From Amphibalanus amphitrite (lineage: Eukaryota; Arthropoda; Thecostraca; Balanomorpha; Balanidae), in NCBI RefSeq assembly GCF_019059575.1, contig NW_024881829.1, positions 62,001 to 126,000 of the forward strand: a DNA stretch of 64,000 bases, given 5' to 3'. This document shows positions 1 through 64,000 of the stretch, piece by piece. Position 1 is the first letter of the stretch. Each line of letters starts with the position of its first letter. A program made the translations under genes and the position numbers. The notes under the pieces were generated by a model that was not told the DNA's origin, did no database searches, and saw only the letters and a program-made list of their open reading frames with translations.

Positions 1-256
1 GGAGGGTAGGGGAGGTCAGTGGTGTACTGGTGTCTGACAATAGACCAGCGGACAGGGGGGAGGGGAGAGGGAGAGGAGTCTGGTGGCGCAGTAGGACCGT
101 TCCGCGCTTGAAAGTGGACACATCTGAGGACCGTTCCGCGCGCGCTGACACTGCCTCTAGGACCGTTCTGCGAGCAGTCAGACATGCAGACCGGATTGAT
201 GTTTTGAAACTTTGACACAATAAACTTTAATTAATTCGACACAGGTAGCCTAACCG

Positions 257-947
257 CATGTGTTTTTTATATCGCGGACAAAAAAGTGGGGATTGTTAGG
301 GTTAAGCAGGGAGTCACCGATGTTAGATCCCTCTCTGGGTCCTTTCATAGGTCACGGTCCTGACCCGAGATAGCTGAGCTGTGTCGCAGCCCTGACCTCA
401 GACAGCTGAGCTGTGCACGCCGTCGGCTCGGCCGTCAGTCGCCACAGCCGCTGACGCCAGTGTCCAAACAGCTCCAAACAATATCCGGCCCTGTATAGCA
501 GGATAAGCCATCAGAGGCGGGAGTGATCAATGGAGGGACGCGAAACACTAACGCCAAGGGGATGACAACTGCTGAGGAATAAAGAAACTACATGCAGGTA
601 CACTGGGAACACGTCATGCTGGAGTTGACGTGTTCCCAGCCCGTCCTGTACCATGCAGCCTGTCCTGGTGATCACTCCCGCCTCTGATGGCTTATCCTGC
701 TATACAGGGCCGGATATTGTTTGGAGCTGTTTGGACACTGGCGTCAGCGGCTGTGGCGACTGACGGCCGAGCCGACGGCGTGCACAGCTCAGCTGTCTGA
801 GGTCAGGGCTGCGACACAGCTCAGCTATCTCGGGTCAGGACCGTGACCTCCTATGAAAGGACCCATAGAGGGATCTAACATCGGTGACTCCCTGCTTAAC
901 CCTAACAATCCCTATTTTTTTCTCCGCGCTATAAAAAAACACATGCG
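257..947. repeat. Long foldback (inverted-repeat) element, copy 1
   Basis: Left arm about 257-530 and right arm about 669-947 are near-perfect reverse complements. They run from the outer GCATGTGTTTTTTATA stretch through TTAGGGTTAAGCAGGGAGTC to an inner GGGAGTGATCA. The roughly 140-bp loop holds a second small hairpin at about 602-640 (CTGGGAACACGTCA paired with TGACGTGTTCCCAG). No transposase frame is present, so this looks like a non-autonomous foldback element. A 61-codon frame at 30-215 just upstream resembles nothing I know, and an AATAAA lies near 221. Confidence 0.8.
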
Positions 948-1170
948 CGCTATATAAAAAAACACATCCCTACCAACTAGTCCCACACAGTGTACCAAAT
1001 TTGAGCGCAATCGGCGTGGCAGTTCAAGGTTCAAGATATATGAGCAACCCAAAATCGCTACTGCAGCAGAATAACGAACACTCTTGGCCCTTCACGTCGC
1101 ACGTGTCACGACGCTCACCATGATAATCAGTTGTAGTCAATAACTCACCAAGATACATCAGTTGTAGTCA
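306..1170 (+). repeat. Direct repeat unit 1 (about 865 bp)
   Basis: This stretch recurs almost unchanged at 1946-2812, offset by 1640 bp through most of its length. Both copies run from GCAGGGAGTCACCGATG to CAGTTGTAGTCA. The unit contains most of the foldback plus about 220 bp of right flank with the tandem motif CGCGCTATA followed by A-runs. Two direct repeats around 775 bp of unrelated DNA could be terminal repeats of a small element or a local duplication. No TG...CA ends, primer site or target duplication decides between these. Confidence 0.75.
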
Positions 1171-1945
1171 ATAACGAGATGGAAGGGATAGGATTACGCA
1201 ACAAAGAGTAACGCAGGTCAATCAGCCCAGCGGTTGCTGACTTACAAGCCTATTAAAAACGTTACAGGAATACGCTTCGCTAGCTCAATCGTAATAGAGT
1301 ACAATCATTACATATATGCAATTGCTACTATTTCTTGGTTTTCTTTATAGGCCAAGGCTTGGTAACTGATAACTCTGCTGCCCTGTAATGGGTCCGGCCC
1401 GCGGTGGCGAGTGAAGACACTCGCCCTGACTGACTGGACCACCAGCCGAGACGCTGCTGACTCTGGTGGTGAATGGTGAGCGGAAGAGGAGAAATTTTAC
1501 GCCAAAGCTGAAGCAACTCTACATTGCTGTACAGCTATTACGCTTTTCACCTGGTGGCCAGTAGAGGAACTAACAGTTACTACAACTGACCGTCAGAAGC
1601 ACCCAACACACACCGTGCCGCTCCCAGTAACGTACATACCAGGATGTAGACCCCAGTCGGGCAGCGCTCCGGCGTCCGGCGGCCGCAGCTGGTCCAGCAG
1701 TGACAGCAGCCGGCCGGCGCTGGCCTCCGGCGCCGTCAGACAGGCGTTCACGGCCACCACCCTGACGGAGAGACGTTACACGGTCAGCAGAGAGCCGACA
1801 CTCGGTCAGCGGACAGTGGCATTGGGTCACCGGATAGCAGAGCATTGCCGCAGCACACAGACCAGACAGGACTGTGCCGACAACGCAAACCCGTTGGAGT
1901 AACATGACCCTAATAAATGCACTGAAAATGCTCTGGTCTATCTCA
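1171..1945. other. Spacer between direct repeats, no gene recognised
   Basis: The interval contains a GC-rich patch at about 1610-1900 that is open on both strands for about 95-110 codons. Neither translation resembles a known family and there are no visible splice sites or start context. I see no coding evidence beyond the absence of stops expected from high GC. Confidence 0.4.
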
Positions 1946-2812
1946 GCAGGGAGTCACCGATGTTAGATCCCTCTCTGGGTCCTTTCATAGGTCACGGTCC
2001 TGACCCGAGATAGCTGAGCTGTGTCGCAGCCCTGACCTCAGACAGCTGAGCTGTGCACGCCGTCGGCTCGGCCGTCAGTCGCCACAGCCGCTGACGCCAG
2101 TGTCCAAACAGCTCCAAACAATATCCGGCCCTGTATAGCAGGATAAGCCATCAGAGGCGGGAGTGATCAATGGAGGGACGCGAAACACTAACGCCAAGGG
2201 GATGACAACTGCTGAGGAATAAAGAAACTACATGCAGGTACACTGGGAACACGTCATGCTGGAGTTGACGTGTTCCTAGCCCGTCCTGTACCATGCAGCC
2301 CGTCCCGGTGATCACTCCCGCCTCTGATGGCCTATCCTGCTATACAGGGCCGGATATTGTTTGGAGCTGTTTGGACACTGGCGTCAGCGGCTGTGGCGAC
2401 TGACGGCCGAGCCGACGGCGTGCACAGCTCAGCTGTCTGAGGTCAGGGCTGCGACACAGCTCAGCTATCTCGGGTCAGGACCGTGACCCCCTATGAAAAG
2501 ACCCAGAGAGGGATCTAACATCGGTGACTCCCTGCTTAACCCTAACAATTCCTACTTTTTTCTCCGCGCTATAAAAAAACACATGCGCGCTATAAAAAAA
2601 AAACACATCCCTATCAACCAGTCCCAAACAGTGTACCAAATTTGAGCGCAATCGGCATGGCAGTTCAGGGTTCAAGATATATGAGCAACCCAAAATCGCT
2701 ACTGCAGCAGAATAACGAACACTCTTGGCCCTTCACGTCGCACGTGTCACGACGCTCACCATGATACATCAGTTGTAGTCAATAACTCACAAAGATACAT
2801 CAGTTGTAGTCA
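1946..2812 (+). repeat. Direct repeat unit 2, with a second foldback copy
   Basis: This is the second copy of the 865-bp unit. Its foldback arms lie at about 1946-2169 and 2309-2552. The left arm lacks the outer 50 bp seen in copy 1, so this copy is truncated at its left end. Scattered single-base differences from copy 1 are visible, for example in the inner hairpin and near 2491-2503. Confidence 0.75.
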
Positions 2813-3989
2813 TCGCGCACTCATTGGGCTTGATATGATGGCCCAAAGACAGCCGTTAGCACAGAGTACTACTGCGGTAATATTCTACCAGTGCGAAAAC
2901 TGGATGCCGTGAACCAAATGGCCATGAACGGGTTTGTTTTGGAAACCAAATCTGTTGGAAGCCAAAGTTTTGCAATGTTCAGACATGGAGCTTCTCCACC
3001 CCAGATGTAAAAAAAAAAAACACAGCAAAAGTGGCGTAGGCAGAAATTTTTGTTTTGGGGGATAATAGCTTATGGCCTGGGAACACTTTGATGTCAAGTT
3101 TATCTTATATGATCGTATTATCCTCCGGCAAGAGGTCAAAGAAAACAGGACTACACCCATTTTCGGGAGACCCGTAAAACAACTGAGACCAGCAATGGCC
3201 AGCATTTTCCATCATTTTCGGCTGATCTTGTAACAAGCGTATCTATTGCATGTGCTATTTCACAGCCACCCTAGTTGACTATATAGGACGATAAAAAGAG
3301 GAAAGCGCAATCATGTTTGCCTTATTTTATACGCTAATTAACAATTAACATATACGCTAATTAACAATGTCCGGGTAATTATGGGACATAAAAGGAAATC
3401 TTCATCAAAGGGGAAGCTGGAGAATCATCAAGTTTTAAGGGTGATGGGTGGTAAGTACAGACAGACACAAAAGTCAGCAAAAAGTGGGGAAGGGGCAGAC
3501 AACATTGCTACCCCACCTCCGAAAGTGGGGGCCATGCCCCCCCCTGCCCTGTTCTTATGCCTATGAAAGCAAAAAGTGGGGGAGGGGCAGTTAACATTGC
3601 TGGCCCCCCACCTCGAAGGTGGGGGTCATGACCTCCCCGGCCTTCCCGTATACTAAGGCTTGGCCTCGACAGGACAGGATCGTCGAGGTCCTGTCGTTAC
3701 ATCAGTGGGCAGAGCAATGGGCAGAGCTTCCAATGTATGACATCACAGCAGAATATTCTGCCCAAATTCTGCCGCAAAATGGCATGACGGATTCTTGAGG
3801 GTCATTATTCACCCCCTCTTCATCGTGTTCACGAGCAGTTCATGAGCGTTGGTGAGCTCTGCTGTTCGCTGTTTGTTCATCAAAAGTTGGCTGATAACGT
3901 CACTTGTTCGCTGAACACATTTCATTTCAATTTATTTCAATTTATTTGTGGATAATTTGTTTATATTTGTTTATTTGAAGTTTTTCATG
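2813..3989. other. Unassigned stretch with a short direct repeat
   Basis: No gene is recognised. A roughly 72-bp motif occurs at 3478-3549 and again at 3570-3642. Each copy carries AAAGTGGGG, then AACATTGCT, then a C-rich/G-rich mini-palindrome. Confidence 0.4.
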
Positions 3990-4138
3990 ATAAATGGTTG
4001 TATGCACTTTATAAGTTATTCAAATCGCTTGGTTGGATGGTTTGGGTTAAGCACCACATCCAGTGGACCAAGGCGCTAACCGGAACTCTCATGCTATTCC
4101 AAGCGGTCAGGTAGCAGCAATGCCACATGCATTCACAT

Positions 4139-4215
4139 TGCCCGGGAATCGAACCCGGATGGCCAAATCTACATGTAGAGGCAAGCAACTTACCCCTAGA
4201 CCGGAATGCTCCCCA
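4139..4215 (-). repeat. tRNA-derived SINE head (pol III A and B boxes)
   Basis: On the minus strand the segment has a perfect B box, GGTTCGATTCC (4145-4155). About 34 nt upstream is an A-box-like TCTAGGGGTAAG (4189-4200). The T-arm pairs as CCGGG/CCCGG. The acceptor strands do not pair, so this is not a functional tRNA. It is best read as the head of a tRNA-derived SINE whose body probably continues leftward to about 3990, ending in A/T-rich AAATAAACAAAT-type sequence. The SINE family is not identified. Confidence 0.55.
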
Positions 4216-4225
4216 GTCAAATAGC

Positions 4226-5800
4226 AAGATGCCATAAAGTACAAGGGACGCCGGTGAAAACAGGGCGCCGGAGGGCATATTACTCACGTGACATTTGGAA
4301 CTTCTCCCCCTTTGCGGGCCTTTATGTGGGGTGCAGTTATTTTTTTACATCTTAGTTTTTGTTGCCGCGTTTTTAGACGTTTTTCGGCGCACTGTTGTTG
4401 AAATTATACAGGCCTATTTTACAGCTATTTTTGATTCACAAAACTGCTGCAATTTTAATAACTTTTTTTTGCATAGACATTTTGATGGAATTGGAATGCA
4501 TTATAAGATGTTTATTCTTAAATTTTGAATGCCAATATAATAACAATGTGAATCGAGCCACGCTCGTAGCGAAATATTACGAATCAATGATAATAACAGT
4601 AACCGGCAGAAAATATGTAGTTACCGCGATTGTATAAGATAATACTATATATTCCGCGTGAAATTGACAGCAGATACCACAAGAATAATAGCCTATACAA
4701 ATATTGAAATAACTGAAAGCTCATAATACCCGCTTAGCACTGCTAACGCTGACCATTTTCTTCGAACATTAAATGCTTACCATACCATAACATCTGAAGA
4801 TAATGAACTTGAACCTCGAAAAGCGAGTTGTCCAGTTTCAGTCTCAGTTTGTGCGGTACTGGGATACATTCATTATCAGTGAATCAAATAAAAACTGTCC
4901 GGGGCATCATGCTGTGATTATATGAACCCGTTAATATGTATAAAATCTAGTTATTGGCCAAACATAACGGCCACGGACCGTAGGTTGACGACCCCGAAAT
5001 TTAGCGAAATGAAGTACAAGTTCAAGCAGTTTCAATAATGCTGGTGCGTGGAGTTGAATAGTGATGTAAACGTGGCAACAGTCTACAAACACGATAACAA
5101 CAGAGCCATGCTCGTTCTTGCTCATGAAACAGTGCATCCCCATTAAATGAAAAGTCTGAACGAATGCATTCAGGTTCCTACCTCTGAATCACCTTATATT
5201 GAGATCCGTTTCTTAACAAGAACACAAACGCAGCCCATCAATTTGTCAGTACTAAGGCACCAGCGTCTGACAAGTGACAACGCATCAAATGGCCAACTTC
5301 TGACACTATCTACCAATAAGGTTACGGCAATAAAATTGCATTGCAAAATGCAAATAATATTGCACCATTTCCAAGCGCAGCTTGAAACCTAGTGCGACCA
5401 GCTAGTGTCATTTTCACAACCAAGTGCAACCAGTTAGTGTCTCGAGACACATTCCAACTGCATAGATACCGCAGTAACCCATTAGGGGCGAAAGGAAACA
5501 CATGATTTGTGTACGACCAGCGTTCTGTCAGCGTACGACGCATAAAGCAAACTGCTAAAAAAACTGCGATCCCGAACAACACAACACAGAGCTCAGAAAC
5601 GAATGGTTTACAAAAGTCTACGACTGACGACATCGAAACAGTACGTTCATCGGGACTAGTCACATGACACGCTCAACCCAGCTGGGTTATGGGTACTAAT
5701 TGCGCTTCAAATTGACCTCTGGCTCTGACAGCCATTTATACGCTAGTTTGATGCATAAAACTGTACATTGAAACTCAAGCGGCAGCACATAGGTCTCCAT
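4226..5800. other. Unassigned AT-rich stretch
   Basis: I see only short frames without family resemblance. A small duplicated phrase (AGTGCGACCAGCTAGTGTC and AGTGCAACCAGTTAGTGTC) lies at about 5390-5443. Confidence 0.3.
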
Positions 5801-6400
5801 CAAGGTGGTTAAATACAACAGAGCACCTCGCTAAAACGAGCGCGAGCCGCACTGTCACACTGACAGTTAACACTGAGCCGCGAGTCGTGACAGTCGCACT
5901 GCGTCATATGCACGCAGATGTCGCACTCACGGCACCGTTGCTGGCACTGCACTGCGGGTGGACACGCGCGGTGCAGTAGCTCCACGGTGTGCGTCTCACC
6001 GGAGGGATTACCAGTCTCCGACCGGACAGTCTAGGCGGGAAGTGCGGTGTCTTCAATCATGACCGCCGTCCCCGTCTCCGCGGAGTGCCGCACGGCGGCG
6101 ACGCGGCGGCGTCGGATCTTGAGCTGGTGGACACTGGACTCCTGCCACAGCTGCCAGCTTCAGCCCTTCAGCATCGTGTCATCAGCAAACTCCAGCAGAG
6201 CCCCAATGCAACTGGGAAAATAAAATTTATGCTGTTAAGCCAAATTAACCAAAACATTTCCTTGCAGAGGATTCTCTTTGGCAGTTCAGCAAGATCTTCT
6301 GTGATATCCATGGCCGTGACCGTGACTTGTGAGGTGAATTATGAGATGAAAGTTACTAAGAAGCAGTTTTTTTTTTAGAAAACAGCTTCAATCCATGTTT
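5801..6400 (+). other. CpG-rich island, possibly promoter or 5' exon, unproven
   Basis: Between about 5820 and 6170 the sequence turns GC- and CpG-rich inside AT-rich surroundings. An ATG at 6059 opens a 54-codon frame rich in Arg and Ser. A second frame is open from the ATG at 5989 for 129 codons. Neither resembles a known protein. Base composition is the only reason to think of a host promoter or first exon. Confidence 0.2.
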
Positions 6401-8230
6401 GCCTGATTCCAATCTCAAGGCAACATCTCATAGTTTTGACAGCATGAAATTTCATATGAAACCATATTGAGGTTACAATTTCCATTATCTTGTCACAAAC
6501 AGTGCACTTTAATATGGATAACTAACACCAAATCATCCAACCTTGTATCTTTATCTGGTAAAACTCAAGAAACCAATAAAGCAAACAATTTCTGAGTAAA
6601 ACATTTAGGCATTTGACAAGCTTGACTACTGCCATGCAGCCTAATGCTCGTTGATTACAGACTAAATACCTACTTTTCAAATATAAATTTGGTAGTTCAA
6701 TATATAATGAAATACCCAGCTCAATAGAGGCAATGATGATAATGACAGCATGTAAGCAAAGTAAAAATAAAATCAAATATTTCTTCTACAGAAAAAAGCA
6801 CTTGTACCCACTCAACTTAATTTTCCTACATCACTTATTTGAATTATCAGTCATCACCAGACTTGTAAAAAAACTTTATAGATATTATGCCACAAAAAAT
6901 AAACAAAGTACCTGAAATTGCACAATATAGGCACCAGCCACTGGAGCGGTATGGTGGGGTCTCGTAACTTGAACGTTCAGTCTGTAAGAGCATGCCTGAC
7001 TTAACGGCTTTGAGGCATCACCTTTGCGGCAGCTCCTCCTATTCTTTTTTAACACAAACTTAAACTATCAAATTACCATGCAATGATGATGAGGTGGCTG
7101 GTTTCGGGCGCATGAAAAGTAGCAGCCCTTCTTTCATTCTATTTCCTTGTTTTCACATGCTGCACAAAACGTTTTTTCTTCCACGTTCCTTCTGTCATTA
7201 TAAAAAATAATAGGTATCATAATTGCTTCACTTCTTCTTTATATTCCAAGTACCTATTGCTGCTGCAATTCATCACATCTCCCGTTAGTAAACCAAGGCC
7301 ATCTATAGATAAACCATTGCCCTATGGCCGCTAAAGTAAATAAGTGGAATGCGCCAGAAATTGTCAAAATCGCGCCAAAATAGCAAACTAAGATGAGAAA
7401 AAATAACCGCACCCTTTATGTGCTTAACGTCACGTGTAGATTTCACGAACCTTGATCAAATCGCCCCAGGCGCCCTGTTTTCACCGTCGTCCAGGGACCA
7501 GTGAACCTCTTCGCAATTGTCTTTAGGTGTCTTGCAATTGTCGACAAACATGATTGTTTACAGGTTCTCAAGAACCTTACTTTTACTAAATCTAGCAGAA
7601 ATATTGTCGTGGTAGAAAATTGCTAGCTTGAAATACATATTTGCTCTGGGTAAAGAAAAAACATCTTTTGAAAAATCTTGAAAAGGCTAGTTTTAATTTG
7701 AATAAAAAAATATCAACGTATTTGCCTAAATATATCAAGCAGAAAACAGCGCCGCCCCGTGATCCTCAGCTGTTGGTTGATAGCCTTGGGTGTTACCAGG
7801 GCGGTGTTACTTGGGTGATTCAACAGTTTTCAAATCTAGCTTTTGCATGTGAGTTGTGACCGATGTGCCTCCATCCAGCGGAATCCAGCTAGATTGCAAA
7901 GTGGTCGGTCGTACGGGTTGGACCGCGGCGGCATAACTCGGCTTCTATAAGTCCGATTGACAGAGATCCACCACGAGATCGACCACAAATTTGATGACCA
8001 ATGAAGTGGTAAGTACGACATCTCACTCTTCGGCGTTTGGGTATGTAATTATGCGGTGGTGTCGTTTGTATACAAAAGTCGGTAGTGCCCCCCCCCCCCC
8101 TCTTAATTGAAGGTGTTCCGCCGCTACAGCAACAAACCCAATGTAAACGCGTCTTCTGTGTGCTGACCATCGCACGACCTCGGTCGTCGGCCAAATGCCA
8201 ATCGGCATTGAAGTTTCCATATTCCCCCTA
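6401..8230. other. Unassigned AT-rich stretch
   Basis: No coding region, RNA gene or clear repeat was recognised here. Confidence 0.3.
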
Positions 8231-8239
8231 TGATGTCTG

Positions 8240-8470
8240 CTTATGATGACAAGGTCACTTGAGTGACCTGACCTCAGGTGGCCTTCGAGGAAAAATCCGA
8301 GATATACAAGTTGTGAGGCCTCTGGAGGACACGGTCCTGTCCGTTTTATTTCCCTGTGAAAGCTCTTCTGGCATTAGGTTCATTGCGGATTTGTGACATT
8401 CACAGTTTAGCACCGTGCAGAAGCTTACGTATGACGTCATAGGTCAGTGACCTGACCTGACCTGAAAACG
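8240..8470 (+). repeat. AGGTCA-rich dispersed repeat, fragment
   Basis: The phrase GAGATATACAAGTTGTGAGGCC, followed by a GTCAT...GGTCAGTGACCTGACC segment, is shared with about 25,800-25,990 in the same orientation. It is also shared, inverted, with about 11,400-11,620. TGACCT half-sites are dense. It belongs to the superfamily described at 14.7-17.7, 20.8-21.7, 26.0-27.6 and 52.1-53.1 kb. Confidence 0.55.
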
Positions 8471-10510
8471 CGGCATGGGTGGAGCTTTTCCAGGAAAGTT
8501 GGTGGGGCAAAAAGTTGTCAAACCTACAATGTCCGATTGTTAAGTTAGATAAAATTCAACAATGAATCAATTCTTTTCATTACAGAGATAATATTTTGCA
8601 TTACACAGACATTTCAAAGCTCCTCAATGCGAAAAACATAGGTTTGCTAAGCAGTAAAGTCCTGCAAATCGGCTTAAGTTGGTGGGGCAAAACGCTTATT
8701 GGTGGGGAAAAATGGCAAGTTGGTGGGGCAGGCGCCCCACTAAGTGAATAGGAAGCTCCACCCCTGAAACGCGGTTGATGTCACATGATCTGGCTTGAAT
8801 CAAAAGTTAATATGATAAATTTTAACTTTCTATCACAAGCGTGCTTTAAGCTATCGCAAAAAAACTACGATGGTGGGCCCCTCCCCGCCCCTTTCCTCAG
8901 CCGGCGAGGGTTAACTTGTCAGCCTCGAATTCTCGCAAATACCTAATTGTGATTTTTGACCAATGACCATGAAAATACCGTATCATTAAACACGACCAGA
9001 AGTGGCATGGTAAAATTTCTGACAAAGGAAGCAAGATAAATATCGACTCAATCTCAAAACTTAAAAAAACTATGTGATCGAAAACGAAGCATTTATATGT
9101 GTGTAGAACGGCTGCTGACTAGTTGGACAAGATTCCAAATTTCAATTTGGCTAGATGGTCATGAAATACTCGTCGGTATAAACTATAGGTATACACTTCG
9201 ATAACGATTTGCCCTTGCATTACGTCTATCCCATGGCCTCGCTTTTCATTCTCGCTTTTTTTTTTGTCCGGGATGAGGTCGCCGCTAAACGAGTTGTTTG
9301 TTTCCTTTTGTTGAGAACTGGAGTGCAAGCAGTCTTGACGATTGCAGATTATTGTAGGACTATGACATAATAGGTAGCGGAATGGGGGAAGGAAGGGTGC
9401 GCAGGTGTTTGATTTAGATCATAAAGCATCATTTCCGCCATCATGCAGGGTCACATCTTCCCCTTCCCTTCACTGCAGCATCTCTGCGCCCCACACACGG
9501 CGCCCTCACCCTAACGCCGGCCCCCGCCGACTGACCCACTCGCCGCGCCGGGTGCCGCGACCTGACCCAATGTCACTGCCGTAGCCTGCGCATTAGAATC
9601 GGGGCTGGAATCCGGGGGTTCGGCCTGCCGGCCGCCTCTGGAACAGGAGACTTTTGTAGACCTTGTGACAAGGTAGTTTGCATGCAGAGCACACCAATCA
9701 CCTTCGGACTGTACGAAAGCCGGAGTACTGCACAAGGGTCTCACCAAAGATTGCAGGCGTGCCATATAAGCGGCCTACATCACTGCACAAGGAGACGCCC
9801 TGAATACTTCAGCTGGTTCTGTCCGACTTGCAAGCCCACTAGCCGTTTCATCGCCAACTAACGCTCGATCATGACCCTGACCGTGTCCAATGCAGCAACA
9901 TTTGCGGCTACTAGCACTCCGTTTTCATGGTTACTGATGAGCAGGTTCGGGAGTGTCGGCTTGCGAACTGCGCTAGCAGACACACACACCTACCATCCAA
10001 TAGGATCCAGAATATCGTTAAGTAGGAAAAATGATTGGACGGTAATCGTGGCGCTTTTGATCAGTGGCTGAATGACAGCGACATCTATAACTCAGACTGC
10101 AGAGCCTGAGTCTGAGTTAAGCTTACTAAAATCGCCCATGAAAAAATCGCCCTTCGCCCGCCCGCCGCGATGCGGGCGGTTCTTTTTTTTGCGTCGTTTT
10201 TGGTTAAGTTTATTTTCGGTTGGCGGCGGCCGGGCGCTTTTTTGCGGTTTTGCGTTTAGCGGCGTGCGGCAAGGCCTCGTCTAACATGTTAACTGGGGGG
10301 GGGGCCAAACCCCCGCAGTCATCGGCCTGGCCCCCCCCCCCCCAGTCAGGGCAAAAAGTCACTACTGGGGGAGCCGGCAATAGCCAAAAGGCAAACGAAT
10401 TTTTAGTTCGAGGCGTCAGTGCACATAAAAGCAAATGTGTAAACGGAACATGGATGCAATGTGAACACTTTGATACCTACCCGATTACTTAGGCCTGGTA
10501 TTATATAATA
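8471..10510. other. Unassigned stretch
   Basis: No recognised gene. A GC-rich patch at about 9,480-9,770 is open on the minus strand for 84 codons without family resemblance. A G-run/C-run palindrome lies near 10,290-10,345. Confidence 0.3.
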
Positions 10511-10511
10511 C

Positions 10512-10636
10512 TGAACGAGGCCGGTGTAAATAAATTTTCAAGACCGAGGTCCTTACTGTATTTTTGAACGAGGCCGAAGGCCGAGTTCAAAAATCAGTAA
10601 GGACTGAGGTCTTGAAAATTTATCACCGGCCGAGTT
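10512..10636. repeat. Near-perfect hairpin, palindrome 1
   Basis: Arms of about 40 nt (10,521-10,560 and 10,594-10,628) pair through GAGGTCCTTACTG and CAGTAAGGACTGAGGTC. They flank a smaller palindrome, GAGGCCGAAGGCCGAG. The GACCGAGG vocabulary is shared with the next hairpin, so both may belong to one MITE-like family. Confidence 0.6.
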
Positions 10637-10865
10637 TGGTATGTATTTTACTGTATGCCAACGATAAATTTATGTTCTGGACCGAAGCTCTTAGTTGACT
10701 CAGGAACGAGACCATCCCAAAATGTTGGCTAAAGTGCAAATTGGTAATGCATTTTTGACCGTGGTCAATTTGCTTACACCAGTTATTACCACACCCTTCC
10801 GGCTAATGTATTTGAATAGGCCAGGCATACAGTAATATATATTCCCGACCGGGGCTGGGAAAATG

Positions 10866-10949
10866 CGTTTTATTCACCGAGGTTTTTGTGCGGAGGACCG
10901 AGTGCCGGTAGGCACGAGGTCCGTAGCAAAAAACCGAGGTGAATAAAAC
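10866..10949. repeat. Near-perfect hairpin, palindrome 2
   Basis: The arms begin GTTTTATTCACCGAGGTTTTT and end with its complement AAAAACCGAGGTGAATAAAAC. They enclose an inner GTGCCGGTAGGCAC palindrome. It resembles the hairpin about 300 bp upstream in motif use. Confidence 0.6.
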
Positions 10950-11399
10950 CACAGTGTATATAAATACAGTGGCGGCAAATGCGCTTGGTCACGTGACCAA
11001 ATCTGCACGTGCGGTTGTGGCGAGGGCACTTCCTGAAACTCTGGTGCCAACGGCCTCGCGGCGCCCATAGAGAATACATGGGGCCTTTTCTTCTAAGACC
11101 TATCGTGTCTAAACCAAGCCATTTAGTGCAAGGATACGACTGGTTTGATATTCAGTCGTCTTTTGGCTATAAGTCGGCATAAGAAACATATTTTTATCGG
11201 CAAAATTCGCTAAGTACCAGGTGGTTTTCCGATACCTTGCACACCTCCTAACCCCCGGCGGCCGACCGGAGGAGTCAGTTAGCGCTCCACTCACGACTTT
11301 TGGCGATAGCTCAAAACACTCTACAGCTAGAGGGCTGCTATTTGGCACACCTTATCTTTGCTTCCATACGCATCTTTGGAAACCAATTGCATTTCCGTA

Positions 11400-11980
11400 T
11401 CAGGTCAGATCACTGACTTATGACGTCACACGTGAACCTCTGCAATAGTCCCAAAATACCGAAACTTCGCAATGCCCTCGGTGCCAGAGGAGCTGCCACA
11501 GCGAGATGATACGTACAGGACCTAGTATCCTCTAGAAGTCTCAAAACTTGTATATCTCAGATTTCTCCTAGAGGTCACATGAGGTCAGGCCGATCGCGTG
11601 ACGTCACCATTACATGTCAATGGGAAAAATATGGAAACTGTAATTTTGACGCCGAGAATGATCTAAGCCTAGCTCAAGCATATGGAATCGCAATTTCATG
11701 CACTTCTTGCAATGTCCAATGCTTCGCCTTTGCATCTTTAACCTAGCGTGACGTCATTTATGACGTCACAAAGGTCACAAGTTTTTTCGTCAATAACTCC
11801 TGATAAAATTGAACTGGCATGTCGGAAAAGTCGCCAATGGACTCGGGGAGACCTACCGAATCGAATGATATACGATCTAATCTTCTCCGACCAACTTCGT
11901 GACCTGAGTGCCTCTGACCTGACTTTGACCCGATGTGAATACCTTAAGTTGACCCCAACCAAACAAAAGTGTATCATTTG
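11400..11980 (-). repeat. AGGTCA-rich dispersed repeat, inverted copies
   Basis: The stretch around 11,500-11,620 is the reverse complement of the unit near 8,250-8,460. The stretch 11,740-11,960 (TGACGTCA...CAAAGGTCACA, then ACTCGGGGAGACC) is the reverse complement of about 24,510-24,705. Both have dense GACCT motifs. No coding potential was seen. Confidence 0.5.
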
Positions 11981-13353
11981 ACGCACCGGAGCATGACAAA
12001 CATGATGGTACTAAAATCGCGACTCTGCGCCGTTTTTTGGCAAAGTTATTTCTCAAAACCCGAAATCGTATTTTGGCCCTCGGGGCACTTGACCTGACCC
12101 TCAGGGGCCACCAGTTGACCTGAGACTTTTAAACCGTGCATCAATCGCTGTGTCCCCGGTCCCGTAACGGCACACATGCTTGTTTTTCCCGCGAGGGCCG
12201 AGGCTAGAGCTCAATTAGGGCGAGGGAGTCGAACCCGCCCACTCTCGTGGCCGGGGCGTAGGTATGTAAAAAAAAAACTAATAAGTCTGGTGATGATTGA
12301 TGCAAGATTCTTACAGATAGTGGTTGATGAAGGTAGGGTATAAGTTATTAAAGATCAGTGAAACAAATTTGCAGCCCTCAGTAGCCTTGAATTATGCATT
12401 AAAAATTATAGAAGAACAACTGTAAGCTGCAGGCTCAGCTCTTCAGTTTCTACATATGCCTGCAAACACAGTAAAATCAATGGAAGAGTTATAATAGTTT
12501 AATTGTATTTTATTGATGCTATTCAATTTTCAATGGTAACTATGTCACCGATGATTCAATATTATTTGCACGGTATCATTTACCACCGCAGTCTAAATAT
12601 TTAGCATCTAAAATAATGCAGTAAAATAAGCTGCGCCACATCTGTCGACAAAATCTGGTGCCAACTCAAGGTCAAACGGAAAATGTGGTCACGTGACCAA
12701 TGTCCGGCAGCTGAATAAAACTGCATTTTTGGACCCGCAACCACCTCCATTCAGGTGAAGCCGACAAGGCGCCATTTTACGTTGCCAAAAACCCGTGCTC
12801 TGAAAGGTCATCGAGTCAATACAATTGGAATTGCGTCTAAACGGATGATCGGATCGAGATGCTGGTGGTGCCGTTCGACGGGTAATGTTTTGAGGCAGGT
12901 GATGATGCATGTCACAGGTCATTCGGTGTCACGTGGCGCGTGCCACGTGCCGACAAAGTCAGGAAGGGCAAAAACCTTTAAGCGACATTCCAAATTAAAC
13001 GGTGGGCGGCACAGGTGCCAAATTCACAGGTCACATGTCCCGGTGTTTGCCCATTAACATATGGTATGCTCGGCAGCAGGGGGTGCGGAATGCACGCGCC
13101 AGGGGCGAAAAGCATGTTTTGAGGAGGCATCCTCCGATTGCGGAAAACCTTGACCTAGGTACACCAAATTTGGCACACTGACACGACTGGACGAGCGCTT
13201 TAAGGCGCTGTGCAAATAGATGTGCTAGGGTACACGGTGTACGTGCTGTGCACGTGCAAACCTTTTGATGTTGCACTCTGTGTCACATATACGGGCAGAG
13301 CGGGTAGCGCTAGCAAGCTCAAAGTGCTAAATTTACACAGGCCACCCAGAATG
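11981..13353. other. Unassigned stretch
   Basis: No gene was recognised. Isolated GACCTGACC phrases near 12,090-12,125 suggest more decayed superfamily sequence. Confidence 0.3.
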
Positions 13354-13355
13354 TA

Positions 13356-14659
13356 CAGGGTGGGGCAGAAAGATTTACCTGTTTGTTTTCAGTCCATTAC
13401 TTAAAAAGTTATGAACGGATTTTGATAAAATTTTACATGCAGCTTCCCAACTGACTCATGTATCAACTTTAAGATCGTTTTTACATTTTGTAATAGTTGT
13501 TGGTGAGCTATGGCGAAGATGACTAAGTGAGCCCAAATTGCGGCGCTGAAGTAGACTGGCCACAGCTCCCGAAGCGTTGCCAAACAGCTCGGTGTTGCCG
13601 TAAAAACTGTTTGCAGTATAATTAAATGACTTAAAAAGACAGTGCTAGTGTCGTCGAAGTACATGCCAGGCAGAACAAGGGATTTCCTCTTCAAAAAGCC
13701 AGTTGATATCGTGCACAAGAAGGTGTTTCAATTCCTAGGCGAAGCATGCGCATTGCGCAAACTGCCAAGGGAACTCGTTGTTTAGCCCAGAACCGCCAAG
13801 AGAATCATAAACGACGGCTTAGGCTTTATGTCATACAGGATGCAACGTCGACACCTAATTTCGGCGGCATCCAAGGAAAACCGGCTACACAGGATCCCAA
13901 AGACATTAGAGGAGATCAGGAGCGCCGGTAACAAGGCATTCTGCTGGTCCAATGACAACATGTTCATGCCTGAGCCCCAGAGACACTCCCAAAGCGTCAA
14001 CATTTTGGCAGATGGCCCATCCAGCATTGATCCTGCTATTCGCACCATTTTTTGTTGCTTGAAGCCTGCTGGTGTCATGGTTTGGGCTACCGTCGCATCC
14101 GACGGCTCAAAAGGAGCCTTGGTCTTCATCAATGAGGCTGTGAAAGTGAATTCAGAGGTGCAAGTCCATCTGCTGGAGGAACATGCTTTGTCTTGGGTCA
14201 CTCAGTCGTTCTGAGACGGATACGTCTTCGTCCAGGACGGTGCGCCGCTGCAAACGGCCAACATCGCTCAACCGTGGTGGAAGACCCACATGCCTGGGTT
14301 CTGGGACAAAGACATTCGGCCATCATCAAGTCCAGACCTGAACCCGATGGACTTCGCAATCTGGGCCATCTTAGAGAGGAGGGTATGTGCAGTGCCACAC
14401 AGCAGAATCGCCGCCCTGAAGCTGGCCCTCGAGACGGCACCGTCGAATCTTGGCGGGGACACAGTGCGGCGCTCGTGCCCCTCCGCAGAGGGACGTTTCG
14501 AAGCAGTGGTGAAGGCAAAGGTGACCATATTGAGTCATTATGCCGTCGCTGAGATGTGTACATGTTACTGCATATATGTGCCAGAAATCAATTTGATATC
14601 TTTGTTCGGGGCCGAAATATTTAAGAAAATCAAGAGGTAAATCTTTCTGCCCCACCCTG
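13356..14659 (+). mobile_element. Tc1/mariner-type DNA transposon, decayed, intact ends
   Basis: Terminal inverted repeats of about 25 bp (CAGGGTGGGGCAGAAAGATTTACC) lie at both ends. Each is bordered by TA (13,354-13,355 and 14,660-14,661), the target duplication characteristic of the Tc1/mariner superfamily. The 1.3 kb length fits a full-length mariner. The transposase between the repeats is broken, so the copy can at most be moved in trans. Confidence 0.88.
13510..14640 (+). pseudogene. Mariner-family transposase pseudogene
   Basis: A start-like ATG at 13,510 leads into a helix-turn-helix-like segment (SRSVAKQLGVAVKTVCSIIK) already broken by two in-frame stops. From 13,828 the catalytic region reads VMVWATVASDGSKGALVFI and then shifts frame near 14,205. 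It continues with FVQDGAPLQTANIAQPWW and SSPDLNPMDFAIW, the second and third acidic motifs of a DDE transposase, about 32 residues apart. The first catalytic Asp position appears as Asn in the FCWSNDN segment. The family cuts and pastes its element at TA dinucleotides. This copy is non-functional, with at least two nonsense codons and one frameshift. Confidence 0.85.
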
Positions 14660-15009
14660 TATTCCCGCATAGTTATTGAGCATATCCATCTCCTGGTGGA
14701 CCCCGAAGGTGCGCTCTGCACGTGCAAAAATTATCCGCGCCGGGCGGTGGGGATGCTTGGACATCCCATGTAGGTGTATGTAAATATCTCGAAAACGGCG
14801 TTGTGGAGCGCCGCCGTTTTTAGCACACCCTTTCATGCATCTTTTTCACACATGCTGCATGACTTTCAGACCCAGGTCACTCAAGGCTAGGTCACCAGGT
14901 TACGTCCAAGTGGCCTTACCTTAGGAAAAGTTATAATGCCCGTCATAGCTACACAGACTGAACAATCGGTCTAAAACGTTGGCAGCGATTACTAAGAGCA
15001 CCATATATA

Positions 15010-16170
15010 CGTTCCTGGAAAGCGACCGAATTTTTCTTATTCATTGCGTCCTATTATAACCGAAATGGGCATTAGTTTTAATCTGAAAATGTTTTTCCGG
15101 TTTTCAGAGACGATTTTCGATTTTTGGCCCCGAAATTCGGTTTTTGGCCCACCGTGTCCGATGTAATTGAGTAATCGACTCGCGGTAACTTTCATCGCCT
15201 TTCCTATGCCACAAGCTTTCGAATGATATCTGGTTTTGCATATTTACGTGCAAAAATAACGTCATAAATCTATGTTAAAGTAAGAAAATGTTGAAATTTT
15301 GTAAAAATTTGACATTTTTTTCGATTTCATTTCAAAATAGAGGAAAAACTAAAGACCCTATCCAAATTCTGAGCCCAGTTCCTTGAAGAGCATTCAATTT
15401 CCGTTCGGAAGGTACCTTTTTAGTGCATTTTATCGGATTCCTGTGGCGTCCAGATTGAGTTAACCTAAACACATATCCTATGTCATATCACATAGCATTA
15501 ACCTGATAACGTATGTTAACGCCATAGGATCAACGAGGGGTCAACTGAGGTCATGTTGTTGACCCCTTGTGACCTCGGGTCACACGCAGGAACTTACTTT
15601 TGAGCAGTCCTGTCGCTCAGAATCTTGATCTGTACCTACCTCCATTTGTTAGAATGATTCTTCATGCACTGAACATATATTGTCATGGAAATGGCTGCGG
15701 GCCCGTTTTTCAAGTGACTCAATCTGGACGCCACAGTAAACCGATAAAATGCACTAAAATAGTACCTTCCGAACAGAAATTGAATGCTCTTCAAGGAACT
15801 GGGCTCAGAATTTGGATAGGGCCTTTAGTTTTTTTCTCTATTTTGAAATGAAATCGAAAAAAATGTCAAATTTTTACAAAATTTCAATATTTTCTTACTT
15901 TAACATAGATTTATGACGTTATTTTTACACGCAAATATGCAAAACCGGATATCATTCGAAAGCTTGTGGCATAGGAAGGGCGATGAAAGTTACCGCGAGT
16001 CGATTACTCAATTACACCGGACACAGTGGGCCAAAAACCGAATTTCGGGGCCAAAAATCAAAAATCGTCTCTGAAAACCGGAAAAGCATTTTCAGATCAA
16101 AACAAATGCCCATTTCGGTTATAATGGGACCCAATGAGTCCAAAAAAATCGGTCGTTACTCAGGAACAAA
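15010..16170. repeat. Inner foldback inserted in the outer foldback
   Basis: Arms of about 450 bp (15,010-15,460 and 15,717-16,170) are highly similar inverted copies, for example TTTTCAGAGACGATTTTCGA against its complement near 16,065. The roughly 255-bp loop contains a further TATGTCATATCACATA palindrome. Reading frames across the arms are not protein-like. Confidence 0.8.
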
Positions 16171-16574
16171 ATGACTGTTGCATAGTGTTATAGGTAAGTC
16201 AATGGGAGACAATTGAACTGCGCTTCATTTACCAACATAAAAATGAAAAAAAATGACAAAAAAGATTAATTGTAGGTAGCGCAAAAGGCAAAAGCTCTTG
16301 CAGTCAACACAAAAAAGTACAATTATAAAGCATTATCGGCGCCTGTAGTGATACTGTACCGCAACAACCATTATCTTCATCTTTCACCCATAGATGGCAG
16401 TAGCAGAGCGCCTGCATCTATGCTGTGCCGCAGTGCTTTTACAATACGAACTGAGCATTGAGCAAGCGCGGTGTAATAGGTACGATTATGTGGTGGCGTG
16501 GACCGGTGACCGCGGCCAAGAAATGGTTCTAACTTGACTGAGTAGCGGTAAATCAGCATCTGATATTAAGTTAT

Positions 16575-16990
16575 TATTACGAGACCATGCATTTGGCCGG
16601 AATCGCGATTCGGCGTACATCGGCGCGCACTAGCTGCGCGTTTGCTGTCTTTTCGTGGATTCAACTCAAGCGTTCAAACATGTGATATGATGCTGGTCAC
16701 ATGCAATATGGTGGGTGTCAAGGTCACGTGAAAATTAGGTCAAGGTCACTGACCTTTAATGACCTTGTTCACCTTTTCGAGTTTTACATGTTTCTAGGAC
16801 AGTTTTTGGAGCTGATTTCGAAATTAGCATTCAGTTTAACATTTAAGAAGTTATAGTTTCATTGCCTTTGTAACATGTTACGACGCCATCAGTGGTGGTT
16901 GACACCTACTATGGATAAGCGGCAGGACACCTACTGGTTGACCTGACCTGACCTGACCCGACCTGGCCTAAATGCATGAAAACATCAGCT
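16575..16990 (+). repeat. AGGTCA-rich unit (GGCCGGAATCGCGATTCGG family)
   Basis: This shares GAGACCATG...TTGGCCGGAATCGCGATTCGGCGTA, a GTCAAGGTCAC block and a TGACCTGACCTGACCTGACC run with about 20,997-21,400 and 26,186-26,545. The same unit appears inverted at about 27,125-27,525. It is a dispersed repeat with no frame. Confidence 0.7.
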
Positions 16991-17669
16991 GTGATCAAAA
17001 CAAACATGACATTCCTGATAAATGACCCGTAGAACTCGCAACAACCTCAATTTACGAAGTTGAACTAAACATATCAAAAGTGTTTTCAGCGCTCTTGCAT
17101 GTATCTACCAAAGATTACTGCCAAAATGTTGTGGATGGCTGTCATGACCTGAAATAACCCCAGGACATAAGTAGAGGTCACAGGTGCAATTTCCCGATTA
17201 AATATGTCACGTTTCCCTGCTACCCGTGTCCCGTTATTTGAGTGCATTGTTAAGTATGTTAATATGAGTTTGTGCAACAGAAGCGCAGTTCAATTGTCTC
17301 CCATTGACTTACCGTCACCTATAATAGAAAGGTTGCAAATTCAACAGAACCCTAGGTCAGTGACAGTGAACTACCGAGGTAGAGGTACTTTACGTATATA
17401 TGGTGCTCTTAGTAATCGCTGCCAACGTTTTAGACCGATTGTTCAGTCTGTGTAGCTAAAGCTATGACGGGCATTATAACTTTTCCTAAGGTAAGGCCAC
17501 TTGGACGTAACCTGGTGACCTAACGTTGAGTGACCTGGGTCTGAAAGTTATGCAGCATATGTGAAAAAGATGCATGAAAGGGTGTGCTAAAAACAGCGGC
17601 GCTCCACAACGCCGTTTTCGAGATATTTACATAAACCTACATGGGGTGTCCAAGCATCCCCACCACCCG

Positions 17670-19330
17670 TCTACTTTTAGGGAAACGGGGTGGATGAATT
17701 GACAACCGAATACCGATGGTTAGAATTGATCCCGTCGTCGAGCGATGGTTGATTGACAGACAAACAACACATGTTGTAGTGGGCGGATAAGCATCAGGGA
17801 TAATGCCTGAACGTAGGCAAGCATAATTGGTCTGCCATATTGTTTAGGAATATAAAATCGTAACGGAGGTCCTTGAGGATATGATCTCTACCTACATAAT
17901 TGCTGTTAAGCCCTCGGTCCCGGGCAACTCCGGGGAGCTGCAGTATCTATCCGGTGGCCACCTCGTCGACTCGCAGGTCCTGTGGGCTTCCGTTATGCTT
18001 CATTGCTTCGCCCAGAGGTACGGGTAGAGCAGTAGGATGTGGGGTAAGGTGTCTGTACGCCTCTTCATTGTAGGTACGACGTATACAGCGCCCAGTCCCG
18101 CCGAAGATCGATAATCGACCTTGACATATTCTTAACTGGCGGATCCAGGAAGCCTTTATACCGTGCAGGAAGCGGTCTTGAGCACATCGGGGGGCATATA
18201 CCCTAGAAAAGGTTTCTGTGAATTAAAAAAAAACATCGGATTTTCATTCCTTGTGCACTACTGTGCAGTTCGATCAATAAACTTTTCCTCAGAAAAGTTG
18301 TGAAGTTTTCGTTTTATTCTCGTAAAACGATTTCGGACGCTGCCCCGGATGTGGGCCTGTGGGGGATAACATTTGTCCTCTTGGACCCGCCAGCGGGTTG
18401 CCCCACCCTGAACTTAACTAAAAACGTCTTAAAATCCCACCAGAGAGCCGAATCCGATAACTCATCTCTGTCTGCCCGTCTATTACTGCGCACCGTACGG
18501 CGCCCTGCCCCGTCGGAGCTCTGAACCGACCGTGATATTTTTGGTTTTCCCCCATCCCAAGCTCCATTAGAAACGTTCTCTCTCCCCATCCAATTGCTCA
18601 TGATGTCATTTCAAATTCAATATACCTCATCTCTGTCTGCCGCCCATTCATTGCACACCTTACGGCGCCCGGCCCCGCCAGAAGGATCCTAGCGCGCTGA
18701 GTGGTTGCCTCCAGCCGCGTCATCGCGAGGCCCCGCGAGGCCCGCAAATGACTACATTGCGTGAATAGCCGTGTCGCCCCCCTGACTGAGTCAGTATACT
18801 TGATACAATTTGACAGCAATCTAGGCGAAAAGCATGTGAACTATGCATCATGCCTTGAAAGTGCGTTAATATTAACCTGACAATAAAATTAATGTCAAAA
18901 TCGGACTCAGCGCATAAAATAACCCCCTTACGTACCAAAATAACTTTGTCTTACGCAATCCACGATTTAATAGACATTTTGGGGGCCATCCGTCCCATAG
19001 TGCGTCGGAGCCGCTGCCGCGTCAAACGCCGAGCCGCCAGCTGATTAGCCGGCTGAATGAACCGCCGCCCGGGGCGACCGGGTCAGCGGGCGCTGACCTC
19101 GCCCGTGCCAGACGGCCAGTCTGGAATTGGTCGCGGGCGTGGCGGACGGTGGTACTGAGTGCTCCAAAAACTGTCGTCGTTCGCAACTATAACTACGCCT
19201 ACATTCATACGACTACTAGTGGCGTCTTGTCTCCTCAGAGATCGGATGCCGCAGTGAATAAAGTATAACAGAGGGCGAACGGACGTAGAGCTACCCAGGT
19301 AAGCCCGGCATCACATTGGCATCACCAATT
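17670..19330. other. Unassigned stretch
   Basis: No recognised gene. Features that might be transcriptional are an AATAAA near 18,277 and a CAGGTAAG splice-donor-like site near 19,296 after a GC-rich interval (about 18,980-19,150). These are too little to call an exon. Confidence 0.25.
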
Positions 19331-20455
19331 TTATTTTTCTATACCCTTAAAGGGCTCATCAGGGTTTCAAAAATTTAAAGGGATCGGCTTGATTTTGCTA
19401 TTGCTGGATTTTCCTAGTTGCACTGATTCTAATGATGTCAGTGGGGGAAACTGTGGTCAAATCTTCCATTTTTGGAAGCCTTTCATTTTTGGAAAGACCT
19501 TCCATAAAGGGGTATGCATTTTCCAAAAATGGAAGGCTTTCAAAATTGGAAGGCCTTATCTCAGTGTTCCAAACTGTGATTTCCATCCTTTGATTTAAGC
19601 TACGGCCTTTTTAAATGTGTTAGGTACATCAACAGTTGATTTTGCCATTTATGATCATTGATATAAGGAGAAGCAGCAGTGCTAGTGTTGGTAATACAGG
19701 CATGCTATGTCAATGTACATAGTGATATAATAGCATGGTGTCCTGGTGCACTGCTCTCTTTTTCTACTTCTAGAGGACACATAATAATTCAGAAGAGAAA
19801 AAAGCTGGTCAATAACCAACCAGGAGGAACACAGCTATAGTCTTGGCAAAGGATGGTTTAAAATAAACTTACTACCTACGTCTCATATAAATTGAAGATC
19901 CTTGCTCCTTCGATAGAAAGTAGCACGAAAAACGGCGCACCAACGCCTAATTTAATTCGTCTCATATTCCGGGAAAACATTGAAAAATGACGAGACCTCC
20001 ACCCAAATGTTTGGCAAAAGCCCTAAAAATTTGAAATCAACCACGCAATATGCTAATAAATGCAGAAAACAGCAACAAATACATGTTTTACTCGCCACTA
20101 CCCTCCCGGGACCTTCGCCCTCGCTCCCGACAATTCCGCACTATAAACAAAGTCGGCGATATGAAACTAGCATGGCCCATCACTAAAGTACAGTCCACAG
20201 CAGAAGTAATGTGGGGTTTCAGTTATGGGTATGTTCTGCTTCTGAAGCTTAGGAACGATTAGCCAGACTACAATGAAACTTTGAATGTAGCTTATATGTA
20301 TCGTTATATGATCACTCCGCATTAAACAGTCGCCAGTCAAAGCCAACCGTTGAGATTGGTAAAACCCTACATTACTTTAGCGGTGGGCTGTACTTTTAAG
20401 AATCGTTACTTTTCGTTTTTGATGCTTTTTGCTCACCAATTGTTTGATAAGGTCT
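19331..20455. other. Unassigned stretch with a clustered TTCCATTTTTGGAA palindrome
   Basis: At 19,460-19,555 the words CTTCCATTTTTGGAAG and TTTCCAAAAATGGAAGG recur in both orientations, making a small compound palindrome. The rest shows nothing recognisable. Confidence 0.35.
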
Positions 20456-20459
20456 TATA

Positions 20460-20575
20460 CAGGGCTGCGGAGTCGATGGATTTTAGGGTGACTCCGACTC
20501 CGACTCCGACTCCGGCTTCAAAAGTCGACTCCGACTCCGACTCCAACTCCGACTCCGGGCGGTTCCATTAAAATA
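20460..20575 (+). repeat. GACTCC-type repeat element, short copy
   Basis: It starts with AGGGCTGCGGAGTCGATGGATTT and continues with tandem GACTCC hexamers. The same opening phrase and hexamer runs occur at 51,347-51,650 and, inverted, at 53,213-53,315. Confidence 0.7.
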
Positions 20576-20799
20576 CATATCATGATATTGAAGTTCATAA
20601 TGGAGATATTTTTATCTTGACTGAAACGATCTCTTGTGTGTTCCAAGGCTTTGCGTTGCAAATATGCATTAAAAACATGCAGAATTAAAAAGCAGGTTAC
20701 GGTGAATTCACCAACTTCTGCTTCTTTCGCTCAAAACGTTCGTCCAAAACAGCAAAATGACCTTTTTTCGACAAAATCTAGTTTCGAACGCAGTATCGT

Positions 20800-21675
20800 C
20801 AATTAACCCTCGCCCGTATAGGGGGGGGGGTCGAACGGACCCCCCTCGGTTTTTCGCGAATAACTCGCGTAAAAAGGAGCCGATCGCGACGAAACTTTCA
20901 GTACCCTCGCGTTAATGCGTTATTTAATTTTACACCTACCCTGATAATTTCATGACCCTGACCCAAATGACCTTGACCTGTGACCTACTTTTCGAGACCA
21001 TGTTTGGCCGGAATCGCGATTCGGCGTATGTGTGCTCGCATTAGCCGCGCGTTTGCAGTCTTTTCGTGGGTTCAAGCGTTTAAACATGTGATATGATGTT
21101 GCCCCCATGCATTAGGGTGGGTGTCAAGGTCACCTGCAGATCAGGTCAGGTCATTGACCTTTGATGACCTCGGTTCACCTTTTCGAGTTTTATTTGTTTC
21201 CAGGCCAGTTTTTAAGAGCTTAATTCGAATTTAGCAACCATACGAACATTTACGAAGTAGTTTTGGTGCCTTCATAACATGCTACGAAGCTGTCAGAGGC
21301 GGTTGACACCTACTACGAATACCCGGCAGGACCCCCACTGGTTGATCTGACCTGACCTGACCCGACTTGACCTAAATGCATGAAGACATCATCTCTGATC
21401 AAAACTAACATTATATTCGTGATCAGCACCCCGAAAAAACCCATAGCAGCCACGCTTTACGACGTTCTAACAGGTCCCGATTTTCCCGACTTTTGGGTCA
21501 TTGACCTGGCCTGGAAGGTCAACTAATGACCTAGGACCTTAAACTTGGGTATCATCGGCCTCCTCTCGTCACGGGCAACACGCTGGTTTTTTGCGCGAAG
21601 CTCTAGCTCAATCAGGGGCGAAACGGCAAGGGGGGTCCAACGGACCCCCCCCCCCCCCCCCCTATACGTTCGCGG
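20800..21675 (+). repeat. AGGTCA-rich unit with G-run hairpin ends
   Basis: The unit begins TTAACCCTCGCC followed by a G-run/C-run hairpin (GGGGGGTCGAACGGACCCCC) and ends near a similar G/C hairpin at about 21,630-21,662. Internally it carries ACGAAACTTTCAGTACCCTCG, GGCCGGAATCGCGATTCGG and TGACCTGACCTGACCCGACTTGACC. It is homologous to 26,000-26,780. Confidence 0.7.
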
Positions 21676-24600
21676 CTGGAAAAACACCAATAGGGTAAGG
21701 TGCCTAATTAGCGACCCTTTCCTATTTGCGACCTACCTCACTACAGAAAAGCTGGCAAGAGAACTCGGTGAAAGCTCTGCCATACTTTGTTTATTTAACT
21801 AAATTCTTTTCCGGTTGTCAGTGTCTGGGAATCAAAGCTCTCCCATCTTCATCACAACCGGGAAACATTCGAAATTCAAATTAGGTTTATTGCGCCCTTG
21901 AACTTTGACGCATCAATCACCCAAAGGTCTCCCATCACAGGCACGGGAGCCATCAAACGAACAACTGACTTGAACTGACCGCCACGCAGTCACACAAATC
22001 CAACTCAACAATGCAACGTCATCGCCGCACTCGTCTCAGCTGCGCCGTTCACGTGTCAACCCCGCCACGCCGACCACACCCAAGCTATCCTACGCAGTAC
22101 GCACGTCCTGTCCTCTGTCTCCTCTACTTGTAATTTGTGGCTAAGAGTTGTGCCACCAGGCGGCAGCACCCGTCGGCCTACAGCTGTCGCCACTGCCGCA
22201 CCGAGCGATGAGCGTACTCATCTCGGCCACACTACCTATACCTATATTTCTCAACAGTCAGTGCTTCTGGTGGTACGTGTTAGGGAAGTTTAAATAAAAA
22301 TGGTCACTTTCTTATCCAAAACGTGCGTATATGGGCCCTAGCTGATAAAAAACGATTCACCTTTTTTATTCTGAATCGACAATCCTTTTTCCATTGATTG
22401 CTGTTTTCCCGTAGTGAATCGCTGGACTGTGCACTGCATGGTGGTTAAAAAATAAAAAATGTGTCGCAACATATATTTCCTATTTGCGCCCGACATGGTC
22501 GCAAATAGCTCAAGAAGGGAAAGAAAGAGGAAAAGAGAGAAATGAAAATGAGGTGATGCTGAAGCTTGCAATGTGTGGCGGTTGATGCCAACTGTCGTCA
22601 CCGACTGCAGGGGTGAGGGGTGCCAAATCCAGGGTGGGCCTCGAATATCATACGAGGTAGCCCGCAAATTTTGGGTTTTCGCCTTTTTTTCGCTTTTGGT
22701 ACGACACGCGATCAGTTTTCACTTTCATAAAGGTGTTGGATAAACGCTCCTGTTCCAGTGATTGAGTGCTTTGCGTATAGGTTACCTTTTTGGGATCATA
22801 TTTCAGCTTTTCAGGCGTCACATTTTTGTCATTTTTATTATGGGAAACCCCATAGACTTATTAGCGAACCTCCCCGGTCGCTAATCGGGACGAGTTCCCT
22901 ATTAGCGATTTTTTTTTTGCAATAGCTTGCCAAAATGCTCACTACAAATAATTTAGTGGATATTAGGGCAGAAAATGAATAGATTTTAATAGAAAAATGA
23001 ACGATCTCTCCGAAAATCAAGCCAGTGATACAGTGGCACCCATAGAGCGTGAGCAATGACGGCTCAAATTAACCTTCGCCCCAGTGGGGGGGGGGCATAT
23101 GTTACCACCCTGTTGCTTTTTTTGTGTGTGTGGATAAAAGCGCCGCGCCGCTTGAAGTAGCTTTTTGTAGGTACGGTTCTCCAGTAAAAGTCTTGTTGGT
23201 TTTGCTTTTTTGGATAATCTGGTCCTATATAATGTTCAAATGCATAAGTATGAACCCGAATGATGTGTATGCACATTTACCACGAGACTGTAAAATTGCA
23301 TCCTTGTATGCCAAATACTTTCCGAGATATTCACCAAAAACTTCATTTTCTGCCGTTTTGGGTATTCTGGCCGCAATCTGCCTGGGATCGCCTATGACAT
23401 CAGTAGATACATCTAACGAGAGGAACGCGGAAACACAGAATCATGAATGAATCGAGCGCATAGTAAACGGTGTATGAAAGGGAGACTCGGCAGAGGCTAT
23501 CCGGGTGGCCGGCGGGCGGCGCGCCCTTAGGCATCGGCTGACCCTTCGGACCGCGTGGGGTCAGAGGTCGCGCTCGGGAGGTCTCGGCTCTAGGTTTTGG
23601 AGCTGTGCAGTCAGGAAGGGAGGGGAGGATAGCGCTAGCCCGACTGACTAGTATCTCGGCTGATTCGTGTGGGGTGGAAGGGAGCACAGAACGGGATGGT
23701 GGTTAGTGGTGGATGGTGGGATGGTGGTTAGGTTAGTGCGTACTGCGTAGAACGTAGCTGAACATGCAATGTTACAAACAACATGCAGCATAATGTGCGG
23801 GATTATGCCAGAACTGATACAAAAAGGGAATTAATTATTTTTCGGGCGAGGGAGTGGATGGGTGCCGTGACACAGCATGACGAAGACGATGCTGCCGAAA
23901 TCGGGATGCTTTTTTGCCCCCAGTCTTTTACCCCTAACATGGAGCGCTTGACCCGAACTTAGAGGTCCCCGACTGACCTTAGACCTTAAAATCGCACCCG
24001 TCCGGTGCGCCACCTTTTCTTCAGGGGCGCTCTTCCTGGTTGCCTCTGTTCTTACCAATAACTAAAGCAAATCGAACGTATAATTAAAAGGCATACCTCA
24101 AATACAATTTTATTCACACCCACTCGTGTTCATACTTGTTTTGACCTATATCTTCCCGTATCATAATATATCACTTCAGTGCTTAACCCTCAACGGACTT
24201 GTGGGTTTTCTGCATATACCCCGGCCGAGGGGGGGGGGCGATTACGACCCCTCTCCGCCTTTTCGCCCCTAATTGAGCTAGCGCCTTGGGGATAAAACTG
24301 AGCGCGTGCATCGTATGAGATGAAGAGTTGAATGTCTCAGGTCAACCGATAAACTCTGAGGTCAGTATAAGTGTTCCAAGTCGCGGGACCGGTTTTTGGT
24401 AAACAACTTCACCATAGTGGATACAGAGCCAAGGAAATGGCACCATCGAGTTTTGCATGCTCAAGCGCGTCGAATAGTATACGCTTTCTTTTTGTTGAGG
24501 TCAATTTAAGGTGTTCACCTTAGGTCATGGTCATTGGTCAGGGCAGAGCCACTCAGGCCACGAAGCTGGCCCAAGGAGGTCATATCGCTTATTCGATTCG

Positions 24601-24750
24601 GTAGGTCCTCAAAAGTCCACTGGTGGCTTCCCGACTCGCTAGCTCAATTTGATCGGGACTTTTTTGGTGAAAACTCCTGTGACCTTAGTGACGTCATAAA
24701 TAAAGTCGCCTATGATCAAGAATTCAAAAGTTAATGCTGGGGCTCGCAAA
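21676..24750. other. Unassigned stretch
   Basis: No gene was recognised. Short superfamily-like pieces with G-runs appear near 23,070-23,095 and 24,185-24,260. A stretch at about 24,510-24,705 is the inverted partner of 11,740-11,960. A G/T-rich simple stretch (GGTGGTTAGTGGTGGATGG type) lies at about 23,695-23,740. Confidence 0.3.
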
Positions 24751-24757
24751 GATTGTA

Positions 24758-25695
24758 GGGGAAGCGGGGGTAACACCGCCCCCCTAAGCTTTTCGCCAAA
24801 ATGAGAGAATATGTGTGAAGTCTCTTGGTAGTTATTGTCTTGGTTACAATATTTAAACATTTTCTCACGTGTTTCAGGCACTTCTTTTGCATGCTCCTAA
24901 AAGGTTTTCATGTATCACGACTTTTAAAAATACCTTGCATATTTGCCGCCTACAAATTGTGTGGGTAACCCCGCCACCGGTGTTGATGTTAACCCAACCC
25001 ATTCCTACGAAAGCTTTTAATTGTTCAGAGATCGCGTGCGATGAGTTTCCTGTCGGTAAGTGGCAATTTTCGCAAATAATCGGTAATGGACACCTAAATA
25101 GGTATAGGTTCATCAGCTGTTTGCCAGTTTTATACAGCTGGCAAGTGCTTGGTCGGGATGCATGAAAAATATAAAGTAAAAAATCAAATAAGCTGCTTAT
25201 TCCCGGCTTAGGAACATCTACGAACATAAATAAAGCGTGTCTTTGGAGTTTCGTCACTTATCACGCTACGAACAGGAAACACCGCAACCTCAATCGGGGT
25301 AACACCGCCACGGGGTGGCGGTGTTCCCCAATAAGTGATCACAAGCAAAAATCGCCAGCGGCAAGAATGTGCTACACGGTTCAAGCAAACCTTTCTTACA
25401 GGACAAAGCCGATCAGTTATTTTTCGATGTAATCAAGTAAATCAAAATGAGTCTCTACTTAAAGACATTCAAAAGTGCTACCAACTCATCGAATTTTTAT
25501 AAGAGAATGTGCATTTTTCTTTAAATGCCCACACTGAGCTTCGATTACACTGAAACACCGGAACACAAATCAGAAGACGCATACCTTCGTGCGGTTAATA
25601 GGAAATAACGGATTTTTACACTTCACATTTCATACTTTCGCCGCCAGATGGGGTGGCGGTGTTTCCCACAGTGGCGGTGTTCCCCCCGCTTCCCC
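24758..25695. mobile_element. Non-autonomous TIR element, TA target duplication
   Basis: The ends are inverted repeats: GGGGAAGCGGGGGTAACACCGCC at the left and GGCGGTGTTCCCCCCGCTTCCCC at the right. Both are bordered by TA (24,756-24,757 and 25,696-25,697). A third AACACCGCC...GGCGGTGTT palindrome sits in the middle at about 25,299-25,327. The 938 bp hold no transposase-like frame. The TA duplication fits a Tc1/mariner/pogo-mobilised MITE; this is inference from the ends only. Confidence 0.65.
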
Positions 25696-25989
25696 TATAA
25701 TATCACGAATTAATGCGCTTGAGACAGCTTAAGATGGCTCCCGGCGCGAAAATAACAGTTTTCATATTTCCACATTGATTATTAATCGTGAGGTTGCGTG
25801 ACCGACCTGACTTCAGGTGACTCTTCAGAAAAATACGAGATAACTACATACAAGTTGTGAGGCCTCCAGGAGATAGTACTATGCAGATCATATAAGCTTC
25901 ATTCCCCAGTGAAAGGTCCCCTGGTACGAAAGGTGGTGCGACGTTGCGACATTTTGGGACCTTACACAGGTTCACTTTTGACGTCATTG

Positions 25990-27625
25990 GTCAACGGTCT
26001 GACCTTAACCTTCGCACTTGTAGGAGGGTGTCGAACAGACCCCCCTCTCAGTTTTTCGAAAATAACTCGCGCAAAAAGCGGCTGTTCGCGACGAAACTTT
26101 CAGTACCCTCGAGTTAATCAATATTACGCCTACCCTTAACATTTTTATGACCCTGACCCTTTGACTTGTGACCTGTTTTCTGAGACCATGTTTGGCCGGA
26201 ATCGCGATTTAGCGTATTTCGTCTCACAATATGAGCGTGTTTATTGTCTTTTTTTGTGGCTTTAAGCGATCAAACATGTGAAAGGATGTTGATCCCATGG
26301 ATTCTAGTGGGTGTTAAGGTCACGTGAAGGTCAGTCAGGTCACTGACCTTTGATGACCTTAGTTCACTGCTTCGAGTTCTACATGTTTCTAGGGTAGATT
26401 TTGGAGTTGATTTCGCAGTTAGAAACCGTTTGAACATTTACGAAGTAGTTTTGGTTCCCTCGTAACATGTGACCTGACCTGACCTGACCCGACCTGGACT
26501 AAATGCACGAAAACATCATCTGTGATAAAAAATAGTTTGAAATTCGTGATCAGCACCCCGCAAAGCCTTATAACAGCCTCACTGTAAAAAGCTCTAACAG
26601 GTCCCGATTTTCCCGACTTTTGAGTACATATTGACCTATCAACAAATGACCTAGGACCTTAAAATTGGGTATCAACGGCCTCCTCTCGTCACGGGCAACA
26701 CGCTCTTTTTCCGCGAACCTCTAGCTCGATCAGGGGCCGAACGGCAAAGGGGTCCAACGGACCCCCTCCCCTTTACGCTAGACGCTGGCAAAACACCAAT
26801 ATAAGCGAGGGTTAGCCCTCGCCGGCACAGGCCATTTTGCGTCCTTCGACGGCACAAGGGGGGGGGGTTGGTACGACCCCCCTCGCGTTTGGCCCCTGAT
26901 AGAGCTATAGAGCTTCGCGGAAAAACGAGCGTGTTGCCCGTCAGGAGAGGAAGCCGATGATACCCAATTTTAGGGTCCTAGGTCATCGGGTGACCTTCCA
27001 GGTCAGGTCAATGACCCGAAAACCGGGAAAATCGGGACCTGTTAGAAAGTCGTAAAGTGTGACTGCATTGTGGTTTTCCGGGGTGCTGATCACGAATATC
27101 GTGTCAGTTTTGATCAGAGATGATGTCTTTAAGCATTTAGACCAGGTCGGGTCAGGTCAGGTCAGGTCAACCGGTAGGGGTTGTGACGGGTATTCGTAAT
27201 ACGTGTCAACCGCCTCTGGCAGCTTCGTAACATGTTACGAAGGCACCAAAACTACTTCGTAAATGTTCAAATGGTTGCTAAATTCGAATTCAGCTCAAAA
27301 AACTAGCCTAAAAACATGTAAAACTCGAAAAAGTGAACCGAGGTCACCCGAGGTCACCAAAGGTCAATGACCTGACCTGACCTTCAGGTGACCTTGAAAC
27401 CCACCCTAATGTATGGGAGCAACATTAAATCACATGTTTGAACGCTTGAAACCACGAAAAGCTTGCAAACGCGCGGCTAATGCGAGCCGACATACGCCGA
27501 ATCGCGATTCCGGCCAAACGTAGTCTCGGAAAAGAGGTTGGTCACAGGTCAAAGGTCATTTGGGTCAGGGTCATGAAATTTTAACCCGCGCCGGGCCGGG
27601 GAGTGTTTGAACACCCCCCCCCCCC
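25990..27625. repeat. 1.6 kb inverted pair of AGGTCA-rich units
   Basis: A plus-oriented unit (about 26,000-26,790) and a minus-oriented unit (about 26,840-27,625) meet around GCGAGGGTTAGCCCTCGC near 26,808-26,825. Shared landmarks in opposite orientation are GGCCGGAATCGCGATT (26,195 and 27,500), the TGACCTGACC/GGTCAGGTCA run (26,475 and 27,150) and the GGTCCAACGGACCCC-type hairpins. It is a composite palindrome without coding frames. Confidence 0.75.
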
Positions 27626-27639
27626 TGCGGTTTTTCGCA

Positions 27640-28503
27640 GATATCGCTCCGCGCCGCCGTTTTTGGCATACCTGTTCGTGCATCTTTTCTGCACATGTTG
27701 TGAAAATTTCAGACCCAGGTCACCTTAGGTCAGGTCACCAGGTCACGCCAAGTGACCTCACCTCAGAAAAAATAAGAATGCTCGTCATAGCTACACCGAT
27801 AGATCGATTGCCTTGAAACTTTCAGCGATTGATAAGAGCAACATTATCTATAAAATGTATATCTCGGAATTTTGATATCGGTGACCTAAGGTCAGGTCAT
27901 TTTTGCGACCTCTCCATTATAAGTCAATGGGAGAAAATTGAAAAGCGTCTGTTTTCCACGAACGCTATTCTAGACACTCTCAAACATCGAGATGTAGATA
28001 AAATGGACACACTGAACCGGAAAATGGCAACTGTGACCCCTCGTTATGTCCCCGAGGTCATCTCAGGTTACGAACAGATTCTAACAGTTTTTCGCTAATA
28101 ACTTCTAATAGAGACGTGCTAGAACGCTGAAAACGCCTTAGATGTGTTCGGCTCGACGTTGCAGATCGACTGATATGCAACATGACCTTTTCCGGTCAGG
28201 GCATGACCTTGACCTGAGGTCAAATTTTCAAGTTGACCTTTCAAGGTCAAATCATAGTTCATTCGACGCGTCTCGACGAGAGGAACACGATGGTGGCAAA
28301 AGTAATGTCGTGGCTCTTTTGAGTCAAAAGTTATTGCCGAAAAACGTTTTTCGTAAAAACGGCTATTTTTGGAGTTTTTGCCCTCTGGAGGCTAAACCGT
28401 TGACCTGAGGTCAAATCTGAGAACATTATTCAGAAAGGTCTGTAAAAGGGCTATCGAATGCGCTTTTCCGCGGCGCTGTAGCTCTATCGGTTCCCGAGAT
28501 AGC
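27640..28503 (+). repeat. AGGTCA-rich unit, left part, split by the giant LTR element
   Basis: The sequence runs through CAGACCCAGGTCACC, TGACCTAAGGTCAGG, ATTATAAGTCAATGGGAGAAAA and CATGACCTTGACCTGAGGTC. It breaks at 28,503 and continues at 50,693. A homologous uninterrupted copy lies at about 52,080-53,060, which shows the break is an insertion. Confidence 0.75.
28500..28503. other. Target-site duplication, left (TAGC)
   Basis: TAGC directly precedes the TG of the left LTR and is repeated directly after the CA of the right LTR (50,689-50,692). Four-base duplications are usual for Ty3/gypsy integrases. Confidence 0.85.
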
Positions 28504-29410
28504 TGTAGCGGGGTTTCGCGGCGTTGCGGGGCTAACCGGGCAGTGTCTTCTGGTTGAGATAGAGAGCAAGAGAGGTGCTCCGTCGGTGCGCTCCTAAAAG
28601 CCCTTCTCAGTGTCCAGCCCCTCGCGAACCCGTTCCGACTCTGACTCTATCTTTCCGGGGCGATCAATCATCGGAAACACATAGGCCAGGGTTTAGGAAT
28701 GGGAGGAGTGATAACTGATAACCCATTACCCCTGATCACCTTGAAATAAAATATCAACTGTACTTAATAAAAGTCTTAACTCGCAACCAACAGCGCCCTT
28801 CCTAGCTTGAGGGTCATTCTCCCACCAGATATATATCAATCATTCGTCCATTTGCCCATCCCCTTTCAACCCTGTCATTCGTCCACTTATACCTCGTAAT
28901 TTACCAGAGTTGACCATCTCCGGTCCCTCCCCTTTTTCCTAACTTCCCCCGGTGGTGCTAAGGCGTGCGCAAGTCGTTATTGAGTCATTGGCCTTAAATT
29001 TCAGTAACCGTTATCCCTTCATAACCACAATGCTCCGTACATCAGACAAACGCTTCATAATGCTCACGCTACACGAATAGAATATACGAACCACCACAGA
29101 TTTCGGCACTCCGCCCTTGAATTTCGCGACTTATAGCGGGTCCAAGACCATGCCGAACTACCTACACACAAATAATAAACACACACGCACGCAGGTTGTT
29201 GAGCGAACAATGGACTTACAGCATGGGCCGGTAAACCTTTGCAGCAACGTACGCAGCCCTTGTCTTACTGCCACTCACGTGTGGACCTGCCTTCTGCTGC
29301 CAGTGGTCAGTCAGCATCTCTAACACACTCCAGCCCACGGTTCCGGAGCTAGAGCTCGCAGGGCACTCAGTAGCCCGGGCTTTCCGCGGCGGACGTATCT
29401 AAAATTTGAA

Positions 29411-29513
29411 AGCCGGGTTGGGTAACTAAAGTCCGTCCGTGATACTAATGACCGCATCTCGCACCAGCCATAGTTCAGGGTTTCCGGGCCAACCCGGCGA
29501 CCTAAAAAAGGGT
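29411..29513 (-). repeat. LTR-internal hairpin repeat a (3' LTR)
   Basis: A roughly 100-bp block begins GCCGGGTTGGGTAACTAAAG and ends CCGGGCCAACCCGGC, so its two ends can pair as a GC-rich stem. A diverged copy lies about 545 bp away at 29,956-30,054. Function unknown. Confidence 0.6.
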
Positions 29514-29955
29514 TAGCTCTCGTCGGCTAACTACAAAGACAACACGCGTCTTCCACGCACGCAGGTCCACTCGGGGACGTCCTGCACTCAACACACATCG
29601 TCGACTACCAGCACATAGGTGTCCAAAACCCTATCTATCCGTGGCTGGTAGTTAAGCTGTCGTCACAGACCTATTCGAAAGGACCAGAGCATGGCCGGAG
29701 CTACTCGACTGACTGCGGGTGGCCAGCACCGTCTGACTGCGATCACCCGACTCGAATGCTCGGTATCTAATGTTCACCCCCCCGTCTTGCGGCATTATAC
29801 GTTCCTTCGCGGGGCATTACTCTTCCGGCGGCATACGATTCCCTCGCTAAGACGCCCGGGGTCCTAACCACCTCCGAAACTATCTATGTCGCTCTTCAAA
29901 TGACGTCCCGCGCCGACCACTTGAGGGACCGATAGCGGGCCTACCTATCTTTTTA

Positions 29956-30054
29956 AAACCGGGCTGGGTAACTAAGGTCCATCCGTGATACTGATGACCG
30001 CATCTCGCTCCAGTCATAGTTCAGGGCTTCCGGGCCAACCCGGCAGCCTAAAAT
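29956..30054 (-). repeat. LTR-internal hairpin repeat b (3' LTR)
   Basis: This is the second copy of the roughly 100-bp block, with the same pairing ends (ACCGGGCTGGGTAACTAAGG and GGGCCAACCCGG) and several substitutions. The matching pair in the 5' LTR is at 45,083-45,185 and 45,628-45,726. Confidence 0.6.
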
Positions 30055-30624
30055 CTGCCCAGCCTCCGAGGCTGTTAATCCAAGACGGAACACCGTTATC
30101 TCGCGGCGGCCCACCCGCCGATACACATCCCAGGCGGCGGCCCACGTGACCTTAATTATCACCCAGGCCTACCCTGGGCCGGAGCAATCGGGCCACTGGT
30201 CCCGTGCCCCGCTAGCCAGAGGTTAGACAGACTACAGCCCGTCGTCCCCTCCGAGCCAGGACCCGAGGCTGACCGGGTAACATTTCTTGAAACCCTCCTC
30301 GGCGGTCTGCGCCCGACTCGCCTTCATCCTCACATTTAATTTCGCGACTTATTGCACGTATCCAGGGCTTACTCAATCGAGGCCTACTATTTAGTGGGGT
30401 CTATTCGAGCTGAGCGTCATTAAGAAAATCCTATTTATCTACGTGTACAGTCTTCTTCCCTTTCACTCGCGTCTCATCTCCCTCCTAACCCGTAGCCGCG
30501 TCGGTGGATTCTCCACGCACAGGGGCGTGACGTGCATCATCTATCTCCCCGGTTCCATTCCTTGCAGTGTCTATGTAGAATAAAATTACATATATTTCGG
30601 GTGCGGCAAAGTCTATGCGCGTTC

Positions 30625-32062
30625 CTTGTATTCGGACCGTTGGATTGGATGGAGCGCCAGGAATTCCGCTGACGCATTATATTGATGGAAACCGGACGGT
30701 GGTACGGTAGGAATAGGATAATAGCAGCCAGAGCACTCTCCAGCATAGGTAAGGTAAGGAGGTCCTGCGTGTTCTGTGCGTGCTGCTTGTAATCGGACCA
30801 TCGAATAAAGTGGAGCGCCAGGAATTCCGCTGACGCGTAATAGTTATGGGAACAGGACAATGGTACGGTAGGAATGGATAATAACAGCCAGAGCACTCTC
30901 CAGCATAGGTAAGGTAAGGAGGTCTTGCGTGTTCTGTGCGTGCTGCTTGTAATCGGACCATCGGATAAAGTGGAGCGCCAGGAATTCCGCTGACGCGTAA
31001 TAGTTATGGGAACAGGACCATGGTACGGTAGGAATAGGATAATACAGCCAGAGCACTCTCCAGCATAGGTAAGGTAAGGAGGTCCTGCGTGTTCTGTGCG
31101 TGCTGCTTGTAATCGGACCATCGAATAAAGTGGAGCGCCAGGAATTCCGCTGACGCGTAATAGTTATGGCAACGGGACAATGGTACGGTAGGAATAGGAT
31201 AATACAGCCAGAGCACTCTCCAGCATAGGTAAGGTAAGGAGGTCCTGCGTGTTCTGTGCGTGCTGCTTGTAGTCGGACCATCGGATGAAGTGGAGCGCCA
31301 GGAATTCCGCTGACGCGTAATAGTTATGGGAACAGGACAATGGTACGGTAGGAATAGGATAATAACAGCCAGAGCACTCTCCAGCATAGGTAAGGTAAGG
31401 AGGTCCTGCGTGTTCTGTGCGTGCTGCTTGTAATCGGACCATCGGATAAAGTGGAGCGCCAGGAATTCCGCTGACGCGTAATAGTTATGGAAACAGGACA
31501 ATGGTACGGTAGGAATAGGATAATACAGCCAGAGCACTCTCCAGCATAGGTAAGGTAAGGAGGTCCTGCGTGTTCTGTGCGTGCTGCTTGTAATCGGACC
31601 ATCGGATAAAGTGGAGCGCCAGGAATTCCGCTGACGCGTAATAGTTATGGAAACAGGACAATGGTATGGTAGGAATAGGATAATAACAGCCAGAGCACTC
31701 TCCAGCATAGGTAAGGTAAGGAGGTCCTGCGTGTTCTGTGCGTGCTGCTTGTAATCGGACCATCGGATAAAGTGGAGCGCCAGGAATTCCGCTGACGCGT
31801 AATAGTTATGGAAACAGGACAATGGTACGGTAGGAATAGGATAAATACAGCCAGAGCACTCTCCAGCATAGGTAAGGTAAGGAGGTCCTGCGTGTTCTGT
31901 GCGTGCTGCTTGTAATCGGACCATCGGATAAAGTGGAGCGCCAGGAATTCCGCTGACGCGTAATAGTTATGGAAACAGGACAATGGTACGGTAGGAATAG
32001 GATAATACAGCCAGAGCACTCTCCAGCATAGGTAAGGTAAGGAGGTCCTGCGTGTTCTGTAC
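30625..32062 (-). repeat. Tandem array of nine 160-bp units (3' LTR)
   Basis: GGAATTCCGCTGACGC recurs at 30,660, 30,821, 30,981, 31,141, 31,301, 31,462, 31,622, 31,783 and 31,944, so the period is 160-161 bp. The outermost unit at the left is the most diverged. Each unit also holds TAGGTAAGGTAAGGAGGTCC. Because 160 is not a multiple of three, long frames across the array change frame from unit to unit and are not a protein. Tandem blocks in LTRs are often enhancers in retroviruses; that role is inference here. Confidence 0.92.
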
Positions 32063-32354
32063 ATGTGGATGTGTGCGCGTGTTAACATGTATGAGTGCGC
32101 GGAAGCTTGATGACCATCTAAAACCTTAGTTCTCTTACACGACTTAACGTGGCCGCTACGCCCCCCCTTTCCAATCCGCCCGGTGTGGTTATTCAGAGGG
32201 TGCCCTGGGGCGGCACCCTGAGCCCGCCCGTCCCCATTGGTGGGCGCCTTCATACTGGCCGGCCGCGTCGCCTTCCCGGGCCAATACTGGGCCCGCTCGG
32301 TCCCGTCCACCAATGAATTTGTCCGACTGTGAATCTCTCTCTGGAATGGATGAG

Positions 32355-32390
32355 TTATAAGAATCTCTCGGGTCGGGTCACATCATTGTA
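32355..32390 (+). promoter_or_regulatory. Possible plus-strand core promoter for the LTR gene
   Basis: TTATAAG (32,355-32,361) lies about 28 nt before an initiator-like TCATTG (32,383-32,388). That would give a leader of about 20 nt before the ATG at 32,406. The match is modest. The equivalent in the other LTR is at 48,027-48,062. Confidence 0.35.
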
Positions 32391-32405
32391 CCATTTCGTC
32401 TCGTG

Positions 32406-33460
32406 ATGGCATATTCAGTACCTACTGGTGAAGCTCCGGCCGCCCCGCCCGTGCTGGATATCGCCGTCCTTTGTGACGAGCGGGGCCGGCTGCGATGGGT
32501 ACCGGAGCTCATCCTAGGGGTCGACCTGAGGTCCCTGGAGGACCCAGAATTCCGGGCCATCTTAGCAAGACGGGTTCGGCGCCTTCAGATCCAGGTGCAC
32601 CCCGACCGACACTCCGGCGACGGTACTCTATCGAGGTGAGTCATGATAATCACTGCTTGTTTATTTTCCCCCTCCCTCTCTATGTCCATTATGCTTATCG
32701 GTAGTTTGTTCGCATTCATTCTTTGTATCAATTCGATGTTCTAATTGAACCAAGTGTTGCATTCTAGTCTAGTGCCCTATGCTAACCCCCCCCCCCCCCC
32801 TTTTTTGGTCTGTCTGCCTACAGGATCGTTAACATATGCGCGACGGTTCTGCGAGACCACGGCGCAGAATACGCCCGCTGGGCAGCAAAGCAGGACGGGC
32901 CGGCCTCAATGGAGGTGTTGCGGGCCGCCCTCCTGCTTCCTCCGCCCTTCCGGGACCTGCCCGAACCCGCCCGCACACGCCTCGCCGACCGAGCCGATGA
33001 GTTGGGCGCCAGCCTCCTATCGGCAGAAACGGCCATCAAGGCGGAGCGGCGGCGGGCTCGGGAGGCCAAAGGCGAGGCCTTAGCGGCTCGCCTCGATGCT
33101 GCCGACGCGGAGGCCGCCCTGAGGGCCGCAGAGCGTCGGGCGGGGGCGGAAATCGACCTCCTCCAAGCACGCATCGTGGAGCTGGAGGCCCGAATCGATA
33201 CCAAGGAGGCGGTCGTGTGCCGGCGGATCGCGGAGCTGGAGGCCGCCCTTGACTCCGCCGAGGCCGGGACTGGGAGGGCTCGGGCCCAGGTCTCAGGACT
33301 GGAGGCCCGGGTCACCCAGCTGACCGCTGAGTTAGCGGCGTGCCGGGGCATAATACCGGAGCCAGTCCGCTGGTGTTTGTCGGCAGTAGCCGATGGGCGT
33401 CCGCTGACGCACAATTTGCGCCGTACGGCACGGAAGGTATTAAATAAATCAGCTGACTGA
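32406..33460 (+). CDS. LTR-encoded J-domain-like coiled-coil protein, two exons (3' LTR copy)
   Basis: Exon 1 is 32,406-32,635 and exon 2 is 32,824-33,460. The 188-nt intron has donor AG|GTGAGT, a GCTAAC branch-point match, a long C/T tract and acceptor CCTACAG. Splicing joins the frames in register (230 + 637 nt = 289 codons) to give 288 residues. Residues about 31-96 resemble a J domain: an ELILGVD helix start, basic helix II (RRVRRLQIQV), an HPDR loop at 65-68, and helix III ending RDHGAEYARW. The intron falls just after the HPD loop. Residues about 126-247 are a long Ala/Glu/Arg coiled coil, and 248-288 a basic tail. The start ATG has purine at -3 and G at +4. A TTATAAG lies 50 nt upstream, and an AATAAA overlaps the last codons. 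The gene is antisense to gag-pol-env. J domains stimulate Hsp70 ATPase; a role in recruiting host Hsp70 is inference. The GC-rich third positions support coding. Confidence 0.75.
32636..32823 (+). other. Spliceosomal intron of the LTR gene (3' LTR)
   Basis: The donor GTGAGT follows AG. A TGCTAAC branch-point-like heptamer at about 32,780 is followed by a 15-C, 6-T tract and TCTGTCTGCCTACAG. Without splicing, exon 1 ends at a TGA that spans the donor. Both LTRs keep all these signals. Confidence 0.8.
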
Positions 33461-33480
33461 GCGATCCTTCTGTGTTTAGT
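33443..33480 (+). terminator. Poly(A) signal overlapping the end of the LTR gene
   Basis: AATAAA at 33,443-33,448 lies within the last codons of the frame, with a GT-rich CTGTGTTTAGTT about 20 nt later. This spacing matches a cleavage/polyadenylation site. The same arrangement is at 49,113-49,150. Confidence 0.45.
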
Positions 33481-34060
33481 TGACGAGCGTGCGTGAGCCG
33501 CGATACGCCCTCCCATTTAGCATCCGAGTCTCCAGTGATAAATAGATTGTGGTATTTCTGCGATTTATTTACAAGCTCCCACAATCGAACCCAATTAAAT
33601 CAGTCGGCACTGATAACCCATTCACGGCAGACATTGGATACTCAACGTCGGGGGATTCAGCTCGTCTAAACCCCCACACGATCGAACCGCTCGGAGCCGC
33701 GACCCTACACATTGAATCGGCCCGGGGACGTATCCGCGGGGCGGTCAGGAATTCACTACTGACCCTACACACAAACACTTTCCCTTTCACTTGGGTCGGA
33801 CGGCCCGCCGTCTGGCGCGCTCTCCCTCGCCTCCCCTCCCCACATATCTATCCCTCCCTCCGGGGACGCCCCGGTGGGAAACATGGGTCAGCTCACAAGA
33901 GGGAGGGAGGGTAGGTTATTATGAGAGATGAACGGGGGCGGGCATTATAGCGGGTGGACTGGGAATGGCCGTCTGTGCTCCGAGAATGACTGACCTCCTT
34001 GAAGAGAGTAGGCTGCTGCTGTGCCGTCGGCTGCTGCGAGTAACACTCTCGTCGTCGATG
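33481..34060. other. LTR interior, no gene recognised (3' LTR)
   Basis: Downstream of the spliced gene I see only short frames on both strands with no family resemblance. The equivalent interval in the other LTR is 49,151-49,730. Confidence 0.4.
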
Positions 34061-34099
34061 TGGACCACCCCAGATTGCCCTTTTTTTCTTCTTGCTCCA

Positions 34100-34222
34100 G
34101 TTTAAATACCTCTGGTGACGTCATTTCGGCGCTCCAGTTTGGTGGGCGGAGTAAATTTGGTGAAGGGACATAGGTACCGCCCTCGAACCAATGCGATGTC
34201 TTCTTCGGCTTGAAGCACCGCC
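34100..34222 (-). promoter_or_regulatory. Minus-strand promoter cluster (3' LTR): CCAAT, GC box, CRE, TATA
   Basis: Reading the minus strand toward gag, the order is an inverted CCAAT box (34,198-34,202), a CCGCCC GC box (34,144-34,149), a full palindromic CRE TGACGTCA (34,116-34,123) and TATA-like GGTATTTAAAC (34,100-34,110). Order and spacing are those of a pol II core promoter driving the retroviral genes. This would put the transcript start near 34,075 and leave about 0.94 kb of U3 and 5.5 kb of R/U5. Confidence 0.6.
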
Positions 34223-35018
34223 CCAATTCCTCGTGATTTGATGGCGGTGGCTGTGCATCCCCTCAGGGTTTAGTATTGACGGTCCTCTCAGTAGCCCTGG
34301 GGCGAGCCACTCTCTTTTTCCAGATTCCTGGTTAATTGTATCGGAAATGTGGGTCGTTTCTCCGTTCCCCTTGTTTTGGTGCTCCGCTTAAGTCCAGGTC
34401 GGCTGCTGCGCCCTTTATCTTGTTTGGCTTCTGTCAGTAATGGTCCGCTTGATAAATGTCCCCATCGGGGTGCCGAGCGTGGGACCAAGTTCTGTTTTCC
34501 AAAGGTTCAACTGATAAATGACTCGCCACTGGCAGGTGGTGTGCTCCGGCATGCTATTTGTCGACTTCAAATCCTGGTTCTCACGAATTGGGGGTGGTAT
34601 TCCACAGCGGAGCCTTGTTGTCAAAGCCGGCTGCACCCCTTGTGTACGCCGGTCTGCGACGCAGATAGGTATCGCCGCCGATTTAGCCGACTGGCCGTGT
34701 CTGTGCGGTGCGCCAGATGGTTTTGAGGCCGACGGTCAGGGGGTCAAATGACTTTGTTTGCGTGCACAGCCCGGCTCTCCATTCATCGGACGACATGGCT
34801 GATCGGCATCCGCGTTCCCGGTCCCAGCCTCTGCCTATTTTCGTCCGAGTCGGGTGCAGCTGCTGTTTTTGGGCCGGCCTGAGTGCGCCGGCGTCCGGCT
34901 AACCCCGGCGCGCGGTCGGCCGTCCTGCGATCTGGTCAATGATTGCACTTTTGCTTGTGGCACGGCTTGCTTGTTCAAATTGAAGAAACAAATAAAAATG
35001 TGGCGCATCTGCGTTACA

Positions 35019-35040
35019 TTTTCAGATCTCTTTTTTATAG
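35019..35040 (-). other. Weak polypurine-tract candidate
   Basis: On the minus strand the bases just before the 3' LTR read AAAAAAGAGATCTGAAAA, a purine-rich run broken by TCT. Position is right for plus-strand priming; the interruption makes the call uncertain. Confidence 0.4.
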
Positions 35041-35516
35041 TCGCGCCCCGCGACTAGACGGGCGGGAGTCTGCTTCTGCCGTTGCCATTGTCGCTGTAGT
35101 TCCTGGTGACTGCTGTGGTGAGAGCGAGTGGCCGGGGTCTTAAGGATTGGCGGCTATTTGACAAGAGTGTTTGGCTGGGTAGGAAGTATAGGATGAGTAT
35201 GGGGCGTCCGGGGACTGACTCTGACATGGTTTACTTATCCCTACTAACCAATTACCCCACACATCCAAACATCGGTCGCATAAATCACACATCCGCGCGA
35301 TTCTCGATCTACCCTTGCTGTGTAGCAGGTTTAGGCCCGCTGCGGCCATCCCCAATTCCTACAGCAGTCTTTAAGCATAAACTAGCACATACACATACTA
35401 TATACACATACTATATACACATACACTGGGCCAAGCTTACTCGTTTGGTATATTGTCCGCTGTCAGCCCAGGCTCGCTGTCGGCATGACAGCGTTACCTG
35501 GCGAATTGAGTTGGTC

Positions 35517-35952
35517 CGTCCACCATAGAGTGTAGTCGTCCTCCGGTCGTCGTCCTTGGTCGCTGCAGCCGAGTGGTGGTGAGTGGCTTTTTGGGACAGC
35601 CGCTCAGTCCACCTCAGCCGCTCGCGATTGATGTCCCTGCTAGTCGTCGTGTAGTCGTCCTGGCCGTTCATCGAGTTTTGTAGTCGTCCTGGCCGTTCAC
35701 CGGGTTTGTAGTCGTCCTCTTTCCTCGTTCCCATCTGGATCAGCCTGACGGTTGTGTAGTCGGTCCACCATAGAGTGTAGTCGTCCACCGGTTGTTGTAG
35801 CCGAGTGGTGGTGAGTGGCTTTTTGAGACAGCCGCTCGGTCCACCTCAGCCGCTCGTGATTGATATCCCTGCTAGTTGTCGTGTAGTCGTCCTGGCTGTT
35901 CATCGAGTTTGTAGTCGTCCTTCCGCGTCCCGTTCTCATCTGGGTCGGCCTG
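35517..35952 (-). repeat. Two direct repeats with seven GGACGACTAC motifs, env 3' region
   Basis: Copies of about 200-235 bp at 35,517-35,751 and 35,763-35,952 both start GTCCACCATAGAGTGTAGTCGTCC (plus strand). GTAGTCGTCC (minus GGACGACTAC) occurs exactly seven times, at 35,532, 35,651, 35,680, 35,708, 35,777, 35,883 and 35,911. The block lies between the env stop and the 3' LTR. A packaging or RNA-export role would be inference. Confidence 0.75.
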
Positions 35953-35994
35953 CATCCGTGTCGGTTACCGGCCCGTTCTCTGTCCGGTTTGGAC

Positions 35995-38043
35995 TTAGAG
36001 AAGGGCGGTCAGCTCATCGTGTTGTTTTTTCAGCTTAGCGAGGGCGATTTCGAGTTGCGCCGTCTTCTCCATGCGACATTGCAGGTCCGTTGTGATTACT
36101 TCCAGGTGGTGGATCCGGGATTGGAGTTGTGATATCTGGTTGGGATCGGGCAGGAGAGGGGCAGATGGGATGGGCAGGTCGGGATTTTGGCGGGGTTGGA
36201 TGATGGTACTCTGTGATCGTCTGTTTCGGCTGCAGTTGTAGGCAAGCAGGCCGAGCACCCCAAGCAGGGCGACTCCTCCGAGGGTTAGGGAGGTGTGGTT
36301 GATTAACTTGAAGGATATCCCTTCTGTGTCCGGGGATTCGTTCCAGTTCTTCATTGTTTCTTTCAGCTCTGTCAGCATTGAATCTTCTCGACCCGTCTCT
36401 TTGGCTGCTTCAAGAATCTCATTTAGTTCTGTTTGGTTTATCCTTCCTTTCGTAGAAATGTAGTTTTGGAAAGTACTTGGTTTCAGTTCAATCTTGAAGT
36501 GAGTCATGTCCGTCAATTTCATTTCAGCTGGGGTGTCGTCTTGCCTTTTCAGATGAGCTGGGATGATGTAATGGTCTCCCATCGCAGTGCAGCTGGCCGG
36601 AAGGGAGAAAATACCTGTTCCTTGTAACCGGAACCCTTTGGTTGGCATTCCTTCTCCGGCACATTGCATAGAGAATAACTCCTCGGTTGGTAATACATAA
36701 AGCCATTTGTTGTCCGCTACGGGGTATATTTGCGGTTTTGGTTTTATCATTTTCCGCACGCATTCTTCCTCAACCTTGCTTTCTTCGTCCCGGAAGGCAT
36801 GGTATAGACAACCCTCTCTCTTCTCCTTGATGAGAGGTGTAAGCTTGTTGCACATCGTTCGTCCACCGACGTGGCGGCAACGGCTAATTTCTTCTGCCGA
36901 CAATTCAATGTGCAGGCGCTGGTCCTTCGATATTGCGAAATATGGGTAGGGGACCTGGGCTTCTAGGGCAATTGAGGAATTGGAAAAGTGTGTAGGGATG
37001 GAGTTGACCTTAAAGAGATGGTATTGTCCATACGGCCGGTATTGGAGCGGGATTTGGATATGCACTTCCCAGCCGTCTTCAAGCGCCACCGCGGAAATTT
37101 CTAAGAACTTGTAGATGTTTGCCGGTGTTTCTGAGAGCGAGATGGCTGGCACCCACCCATCAGGCAGGTGATTAGTGATGGCCGCCATGGTGGTCTTCAG
37201 CGTTGCGGGCGACAAAATGGCCGGCGTTACCACTCCTTGTTGAGTGTGCGCCATCGCCCGGCCGATCTGCCTCACTTCGTGGTGAAAAGTCATCACAGCG
37301 GCGCTTGCGGTACGGATGGCAGAGGAGATCGCGTGGCCGAAATCGAGCTCTCGACGAATATTCCGCATGGTAATGTGGTCGGCGTCCCTCGTAACTGTAA
37401 AGAGTGACTCCAGCTCGATGGCCTTTCTGGCTAGCGTCACTAAGTGTTTATCGTTGTTCTTCTGACGCTTTGAAATTTCTCCGATTAAGGTGGTTTGTAG
37501 TTCAGCAATATGATGAAGTTTTCCCACGCCGGCCGTGATTCCTTCGATTTGTTTGTGCAGTTTTTGGACGTCAGTTTCCGTGGCGGTGCCAAACAACCAT
37601 TTTAAACCGTCGCCAAGGGCGTTAATCAGTCCCCTGGCTCGGCGACTGAGTCTCAATTCCGTCCTGAGTTCCTGGATTTCAACTTCACCAGCCCTTAGCT
37701 CAGCCTCCATCCAGGTACGCTCTTGATTCCACATGGCTTTCATTTCTCTGATAAATTGTTGGGTTCTCTGTTCTTCGGCCGTCTGGTTCGCTTCAAATTC
37801 GCCGCTGTTCTCTAAAGCCCTATCAATTTTGGTGAATTGCTCCCGGATTTGATTTGATTGCCTTTCGACGTCCTCTTGCTGAAATCTCACTATTGCTGTC
37901 CAGGTTCCGGTGGCCAACACCAATGGTCCCTTCGGCTGGAATAAAATTCCGCTTCGCAGGCCGGGCGTGACGTCATTTTCTTCCGATCCCTTGGTGCGGC
38001 TGGCTGCGACCCAGAGCAGCAGGAGGGCCAGTCGTCCGGACAT
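35995..38043 (-). CDS. env: Envelope fusion-type glycoprotein (errantivirus/baculovirus F-like)
   Basis: The frame is open from 38,061; the first ATG is at 38,043 and begins a hydrophobic signal peptide (MSGRLALLLLWVAA), giving about 682 residues. A basic furin-type site SRRAR at about residues 133-137 is followed at once by GLINALGDGLKWLFGT, the arrangement of baculovirus F and gypsy Env fusion proteins. Heptad-rich segments flank it. One transmembrane helix (LTLGGVALLGVLGLLAY) lies about 80 residues from the end. The cytoplasmic tail is long and itself coiled-coil-like. Such proteins are cleaved by furin and mediate membrane fusion. A splice acceptor lies 9 nt before the ATG, so expression from a spliced RNA is likely. 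No stop or frameshift was seen. Confidence 0.88.
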   Translation of the reverse strand: MSGRLALLLLWVAASRTKGSEENDVTPGLRSGILFQPKGPLVLATGTWTAIVRFQQEDVERQSNQIREQFTKIDRALENSGEFEANQTAEEQRTQQFIREMKAMWNQERTWMEAELRAGEVEIQELRTELRLSRRARGLINALGDGLKWLFGTATETDVQKLHKQIEGITAGVGKLHHIAELQTTLIGEISKRQKNNDKHLVTLARKAIELESLFTVTRDADHITMRNIRRELDFGHAISSAIRTASAAVMTFHHEVRQIGRAMAHTQQGVVTPAILSPATLKTTMAAITNHLPDGWVPAISLSETPANIYKFLEISAVALEDGWEVHIQIPLQYRPYGQYHLFKVNSIPTHFSNSSIALEAQVPYPYFAISKDQRLHIELSAEEISRCRHVGGRTMCNKLTPLIKEKREGCLYHAFRDEESKVEEECVRKMIKPKPQIYPVADNKWLYVLPTEELFSMQCAGEGMPTKGFRLQGTGIFSLPASCTAMGDHYIIPAHLKRQDDTPAEMKLTDMTHFKIELKPSTFQNYISTKGRINQTELNEILEAAKETGREDSMLTELKETMKNWNESPDTEGISFKLINHTSLTLGGVALLGVLGLLAYNCSRNRRSQSTIIQPRQNPDLPIPSAPLLPDPNQISQLQSRIHHLEVITTDLQCRMEKTAQLEIALAKLKKQHDELTALL

Positions 38044-38051
38044 GGCCTCGG

Positions 38052-38075
38052 TCTGGAACAAGAGGAGACACTCCT
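38052..38075 (-). promoter_or_regulatory. Splice acceptor for env mRNA
   Basis: On the minus strand, TGTCTCCTCTTGTTCCAG ends 9 nt before the env ATG and lies just after the pol stop. A strong polypyrimidine tract with CAG exactly between pol and env is what a subgenomic env message needs. Confidence 0.65.
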
Positions 38076-38092
38076 GTTGGTTTCTTTTTGTC

Positions 38093-41000
38093 TCACTGGT
38101 CTCGCTGTTCCCGCCTGAGTCGGATTCGATCGGACCGTCTCAGGATGGGTGTCTCAAAATTATTGGCCCTTCTCCTGCCCTGTCCCGTCCCACAAATGCC
38201 TGGGGAGGGTTGGGATCTCCTGCTGTAAGGACGGGGCTCGGTGGTGCAGTCTTGAGGCGGTGGGTGTGGTAACTGGTCGGGTATAGGAGCGGCCGGAGTT
38301 CCAAAATGTCCTCCCCCGTCTCCTCCGTCACTCTCTCCTTCCTCCGCACTCCCCGAGCTGGTCGATACGGGGCTATGATCGAGTGGGCCGGGTCGGAACT
38401 TGCTCCTTTGGAGCCTGAGCCAGTTGTCCACTTGCTGCTCAGCGTTGAGAGGGTTCTTAGCGCCGTCATGTTGTTGGAGGCCCTCGGGTAGAGCTTCCTT
38501 TGGCCAGACGTATTCGGGTATTTGTCGTTTTAGGCGATTGACGTGAACTCGGTGGATCCTCCCACGTCTGTTTGGGTGTTCTATGTGGTAGTTCAACGGC
38601 CCTATGACTTTAATGACTCTGTATCCTGGCTTCCAGGGCGGGTGGAGCTTTTTGGTTTGTCCCTCAGTCACTCTTTCATCCAGGAGGAGGACTTCGTCTC
38701 CCACCTGGAAGTGTCGCTCTCGACTTCTCTTGTCGTGATGGTGTTTTTGCTTGTCTCGAGCGTCCTTCAGGTGGGATTGCACGTCGGCGAATGCCTGATG
38801 CATGTGCGTGACCATGCTGGGCTTGATGCGCTCCACTTCTGAGGTGGGATCTGGAAAATCCAGCCGTCGTCTCTTCAGCTGAAGGTCTAGTGGCGCGCGA
38901 CAGGGCCTCCCGAACATTAAGTAGAACGGCGTCTCACCTGTGCTCTCCTGGGCTGCAGCTCGGTAGGCATGCAGGAGGTACGGGAGGTATTGATCCCAGT
39001 CACGCTGGTGTTCTTCCACACAACCCCTCAGCATCGAGGCTAATGTCCGGTTGAACCTTTCGCAGAGTCCGTCAAATTGCGGATGATACGGGGTCGTGAA
39101 TAGGTGAGCTGCTTGAATGAGCCTGCACATCTCCTTTAGGAGGTTGGATGTAAAGTTCGTTCCATTGTCGGTGATGATACGCTCTGGGAGGCCGTATTCC
39201 AGAAACTTTTCCATGAGCACTCCTGCAGTAGTTTCGGCTGTTTGGTCTTTGGTGGCTTCTGCGAGGACATACCGTGTCAGATAGTCCGTGAGTACCACTA
39301 CGTACTTTTTGCCGGATTTTGTCTGAGGCAGGGGCCCGAGTACATCGACGGCTACCGTATGCCACGCCCCAAGTGGTTGAGGCATGTCTCCAAGTGGTGC
39401 CTGTTGCTTTCTTCCGCGGTCCTTGGTTTGGCACGTTGGGCAGCCTGCAATGTAGTTGGTGCAGATGGTGAACATGTTCTTGAAGAAGAAGCTACGTTTC
39501 AGGTTGCCGAGTGTTTTCCCTGCCTTGAGGTGTCCTGCGTGGGCGTCTTGTACTGCTGACTTGATTAGAACTTGCGGCAACACCACCTGCCATCTCTCTT
39601 CCTTGTTTTTGGTGCTGCTAACCCGCTCTAAGACGTCATCTTCGGTGATTCGGAATTGGTGTTTCAGTGCCCACGAAGGCAGTTCTCCTCCCTGTTCTAC
39701 GGCTTTTCTCAGCTGCTGGCAGTCGTGGTCATTCCTTTGGAGGTCAGCGAGGGCCCGTCTCCCCAGTCCCGTTGGGGTGTTTTTGACCGCTCCGTCTCCT
39801 TCGCAGTGTCCCGGGTTCTGGACATCTTCTGCCGCCGGGGTCTCTTCCCCTTGATCCTGCTGGGCCTGTCTTCGTGTGATCACTGCCATCACACCCAGCA
39901 TATCTTCCGGGGCTTCTCCTGTTCCTCCATCTTCTTTGCAGTTCCTTTCTTGCTCTTGCTTCGTTTCATCTTCCTTTCTTCTGTGTCGCCTCTCTCCTTC
40001 GTACATTCGTGATAGGAAGTCCGCATTCCGGTGCTGCTTTCCGGGTTTGTATGTTATCTTGAGGTCGTACTCTAGCAGCGCCATACGCCACCGCTGAAGT
40101 CTTGGATTCGGGTTTTTCAGGTCCTGTAGCCATTTCAGGGCCCAGTGGTCAGTAACCACCTCCGTTGGACGTCCCAGGATATATTCTCTGAACTGGCGAG
40201 TGGCCCACACAAGAGCGAGACACTCAAGCTCACAGGCCGAGTAGTTCTCCTCCAGACGGGTGGTACGTCTTGAAGCGTAGCTGATGACCCTCTCCTTGGG
40301 GTCTCCTTCGTGCTGCTGTCCGAGCACCGCACCCAACCCTGTCGAGCTCCCATCTGTCATAAGGATGAATGGCTTTGAGAAATCTGGGAGCGCCAGCACC
40401 GGTTCGCTAGTGAGAGCGTCCTTCAGGTCTGCAAACGCGTCCTGCTCCTTGGACCCCCATTGGAAGGGTGTGTTCTGCTTGGTTAGCTCTGTGAGAGCCC
40501 AGGCCCGCCTGCTGAAGTTCTTCACGAAACTTCGGTAATAGGAAGCCATGCCCAGAAAGCTGCGCACTTCTTTGACGGTGGAGGGGGCGTCCAGGTCGCA
40601 GATCTTTTTGATGTTCTCGGGGCCTGGGCGGAGCTGTCCCGGTGAGATGAGGTGACCAAGGTACTGGACCTGCTCCTTTGCGAGTACGCATTTAGATGGC
40701 TTTAGTTTGATACCGGCTTGCTTAAGGCGCTCGAAGACGAGGCGCAGGTGCTCCAGGTGATCTTCAAAGTTGTTGGAGAAGACGATGATGTCGTCAATGA
40801 AACAGTGACAGAATTTTCCTGTGTATCCTGAGAGCACGTGAGCCATGAGACGCTGATAGGTAGCCGGCGCGTTGCGGAGCCCATACGGCACACGGAGGAA
40901 GTGGTAAAGGCCAAGAAAACACCGAAATGCTGTCTTTGGACGGTCCTCTTCTGCTACACTGACTTGCCAGTAGCCTTGCTGGCAATCGAGACAACTGAAA

Positions 41001-42958
41001 ATCTGGGCCCCGCCGAGTGTGTCAAAGATCTCGCTTCTGGCCAGTGGGAGAGGGTAATGGTCTGCCTTGGTAACTTCGTTGAGGCCTCGGTAATCGACGC
41101 AAAACCGAGTTTCTCCAGACTTCTTTGGCACTAGGACCACCCCTGCGGCGTAGGGTGATATCGATGGTTCAATAACCCCTTTTTCGAGCATGTCTCGTAT
41201 CTCTTTTTCGATGAATTCTCTTTCTGTATGGGCCACCCTGTAGGCTGGCCGTCTCACTGGTACATCTGTGGTTAGTTCGATTCGATGTTGAATAAGGTCA
41301 CACGCTCCGAGTTCCCCTTTTTGTGCAAAACATTGGTGAAATTCTTCCACTAGCTGTTTGAGCGCCTGTTCCTGGCCGGGAGAAACAGGACCGATGGTTA
41401 TTGTCCCTCCTTTTCCGTCATCTGCTGCCGCTGTGGGGAGCTCTTCTAGTTCATCGGTGGTGTCTTCACCTGGTGCTCCGCTCTGAGGGATGCCATGGGC
41501 TGTTTCTCCTGATGGCGTGTCGGGTCGTTCAGATATATACAGTATATGTACACTCCCGATCGTTGATTCGTCATCTGTGAGGGTTGTCTGGCTGACCTCC
41601 TCTTCGTAGCTCGGCTGCCGCTCGGACCACTCTGTCTCGGTAGCATATGTGGCTCGCTCTCCGGAGCCGGTTCCTGCTTGTTGCTCCTGTAGAGCCTCCG
41701 TGCGGTCCACGATTTGTGTAGTACGGTTTTCTGACGACATTGCCTGTTTTGGTTTCGTTTCGCCTTGTTTCGTTGCATTTGGCGCTGTACCCGCTTGACA
41801 GGGCGCTGCTGCAGACTCCATTTGATTTATCTGGTAATCATTTTCCGAATTGTCGCAGATCTCGCGCTCCTCGTGGATTTCAATGGTAGTTTCCAGGGGC
41901 CCCGGCGGCTGATTTTCATCATTGGGTAGCCTATCTGTCTTGAGCAGCGTGCCCCGCTTCTCTTCTGGGGGTGGGGTTGTGTTGCTCTCATTGTATACGG
42001 GCGGCGACATGTTTCCGGCATCACTGGACGAGAGCGTCCTTCCTGGAGCGTTCTTGGGTGGTTGTATCGATTCTCGGGTCGGTGACTGGACTGCTGCTTC
42101 TGACTGATGGTGGTCTGTTATGCCGGGGCGTTCCGAGTCTGCACATGTGGGTGCGTGCGGCTCTTCATTCATTGTCTTCGAATCAAGAGGCGTTCCCGGT
42201 GCCCTGCTGACATCCTTCTCTGATTTCCCAGGGCAGCTCGTGTCACCCTCAGCTTCTTGAACCTGTTTTTTGGGGTCCACGACCTGCACGCCAGCGCACT
42301 CCTCTTCCCATCCTTCCGCTGTCCGTAAGGGTATTGGCCTGGAGTCCTCTAGCTGTACCGTCATAGTGGCCGGGTTGATCGTCAGGTTGTGTTTGCGGAT
42401 GAAGTCGAATCCAATGATAGCATCTTGGAGGATGTCGGGACAAATGTATGCTGGGTGCTTCCTGGCTGTGCCGGCAAAATCGAATTTCATTGTTGCTTCG
42501 TGGAGTATCGGTATCAGGTGTCCTGAGGCTGACTTCAGTCGTACCTCCACCGGTCGTCCTGTCGTGAGATGCTCGTGCTGCCGGACTAGTGCTGGGTTCA
42601 CTATGGTTACCATAGAGCCGGTATCAATTAGGACAAAGGCTTCAGTCCCCTCAATTTTGATGCGACAGGTGCATGTTGGTACAACGTTTGCTCCTTTGAC
42701 CTGGGCTGTACTTGTTGTTTCTCTGATGCCCTGCCGTTTTGGTGACGTTTCCAAAATCGCTGCTAGTTGAGTTGGTGTCGTTTCCGATGTCGAGTGGTTA
42801 GGTTCCGGGTGGTGGTTCGGATCTATTTGGGGGACTTTACCTTGCCTCATTGCCGACTGCCCCCCTCTTACAGTCGGCGATACCCGTTTCCCGACTGTGG
42901 GTACGTGGCGTGCGGGCAGTGCCTGCGGATATGTCCCATTTGACCGCACCCGTAGCAT
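38093..42958 (-). CDS. pol: Pol polyprotein: protease, reverse transcriptase, RNase H, integrase
   Basis: The 1621-codon frame overlaps gag by 91 nt in the -1 frame. Domains in order: aspartic protease (LIDTGSMV, about 110-117); RT about 555-745, with FCVDYRGLN near 621 and the catalytic FIDDIIVF near 721; RNase H starting with LMTDGSS near 868; integrase with an HHCC finger (HAGH near 1141, CPTC near 1175), catalytic Asp in VAVDVLG near 1205, DNGTNF near 1264 and Glu in CERFNR near 1300; then a GPY/F-like module (IGPLNYHI) near 1456. This order is Ty3/gypsy. An unusually long Pro/Glu/Ser/Thr-rich linker of about 300 residues separates PR and RT. Translation probably needs -1 frameshifting at 42,886-42,892. 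All catalytic residues I checked are present and there are no stops. Confidence 0.95.
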   Translation of the reverse strand: MLRVRSNGTYPQALPARHVPTVGKRVSPTVRGGQSAMRQGKVPQIDPNHHPEPNHSTSETTPTQLAAILETSPKRQGIRETTSTAQVKGANVVPTCTCRIKIEGTEAFVLIDTGSMVTIVNPALVRQHEHLTTGRPVEVRLKSASGHLIPILHEATMKFDFAGTARKHPAYICPDILQDAIIGFDFIRKHNLTINPATMTVQLEDSRPIPLRTAEGWEEECAGVQVVDPKKQVQEAEGDTSCPGKSEKDVSRAPGTPLDSKTMNEEPHAPTCADSERPGITDHHQSEAAVQSPTRESIQPPKNAPGRTLSSSDAGNMSPPVYNESNTTPPPEEKRGTLLKTDRLPNDENQPPGPLETTIEIHEEREICDNSENDYQINQMESAAAPCQAGTAPNATKQGETKPKQAMSSENRTTQIVDRTEALQEQQAGTGSGERATYATETEWSERQPSYEEEVSQTTLTDDESTIGSVHILYISERPDTPSGETAHGIPQSGAPGEDTTDELEELPTAAADDGKGGTITIGPVSPGQEQALKQLVEEFHQCFAQKGELGACDLIQHRIELTTDVPVRRPAYRVAHTEREFIEKEIRDMLEKGVIEPSISPYAAGVVLVPKKSGETRFCVDYRGLNEVTKADHYPLPLARSEIFDTLGGAQIFSCLDCQQGYWQVSVAEEDRPKTAFRCFLGLYHFLRVPYGLRNAPATYQRLMAHVLSGYTGKFCHCFIDDIIVFSNNFEDHLEHLRLVFERLKQAGIKLKPSKCVLAKEQVQYLGHLISPGQLRPGPENIKKICDLDAPSTVKEVRSFLGMASYYRSFVKNFSRRAWALTELTKQNTPFQWGSKEQDAFADLKDALTSEPVLALPDFSKPFILMTDGSSTGLGAVLGQQHEGDPKERVISYASRRTTRLEENYSACELECLALVWATRQFREYILGRPTEVVTDHWALKWLQDLKNPNPRLQRWRMALLEYDLKITYKPGKQHRNADFLSRMYEGERRHRRKEDETKQEQERNCKEDGGTGEAPEDMLGVMAVITRRQAQQDQGEETPAAEDVQNPGHCEGDGAVKNTPTGLGRRALADLQRNDHDCQQLRKAVEQGGELPSWALKHQFRITEDDVLERVSSTKNKEERWQVVLPQVLIKSAVQDAHAGHLKAGKTLGNLKRSFFFKNMFTICTNYIAGCPTCQTKDRGRKQQAPLGDMPQPLGAWHTVAVDVLGPLPQTKSGKKYVVVLTDYLTRYVLAEATKDQTAETTAGVLMEKFLEYGLPERIITDNGTNFTSNLLKEMCRLIQAAHLFTTPYHPQFDGLCERFNRTLASMLRGCVEEHQRDWDQYLPYLLHAYRAAAQESTGETPFYLMFGRPCRAPLDLQLKRRRLDFPDPTSEVERIKPSMVTHMHQAFADVQSHLKDARDKQKHHHDKRSRERHFQVGDEVLLLDERVTEGQTKKLHPPWKPGYRVIKVIGPLNYHIEHPNRRGRIHRVHVNRLKRQIPEYVWPKEALPEGLQQHDGAKNPLNAEQQVDNWLRLQRSKFRPGPLDHSPVSTSSGSAEEGESDGGDGGGHFGTPAAPIPDQLPHPPPQDCTTEPRPYSRRSQPSPGICGTGQGRRRANNFETPILRRSDRIRLRREQRDQ
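42852..42892 (-). promoter_or_regulatory. -1 ribosomal frameshift signal (GGGAAAC plus stem-loop)
   Basis: The slippery heptamer G GGA AAC (42,886-42,892) is in the gag zero frame. A 7-nt spacer (42,879-42,885) leads to an 8-bp GC-rich stem, GCCGACTG (42,871-42,878) with CAGTCGGC (42,852-42,859). The 11-nt loop contains the gag stop TAA. Heptamer, spacer length and stem match classical retroviral signals; GGGAAAC is used by some lentiviruses. The pol frame is indeed -1 relative to gag. Confidence 0.85.
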
Positions 42959-44070
42959 ATAAAGGGTTCGTTTCCCCTACCGCCGTCAAAATTCCTCCAG
43001 GCGGGCCCTGGACCCTGTCTGAATTCCTGGCGGGTCCACTCTTGCGTTCTTCCTGGTCGTCGGTTCGGCTGGGCACCTCGTGGTAGGGGGAGCTGTCTGT
43101 CGAAATGGTGGTCGCCGCGTCGCTGCCCACCGCCTCTTCGTGAGTTGTTATTTCTGTATGCCTGGCCTGATGTCCGTTGATGGTGGTGATGTTGGTCGCC
43201 TGGGCCATCGTATTCATCCTCGGATTCCGATGAACGCTCGTCGTTTGATTTCCGTTGGGTTGAATTGATGGAGTTGTCGGCTCTCTTGGTTGATTTGTCC
43301 TCTTTGGCTTTCTTCTTTTTTGCTTCCTCCCTAATCTCTAAAGCGGCCACGATCTGTTCTACTAGTCCAGGGTTAGTTGCTGCGGTCGGACCCGGGATAT
43401 CCTGCTTAAAGCAGCTAAGCACGGCTTCCTCTCGGTGGCTGTTCTCTACCGCCTCTTCTTCGGCGGCAGCTTTTACCGCATCGTCAAAAGTGCTGCACTT
43501 TTTCCGCCAGACCATTTGACGCAGGCTGCTTCGCAGCCCTCGGATAAAGTTTGATTTTCGCATAAAGTCGAGGAGCTTTTTCCTCGCTTCACTCGTTTTT
43601 TCCTCGCCGTTCCCTCCGTCAGCCGAATCAGCTTCTTCCCTTTCTGTTTTCAATGCGAGTCCTTCTGAGCCTACGGCGAGAATTGATAGTTTCCTTACGG
43701 TTTGGGCCCACTCCTGTACAGTTTTTCCTCCTTGCGTTGCCGTGTTTAGTAGGTACTGATGCCATTGTTCCTTCCCCGCGGTGTCATATCGTTCTTTGAG
43801 TGTTCTTTTCAGTTCTTCCCAGTTTGATATTTTACCTTCGTCTCTTAATTGTTCTGCAAATTCACCAGCTTCTCCCCTTAGCCTGAACAGTGCCGCTTTA
43901 AAGGTTTGCTCCTGGTTCCAACCGGCGAATTCCGCTGCTCTTTCAATCATTTGGATCCATTCGCTCAAGTCTTGTTGTCCGTCAAAATTGTCCACTGATC
44001 CGATTACTCGGTAGCGCTCCATTTCCTGGAAAAAAGATGTCCGAGTTACAACCTTACACTTCACTTTCAT
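42868..44070 (-). CDS. gag: Gag polyprotein with zinc knuckle
   Basis: The 400-codon frame starts at a true ATG (44,070); a second ATG at 44,022 (MERYRVIGS) would give 384 residues. The N-terminal half resembles the retrotransposon gag capsid domain (SEWIQMIERAAEFAGW and the LRGEAGEFA helix). The middle is Arg/Gly/His-rich. The C-terminus has a CCHC knuckle, CYGCGQMGHIRRHC, at about 372-385, the nucleocapsid RNA-binding module. Gag assembles the particle and packages RNA. The acceptor-like TCTTTTTTCCAG, 3 nt before the second ATG, suggests that a spliced message could start there. The frame ends inside the frameshift stem-loop. Confidence 0.9.
   Translation of the reverse strand: MKVKCKVVTRTSFFQEMERYRVIGSVDNFDGQQDLSEWIQMIERAAEFAGWNQEQTFKAALFRLRGEAGEFAEQLRDEGKISNWEELKRTLKERYDTAGKEQWHQYLLNTATQGGKTVQEWAQTVRKLSILAVGSEGLALKTEREEADSADGGNGEEKTSEARKKLLDFMRKSNFIRGLRSSLRQMVWRKKCSTFDDAVKAAAEEEAVENSHREEAVLSCFKQDIPGPTAATNPGLVEQIVAALEIREEAKKKKAKEDKSTKRADNSINSTQRKSNDERSSESEDEYDGPGDQHHHHQRTSGQAYRNNNSRRGGGQRRGDHHFDRQLPLPRGAQPNRRPGRTQEWTRQEFRQGPGPAWRNFDGGRGNEPFICYGCGQMGHIRRHCPHATYPQSGNGYRRL
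44022..44040 (-). promoter_or_regulatory. Splice-acceptor-like site at the internal gag ATG
   Basis: Minus-strand TCTTTTTTCCAG is followed by GAA and then ATGGAGCGC. The tract and CAG fit a 3' splice site. It could remove part of the very long leader if a donor exists upstream. Confidence 0.4.
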
Positions 44071-44151
44071 ATTTCTTCTGTCGTTACTCTGCTTCTATGG
44101 GTTCGGCAATGCACGTTCCTCCACCGACTTCATGATTCCTTGATTGATCCT

Positions 44152-44171
44152 GCCCCACGTTGGGTACGCCA
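44152..44171 (-). other. Primer-binding site, tRNA-Lys-like
   Basis: Four bases (GATT) after the 5' LTR, the minus strand reads TGGCGTACCCAACGTGGGGC. It is complementary to the usual metazoan tRNA-Lys 3' end (TGGCGCCCAACGTGGGGC) except for two extra bases, TA, after TGGCG. Assignment to tRNA-Lys rests on family knowledge; a different tRNA could match better. Confidence 0.6.
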
Positions 44172-46296
44172 AATCTGTAGCGGGGTTTCGCGGCGTTGCG
44201 GGGCTAACCGGGCAGTGTCTTCTGGTTGAGATAGAGAGCAAGAGAGGTGCTCCGTCGGTGCGCTCCTAAAAGCCCTTCTCAGTGTCCAGCCCCTCGCGAA
44301 CCCGTTCCGACTCTGACTCTATCTTTCCGGGGCGATCAATCATCGGAAACACATAGGCCAGGGTTTAGGAATGGGAGGAGTGATAACTGATAACCCATTA
44401 CCCCTGATCACCTTGAAATAAAATATCAACTGTACTTAATAAAAGTCTTAACTCGCAACCAACAGCGCCCTTCCTAGCTTGAGGGTCATTCTCCCACCAG
44501 ATATATATCAATCATTCGTCCATTTGCCCATCCCCTTTCAACCCTGTCATTCGTCCACTTATACCTCGTAATTTACCAGAGTTGACCATCTCCGGTCCCT
44601 CCCCTTTTTCCTAACTTCCCCCGGTGGTGCTAAGGCGTGCGCAAGTCGTTATTGAGTCATTGGCCTTAAATTTCAGTAACCGTTATCCCTTCATAACCAC
44701 AATGCTCCGTACATCAGACAAACGCTTCATAATGCTCACGCTACACGAATAGAATATACGAACCACCACAGATTTCGGCACTCCGCCCTTGAATTTCGCG
44801 ACTTATAGCGGGTCCAAGACCATGCCGAACTACCTACACACAAATAATAAACACACACGCACGCAGGTTGTTGAGCGAACAATGGACTTACAGCATGGGC
44901 CGGTAAACCTTTGCAGCAACGTACGCAGCCCTTGTCTTACTGCCACTCACGTGTGGACCTGCCTTCTGCTGCCAGTGGTCAGTCAGCATCTCTAACACAC
45001 TCCAGCCCACGGTTCCGGAGCTAGAGCTCGCAGGGCACTCAGTAGCCCGGGCTTTCCGCGGCGGACGTATCTAAAATTTGAAAGCCGGGTTGGGTAACTA
45101 AAGTCCGTCCGTGATACTAATGACCGCATCTCGCACCAGCCATAGTTCAGGGTTTCCGGGCCAACCCGGCGACCTAAAAAAGGGTTAGCTCTCGTCGGCT
45201 AACTACAAAGACAACACGCGTCTTCCACGCACGCAGGTCCACTCGGGGACGTCCTGCACTCAACACACATCGTCGACTACCAGCACATAGGTGTCCAAAA
45301 CCCTATCTATCCGTGGCTGGTAGTTAAGCTGTCGTCACAGACCTATTCGAAAGGACCAGAGCATGGCCGGAGCTACTCGACTGACTGCGGGTGGCCAGCA
45401 CCGTCTGACTGCGATCACCCGACTCGAATGCTCGGTATCTAATGTTCACCCCCCCGTCTTGCGGCATTATACGTTCCTTCGCGGGGCATTACTCTTCCGG
45501 CGGCATACGATTCCCTCGCTAAGACGCCCGGGGTCCTAACCACCTCCGAAACTATCTATGTCGCTCTTCAAATGACGTCCCGCGCCGACCACTTGAGGGA
45601 CCGATAGCGGGCCTACCTATCTTTTTAAAACCGGGCTGGGTAACTAAGGTCCATCCGTGATACTGATGACCGCATCTCGCTCCAGTCATAGTTCAGGGCT
45701 TCCGGGCCAACCCGGCAGCCTAAAATCTGCCCAGCCTCCGAGGCTGTTAATCCAAGACGGAACACCGTTATCTCGCGGCGGCCCACCCGCCGATACACAT
45801 CCCAGGCGGCGGCCCACGTGACCTTAATTATCACCCAGGCCTACCCTGGGCCGGAGCAATCGGGCCACTGGTCCCGTGCCCCGCTAGCCAGAGGTTAGAC
45901 AGACTACAGCCCGTCGTCCCCTCCGAGCCAGGACCCGAGGCTGACCGGGTAACATTTCTTGAAACCCTCCTCGGCGGTCTGCGCCCGACTCGCCTTCATC
46001 CTCACATTTAATTTCGCGACTTATTGCACGTATCCAGGGCTTACTCAATCGAGGCCTACTATTTAGTGGGGTCTATTCGAGCTGAGCGTCATTAAGAAAA
46101 TCCTATTTATCTACGTGTACAGTCTTCTTCCCTTTCACTCGCGTCTCATCTCCCTCCTAACCCGTAGCCGCGTCGGTGGATTCTCCACGCACAGGGGCGT
46201 GACGTGCATCATCTATCTCCCCGGTTCCATTCCTTGCAGTGTCTATGTAGAATAAAATTACATATATTTCGGGTGCGGCAAAGTCTATGCGCGTTC

Positions 46297-47734
46297 CTTG
46301 TATTCGGACCGTTGGATTGGATGGAGCGCCAGGAATTCCGCTGACGCATTATATTGATGGAAACCGGACGGTGGTACGGTAGGAATAGGATAATAGCAGC
46401 CAGAGCACTCTCCAGCATAGGTAAGGTAAGGAGGTCCTGCGTGTTCTGTGCGTGCTGCTTGTAATCGGACCATCGAATAAAGTGGAGCGCCAGGAATTCC
46501 GCTGACGCGTAATAGTTATGGGAACAGGACAATGGTACGGTAGGAATGGATAATAACAGCCAGAGCACTCTCCAGCATAGGTAAGGTAAGGAGGTCTTGC
46601 GTGTTCTGTGCGTGCTGCTTGTAATCGGACCATCGGATAAAGTGGAGCGCCAGGAATTCCGCTGACGCGTAATAGTTATGGGAACAGGACCATGGTACGG
46701 TAGGAATAGGATAATACAGCCAGAGCACTCTCCAGCATAGGTAAGGTAAGGAGGTCCTGCGTGTTCTGTGCGTGCTGCTTGTAATCGGACCATCGAATAA
46801 AGTGGAGCGCCAGGAATTCCGCTGACGCGTAATAGTTATGGCAACGGGACAATGGTACGGTAGGAATAGGATAATACAGCCAGAGCACTCTCCAGCATAG
46901 GTAAGGTAAGGAGGTCCTGCGTGTTCTGTGCGTGCTGCTTGTAGTCGGACCATCGGATGAAGTGGAGCGCCAGGAATTCCGCTGACGCGTAATAGTTATG
47001 GGAACAGGACAATGGTACGGTAGGAATAGGATAATAACAGCCAGAGCACTCTCCAGCATAGGTAAGGTAAGGAGGTCCTGCGTGTTCTGTGCGTGCTGCT
47101 TGTAATCGGACCATCGGATAAAGTGGAGCGCCAGGAATTCCGCTGACGCGTAATAGTTATGGAAACAGGACAATGGTACGGTAGGAATAGGATAATACAG
47201 CCAGAGCACTCTCCAGCATAGGTAAGGTAAGGAGGTCCTGCGTGTTCTGTGCGTGCTGCTTGTAATCGGACCATCGGATAAAGTGGAGCGCCAGGAATTC
47301 CGCTGACGCGTAATAGTTATGGAAACAGGACAATGGTATGGTAGGAATAGGATAATAACAGCCAGAGCACTCTCCAGCATAGGTAAGGTAAGGAGGTCCT
47401 GCGTGTTCTGTGCGTGCTGCTTGTAATCGGACCATCGGATAAAGTGGAGCGCCAGGAATTCCGCTGACGCGTAATAGTTATGGAAACAGGACAATGGTAC
47501 GGTAGGAATAGGATAAATACAGCCAGAGCACTCTCCAGCATAGGTAAGGTAAGGAGGTCCTGCGTGTTCTGTGCGTGCTGCTTGTAATCGGACCATCGGA
47601 TAAAGTGGAGCGCCAGGAATTCCGCTGACGCGTAATAGTTATGGAAACAGGACAATGGTACGGTAGGAATAGGATAATACAGCCAGAGCACTCTCCAGCA
47701 TAGGTAAGGTAAGGAGGTCCTGCGTGTTCTGTAC
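46297..47734 (-). repeat. Tandem array of nine 160-bp units (5' LTR)
   Basis: The same nine units and unit-length pattern as in the other LTR, at +15,672. The array appears unchanged between LTRs, which fits a single recent reverse-transcription event. Confidence 0.92.
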
Positions 47735-48077
47735 ATGTGGATGTGTGCGCGTGTTAACATGTATGAGTGCGCGGAAGCTTGATGACCATCTAAAACCTTA
47801 GTTCTCTTACACGACTTAACGTGGCCGCTACGCCCCCCCTTTCCAATCCGCCCGGTGTGGTTATTCAGAGGGTGCCCTGGGGCGGCACCCTGAGCCCGCC
47901 CGTCCCCATTGGTGGGCGCCTTCATACTGGCCGGCCGCGTCGCCTTCCCGGGCCAATACTGGGCCCGCTCGGTCCCGTCCACCAATGAATTTGTCCGACT
48001 GTGAATCTCTCTCTGGAATGGATGAGTTATAAGAATCTCTCGGGTCGGGTCACATCATTGTACCATTTCGTCTCGTG

Positions 48078-49130
48078 ATGGCATATTCAGTACCTACTGG
48101 TGAAGCTCCGGCCGCCCCGCCCGTGCTGGATATCGCCGTCCTTTGTGACGAGCGGGGCCGGCTGCGATGGGTACCGGAGCTCATCCTAGGGGTCGACCTG
48201 AGGTCCCTGGAGGACCCAGAATTCCGGGCCATCTTAGCAAGACGGGTTCGGCGCCTTCAGATCCAGGTGCACCCCGACCGACACTCCGGCGACGGTACTC
48301 TATCGAGGTGAGTCATGATAATCACTGCTTGTTTATTTTCCCCCTCCCTCTCTATGTCCATTATGCTTATCGGTAGTTTGTTCGCATTCATTCTTTGTAT
48401 CAATTCGATGTTCTAATTGAACCAAGTGTTGCATTCTAGTCTAGTGCCCTATGCTAACCCCCCCCCCCCCTTTTTTGGTCTGTCTGCCTACAGGATCGTT
48501 AACATATGCGCGACGGTTCTGCGAGACCACGGCGCAGAATACGCCCGCTGGGCAGCAAAGCAGGACGGGCCGGCCTCAATGGAGGTGTTGCGGGCCGCCC
48601 TCCTGCTTCCTCCGCCCTTCCGGGACCTGCCCGAACCCGCCCGCACACGCCTCGCCGACCGAGCCGATGAGTTGGGCGCCAGCCTCCTATCGGCAGAAAC
48701 GGCCATCAAGGCGGAGCGGCGGCGGGCTCGGGAGGCCAAAGGCGAGGCCTTAGCGGCTCGCCTCGATGCTGCCGACGCGGAGGCCGCCCTGAGGGCCGCA
48801 GAGCGTCGGGCGGGGGCGGAAATCGACCTCCTCCAAGCACGCATCGTGGAGCTGGAGGCCCGAATCGATACCAAGGAGGCGGTCGTGTGCCGGCGGATCG
48901 CGGAGCTGGAGGCCGCCCTTGACTCCGCCGAGGCCGGGACTGGGAGGGCTCGGGCCCAGGTCTCAGGACTGGAGGCCCGGGTCACCCAGCTGACCGCTGA
49001 GTTAGCGGCGTGCCGGGGCATAATACCGGAGCCAGTCCGCTGGTGTTTGTCGGCAGTAGCCGATGGGCGTCCGCTGACGCACAATTTGCGCCGTACGGCA
49101 CGGAAGGTATTAAATAAATCAGCTGACTGA
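48078..49130 (+). CDS. LTR-encoded J-domain-like coiled-coil protein, two exons (5' LTR copy)
   Basis: Exon 1 is 48,078-48,307 and exon 2 is 48,494-49,130. The intron is 186 nt here because the C-run is two bases shorter; it keeps the donor, branch point and acceptor. The predicted 288-residue protein is the same as from the other LTR. Exon 2 is open upstream through the acceptor in this copy (frame from 48,417), but an unspliced start there would lose the J-domain helices. Transcription would run out of the LTR toward host DNA at 50,689, away from gag. Two copies per provirus arise automatically from LTR duplication. Confidence 0.72.
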
Positions 49131-49769
49131 GCGATCCTTCTGTGTTTAGTTGACGAGCGTGCGTGAGCCGCGATACGCCCTCCCATTTAGCATCCGAGTC
49201 TCCAGTGATAAATAGATTGTGGTATTTCTGCGATTTATTTACAAGCTCCCACAATCGAACCCAATTAAATCAGTCGGCACTGATAACCCATTCACGGCAG
49301 ACATTGGATACTCAACGTCGGGGGATTCAGCTCGTCTAAACCCCCACACGATCGAACCGCTCGGAGCCGCGACCCTACACATTGAATCGGCCCGGGGACG
49401 TATCCGCGGGGCGGTCAGGAATTCACTACTGACCCTACACACAAACACTTTCCCTTTCACTTGGGTCGGACGGCCCGCCGTCTGGCGCGCTCTCCCTCGC
49501 CTCCCCTCCCCACATATCTATCCCTCCCTCCGGGGACGCCCCGGTGGGAAACATGGGTCAGCTCACAAGAGGGAGGGAGGGTAGGTTATTATGAGAGATG
49601 AACGGGGGCGGGCATTATAGCGGGTGGACTGGGAATGGCCGTCTGTGCTCCGAGAATGACTGACCTCCTTGAAGAGAGTAGGCTGCTGCTGTGCCGTCGG
49701 CTGCTGCGAGTAACACTCTCGTCGTCGATGTGGACCACCCCAGATTGCCCTTTTTTTCTTCTTGCTCCA

Positions 49770-49892
49770 GTTTAAATACCTCTGGTGACGTCATTTCGGC
49801 GCTCCAGTTTGGTGGGCGGAGTAAATTTGGTGAAGGGACATAGGTACCGCCCTCGAACCAATGCGATGTCTTCTTCGGCTTGAAGCACCGCC
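49770..49892 (-). promoter_or_regulatory. Minus-strand promoter cluster (5' LTR)
   Basis: The same CCAAT/GC/CRE/TATA order as at 34,100-34,222, shifted by 15,670: CRE at 49,786-49,793 and TATA-like at 49,770-49,780. As the upstream LTR promoter it would start RNA near 49,745, about 5.7 kb before the gag ATG. Confidence 0.6.
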
Positions 49893-50688
49893 CCAATTCC
49901 TCGTGATTTGATGGCGGTGGCTGTGCATCCCCTCAGGGTTTAGTATTGACGGTCCTCTCAGTAGCCCTGGGGCGAGCCACTCTCTTTTTCCAGATTCCTG
50001 GTTAATTGTATCGGAAATGTGGGTCGTTTCTCCGTTCCCCTTGTTTTGGTGCTCCGCTTAAGTCCAGGTCGGCTGCTGCGCCCTTTATCTTGTTTGGCTT
50101 CTGTCAGTAATGGTCCGCTTGATAAATGTCCCCATCGGGGTGCCGAGCGTGGGACCAAGTTCTGTTTTCCAAAGGTTCAACTGATAAATGACTCGCCACT
50201 GGCAGGTGGTGTGCTCCGGCATGCTATTTGTCGACTTCAAATCCTGGTTCTCACGAATTGGGGGTGGTATTCCACAGCGGAGCCTTGTTGTCAAAGCCGG
50301 CTGCACCCCTTGTGTACGCCGGTCTGCGACGCAGATAGGTATCGCCGCCGATTTAGCCGACTGGCCGTGTCTGTGCGATGCGCCAGATGGTTTTGAGGCC
50401 GACGGTCAGGGGGTCAAATGACTTTGTTTGCGTGCACAGCCCGGCTCTCCATTCATCGGACGACATGGCTGATCGGCATCCGCGTTCCCGGTCCCAGCCT
50501 CTGCCTATTTTCGTCCGAGTCGGGTGCAGCTGCTGTTTTTGGGCCGGCCTGAGTGCGCCGGCGTCCGGCTAACCCCGGCGCGCGGTCGGCCGTCCTGCGA
50601 TCTGGTCAATGATTGCACTTTTGCTTGTGGCACGGCTTGCTTGTTCAAATTGAAGAAACAAATAAAAATGTGGCGCATCTGCGTTACA

Positions 50689-50692
50689 TAGC
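50689..50692. other. Target-site duplication, right (TAGC)
   Basis: This matches 28,500-28,503 exactly. Beyond it the interrupted host repeat resumes. Confidence 0.85.
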
Positions 50693-51075
50693 CGTTGGCA
50701 GTTTCCAAAATGTTGAAATAGTGGACATTTGACCTTTGGTGACCTCTGGTGACCTGACCTTTGACCTGACCCAAAAAATGACCGAAGTGTTTTCGTCCTT
50801 ATTTTGGACGTTCTTTCGATTGCCGCTTACCGCGTGTCGCTACGTGGCCCAGGAGCCGAGTTAGAAGGGGAAGGGGTGTTCAGACACCCCCCCCGGCCCG
50901 GCGCGGAATCTCAGAGCACCGGCCCGGCGCGGGTTAAGGGTAGGTGTAAAATTGATCAATGCGAGGGTACTGAAAATTTCGTCGCGATCGGCCGCTTTTT
51001 ACTTGAGTTATTCGCGAAAAACCTTAGGGGGGGGTTGCATCAACCCCCCCCCCCCCCCCTGTGCCGGCGAGGGTT
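50693..51075 (+). repeat. AGGTCA-rich unit, right part after the insertion
   Basis: This continues the unit broken at 28,503: GACCTTTGGTGACC, GCTTACCGCGTGTCGC and GGAGCCGAGTTAGA match the uninterrupted paralog near 52,905-53,055. It then runs into G-run/C-run hairpins and an inverted GCGAGGGTACTGAAAATTTCGTCG block shared with 20.9 and 26.1 kb. Confidence 0.7.
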
Positions 51076-51346
51076 AAAATACAGCTGCTGTAATAAAAAT
51101 TCGGCTGGAATCAAAGGTCAGGTTTCCAAAATTTCAGCTCTCGCGGCTATCAGCAAATAGACACATGTAGAGGCGGCATCCGCCTCCCCCCCCCCTCTTC
51201 TCTTCTCGGCCACTACCAGCGAGGTTTTAAACGTATCATACACATTGCAAAGCGTCATATCAGATGACGCACCCGAGCAGCCATATGCAGTGAACAAAAG
51301 CTTATTACCCACGCTAGTCCATCGGCACCATAGCACATGGTCGAGA

Positions 51347-51650
51347 CCAGGGCTGCGGAGTCGATGGATTTTCGGCGACTCCGACTCCGACTCCGACTCC
51401 GGCTTTCAAAAACCAGCTCCGACTCCGACTCCGACTCCGGGAAGAATTGTCGACTCCGACCGACTCCAACTCCCGACTCCGACTCCGCAGACCTAGCAGG
51501 GCTGCGGAGTCGACAGATTTTCGGTGACTCCGACTCTGACTCCGGCTCGGATTTCTAAAATCGACTCCGACTCCGACTCCGACTCCGGTCACAACTGTCG
51601 ACTCCGACCGACTCCGACTCCGACTCCGACTCCGACTCCGCAGCCCTGGT
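51347..51650 (+). repeat. GACTCC repeat element, tandem pair
   Basis: Two adjacent units each begin AGGGCTGCGGAGTCGA and are full of GACTCC hexamers. The second ends CGACTCCGACTCCGCAGCCCT, the complement of the start, so the ends form inverted repeats. The Ser/Asp/Thr/Pro-rich open frames across it are simple-repeat artefacts. Confidence 0.8.
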
Positions 51651-52079
51651 CGAGACTGTCATCAGCCACGGACGCGCACTCGACCAACCCTCTGAGCCCG
51701 TTGACTGCGGGTGACCTTGACATGTCAAGCCTGATCGGCCGCCGGCCGCCGTCGTGCGGTCGTTACACGCGGAGGGGAGGGAGACACAAAGCTCTACGTT
51801 ATGGCTGACCTCTGACCTTTCCCCGTGCCCTGGTCACTGACCCCGCTCCATGTCGCTGGGCGGTGGCATAGCGGTGGAAACCGGTTCTAGCCTCTACACA
51901 TGCCACCATTCTAACGCTCCCCTCCGCACGCTACTACGCGGCGTGGAGTACGCTCGTGCGTAACTGGGCGGAGCAAGGGGTCACGCGATACAGGGGCGGA
52001 ACTGGTTGCCCTCCCGCTCGCCTAGCGACCAACGACTAATACCCTGGAGAACCGTACATCAATTTTGGACAATTTGTGA
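51651..52079. other. Unassigned stretch
   Basis: No gene or clear repeat was recognised; it is moderately GC-rich. Confidence 0.3.
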
Positions 52080-53060
52080 AATTTTTGACCCCAGGTCATG
52101 TCAGGTCAGGTCACCAGGTCAAGTTTACTGACCAAACCTAAAAATGTTTGCAATCATTTCCAGCCTGCAGTGTTTGTCAGAAAGGTTTTAAACTTGGTGG
52201 ATTGCATGATGTTATAGGCGCCTATAATTTGTACATCTCGGATTTTTCATATCCGTGACCTAAGGTCAGGCCAGTGGCGTGACCTTACCATTATAAGTCA
52301 ATGGAGAAAAATGAAAATGCCTCTAAATCCGTGTGTACGCATAGGAACAGTCCAAATATTTCAGAATTACAATGATTTGGACCACCCGTGACGACCAAGG
52401 TGTCTTTTTTGCTGATAGCCTCTAGAAAGGTCATCCGAGGTCATTTGAGGCTACAAACAGCTTTTTGCCAGTAACTCTCGAATGGAAAGACATAGAACGC
52501 TGGGGATGGTCTCATTGTGTTTGTCTTGCCGAGACGCATCGACTGATATGCAACATGACCTTTTCCGGTCAGGTCATGACCTTGACCTGAGGTCAAATTT
52601 TCAAGTTGACCTTTCAGGGTCAAATTATAATTCATTTGATGCGTCTTGGCAAGAGAAACATGATTCTGGTAATAGAAATATCTTGGCTTTTTTTAGTCAA
52701 AAGTTATTGTCGAAAAACACTTTTCGTAAAAACAGCTATTTTGGAGTTTTTGCCCTCTGGAGGCTAAACCGTTGACCTGAGGTCAATTTTGATGATAACC
52801 TTATCGAAAGAAGAGTTTGAAAACTATCGATTGCTCTTCCATGCGTTTTTCTAGCTATCATAGTTCCTGAGATAAATTCATGTTTTCTGAAAAATATAAT
52901 GACATTTGACAAATTTTAACCTTTGATGACCTTCAGTGACCCCAATATTGCTCTAAGATGAAAAATGACCGAAATACTTTCAAACGCACGCATTAAGAGC
53001 TATCGACTGCTTTTTACCGCGTCTTTCTAGCCCTCAATAGTTTTTGAGTTAGAGGTGGGT
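52080..53060 (+). repeat. AGGTCA-rich unit, uninterrupted paralog of the insertion site
   Basis: It matches 27.69-28.50 kb (ATTATAAGTCAATGG, CATGACCTTGACCTGAGGTCAAATTTTCAAGTTGACC, TTTTTGCCCTCTGGAGGC) and, after TAGTTCCTGAGATA, continues into the equivalent of 50.69-50.86 kb without a break. It therefore serves as an empty-site comparison for the giant element. Confidence 0.8.
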
Positions 53061-53204
53061 GGTAGCATATGCCCCCCCCCCCCCCCCACTAGGGCGAAGT
53101 TGACTGAGATCGCCACTGGGGCGCGGGTTAAGGGGGTTCCTAATTAGGCACCTCACCCTACGGACGAGGGTTAAATAGGTGCAGTGCATGACGCTGAGCC
53201 ATGC

Positions 53205-53318
53205 AGCGTTAACTCCGACTCCGGAGTCGGACTCGGTAAGATTTTGGCGACTCCGACTCCGGGCAGAACTGTCGACTCTGACCGACTCCAACTCCGACTC
53301 CGACTCCGCAGCCCTGTT
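53205..53318 (-). repeat. GACTCC repeat element, inverted copy
   Basis: Ends in CGACTCCGACTCCGCAGCCCTG and contains ACTCCGACTCCGG runs, so it is the reverse orientation of the 20,460 copy. Confidence 0.65.
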
Positions 53319-54230
53319 TCGACCCAATAAAAGGTTTAGCGGGAAGAGCTGTCACGCTTACAGTTTTGAAGATAACGAAAGATATTCAAGATAAAAAAGA
53401 TGTAAAATAAACAGCGCTACAAAACTGCTAACTCTAATTTCTAAGCAATTTTTTTTCCGATTATATACATTTATTACACTCAGATCACCTTATCACATTC
53501 ACAGTCATCCGACATCATCCACTCCAATGATGCGCCACCAGTGGCTCATCAGTTGTTGCATCACGACGCGCAACGACAACTCCCTCCAACAGCACACACG
53601 CGCCACACTATCACTGCACCGCTACAATGGTTGCACTACACATGTCAAGGCACACATGGCACCACCGCTGGACCGGTCTTTGCGGCACTGCTCCAACAGC
53701 GCAAGGCAGCCAAACAAGTCATACAGCGAGGCAAGGTCCGGGTGAAACGTTCAACACAAGATAGGGATAACAATACTGCAAAAAATACAAATTATTTAAG
53801 AAAGCCCAATGGAATCATTTATCAATACAGAACAGTTTTTATATCAACTTTTATCAGCTATCAATGACTATCAACCATCAATGACACCGGCGATGCAGCG
53901 GGCGACGCCGGCGGAAGACGCGCCGGCGGCGACTCGGCCAGCCCGGTCACCGGGGCGGGCGATCGAGGCGGCGGCGGCGTGACTGGAATCCCTACTTTTT
54001 TTCTGCTTTGTTTTGCTCCTTTCACACATCACATGCACGACAAAACAGCCGCTAGTCCTTCCCCGCGACCGGCGAGCTCGTGACCTTGGGGATCATCCGG
54101 GTGTTTGTGGCATGTTTGTTTTATAAATATCATGTTTATATTTACGTATACTATGCATTTATTGTATGTATTTTATGTATGTATTTTTAAGTGTTTTTAC
54201 GTATTTCTATTCCTCATGCAGATCAGTTTA
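53319..54230. other. Unassigned stretch
   Basis: A 108-codon plus-strand frame at 53,541-53,867 and a CpG-rich patch at 53,885-53,985 are visible. The translation resembles nothing I know. Confidence 0.25.
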
Positions 54231-54404
54231 CATCATGCAATGATGCAAACCGATCTCACATGAGATGTAAATTGCATGAAGATACAATTCACATGCCCAC
54301 AAATGCATGCAAATGTATGCATTTGCAGGCAAGAGTGCTGCAAGTGTGCAACTGTGTTATGGATTGACGTACAAAGATTTGGGTAAAAAATTTCTCTACG
54401 CCAG

Positions 54405-56121
54405 TTAATTTGCATCGTTTTGTACGACGATGCTTTTTAGTCTTCCCCACTTTTTCTCGAATTCTTTTTGCTTGTTTATGCGATTAGCTGCTTGTTGTTC
54501 TATTTCTACAACAATTTTCAGTTTGTTTATTAGGTGTGTCACCTCTGGTGTGATATTTCGTAACCTTGCTTCATATATGACCATTTTTGCTAAAGCCAAT
54601 ATGTATGTCTGTTGTGGATTCGCATCGATTAGGAAGAACCAAGTTTTGCTGTCTATAGGGAGACGTATTTCGTACGGATCTAAAATTCTGAGTTTGATAT
54701 CTGCTATAAAGGATTTTACTTTATTACAATGCCAGAACATATGAACCAGCGTTTCCGGTTCTACTTTACAGAACGTGCAAGTATCTTCGTCTTTAATGTG
54801 TATAGTCTTAAGGTAGGTATTCGTTGCTACTATGCGATTTATGAGTTTATATTGAAACATTATCAGTTTTGCTGACTTTGTGACCTTTTTTAAGATTGCA
54901 AGGCTATTTTCCTCAAAACCCCCAATATCTCTGATCCACTTTGCTTTTTGGCGTTCATTAGCATTCCGTGTTTCTAACTGCTTATGTTTTACATTTGCTT
55001 CGTACGCTTGACGTGAAAATTTTTCATTGTTTAACACCACGCACATTCTATGTGGCATTATCGGCCCAAGTGTTTTATCTAATTGTTGGTTTTTTATATA
55101 ATCAGGTAAGCTCCTGATTAAGCTCGAATAACATAAAAATGTCATCTTCACGTCGTAAGCATTTTCGAGGCTCTCTTTGGTATGCAAGGTCCCTGTATTT
55201 TCGTTAAACAAATCATTTATGAGCCGAATTCCTTTTTTGTACCAACTACGTATTATTGAACATTGGAATTTCGTGTAATCTGAAAACCATATGCTTTCGA
55301 AAAGTACGTTAGCCTCATCAGGTACGTATACTCTGCTAAAGTTTGCAAAACTTTTTAGTACGTCGCTCCAAAATTTGTTTTCAACCTTCTTCATCAATTT
55401 CTCTAGTTGTTTACTGCCAAATTGAAGCACGTTTTCAATTGGTGGTAGTTCAATTTCGACTATACGTAACCATGATGCGTTTGATGTCATTATTCTTTTG
55501 AGCCATGTCAGCTTCATGCTAGCGCAGAAGGATTGGACATCTATCATGCGAAGACCACCTGCGGTAAAGTTTTGTATAAGTTTCGCGCGTTTTATTGGAT
55601 CTCGCTTACCACCCCAAACAAATTCAAATAAGATTCTCTCAAGACTTTTAAATTCTTTTCTAGAGGGGTCAGGTAGGGCCATAAATAGATGAACTAATTT
55701 TGACATCAACAGGGACTTGACTGTTATTCGCACTAGCGTTGTAATGTTTCTTCTACGCCAATGTTGAATTTCTGTTTGAATCTGAGTGACTTTCGGTTCG
55801 AAATTGACCTGAGTAATGTTTTTGTTATTTTCATTGAACGTTATTCCTAGTATTTTCAATTGGTCAACAAACTTGATTTGGCTGCAACCAACGTTGTTGA
55901 ACTGCCCTGCGCAGCCAATCTGCAGACAACATGTTTTGTCAATGTTTAAGTTAAGTCCTGATGCTTCTGAGAATCTTTGCAATTCTTGTATAGCTCCTTT
56001 AACGCATTCTGTTTCATTCTTTAGGAATAAGATGGTATCGTCGGCATATTGAGAAATTCTTACTTCCGCACTGTCTGAAATATTGATGCCGGTAACTTTT
56101 CTTGATTTCTTGATTTGTTGC
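54405..56121 (-). pseudogene. L1/Tx1-like ORF2, C-terminal half (RT palm to Cys/His segment)
   Basis: The LINE sequence begins at LLTQQIKK next to the duplicated GTAAGCAG and continues to the catalytic QYADDTILF, the region after the RT palm and a C-terminal CTFCKVEPETLVHMFWHC motif typical of L1-group ORF2. The frame is open to the stop at 54,405. The first 17 or so codons of the longer open frame (56,130-56,180) belong to the inserted element. With the other half carrying a frameshift and a stop, the LINE cannot move by itself. Confidence 0.85.
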
Positions 56122-56129
56122 GTAAGCAG
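56122..56129. other. 8-bp target duplication of the hAT-like element (left)
   Basis: GTAAGCAG is repeated at 61,775-61,782. An 8-bp duplication is diagnostic of hAT-type transposition. Confidence 0.85.
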
Positions 56130-57141
56130 TAGAGGTGTCAATTTCAGAAATTTCTTGTCCGATGTCCGTCCAATGTCCAAAATCCTAGCTCACTTTTGTC
56201 CGAAAAATGTCCAAAGCATGGATTTGTCCGAAAAATGTCCGAAAGCTGGATATGGTAAGAGAGGATGGTAGAATTGATCTATCTTAGGTACATGTTTGTA
56301 TGTACCACATGATAACTAGAATAACAGATATCCGCCACCTGGTTTTGAGTGCAAAATATTGCAAACTAAAAATGTTGAAGCAATATCATATGCAATAGGG
56401 AATGGGCATTTGGCCAATAGGCCTAATCTGATATACAACACAAACAGCATATTGAGACAAGCCTATTCTGCTTCAAAATGTGCTACAACCTACAACTGAA
56501 GCTGAGTAAGCAAGAATAATGCAAAACATTGCATTATCCCTCAAATTTGCGTTCTCAAAAAGGTATTGACTTCTTGCCACACCCCTTTGCCACTAAGCCA
56601 CCTGATGATGAATAATACAGCAATAATGCAAGAAGCTAGTCACTTACAATAATGATGCATATCTTCATCTTATATCACACTGGCTGAGATGTAAAGTTTG
56701 AGCTTCTTGCAAAAGCAAAATTGAAATAGTTAATGTGAGAAGAACATGTGAGATAGGTACATCTGGAAGAAACGTGCTCTTCACTGAGCCACACATCTCT
56801 AAATCCAAAAGAATAAGCGATCACAAAAAAATAAAATTACTTGCTATGAATGAACACAAATTCACTAAAATTCACAAGCAAAAAGAAGTTGTAATCATTC
56901 TTGGTAGAATGAAAACACATTTCATGCTACCATTCTCGGTAGCATGGAACATGGTATCCGGCCTTGAGTCGATGATGTGAAAGTAAATCAATAATATGAC
57001 GTCATTATCATTTCATTTGTCCTATTGAAGTGCATTCACCTTACCTTACCTTACCTTACCTTGTTGGTAGTCGGGAAAAAAGGCAACTTGGCCTGGAGAT
57101 CCCGTTCTCATCGAGCTCAAGGTTTGGGAGTATCTAGGCTC

Positions 57142-60021
57142 TTAAAGGTAGGGAGTGTCGAACATGATGTCTCTCCAGTGCTTGTCAAGTAGTGACTTGA
57201 ACTCGTTGACTGTTGTGGCAGACACAACTTGTGGCGGGAGAGAGTTCCAGTCATTGACTGCTCGGGAGCTGAACACGTTCTTGCGGACGGTGGTCTTCAC
57301 GCTAGTTTTGCAGAGCTTCCATTGATGTCCCCTTGTCCTAGCTGAGTCAGACTTGCGTAGAAACGTCTCCGGAGGTACGTCGATGCCGCCGTGGAGCATC
57401 TGGTATACGGTGACCATGTCTCCTCTTCTACGTCGGTAATAAAGCGTTGGGAGGCCTAAGCGTCGCAGCCTTTCTGTATACGGCAGGTGCTTGACGGAGT
57501 CGACCATCCTGGACGCTCTCCTCTGGACGCGTTCTAGGAGTTTTTGGTCCAGTATACTGGAAGGACCCCACACAACATTACCGTATTCGAGGAACGGTCT
57601 CACCAATGTCTTATAGAGTAGCGGGAGCGTCTCTTCGTTGATGTTTGCAAAGGATCGACGCACAACAGCTAGGACCTGAGACGCCTTCGATGCCGCTGCG
57701 GCTGTCTGACTGTGGAACTTCAGCCGATCGTCGATGATCACACCGAGGTCTCTCTCTTCTTCAGTTACATTGATCAGCTGTCCGTTCAGGGCGTATGGCC
57801 GCTTAACATTTCGTGGACCAATGTGCATCACTGTGCATTTGGCTTCGTTGAACGGAAGGAGCCATTTGCGAGACCATGTTACGAGAGCGTCGATGTCGTC
57901 TTGTAGGCTGGTGGATTCCGAGTCAGGTGCCCTGCAGTACAGTTTCGTATCGTCTGCAAACAGCTTTATCTGGTTTTCGACGCATTCAGGAAGATCGTTC
58001 ACATAGATTATGAACAAGGTGGGGCCGAGGACGGATCCTTGTGGAATTCCACTGATGACTGGAGACCAGGCCGATTTGGATCCCTGGACGACGACTCTCT
58101 GGGAGCGTCCCACCAGGAAGGCTTCCACCCAGCGCAGCAGCTTACCTCCAACTCCATATGAGCTCAGCTTACTAAGTAGTCTCTTGTGCGGCACGGAGTC
58201 GAAAGCCTTGGCGAAATCAAGATAGGCAACGTCCACAGCATCTCCGTCGTCGATTGCAGTACTCCAGTCCTCCAATGCCTCTAATAACTGAGTCATGCAG
58301 GATCGTCTTGGAAGGAACCCATGCTGTGCTCTGTGGAGAAGGCCTGATTCAGTAAAATGGTCGAGCAGATGATCTCGGACAATAGACTCCAGGACTTTAG
58401 AAGGGATAGATGTGAGGCTGACCGGTCTGTAACTAGATGGGGCGTGACGGTCACCCTTTTTGAAGATGGGGGTGATCTCGCCGGCTTTCCAGTCAGCGGG
58501 GAGCCTTCCAGCCTCAATGGACGCCCTGAACAGAACACTCATCGGATGAGCCAAGATATCTGCGGAGTCGCGGAGTGTACGAGCGTGGATGCGGTCAGGA
58601 CCTGGAGAGCTTGTCGGTCGAATGGCCAGGAGTTTCTTTTTGACAGTCAAAGGAGAGACGTCAATGTCGTCCAGAGAGGTCACCACACCACGATCCGTCA
58701 GCTCAGGGACCGGTCCCGTGTCCTCCACTGTGAAGACGCTACTGAAGAAGCGACTCAAGATATCAGCCTTTGCTTGGTTGCTACAGTTGAGTTTGTCGTC
58801 CTCGTCTCGCAGGTCACCAACTCGGGAGCCAGTACGCAGCCTGGAACTAGCATATCTCCAAAATGCCTTCGGATTCTGTTTGATGTCAGCAGCCAGGTTG
58901 CTCTCGTGAGTCTTTCGAAGGTTTCTTGTCAGTTTCCTCAGTGAGTTCCTCAGCGTCGTGTACCGAGCGTAGTCAAGGGGACTGAGCGATTGACAGTATG
59001 TGGACCACAGTTCCTTCTTTTTCTTCTTCATCTGCATGGCAGTTCTGTTCATGTAGAGATTCTTCTTGGTACGTCGCCTGGTCTTGGAGCAGCTGTCAAC
59101 GGTCGAGGTGATGGCAGATTTGAAGAACGTGTAGGCTTCTTCCAGCTCCATGTTATTCATTACAGTCCAATCGTGTTCTCTCAACTTGCCTGGCAGGAGA
59201 TCGTAGTTGATCTGCAAGTATGTTGGTGAGGGAGAGATCAGCCGATAACAGGTGAGGACGAATCTGATAACTATGTGGTCACTGTTTCCGAGTCCAGGAA
59301 GGTACTCCAGATTTTCAACCATTCCCTCCTCATTTGTGAGGACTAGATCGAGAACATTTGGGGTCTCCCCCATCCTGTAGCGAGTGGGCTGACGGACATG
59401 CTGGAACATGAAGCTGTCCTGGATGACCTCGAGAAAGGAGTGGGCACAATGCGACTGTGGTGCGTTCACAACCTGGACATTCCAGTCGATCTGGGGCAGA
59501 TTGAAGTCCCCAACAATTAATAAATGGGAACATTCTTGGCTAACATGATGGATGAGATGAGCTAGGTATTTGACACTCTCTTCATGGTCACTGGATGGGC
59601 TCCGATAAACACAACCAATCAGCAGTGAGTCACTTCCGTTTAGGGACAACCGAATCCACAAATGTTCCACCAGTGGTGGTTGGACCATTGGCAGTGGAAA
59701 TTGGCTGATCTCTGAGCTTGCAATGTGATCAGCAACAAAAATGCATATTCCACGTAGGCCGCTGCTCCCCAGGTTGTGGGTCAGGGGAGAGAAGTTTAAG
59801 TAAACGTAATATCCTGGGAGATTGAGGAGAGCTGGAGCAATGGGCTGTCGTTGTGCTTTTGGAATTGTTTCAGTTAACAATATCAAGTCCGGTTCATCTT
59901 CACAAATTTGCATTAGAAGATTGTCACGTTTACTCACAAATTGATCACTGTTGGTATAAAGTACCTTCAGGCCAGAACTACCATGTGTGCTTGACTTGTT
60001 CTTCGCATTAATGCAGCGTAG
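57142..60021 (-). CDS. CR1 LINE ORF2: endonuclease and reverse transcriptase
   Basis: The frame is open from directly after the ORF1 stop. It contains an APE-type endonuclease (LILLTET, VGDFNLPQIDW, SDHIVIRF) and a CR1/jockey-group RT (SSPGPDRIHARTL, SYRPVSLTS, YLDFAKAFDSVPH, GIPQGSVLGPTLF, catalytic FADDTKLY), then a C-terminal region with LLYKTLVRPFLEYGNVVWGP. There is no ATG between the ORF1 stop and the endonuclease; the first ATG falls inside that domain (LLMQICED). This argues that ORF2 is made by readthrough or reinitiation. ORF2 nicks the target and primes reverse transcription there. No internal stops were seen. Confidence 0.88.
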   Translation of the reverse strand, partial: LRCINAKNKSSTHGSSGLKVLYTNSDQFVSKRDNLLMQICEDEPDLILLTETIPKAQRQPIAPALLNLPGYYVYLNFSPLTHNLGSSGLRGICIFVADHIASSEISQFPLPMVQPPLVEHLWIRLSLNGSDSLLIGCVYRSPSSDHEESVKYLAHLIHHVSQECSHLLIVGDFNLPQIDWNVQVVNAPQSHCAHSFLEVIQDSFMFQHVRQPTRYRMGETPNVLDLVLTNEEGMVENLEYLPGLGNSDHIVIRFVLTCYRLISPSPTYLQINYDLLPGKLREHDWTVMNNMELEEAYTFFKSAITSTVDSCSKTRRRTKKNLYMNRTAMQMKKKKKELWSTYCQSLSPLDYARYTTLRNSLRKLTRNLRKTHESNLAADIKQNPKAFWRYASSRLRTGSRVGDLRDEDDKLNCSNQAKADILSRFFSSVFTVEDTGPVPELTDRGVVTSLDDIDVSPLTVKKKLLAIRPTSSPGPDRIHARTLRDSADILAHPMSVLFRASIEAGRLPADWKAGEITPIFKKGDRHAPSSYRPVSLTSIPSKVLESIVRDHLLDHFTESGLLHRAQHGFLPRRSCMTQLLEALEDWSTAIDDGDAVDVAYLDFAKAFDSVPHKRLLSKLSSYGVGGKLLRWVEAFLVGRSQRVVVQGSKSAWSPVISGIPQGSVLGPTLFIIYVNDLPECVENQIKLFADDTKLYCRAPDSESTSLQDDIDALVTWSRKWLLPFNEAKCTVMHIGPRNVKRPYALNGQLINVTEEERDLGVIIDDRLKFHSQTAAAASKASQVLAVVRRSFANINEETLPLLYKTLVRPFLEYGNVVWGPSSILDQKLLERVQRRASRMVDSVKHLPYTERLRRLGLPTLYYRRRRGDMVTVYQMLHGGIDVPPETFLRKSDSARTRGHQWKLCKTSVKTTVRKNVFSSRAVNDWNSLPPQVVSATTVNEFKSLLDKHWRDIMFDTPYL

Positions 60022-60027
60022 TCACTT
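60016..60027 (-). promoter_or_regulatory. Stop-codon readthrough context between CR1 ORF1 and ORF2
   Basis: Minus strand AAG TGA CTA CGC (TGA at 60,022-60,024). ORF1 and ORF2 are in the same frame, separated only by this TGA. UGA followed by CUA is a well-known leaky stop context in viruses and animals. Confidence 0.6.
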
Positions 60028-60888
60028 TTGCCTAGGCTGGGGAGGTCCCTGTCCGGAGTGAAGGGATTCATCTCTGTCAGGTCGGTCGTTAGCCTGACTG
60101 CTGGAAGAACTCGTCCCCAGTGACGCTGCAGTTTGGGCCCCTTCCCTGTCTCCTGTGGATGGGTCAGGTTCTGGGGCCGTTCCTCGCTCGTGACTGCTGG
60201 ATTCATGCTGGGTGACAGGCCTTGTCTCAGAAAGCAACACTGAAGAGGTAGAGGCTCTGACAGATGGGGCAGCAGCTCCTGGTTCAGATGGCTGGGCATC
60301 CATCCTGACAATGCGTCTGCCCCTGATGGTGAGATTGGTCTCACCTGCCTGTCTTCTGGCTGCTAACTCTTCCCTGAGGGCCTTGTTAGCCTCCCTTTCC
60401 TTCCGCGACAGATCTGGAGTGATGTAGATGTTCTTGTATGCCTCAAAGTTGCGCAAATGTGGTGCCGCTCTCAATATGTCGTGTTTGCAGGATGGGTGTT
60501 CCAGAGACACAATGAGGAGCCTTGGTTTGTTTGGTTGCACTTTTCCCACCCTGAAGGACTTCGAAGGAGTAACGTGCATCCTCATTACTTCTTTGATCAT
60601 GGCCTGGAACAAAACCATATCATTTTTTGATCTTTCATCAACTGAGACACCAGCCTGTTCAGGGAGATTGTGTACGACAATGTTTCCCTTTCGGAGTTCC
60701 CTGTCCTTGTGGTCATCCAAAACTTGAGAGAGCTCTCTGAAAGTTTTGCGTTCCCCATCTGGATGTGCTTTTGGGAGTGAGTCCAGTTGAGACTTCACCA
60801 CCTTGACAACCTCATCACATGTCCCTTTGAGTGCATCAGCATATGAAGTTTTGTGTTGTTGGAACTTCTGCTCGACTACATTCACCAT
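60022..60888 (-). CDS. CR1 LINE ORF1 (RRM-like RNA-binding protein)
   Basis: 288 codons from a true ATG at 60,888. The central part (GNIVVHNLPE, then PRLLIVSLEHPSCKHDIL and IYITPDLSRKEREANKALRE) matches the RRM-like core of invertebrate CR1-type ORF1 proteins. The C-terminal 80 residues are Ser/Pro/Asp-rich. ORF1 binds the element's RNA. The upstream segment may be shortened, since no PHD finger or esterase domain is present. The frame continues into ORF2 after a single TGA. Confidence 0.8.
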   Translation of the reverse strand: MVNVVEQKFQQHKTSYADALKGTCDEVVKVVKSQLDSLPKAHPDGERKTFRELSQVLDDHKDRELRKGNIVVHNLPEQAGVSVDERSKNDMVLFQAMIKEVMRMHVTPSKSFRVGKVQPNKPRLLIVSLEHPSCKHDILRAAPHLRNFEAYKNIYITPDLSRKEREANKALREELAARRQAGETNLTIRGRRIVRMDAQPSEPGAAAPSVRASTSSVLLSETRPVTQHESSSHERGTAPEPDPSTGDREGAQTAASLGTSSSSSQANDRPDRDESLHSGQGPPQPRQK

Positions 60889-60950
60889 TTGTTGTTTGAT
60901 TAAAATTCAATATGTATTGCAAAGTAATATATTTTTTTCTAAAATTATTC

Positions 60951-61774
60951 AATTGTGAAGCAAAATGACTGTATCTATTGTTTAAGACGTCATTTTTTTG
61001 TCTCCTCTGATTCTCATCGGGGGGCCATCTTTCCTTAAGTGACATTTATGACGCTTTCGCTGGATTTCATCATCTTTTGGTAATCTGTTTATTGATAGGC
61101 TGTCTGCATATTATGTAGCATTTTATTCGATATTTCGGCACAGAGTTTTTTTGGGGGGGAAGAGGTAGAAGGGGATGACTTTATGATAGGAGGTTCTAGG
61201 TAAGACTCTAGTGCTACTTAGCACACTTTGATATTTGCAATTTTCTTCAGTCTCTTTTCTGTTAACTTTCAAGTGAGGCAAATCTATTTTTGGATTCCCT
61301 ACTTTACTACTTTGGTGTCTAGTGCTTCCCACACGTCTATGATTGTACATCATAGGTATTCATAACTGTGTTATCTCATGATGGGCTTGCTGACAATAAT
61401 GTCAACTATTGGCAATTGCCATTTGTAAACACATTTTCAAATTAAGTGTTAAAAGTTGGCACAGTATAGGTAGGTATGTACCTTATTTGACTCAGAGCTA
61501 CCCGCTACATGCAATCACGTTAATGTTCATCTTGCACTATAATTATGAATGATGTATAAAACACCTATCCCCTGCCAATTTTGATGACATGTTTTGCAAT
61601 TTGCATATTGATGATGGAAATAAGTTTGAACTTAAACTTTTTTAAAGAAATTTGTAAATTTCAACTAGTTTTCCGAATATGTCCAATGTGTTTGTCACTT
61701 GTCCGTCCGATTTCCGAATCGGAATTCGGAAATTTTCGGAATTCCAAAATTTTCGGTTCCGATTGACACCTCTA
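60951..61774. other. Right part of the hAT-like element, no gene
   Basis: AT-rich, with short frames only. The last about 110 bp contain the GTCCG/TTCCGAATTCCGG-type subterminal repeats and the inverted repeat end. Confidence 0.5.
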
Positions 61775-61782
61775 GTAAGCAG

Positions 61783-63853
61783 GTTCACTGCGAGGTTGAA
61801 AAGGTAGCCCGAAGTCTGGTCTCCTTGTCGGATTCCGCAATTCAGGTATATTTTATCCCCTAAATGCCCGTTTAATATTATTCGGGAGAAGTTATCGTTG
61901 TTTAAATATAGAAGTTTAATGATTTCTATGAAATTTGGTCCAAAGTTGTACTGTTTTAACACTTCCAGTATCATCTCCCACGAGAGCGAATCAAATGCGG
62001 CTTCAAAGTCAGCAGACATAACTAACCCTGATTCTTTTCTGTTTGAAAGGAGATTTATCACGTCATATATTAAGCGTGTATTTTCACCTATGTATCGTCC
62101 TTTGATGTAGGCTGTTTGACAAGGGTCTATTAGCTTTCCTATTACTTTTTGGATTCGTGCCGAGATAGCTGACGAAATTATTTTGAAATCAACATTCAAC
62201 AACGTTATTGGGCGCCCACCTTTTAAAGTGTTGAGTTGTTTCCCGGCCTTGGGGATCATTGTTATGATCCCCTCTCGATGAGAAAGAAGGGTTTTGCCAA
62301 GTTTGGTACAATATATAAATGCTCTGTAAAGGAAGGGCCCCAATTTCTGCCAGAATTTTCAAAAGAAACATGCCGTATACCCATTTGAGCCTGGGGATTT
62401 TCCTTTGTTCATTTTTTTGCATTGCCTGTGTTAATTCTTGATAAGAGATCGTGTTCTCAAGGAGTGCTCGTTCATGTGTGTTTATTTTTTCATGGATATT
62501 CTCAAGTGCGAGTTTTTCAACTACTTCTTTGGGAGCACTGTTTATTTTGTTAAATTTATGGGTTAAGTCGTTGGTGAAGGCCTTAAGGATTTCTGACGCT
62601 TCTGTAATTTTATGATTGTCAGAGATAAGCTCTGCTGGGCTTTTCCTCATTGCATTTCTTTTCTCTAAACCGAGGAAATATTTAGATGACCTTTCGCCTT
62701 CTTCGTGCCATCTTATTCTGGATCTTACAATTAAACCGTGAACAATAGGCTCCCTAAACTTCTCTAGCTCCTCCTTACAACTCTTAAGCTGTGAGCTATT
62801 TTCTTCCGATCTGTTGATTGTAAAAGCTGAGCTTGCATGAGCTACCTTCGTAATTAATTCTTTTTCTTTTAGTTTGAAATGTCTTGCATTAATTTTTGAG
62901 TATTTAACAGTTTCTCCTCTGATGAGCATCAGAAGTGTTTCATAAAATAGGTCATTACCTATTTTGAATTCTATTTTGTTGAAGTTTTCTGCATTTGAAA
63001 GAAATTCTTTCGTGTACAGAGGTACAGCGTACTCCTCAATCGTTCTCTGGATGCATTCATTTACGATTTGTATGTATTTTTCGTCATGTAATAAAGATTC
63101 ATTAAATTTCCACAGGCCGGGTCCTCTTTGTGGTTCATTGGTTTGTACCCGCATTGAAATGATATTATGATCCGTTTTATATCCAGGGAGTATTTGCAAA
63201 TCTGAGCAGCTGGCGACCAGGTGGTTGCAAACGAAAAACATATCCAATCTTGCTCCCTTGTTTAAATTGGATGTGAACCACGTGTACTGTTGTTGCGTTG
63301 GGTTTTTATGCCGCCATATATCAATTAAGTTATTTTCATTGCTTATTGACATGAATTTCTTCCTCGCATTAACATTATTCTCACGAATATATCCATAACT
63401 ATCATCTTCTGCATTTGCCACGAAATTAAAGTCCCCACCGAGGATGATATTATCATAGTTTGCATTTTCTAGTATTTGACCTAATTGTTCGTAGAACTGC
63501 GGCTCATCCCGATTCGGGCCATATATACTGCCTACCAAGTAGTTGACAGAATTTATTTTACATTCAAGTATGAGATAATTGCCTTTATTGTCTACGTATT
63601 TGTTTATTATTTCGTGTTGGCTATCTTTATTGATGAGTATAGACACACCTCTACTGTTACTTGTATGGTAAGAGTGGTATGCCTTTCCTTCCCAAAGAGT
63701 ATTAAACGATGGTATTTTATCCTGCGTCAAGTGAGTGTCTTGAAGAAGGATTATGTTACTGTTTAGATTTTTTATGTAATGCATTACGTCTCTTCGCTTG
63801 TGTTGAGATCCTAGGCCTCTGACATTAATTGATATGATTTTAATGGAACCCAT
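61783..63853 (-). pseudogene. L1/Tx1-like ORF2, N-terminal half (endonuclease and first RT motifs)
   Basis: ATG at 63,853 starts MGSIKIISINVRGLGS, the APE endonuclease opening. It is followed by LLQDTHL, GGDFNFVAN and a YKTDHNIISM catalytic stretch. The frame shifts at an A-run near 62,415, and the next frame (KSPGSNGYT) meets a TGA within about ten codons. RT then continues with GRPITLLNVDFKI, SADFEAAFDSLSW and GIRQGDQTSGYLF, and breaks at 61,783 where the hAT-like element begins. One frameshift plus one nonsense codon make it a pseudogene. Confidence 0.85.
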
Positions 63854-64000
63854 ATTCTTGCAAGTATTGAAAAATGTGCTCACGCGTCTTCATTTCTTTG
63901 CATGCTTTCGGCGTTGGGTATTTGACGGTGTTGGCACGTGTGCGGATTTGTGGCATGGTGCTGGGTTGCGCAAATGTAGCGTTTGTATCTGTGTAGTTGG
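63840..64000 (-). CDS. Possible 3' end of the LINE ORF1, partial
   Basis: A minus-strand frame is open from the window edge to TAA at 63,840-63,842 (ending EHIFQYLQEYGFH). It overlaps the ORF2 ATG by 14 nt. Overlap of ORF1 end and ORF2 start is common in LINEs. Only about 53 codons are visible and no family motif is recognised, so this rests on position. Confidence 0.35.
   Translation of the reverse strand, partial: NYTDTNATFAQPSTMPQIRTRANTVKYPTPKACKEMKTREHIFQYLQEYGFH

Follow-up and report, generated by a model that had tools for sequence, protein, structure and literature searches.

A candidate spliced antisense gene with a J-like N-terminal part inside the long terminal repeats of a barnacle Ty3/gypsy provirus

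The long terminal repeats (LTRs) of a provirus in the barnacle Amphibalanus amphitrite hold a split reading frame that runs opposite to gag, pol and env. This raises two questions: whether the frame is a genuine gene, and whether the N-terminal part of its product is a J domain. The window, which is the whole stretch of DNA that was analysed, is 64 kb long, and its host contig in the 807.5-Mb genome is labelled C332. The provirus in it is made up as follows, the target site duplication (TSD) and the sequence resembling a primer-binding site (PBS) being read from sequence.

28500..28503 (left) and 50689-50692 (right), no strand: TSD, TAGC
28504..35018, minus strand: 3' LTR, 6515 bp, TG..CA; the 5' end of the LTR is at 35018
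30625..32060: tandem array in the LTR, 8.9 copies of a 160-bp unit, upstream of the antisense gene
35995..38043, minus strand: env, Baculo_F (PF12259), E 2.6e-27
38093..42958, minus strand: pol, with protease, reverse transcriptase (RT), RNase H and integrase
42868..44070, minus strand: gag, 400 aa, with Retrotrans_gag and CCHC matches slightly below cutoffs
44152..44171, minus strand: PBS-like sequence starting TGGCG, 4 nt past the 5' LTR
44176..50688, minus strand: 5' LTR, 6513 bp, 99.95% identical to the 3' LTR

The order RT-RNase H-integrase, the TG..CA ends of the LTRs, the 4-bp TSD and the PBS-like sequence are all found as expected for Ty3/gypsy. Judging from domain content and ends, we assign the element to Ty3/gypsy (Metaviridae) and call it errantivirus-like. 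With errantiviruses and gypsy elements that have a baculovirus-like env it shares gag-pol-env, the Baculo_F env, TG..CA and the 4-bp TSD, a likeness of gene content and ends; it differs from them by its giant LTRs and the antisense gene. Between the two LTRs there is a single mismatch and one 2-nt gap, so the insertion is recent. The Troyka lineage was considered and rejected: Troyka has CG..CG ends, a 3-bp TSD and LTRs of 100–400 bp, according to part of PMC12440569, whereas the window element has TG..CA, a 4-bp TSD and 6.5-kb LTRs. An Rfam search of positions 28000-51000 gave 0 matches. By eye, GTAGTCGTCC-like repeats are abundant between env and the 3' LTR (35450-35930).

A preliminary description had placed a plus-strand gene in each 6.5-kb LTR, opposite gag-pol-env, with an AG|GTGAGT donor, a CTAAC branch point, a pyrimidine tract, a CAG acceptor and an in-frame join to 288 codons. 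All of these were found again: there are two LTR copies of the gene, gag, pol and env lie on the minus strand, and the spliced exons 1 and 2 join in frame to 288 aa. The product is 100% identical over 288 aa to the NCBI predicted protein LOC122388744 (P0001), and the splice sites of that model coincide exactly. The parts of the gene and the signals around it are the following.

32356..32361, plus strand: TATAAG, a TATA-like box 50 nt upstream of the ATG (motif only)
32406..32635, plus strand: exon 1, N-terminal segment and J-like helices I-II with HPDRHSGD
32636..32823, plus strand: intron, 188 nt, phase 2, GTGAGT...CTAAC...TACAG
32824..33460, plus strand: exon 2, J-like helix III, long helical rod and conserved RRTA near the C-terminus
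33443..33448, plus strand: AATAAA of the antisense gene, within its last codons, in 4/4 LTR types
33564..33569, minus strand: AATAAA of the sense strand, convergent with the antisense AATAAA
34102..34123, minus strand: CRE (TGACGTCA) and TATTTAA, likely the sense promoter (motif only), in 4/4 LTR types
48078..48307, plus strand: exon 1, second LTR copy
48494..49130, plus strand: exon 2, second LTR copy

The coding sequences of the two window copies are letter-identical, and the intron of the second is 2 nt shorter, within a C tract. Without splicing, a stop directly after exon 1 would give a 77-aa J-like product; two 80-aa reading frames from other sources (P0009 and P0010) have the same end point. 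The four LTR types compared were those of C332, C638, C134 and the part of C201 that was read. In all four, the sense and antisense AATAAA signals face each other at a spacing of 124–127 nt, and the sense AATAAA comes 554–560 nt downstream of the sense CRE-TATA motif. From these motifs we infer that R runs on the minus strand from about 34,075 to 33,550, which would place the antisense gene within U5, in a tail-to-tail arrangement with the genomic poly(A) signal. With a TATA-like pattern chosen after inspecting the sequences, all four LTR types have a box 42–50 nt upstream of the ATG: beside the TATAAG of C332, C638, C134 and C201 have TATATGG 42 nt upstream, C34 retains TATAAG, and C1731 and C803 have GATAAG at that position.

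The DNA search of the barnacle's own genome with the antisense gene gave at least 22 matches. The gene is intact in 7/7 LTRs, which are both LTRs of three proviruses (C332, C201 and C638) and the solo LTR C134, and these seven encode three types of product with splice sites and position kept. Proviruses C638 and C201 also carry the gene antisense in both LTRs. Over the pieces read (gag, pol and part of env in C638; pol and env in C201), their proteins are close to those of the window element: gag is 99% identical in C638, where it was read, and in the two proviruses pol is 79–95% and env 98–99% identical. At C134 a single LTR stands between two GTAG copies, and the 9.9 kb read contain no gag, pol or env. 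Thirteen genomic copies of exon 1 were read, seven in the intact genes (two each in C332, C201 and C638, one in C134) and six in broken ones (C34 twice, C1731, C803, C80 and C17). Pieces of exon 2 without exon 1 (C946, C1211 and two more on C34) are outside these counts; the exon 2 of C1211 is near-complete, with 198 open codons and the acceptor kept. C34 has 1.79-kb repeats that are doubtful as LTRs, with no TG..CA ends and no gag, pol or env match.

The LTRs are also mosaics. Over the 76 codons of exon 1, no synonymous change separates C332 from C201, whereas dS in exon 2 is 0.97. Their near-identical patch extends from about 32,386 to 32,667, most of the adjoining 60-nt bins are 50–80% identical, and identity is back up to 92–98% past 33,526. 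Such a patch amid divergent flanks means that exon 1 was exchanged separately, by recombination between subfamilies. Outside about 30,700-33,500, the LTR of C638 matches that of C332 at 85–99% in most 200-nt bins, a bin close to the left end being at 73%; inside this region 54–66% of aligned positions agree, except in two exon-1 bins. From this pattern, the tandem repeats and exon 2 were exchanged or diverged as one block. The array of C638 (L033/L034) has a unit of about 136 bp by self-match offsets and occupies the same place as the 160-bp array of C332; the arrays are thus family-specific in unit and common in position.

Selection was judged by dN/dS rather than by survival of open frames, because databases mostly hold open frames, which favours intact relatives. 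For exon 1, 10 copies, of which two are partial, gave 45 pairs for comparison, and the rows of this and the following comparisons are not independent since the copies share history. The 24 pairs between two diverged groups gave dN/dS of 0.118–0.180 at dS of 1.2–1.8; among the remaining pairs, 13 gave 0.174–0.462 and 8 had no synonymous change. For exon 2 of the four intact copies, five pairs gave 0.282–0.405 and dN was 0 in the sixth. Over the first 85 codons of exon 2 in five copies including C1731 and C803, dN/dS was 0.154–0.373 in 9/10 pairs, and 0.768 for C1731/C803, which are near-identical and broken. C1211 (198 codons of exon 2) gave 0.167 against C332.

Along exon 2, codons 1-45, which hold the helix III part, gave dN/dS of 0.145 for both C332/C201 and C332/C134, and dN of 0 for C201/C134. 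For the same three pairs in the same order, the rod gave 0.454, 0.527 and 0.246, and the C-terminus 0.358, 0.449 and 0.235. In the bootstrap, the 95% intervals exclude 1 in all 11 comparisons; 2 of 2000 replicates reach 1 for a partial exon 1 of 55 codons, and 11 of 2000 for the C-terminus of 41 codons. These values show purifying selection on the antisense protein, strongest in its J-like part. The seven intact LTR copies, dN/dS well below 1 and conserved splice sites make the frame more than chance, and we take it to be a genuine antisense accessory gene borne in the LTR. A minus-strand reading frame of 232 aa over exon 2 was also considered as a gene and rejected, with three stops in C134 and a dN/dS of 0.47 (C332/C201).

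Searches of about 5.8 billion database proteins, which required shared 5-residue words and, in two cases, scored the roughly 8000 best candidates, gave ten related proteins, P0001 included. P0001 is the product of the C332 gene and P0003 that of the C201 gene. P0009 (exon 1) and P0007 (exon 2), both on 2503-bp contigs, probably come from one contig. A profile of the gene family found no relative in viral and genome contig collections, and the lowest E in a PHROGs search with P0001, P0003 and P0004 was 0.015.

The preliminary description had aligned the head of the product with helices I to III of a J domain. The motif and the profile evidence support this in part. The head shares with DnaJ/Hsp40 class C proteins and HscB the pattern ILG(V)...basic helix II...HPDR.GD...VLRD and the predicted order of helices. 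HPD is kept in 13/13 genomic copies of exon 1, and V57, R58, R59, L60 and Q61 of basic helix II are invariant in 8/8 aligned rows; P0010, the relative from another source, has DPD in place of HPD and has lost the His. Against a purpose-built DnaJ profile, P0001 scored 11.1 bits, whereas the best of 2000 shuffles of residues 1-110 scored 7.6. UniRef independently gives P0004 the title 'J domain-containing protein'. Profile-profile alignment with DnaJ (hhalign) scored 28.9 with a first alignment (0/300 column shuffles as good) and 30.6 with a more varied one (P 2.8e-5 over 49 columns, from ILGV to LRDH; 0/200 shuffles as good). When HPDRHSGD was masked, P became 0.077 and 13/200 shuffles were as good; when this core was fixed in place, 2/200 were. 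Most of the profile-profile signal comes from the core.

No curated J model of Pfam or NCBIfam reaches its cutoff for the antisense protein or its relatives. In Pfam, P0001-P0007 have no DnaJ row up to E 10, the first 115 aa of P0001 have no row, and the N-terminal piece of P0004 has DUF3618 (E 0.0045) and no DnaJ row; for P0009 DnaJ is the best model, at E 0.16 and 12.5 bits versus a cutoff of 27.8. Because the Pfam DnaJ cutoff is not reached, the head is labelled J-like and is not assigned to the DnaJ/Hsp40 family. In NCBIfam, two of three queries have HscB as their best model (E 0.08 and 0.14, below cutoff), and TrbD ranks above HscB for the N-terminal piece of P0004. The first ranks taken by DnaJ and HscB, though below cutoff, favour the J reading. 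A PDB profile search ranked an unrelated protein (E 1.0) over DnaJ (E 1.7). Compared with DnaJ, the antisense protein has a longer loop between helix I and HPD and a shorter one between HPD and helix III. AlphaFold gave a mean pLDDT below 60 across the J-like part in both models, and the helices predicted at 47-62 and 74-98, which flank HPD, are of low confidence. With this low-pLDDT input, no J domain was recognised among the matches listed by Foldseek for two models (23 and 38) and by VIA for the first model (32); one Sec63 entry among them (2q0z, E 8.7) was not counted as evidence. On balance we regard a J domain in the N-terminal part as probable rather than proven.

The preliminary description had also read a 120-residue coiled coil after the head. 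Residues 124-249 are predicted to form a single helix, in which pLDDT reaches about 90 or more only past roughly residue 141. Heptad periodicity in the rod is not significant (3223/5000 shuffles as strong), so a coiled coil is likely rather than demonstrated.

As a whole, the evidence is best explained by an accessory gene with its own promoter that encodes a J-type co-chaperone, an explanation in which our confidence is slightly better than even. A TATA-type promoter belonging to the gene would drive transcription opposite to that of the genomic RNA, and the transcript would be spliced once and end at the poly(A) signal that faces the sense one. The product would be a J-type co-chaperone of the Hsp40 class C kind, in which basic helix II and the HPD loop recruit and fire host Hsp70, and the long helical rod and conserved basic tail hold a client or form oligomers. 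The likeliest clients would be Gag or Env of the element itself, or a host complex for silencing or import; Hsp70 would then act to remodel the client. Strong constraint on the J-like exon and helix III with weaker constraint on the rod may be what a constant Hsp70 partner and changing clients would produce, and the exchange of the J-like exon beside a diverging rod looks as if clients change while the Hsp70 contact stays constant. The fuller proposal stands at about even: an animal retroelement would encode its own J-type Hsp70 co-chaperone through an autonomous antisense LTR gene, its Hsp70-recruiting exon being an exchangeable cassette, and its client-binding rod and the tandem repeats turning over fast. 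Host Hsp40 proteins act in HIV nuclear import and gene expression, as described in passages of PMC7356129, which makes it plausible that an element would bring its own Hsp70 recruiter.

The strongest alternative, which we consider a serious possibility though a clearly lesser one, is that the antisense accessory protein is not a chaperone but a helical, basic-tailed regulator of transcription or RNA like HBZ or the Retand proteins, and that its HPD is convergent. The intact copies and the evidence of selection fit such a protein equally well, the J signal lies mostly in an 8-residue core and P0010 does without the His, and a long helix is predicted over most of the protein. In Retand elements, antisense genes for Smc-like and TRP28 proteins lie next to tandem repeats, according to parts of PMC11963269. 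However, selection peaks in the J-like segments, HPD is retained in 13/13 copies over a dS above 1, and Pfam gives P0001 no bZIP or TRP28 row up to E 10.

It is very unlikely that the frame is a host gene carried as a passenger of the LTR, or spread with LTRs, that does nothing for the element. The intron and the gene's own promoter-like motifs would suit this reading, as would decayed copies that lie without gag, pol or env of the family nearby (C1731, C803 and C34) or beside a pol fragment (C80). But the gene is intact with low dN/dS in all seven LTRs, both of each young provirus and the solo one, and the 10 proteins from the word-based search, some of them on short contigs, include no clear cellular homologue. 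Separately, C1731 (L039, L041, L042) and C803 (L040, L043, L044) have about 12.7 kb in common at about 99%, with flanks of about 88–97%; where read, the shared stretches hold a decayed gene copy and no gag, pol or env match of the window element's family.

Highly improbable, too, is an active antisense RNA that controls expression of the genomic RNA by pairing with its U5/leader, or that enters piRNA silencing, the protein being secondary. Judged by motifs, the gene does lie downstream of the likely sense R, so the genomic 5' leader would be complementary to it, and the poly(A) signals are convergent. An RNA function alone would not preserve a reading frame and is disfavoured for that reason: third codon positions vary more than first or second in 11/11 comparisons, dN/dS is below 1 with intervals that exclude 1, and the control frames of exon 2 (C332/C201) gave dN/dS of 1.01, 1.46, 1.19, 0.47 and 1.39. 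Chance reading frames with accidental splice motifs in GC-rich sequence (GC about 60% there, with the open 232-aa minus-strand frame overlapping exon 2) can practically be dismissed, since they are contradicted by dN/dS and its bootstrap, by the conservation of splice sites, signals and protein family, by the stops of the minus frame in C134, and by neutral simulations in which exon 2 was seldom stop-free (1/300 runs at 45% identity, 18/300 at 57% and 23/300 at 62%).

The co-chaperone reading can be set beside several known systems. The sag gene of MMTV is an accessory gene in the LTR, in sense orientation, and encodes a superantigen; the barnacle gene is likewise housed in the LTR but is antisense. 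In polyomavirus T antigens the J domain lies in the first exon and is spliced on. The barnacle gene resembles this virus-encoded J domain in the N-terminal place of its J-like part, whereas T antigen is an early sense gene of a DNA virus with an experimentally supported J domain. HBZ of HTLV-1 has its coding part largely outside the LTR. It is a bZIP protein, whereas the barnacle gene has a J-like head and keeps both exons and its promoter-like and poly(A) motifs inside each LTR. In orientation and splice model the two match, antisense LTR transcription being predicted here from motifs.

Retroviral antisense genes include HTLV-1 HBZ, HIV-1 asp and APH-2, and HBZ, a spliced protein gene that starts in the 3' LTR, is like the barnacle gene antisense to gag-pol-env (parts of PMC10186651). 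The presence of a J domain in polyomavirus T antigens is indicated by reference titles in PMC7356129. Among plant LTR elements, antisense reading frames are described in sections of PMC7264820 and PMC11963269 for Grande (gene23), RIRE2 and Retand (TRP28/Smc). These Ty3/gypsy elements have, in those sections, conserved antisense accessory frames, in Retand often by tandem repeats and some of them Smc-like; they lie between pol and the 3' LTR, whereas the barnacle gene is inside the LTR of an animal element with an envelope and has a J-like head. The word 'intron' is absent from the main texts of both papers, and passages of PMC5408684 on rotifer LTR elements with extra reading frames hold no mention of DnaJ, chaperone or intron. 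The preliminary description knew of no retroelement that combines these features. Among the titles and abstract openings listed for searches of the open PMC literature (at most 20 of up to 267 papers each), there was no report of an intron-bearing antisense gene housed wholly in an LTR, of a retroelement protein with a J-like part, or of an antisense gene in a barnacle env element. The gene's locus names matched 0 papers.

Retroviral antisense accessory genes are few, and their coding status is hard to prove. The barnacle gene offers an intron, signal motifs of its own and a clear signature of selection across several proviruses of one genome. Its layout suggests that giant LTRs have room for an insulated gene whose tail meets the genomic poly(A) signal, and its history that single exons of LTR genes can be reshuffled. 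Should the head prove to be a J domain, retroelements, like polyomaviruses, would encode Hsp70 recruiters of their own, and there would be a defined, testable route into host chaperone use by an endogenous virus.

Elsewhere in the window, positions 28165-28414 and 52538-52786, which flank the provirus on either side, are 90% similar. LINE-type reading frames (endonuclease and reverse transcriptase) are present on the minus strand at 54405-63853. Long direct and inverted repeats at 305-2812, 14741-17669 and 20946-27580 are probably further mobile elements.
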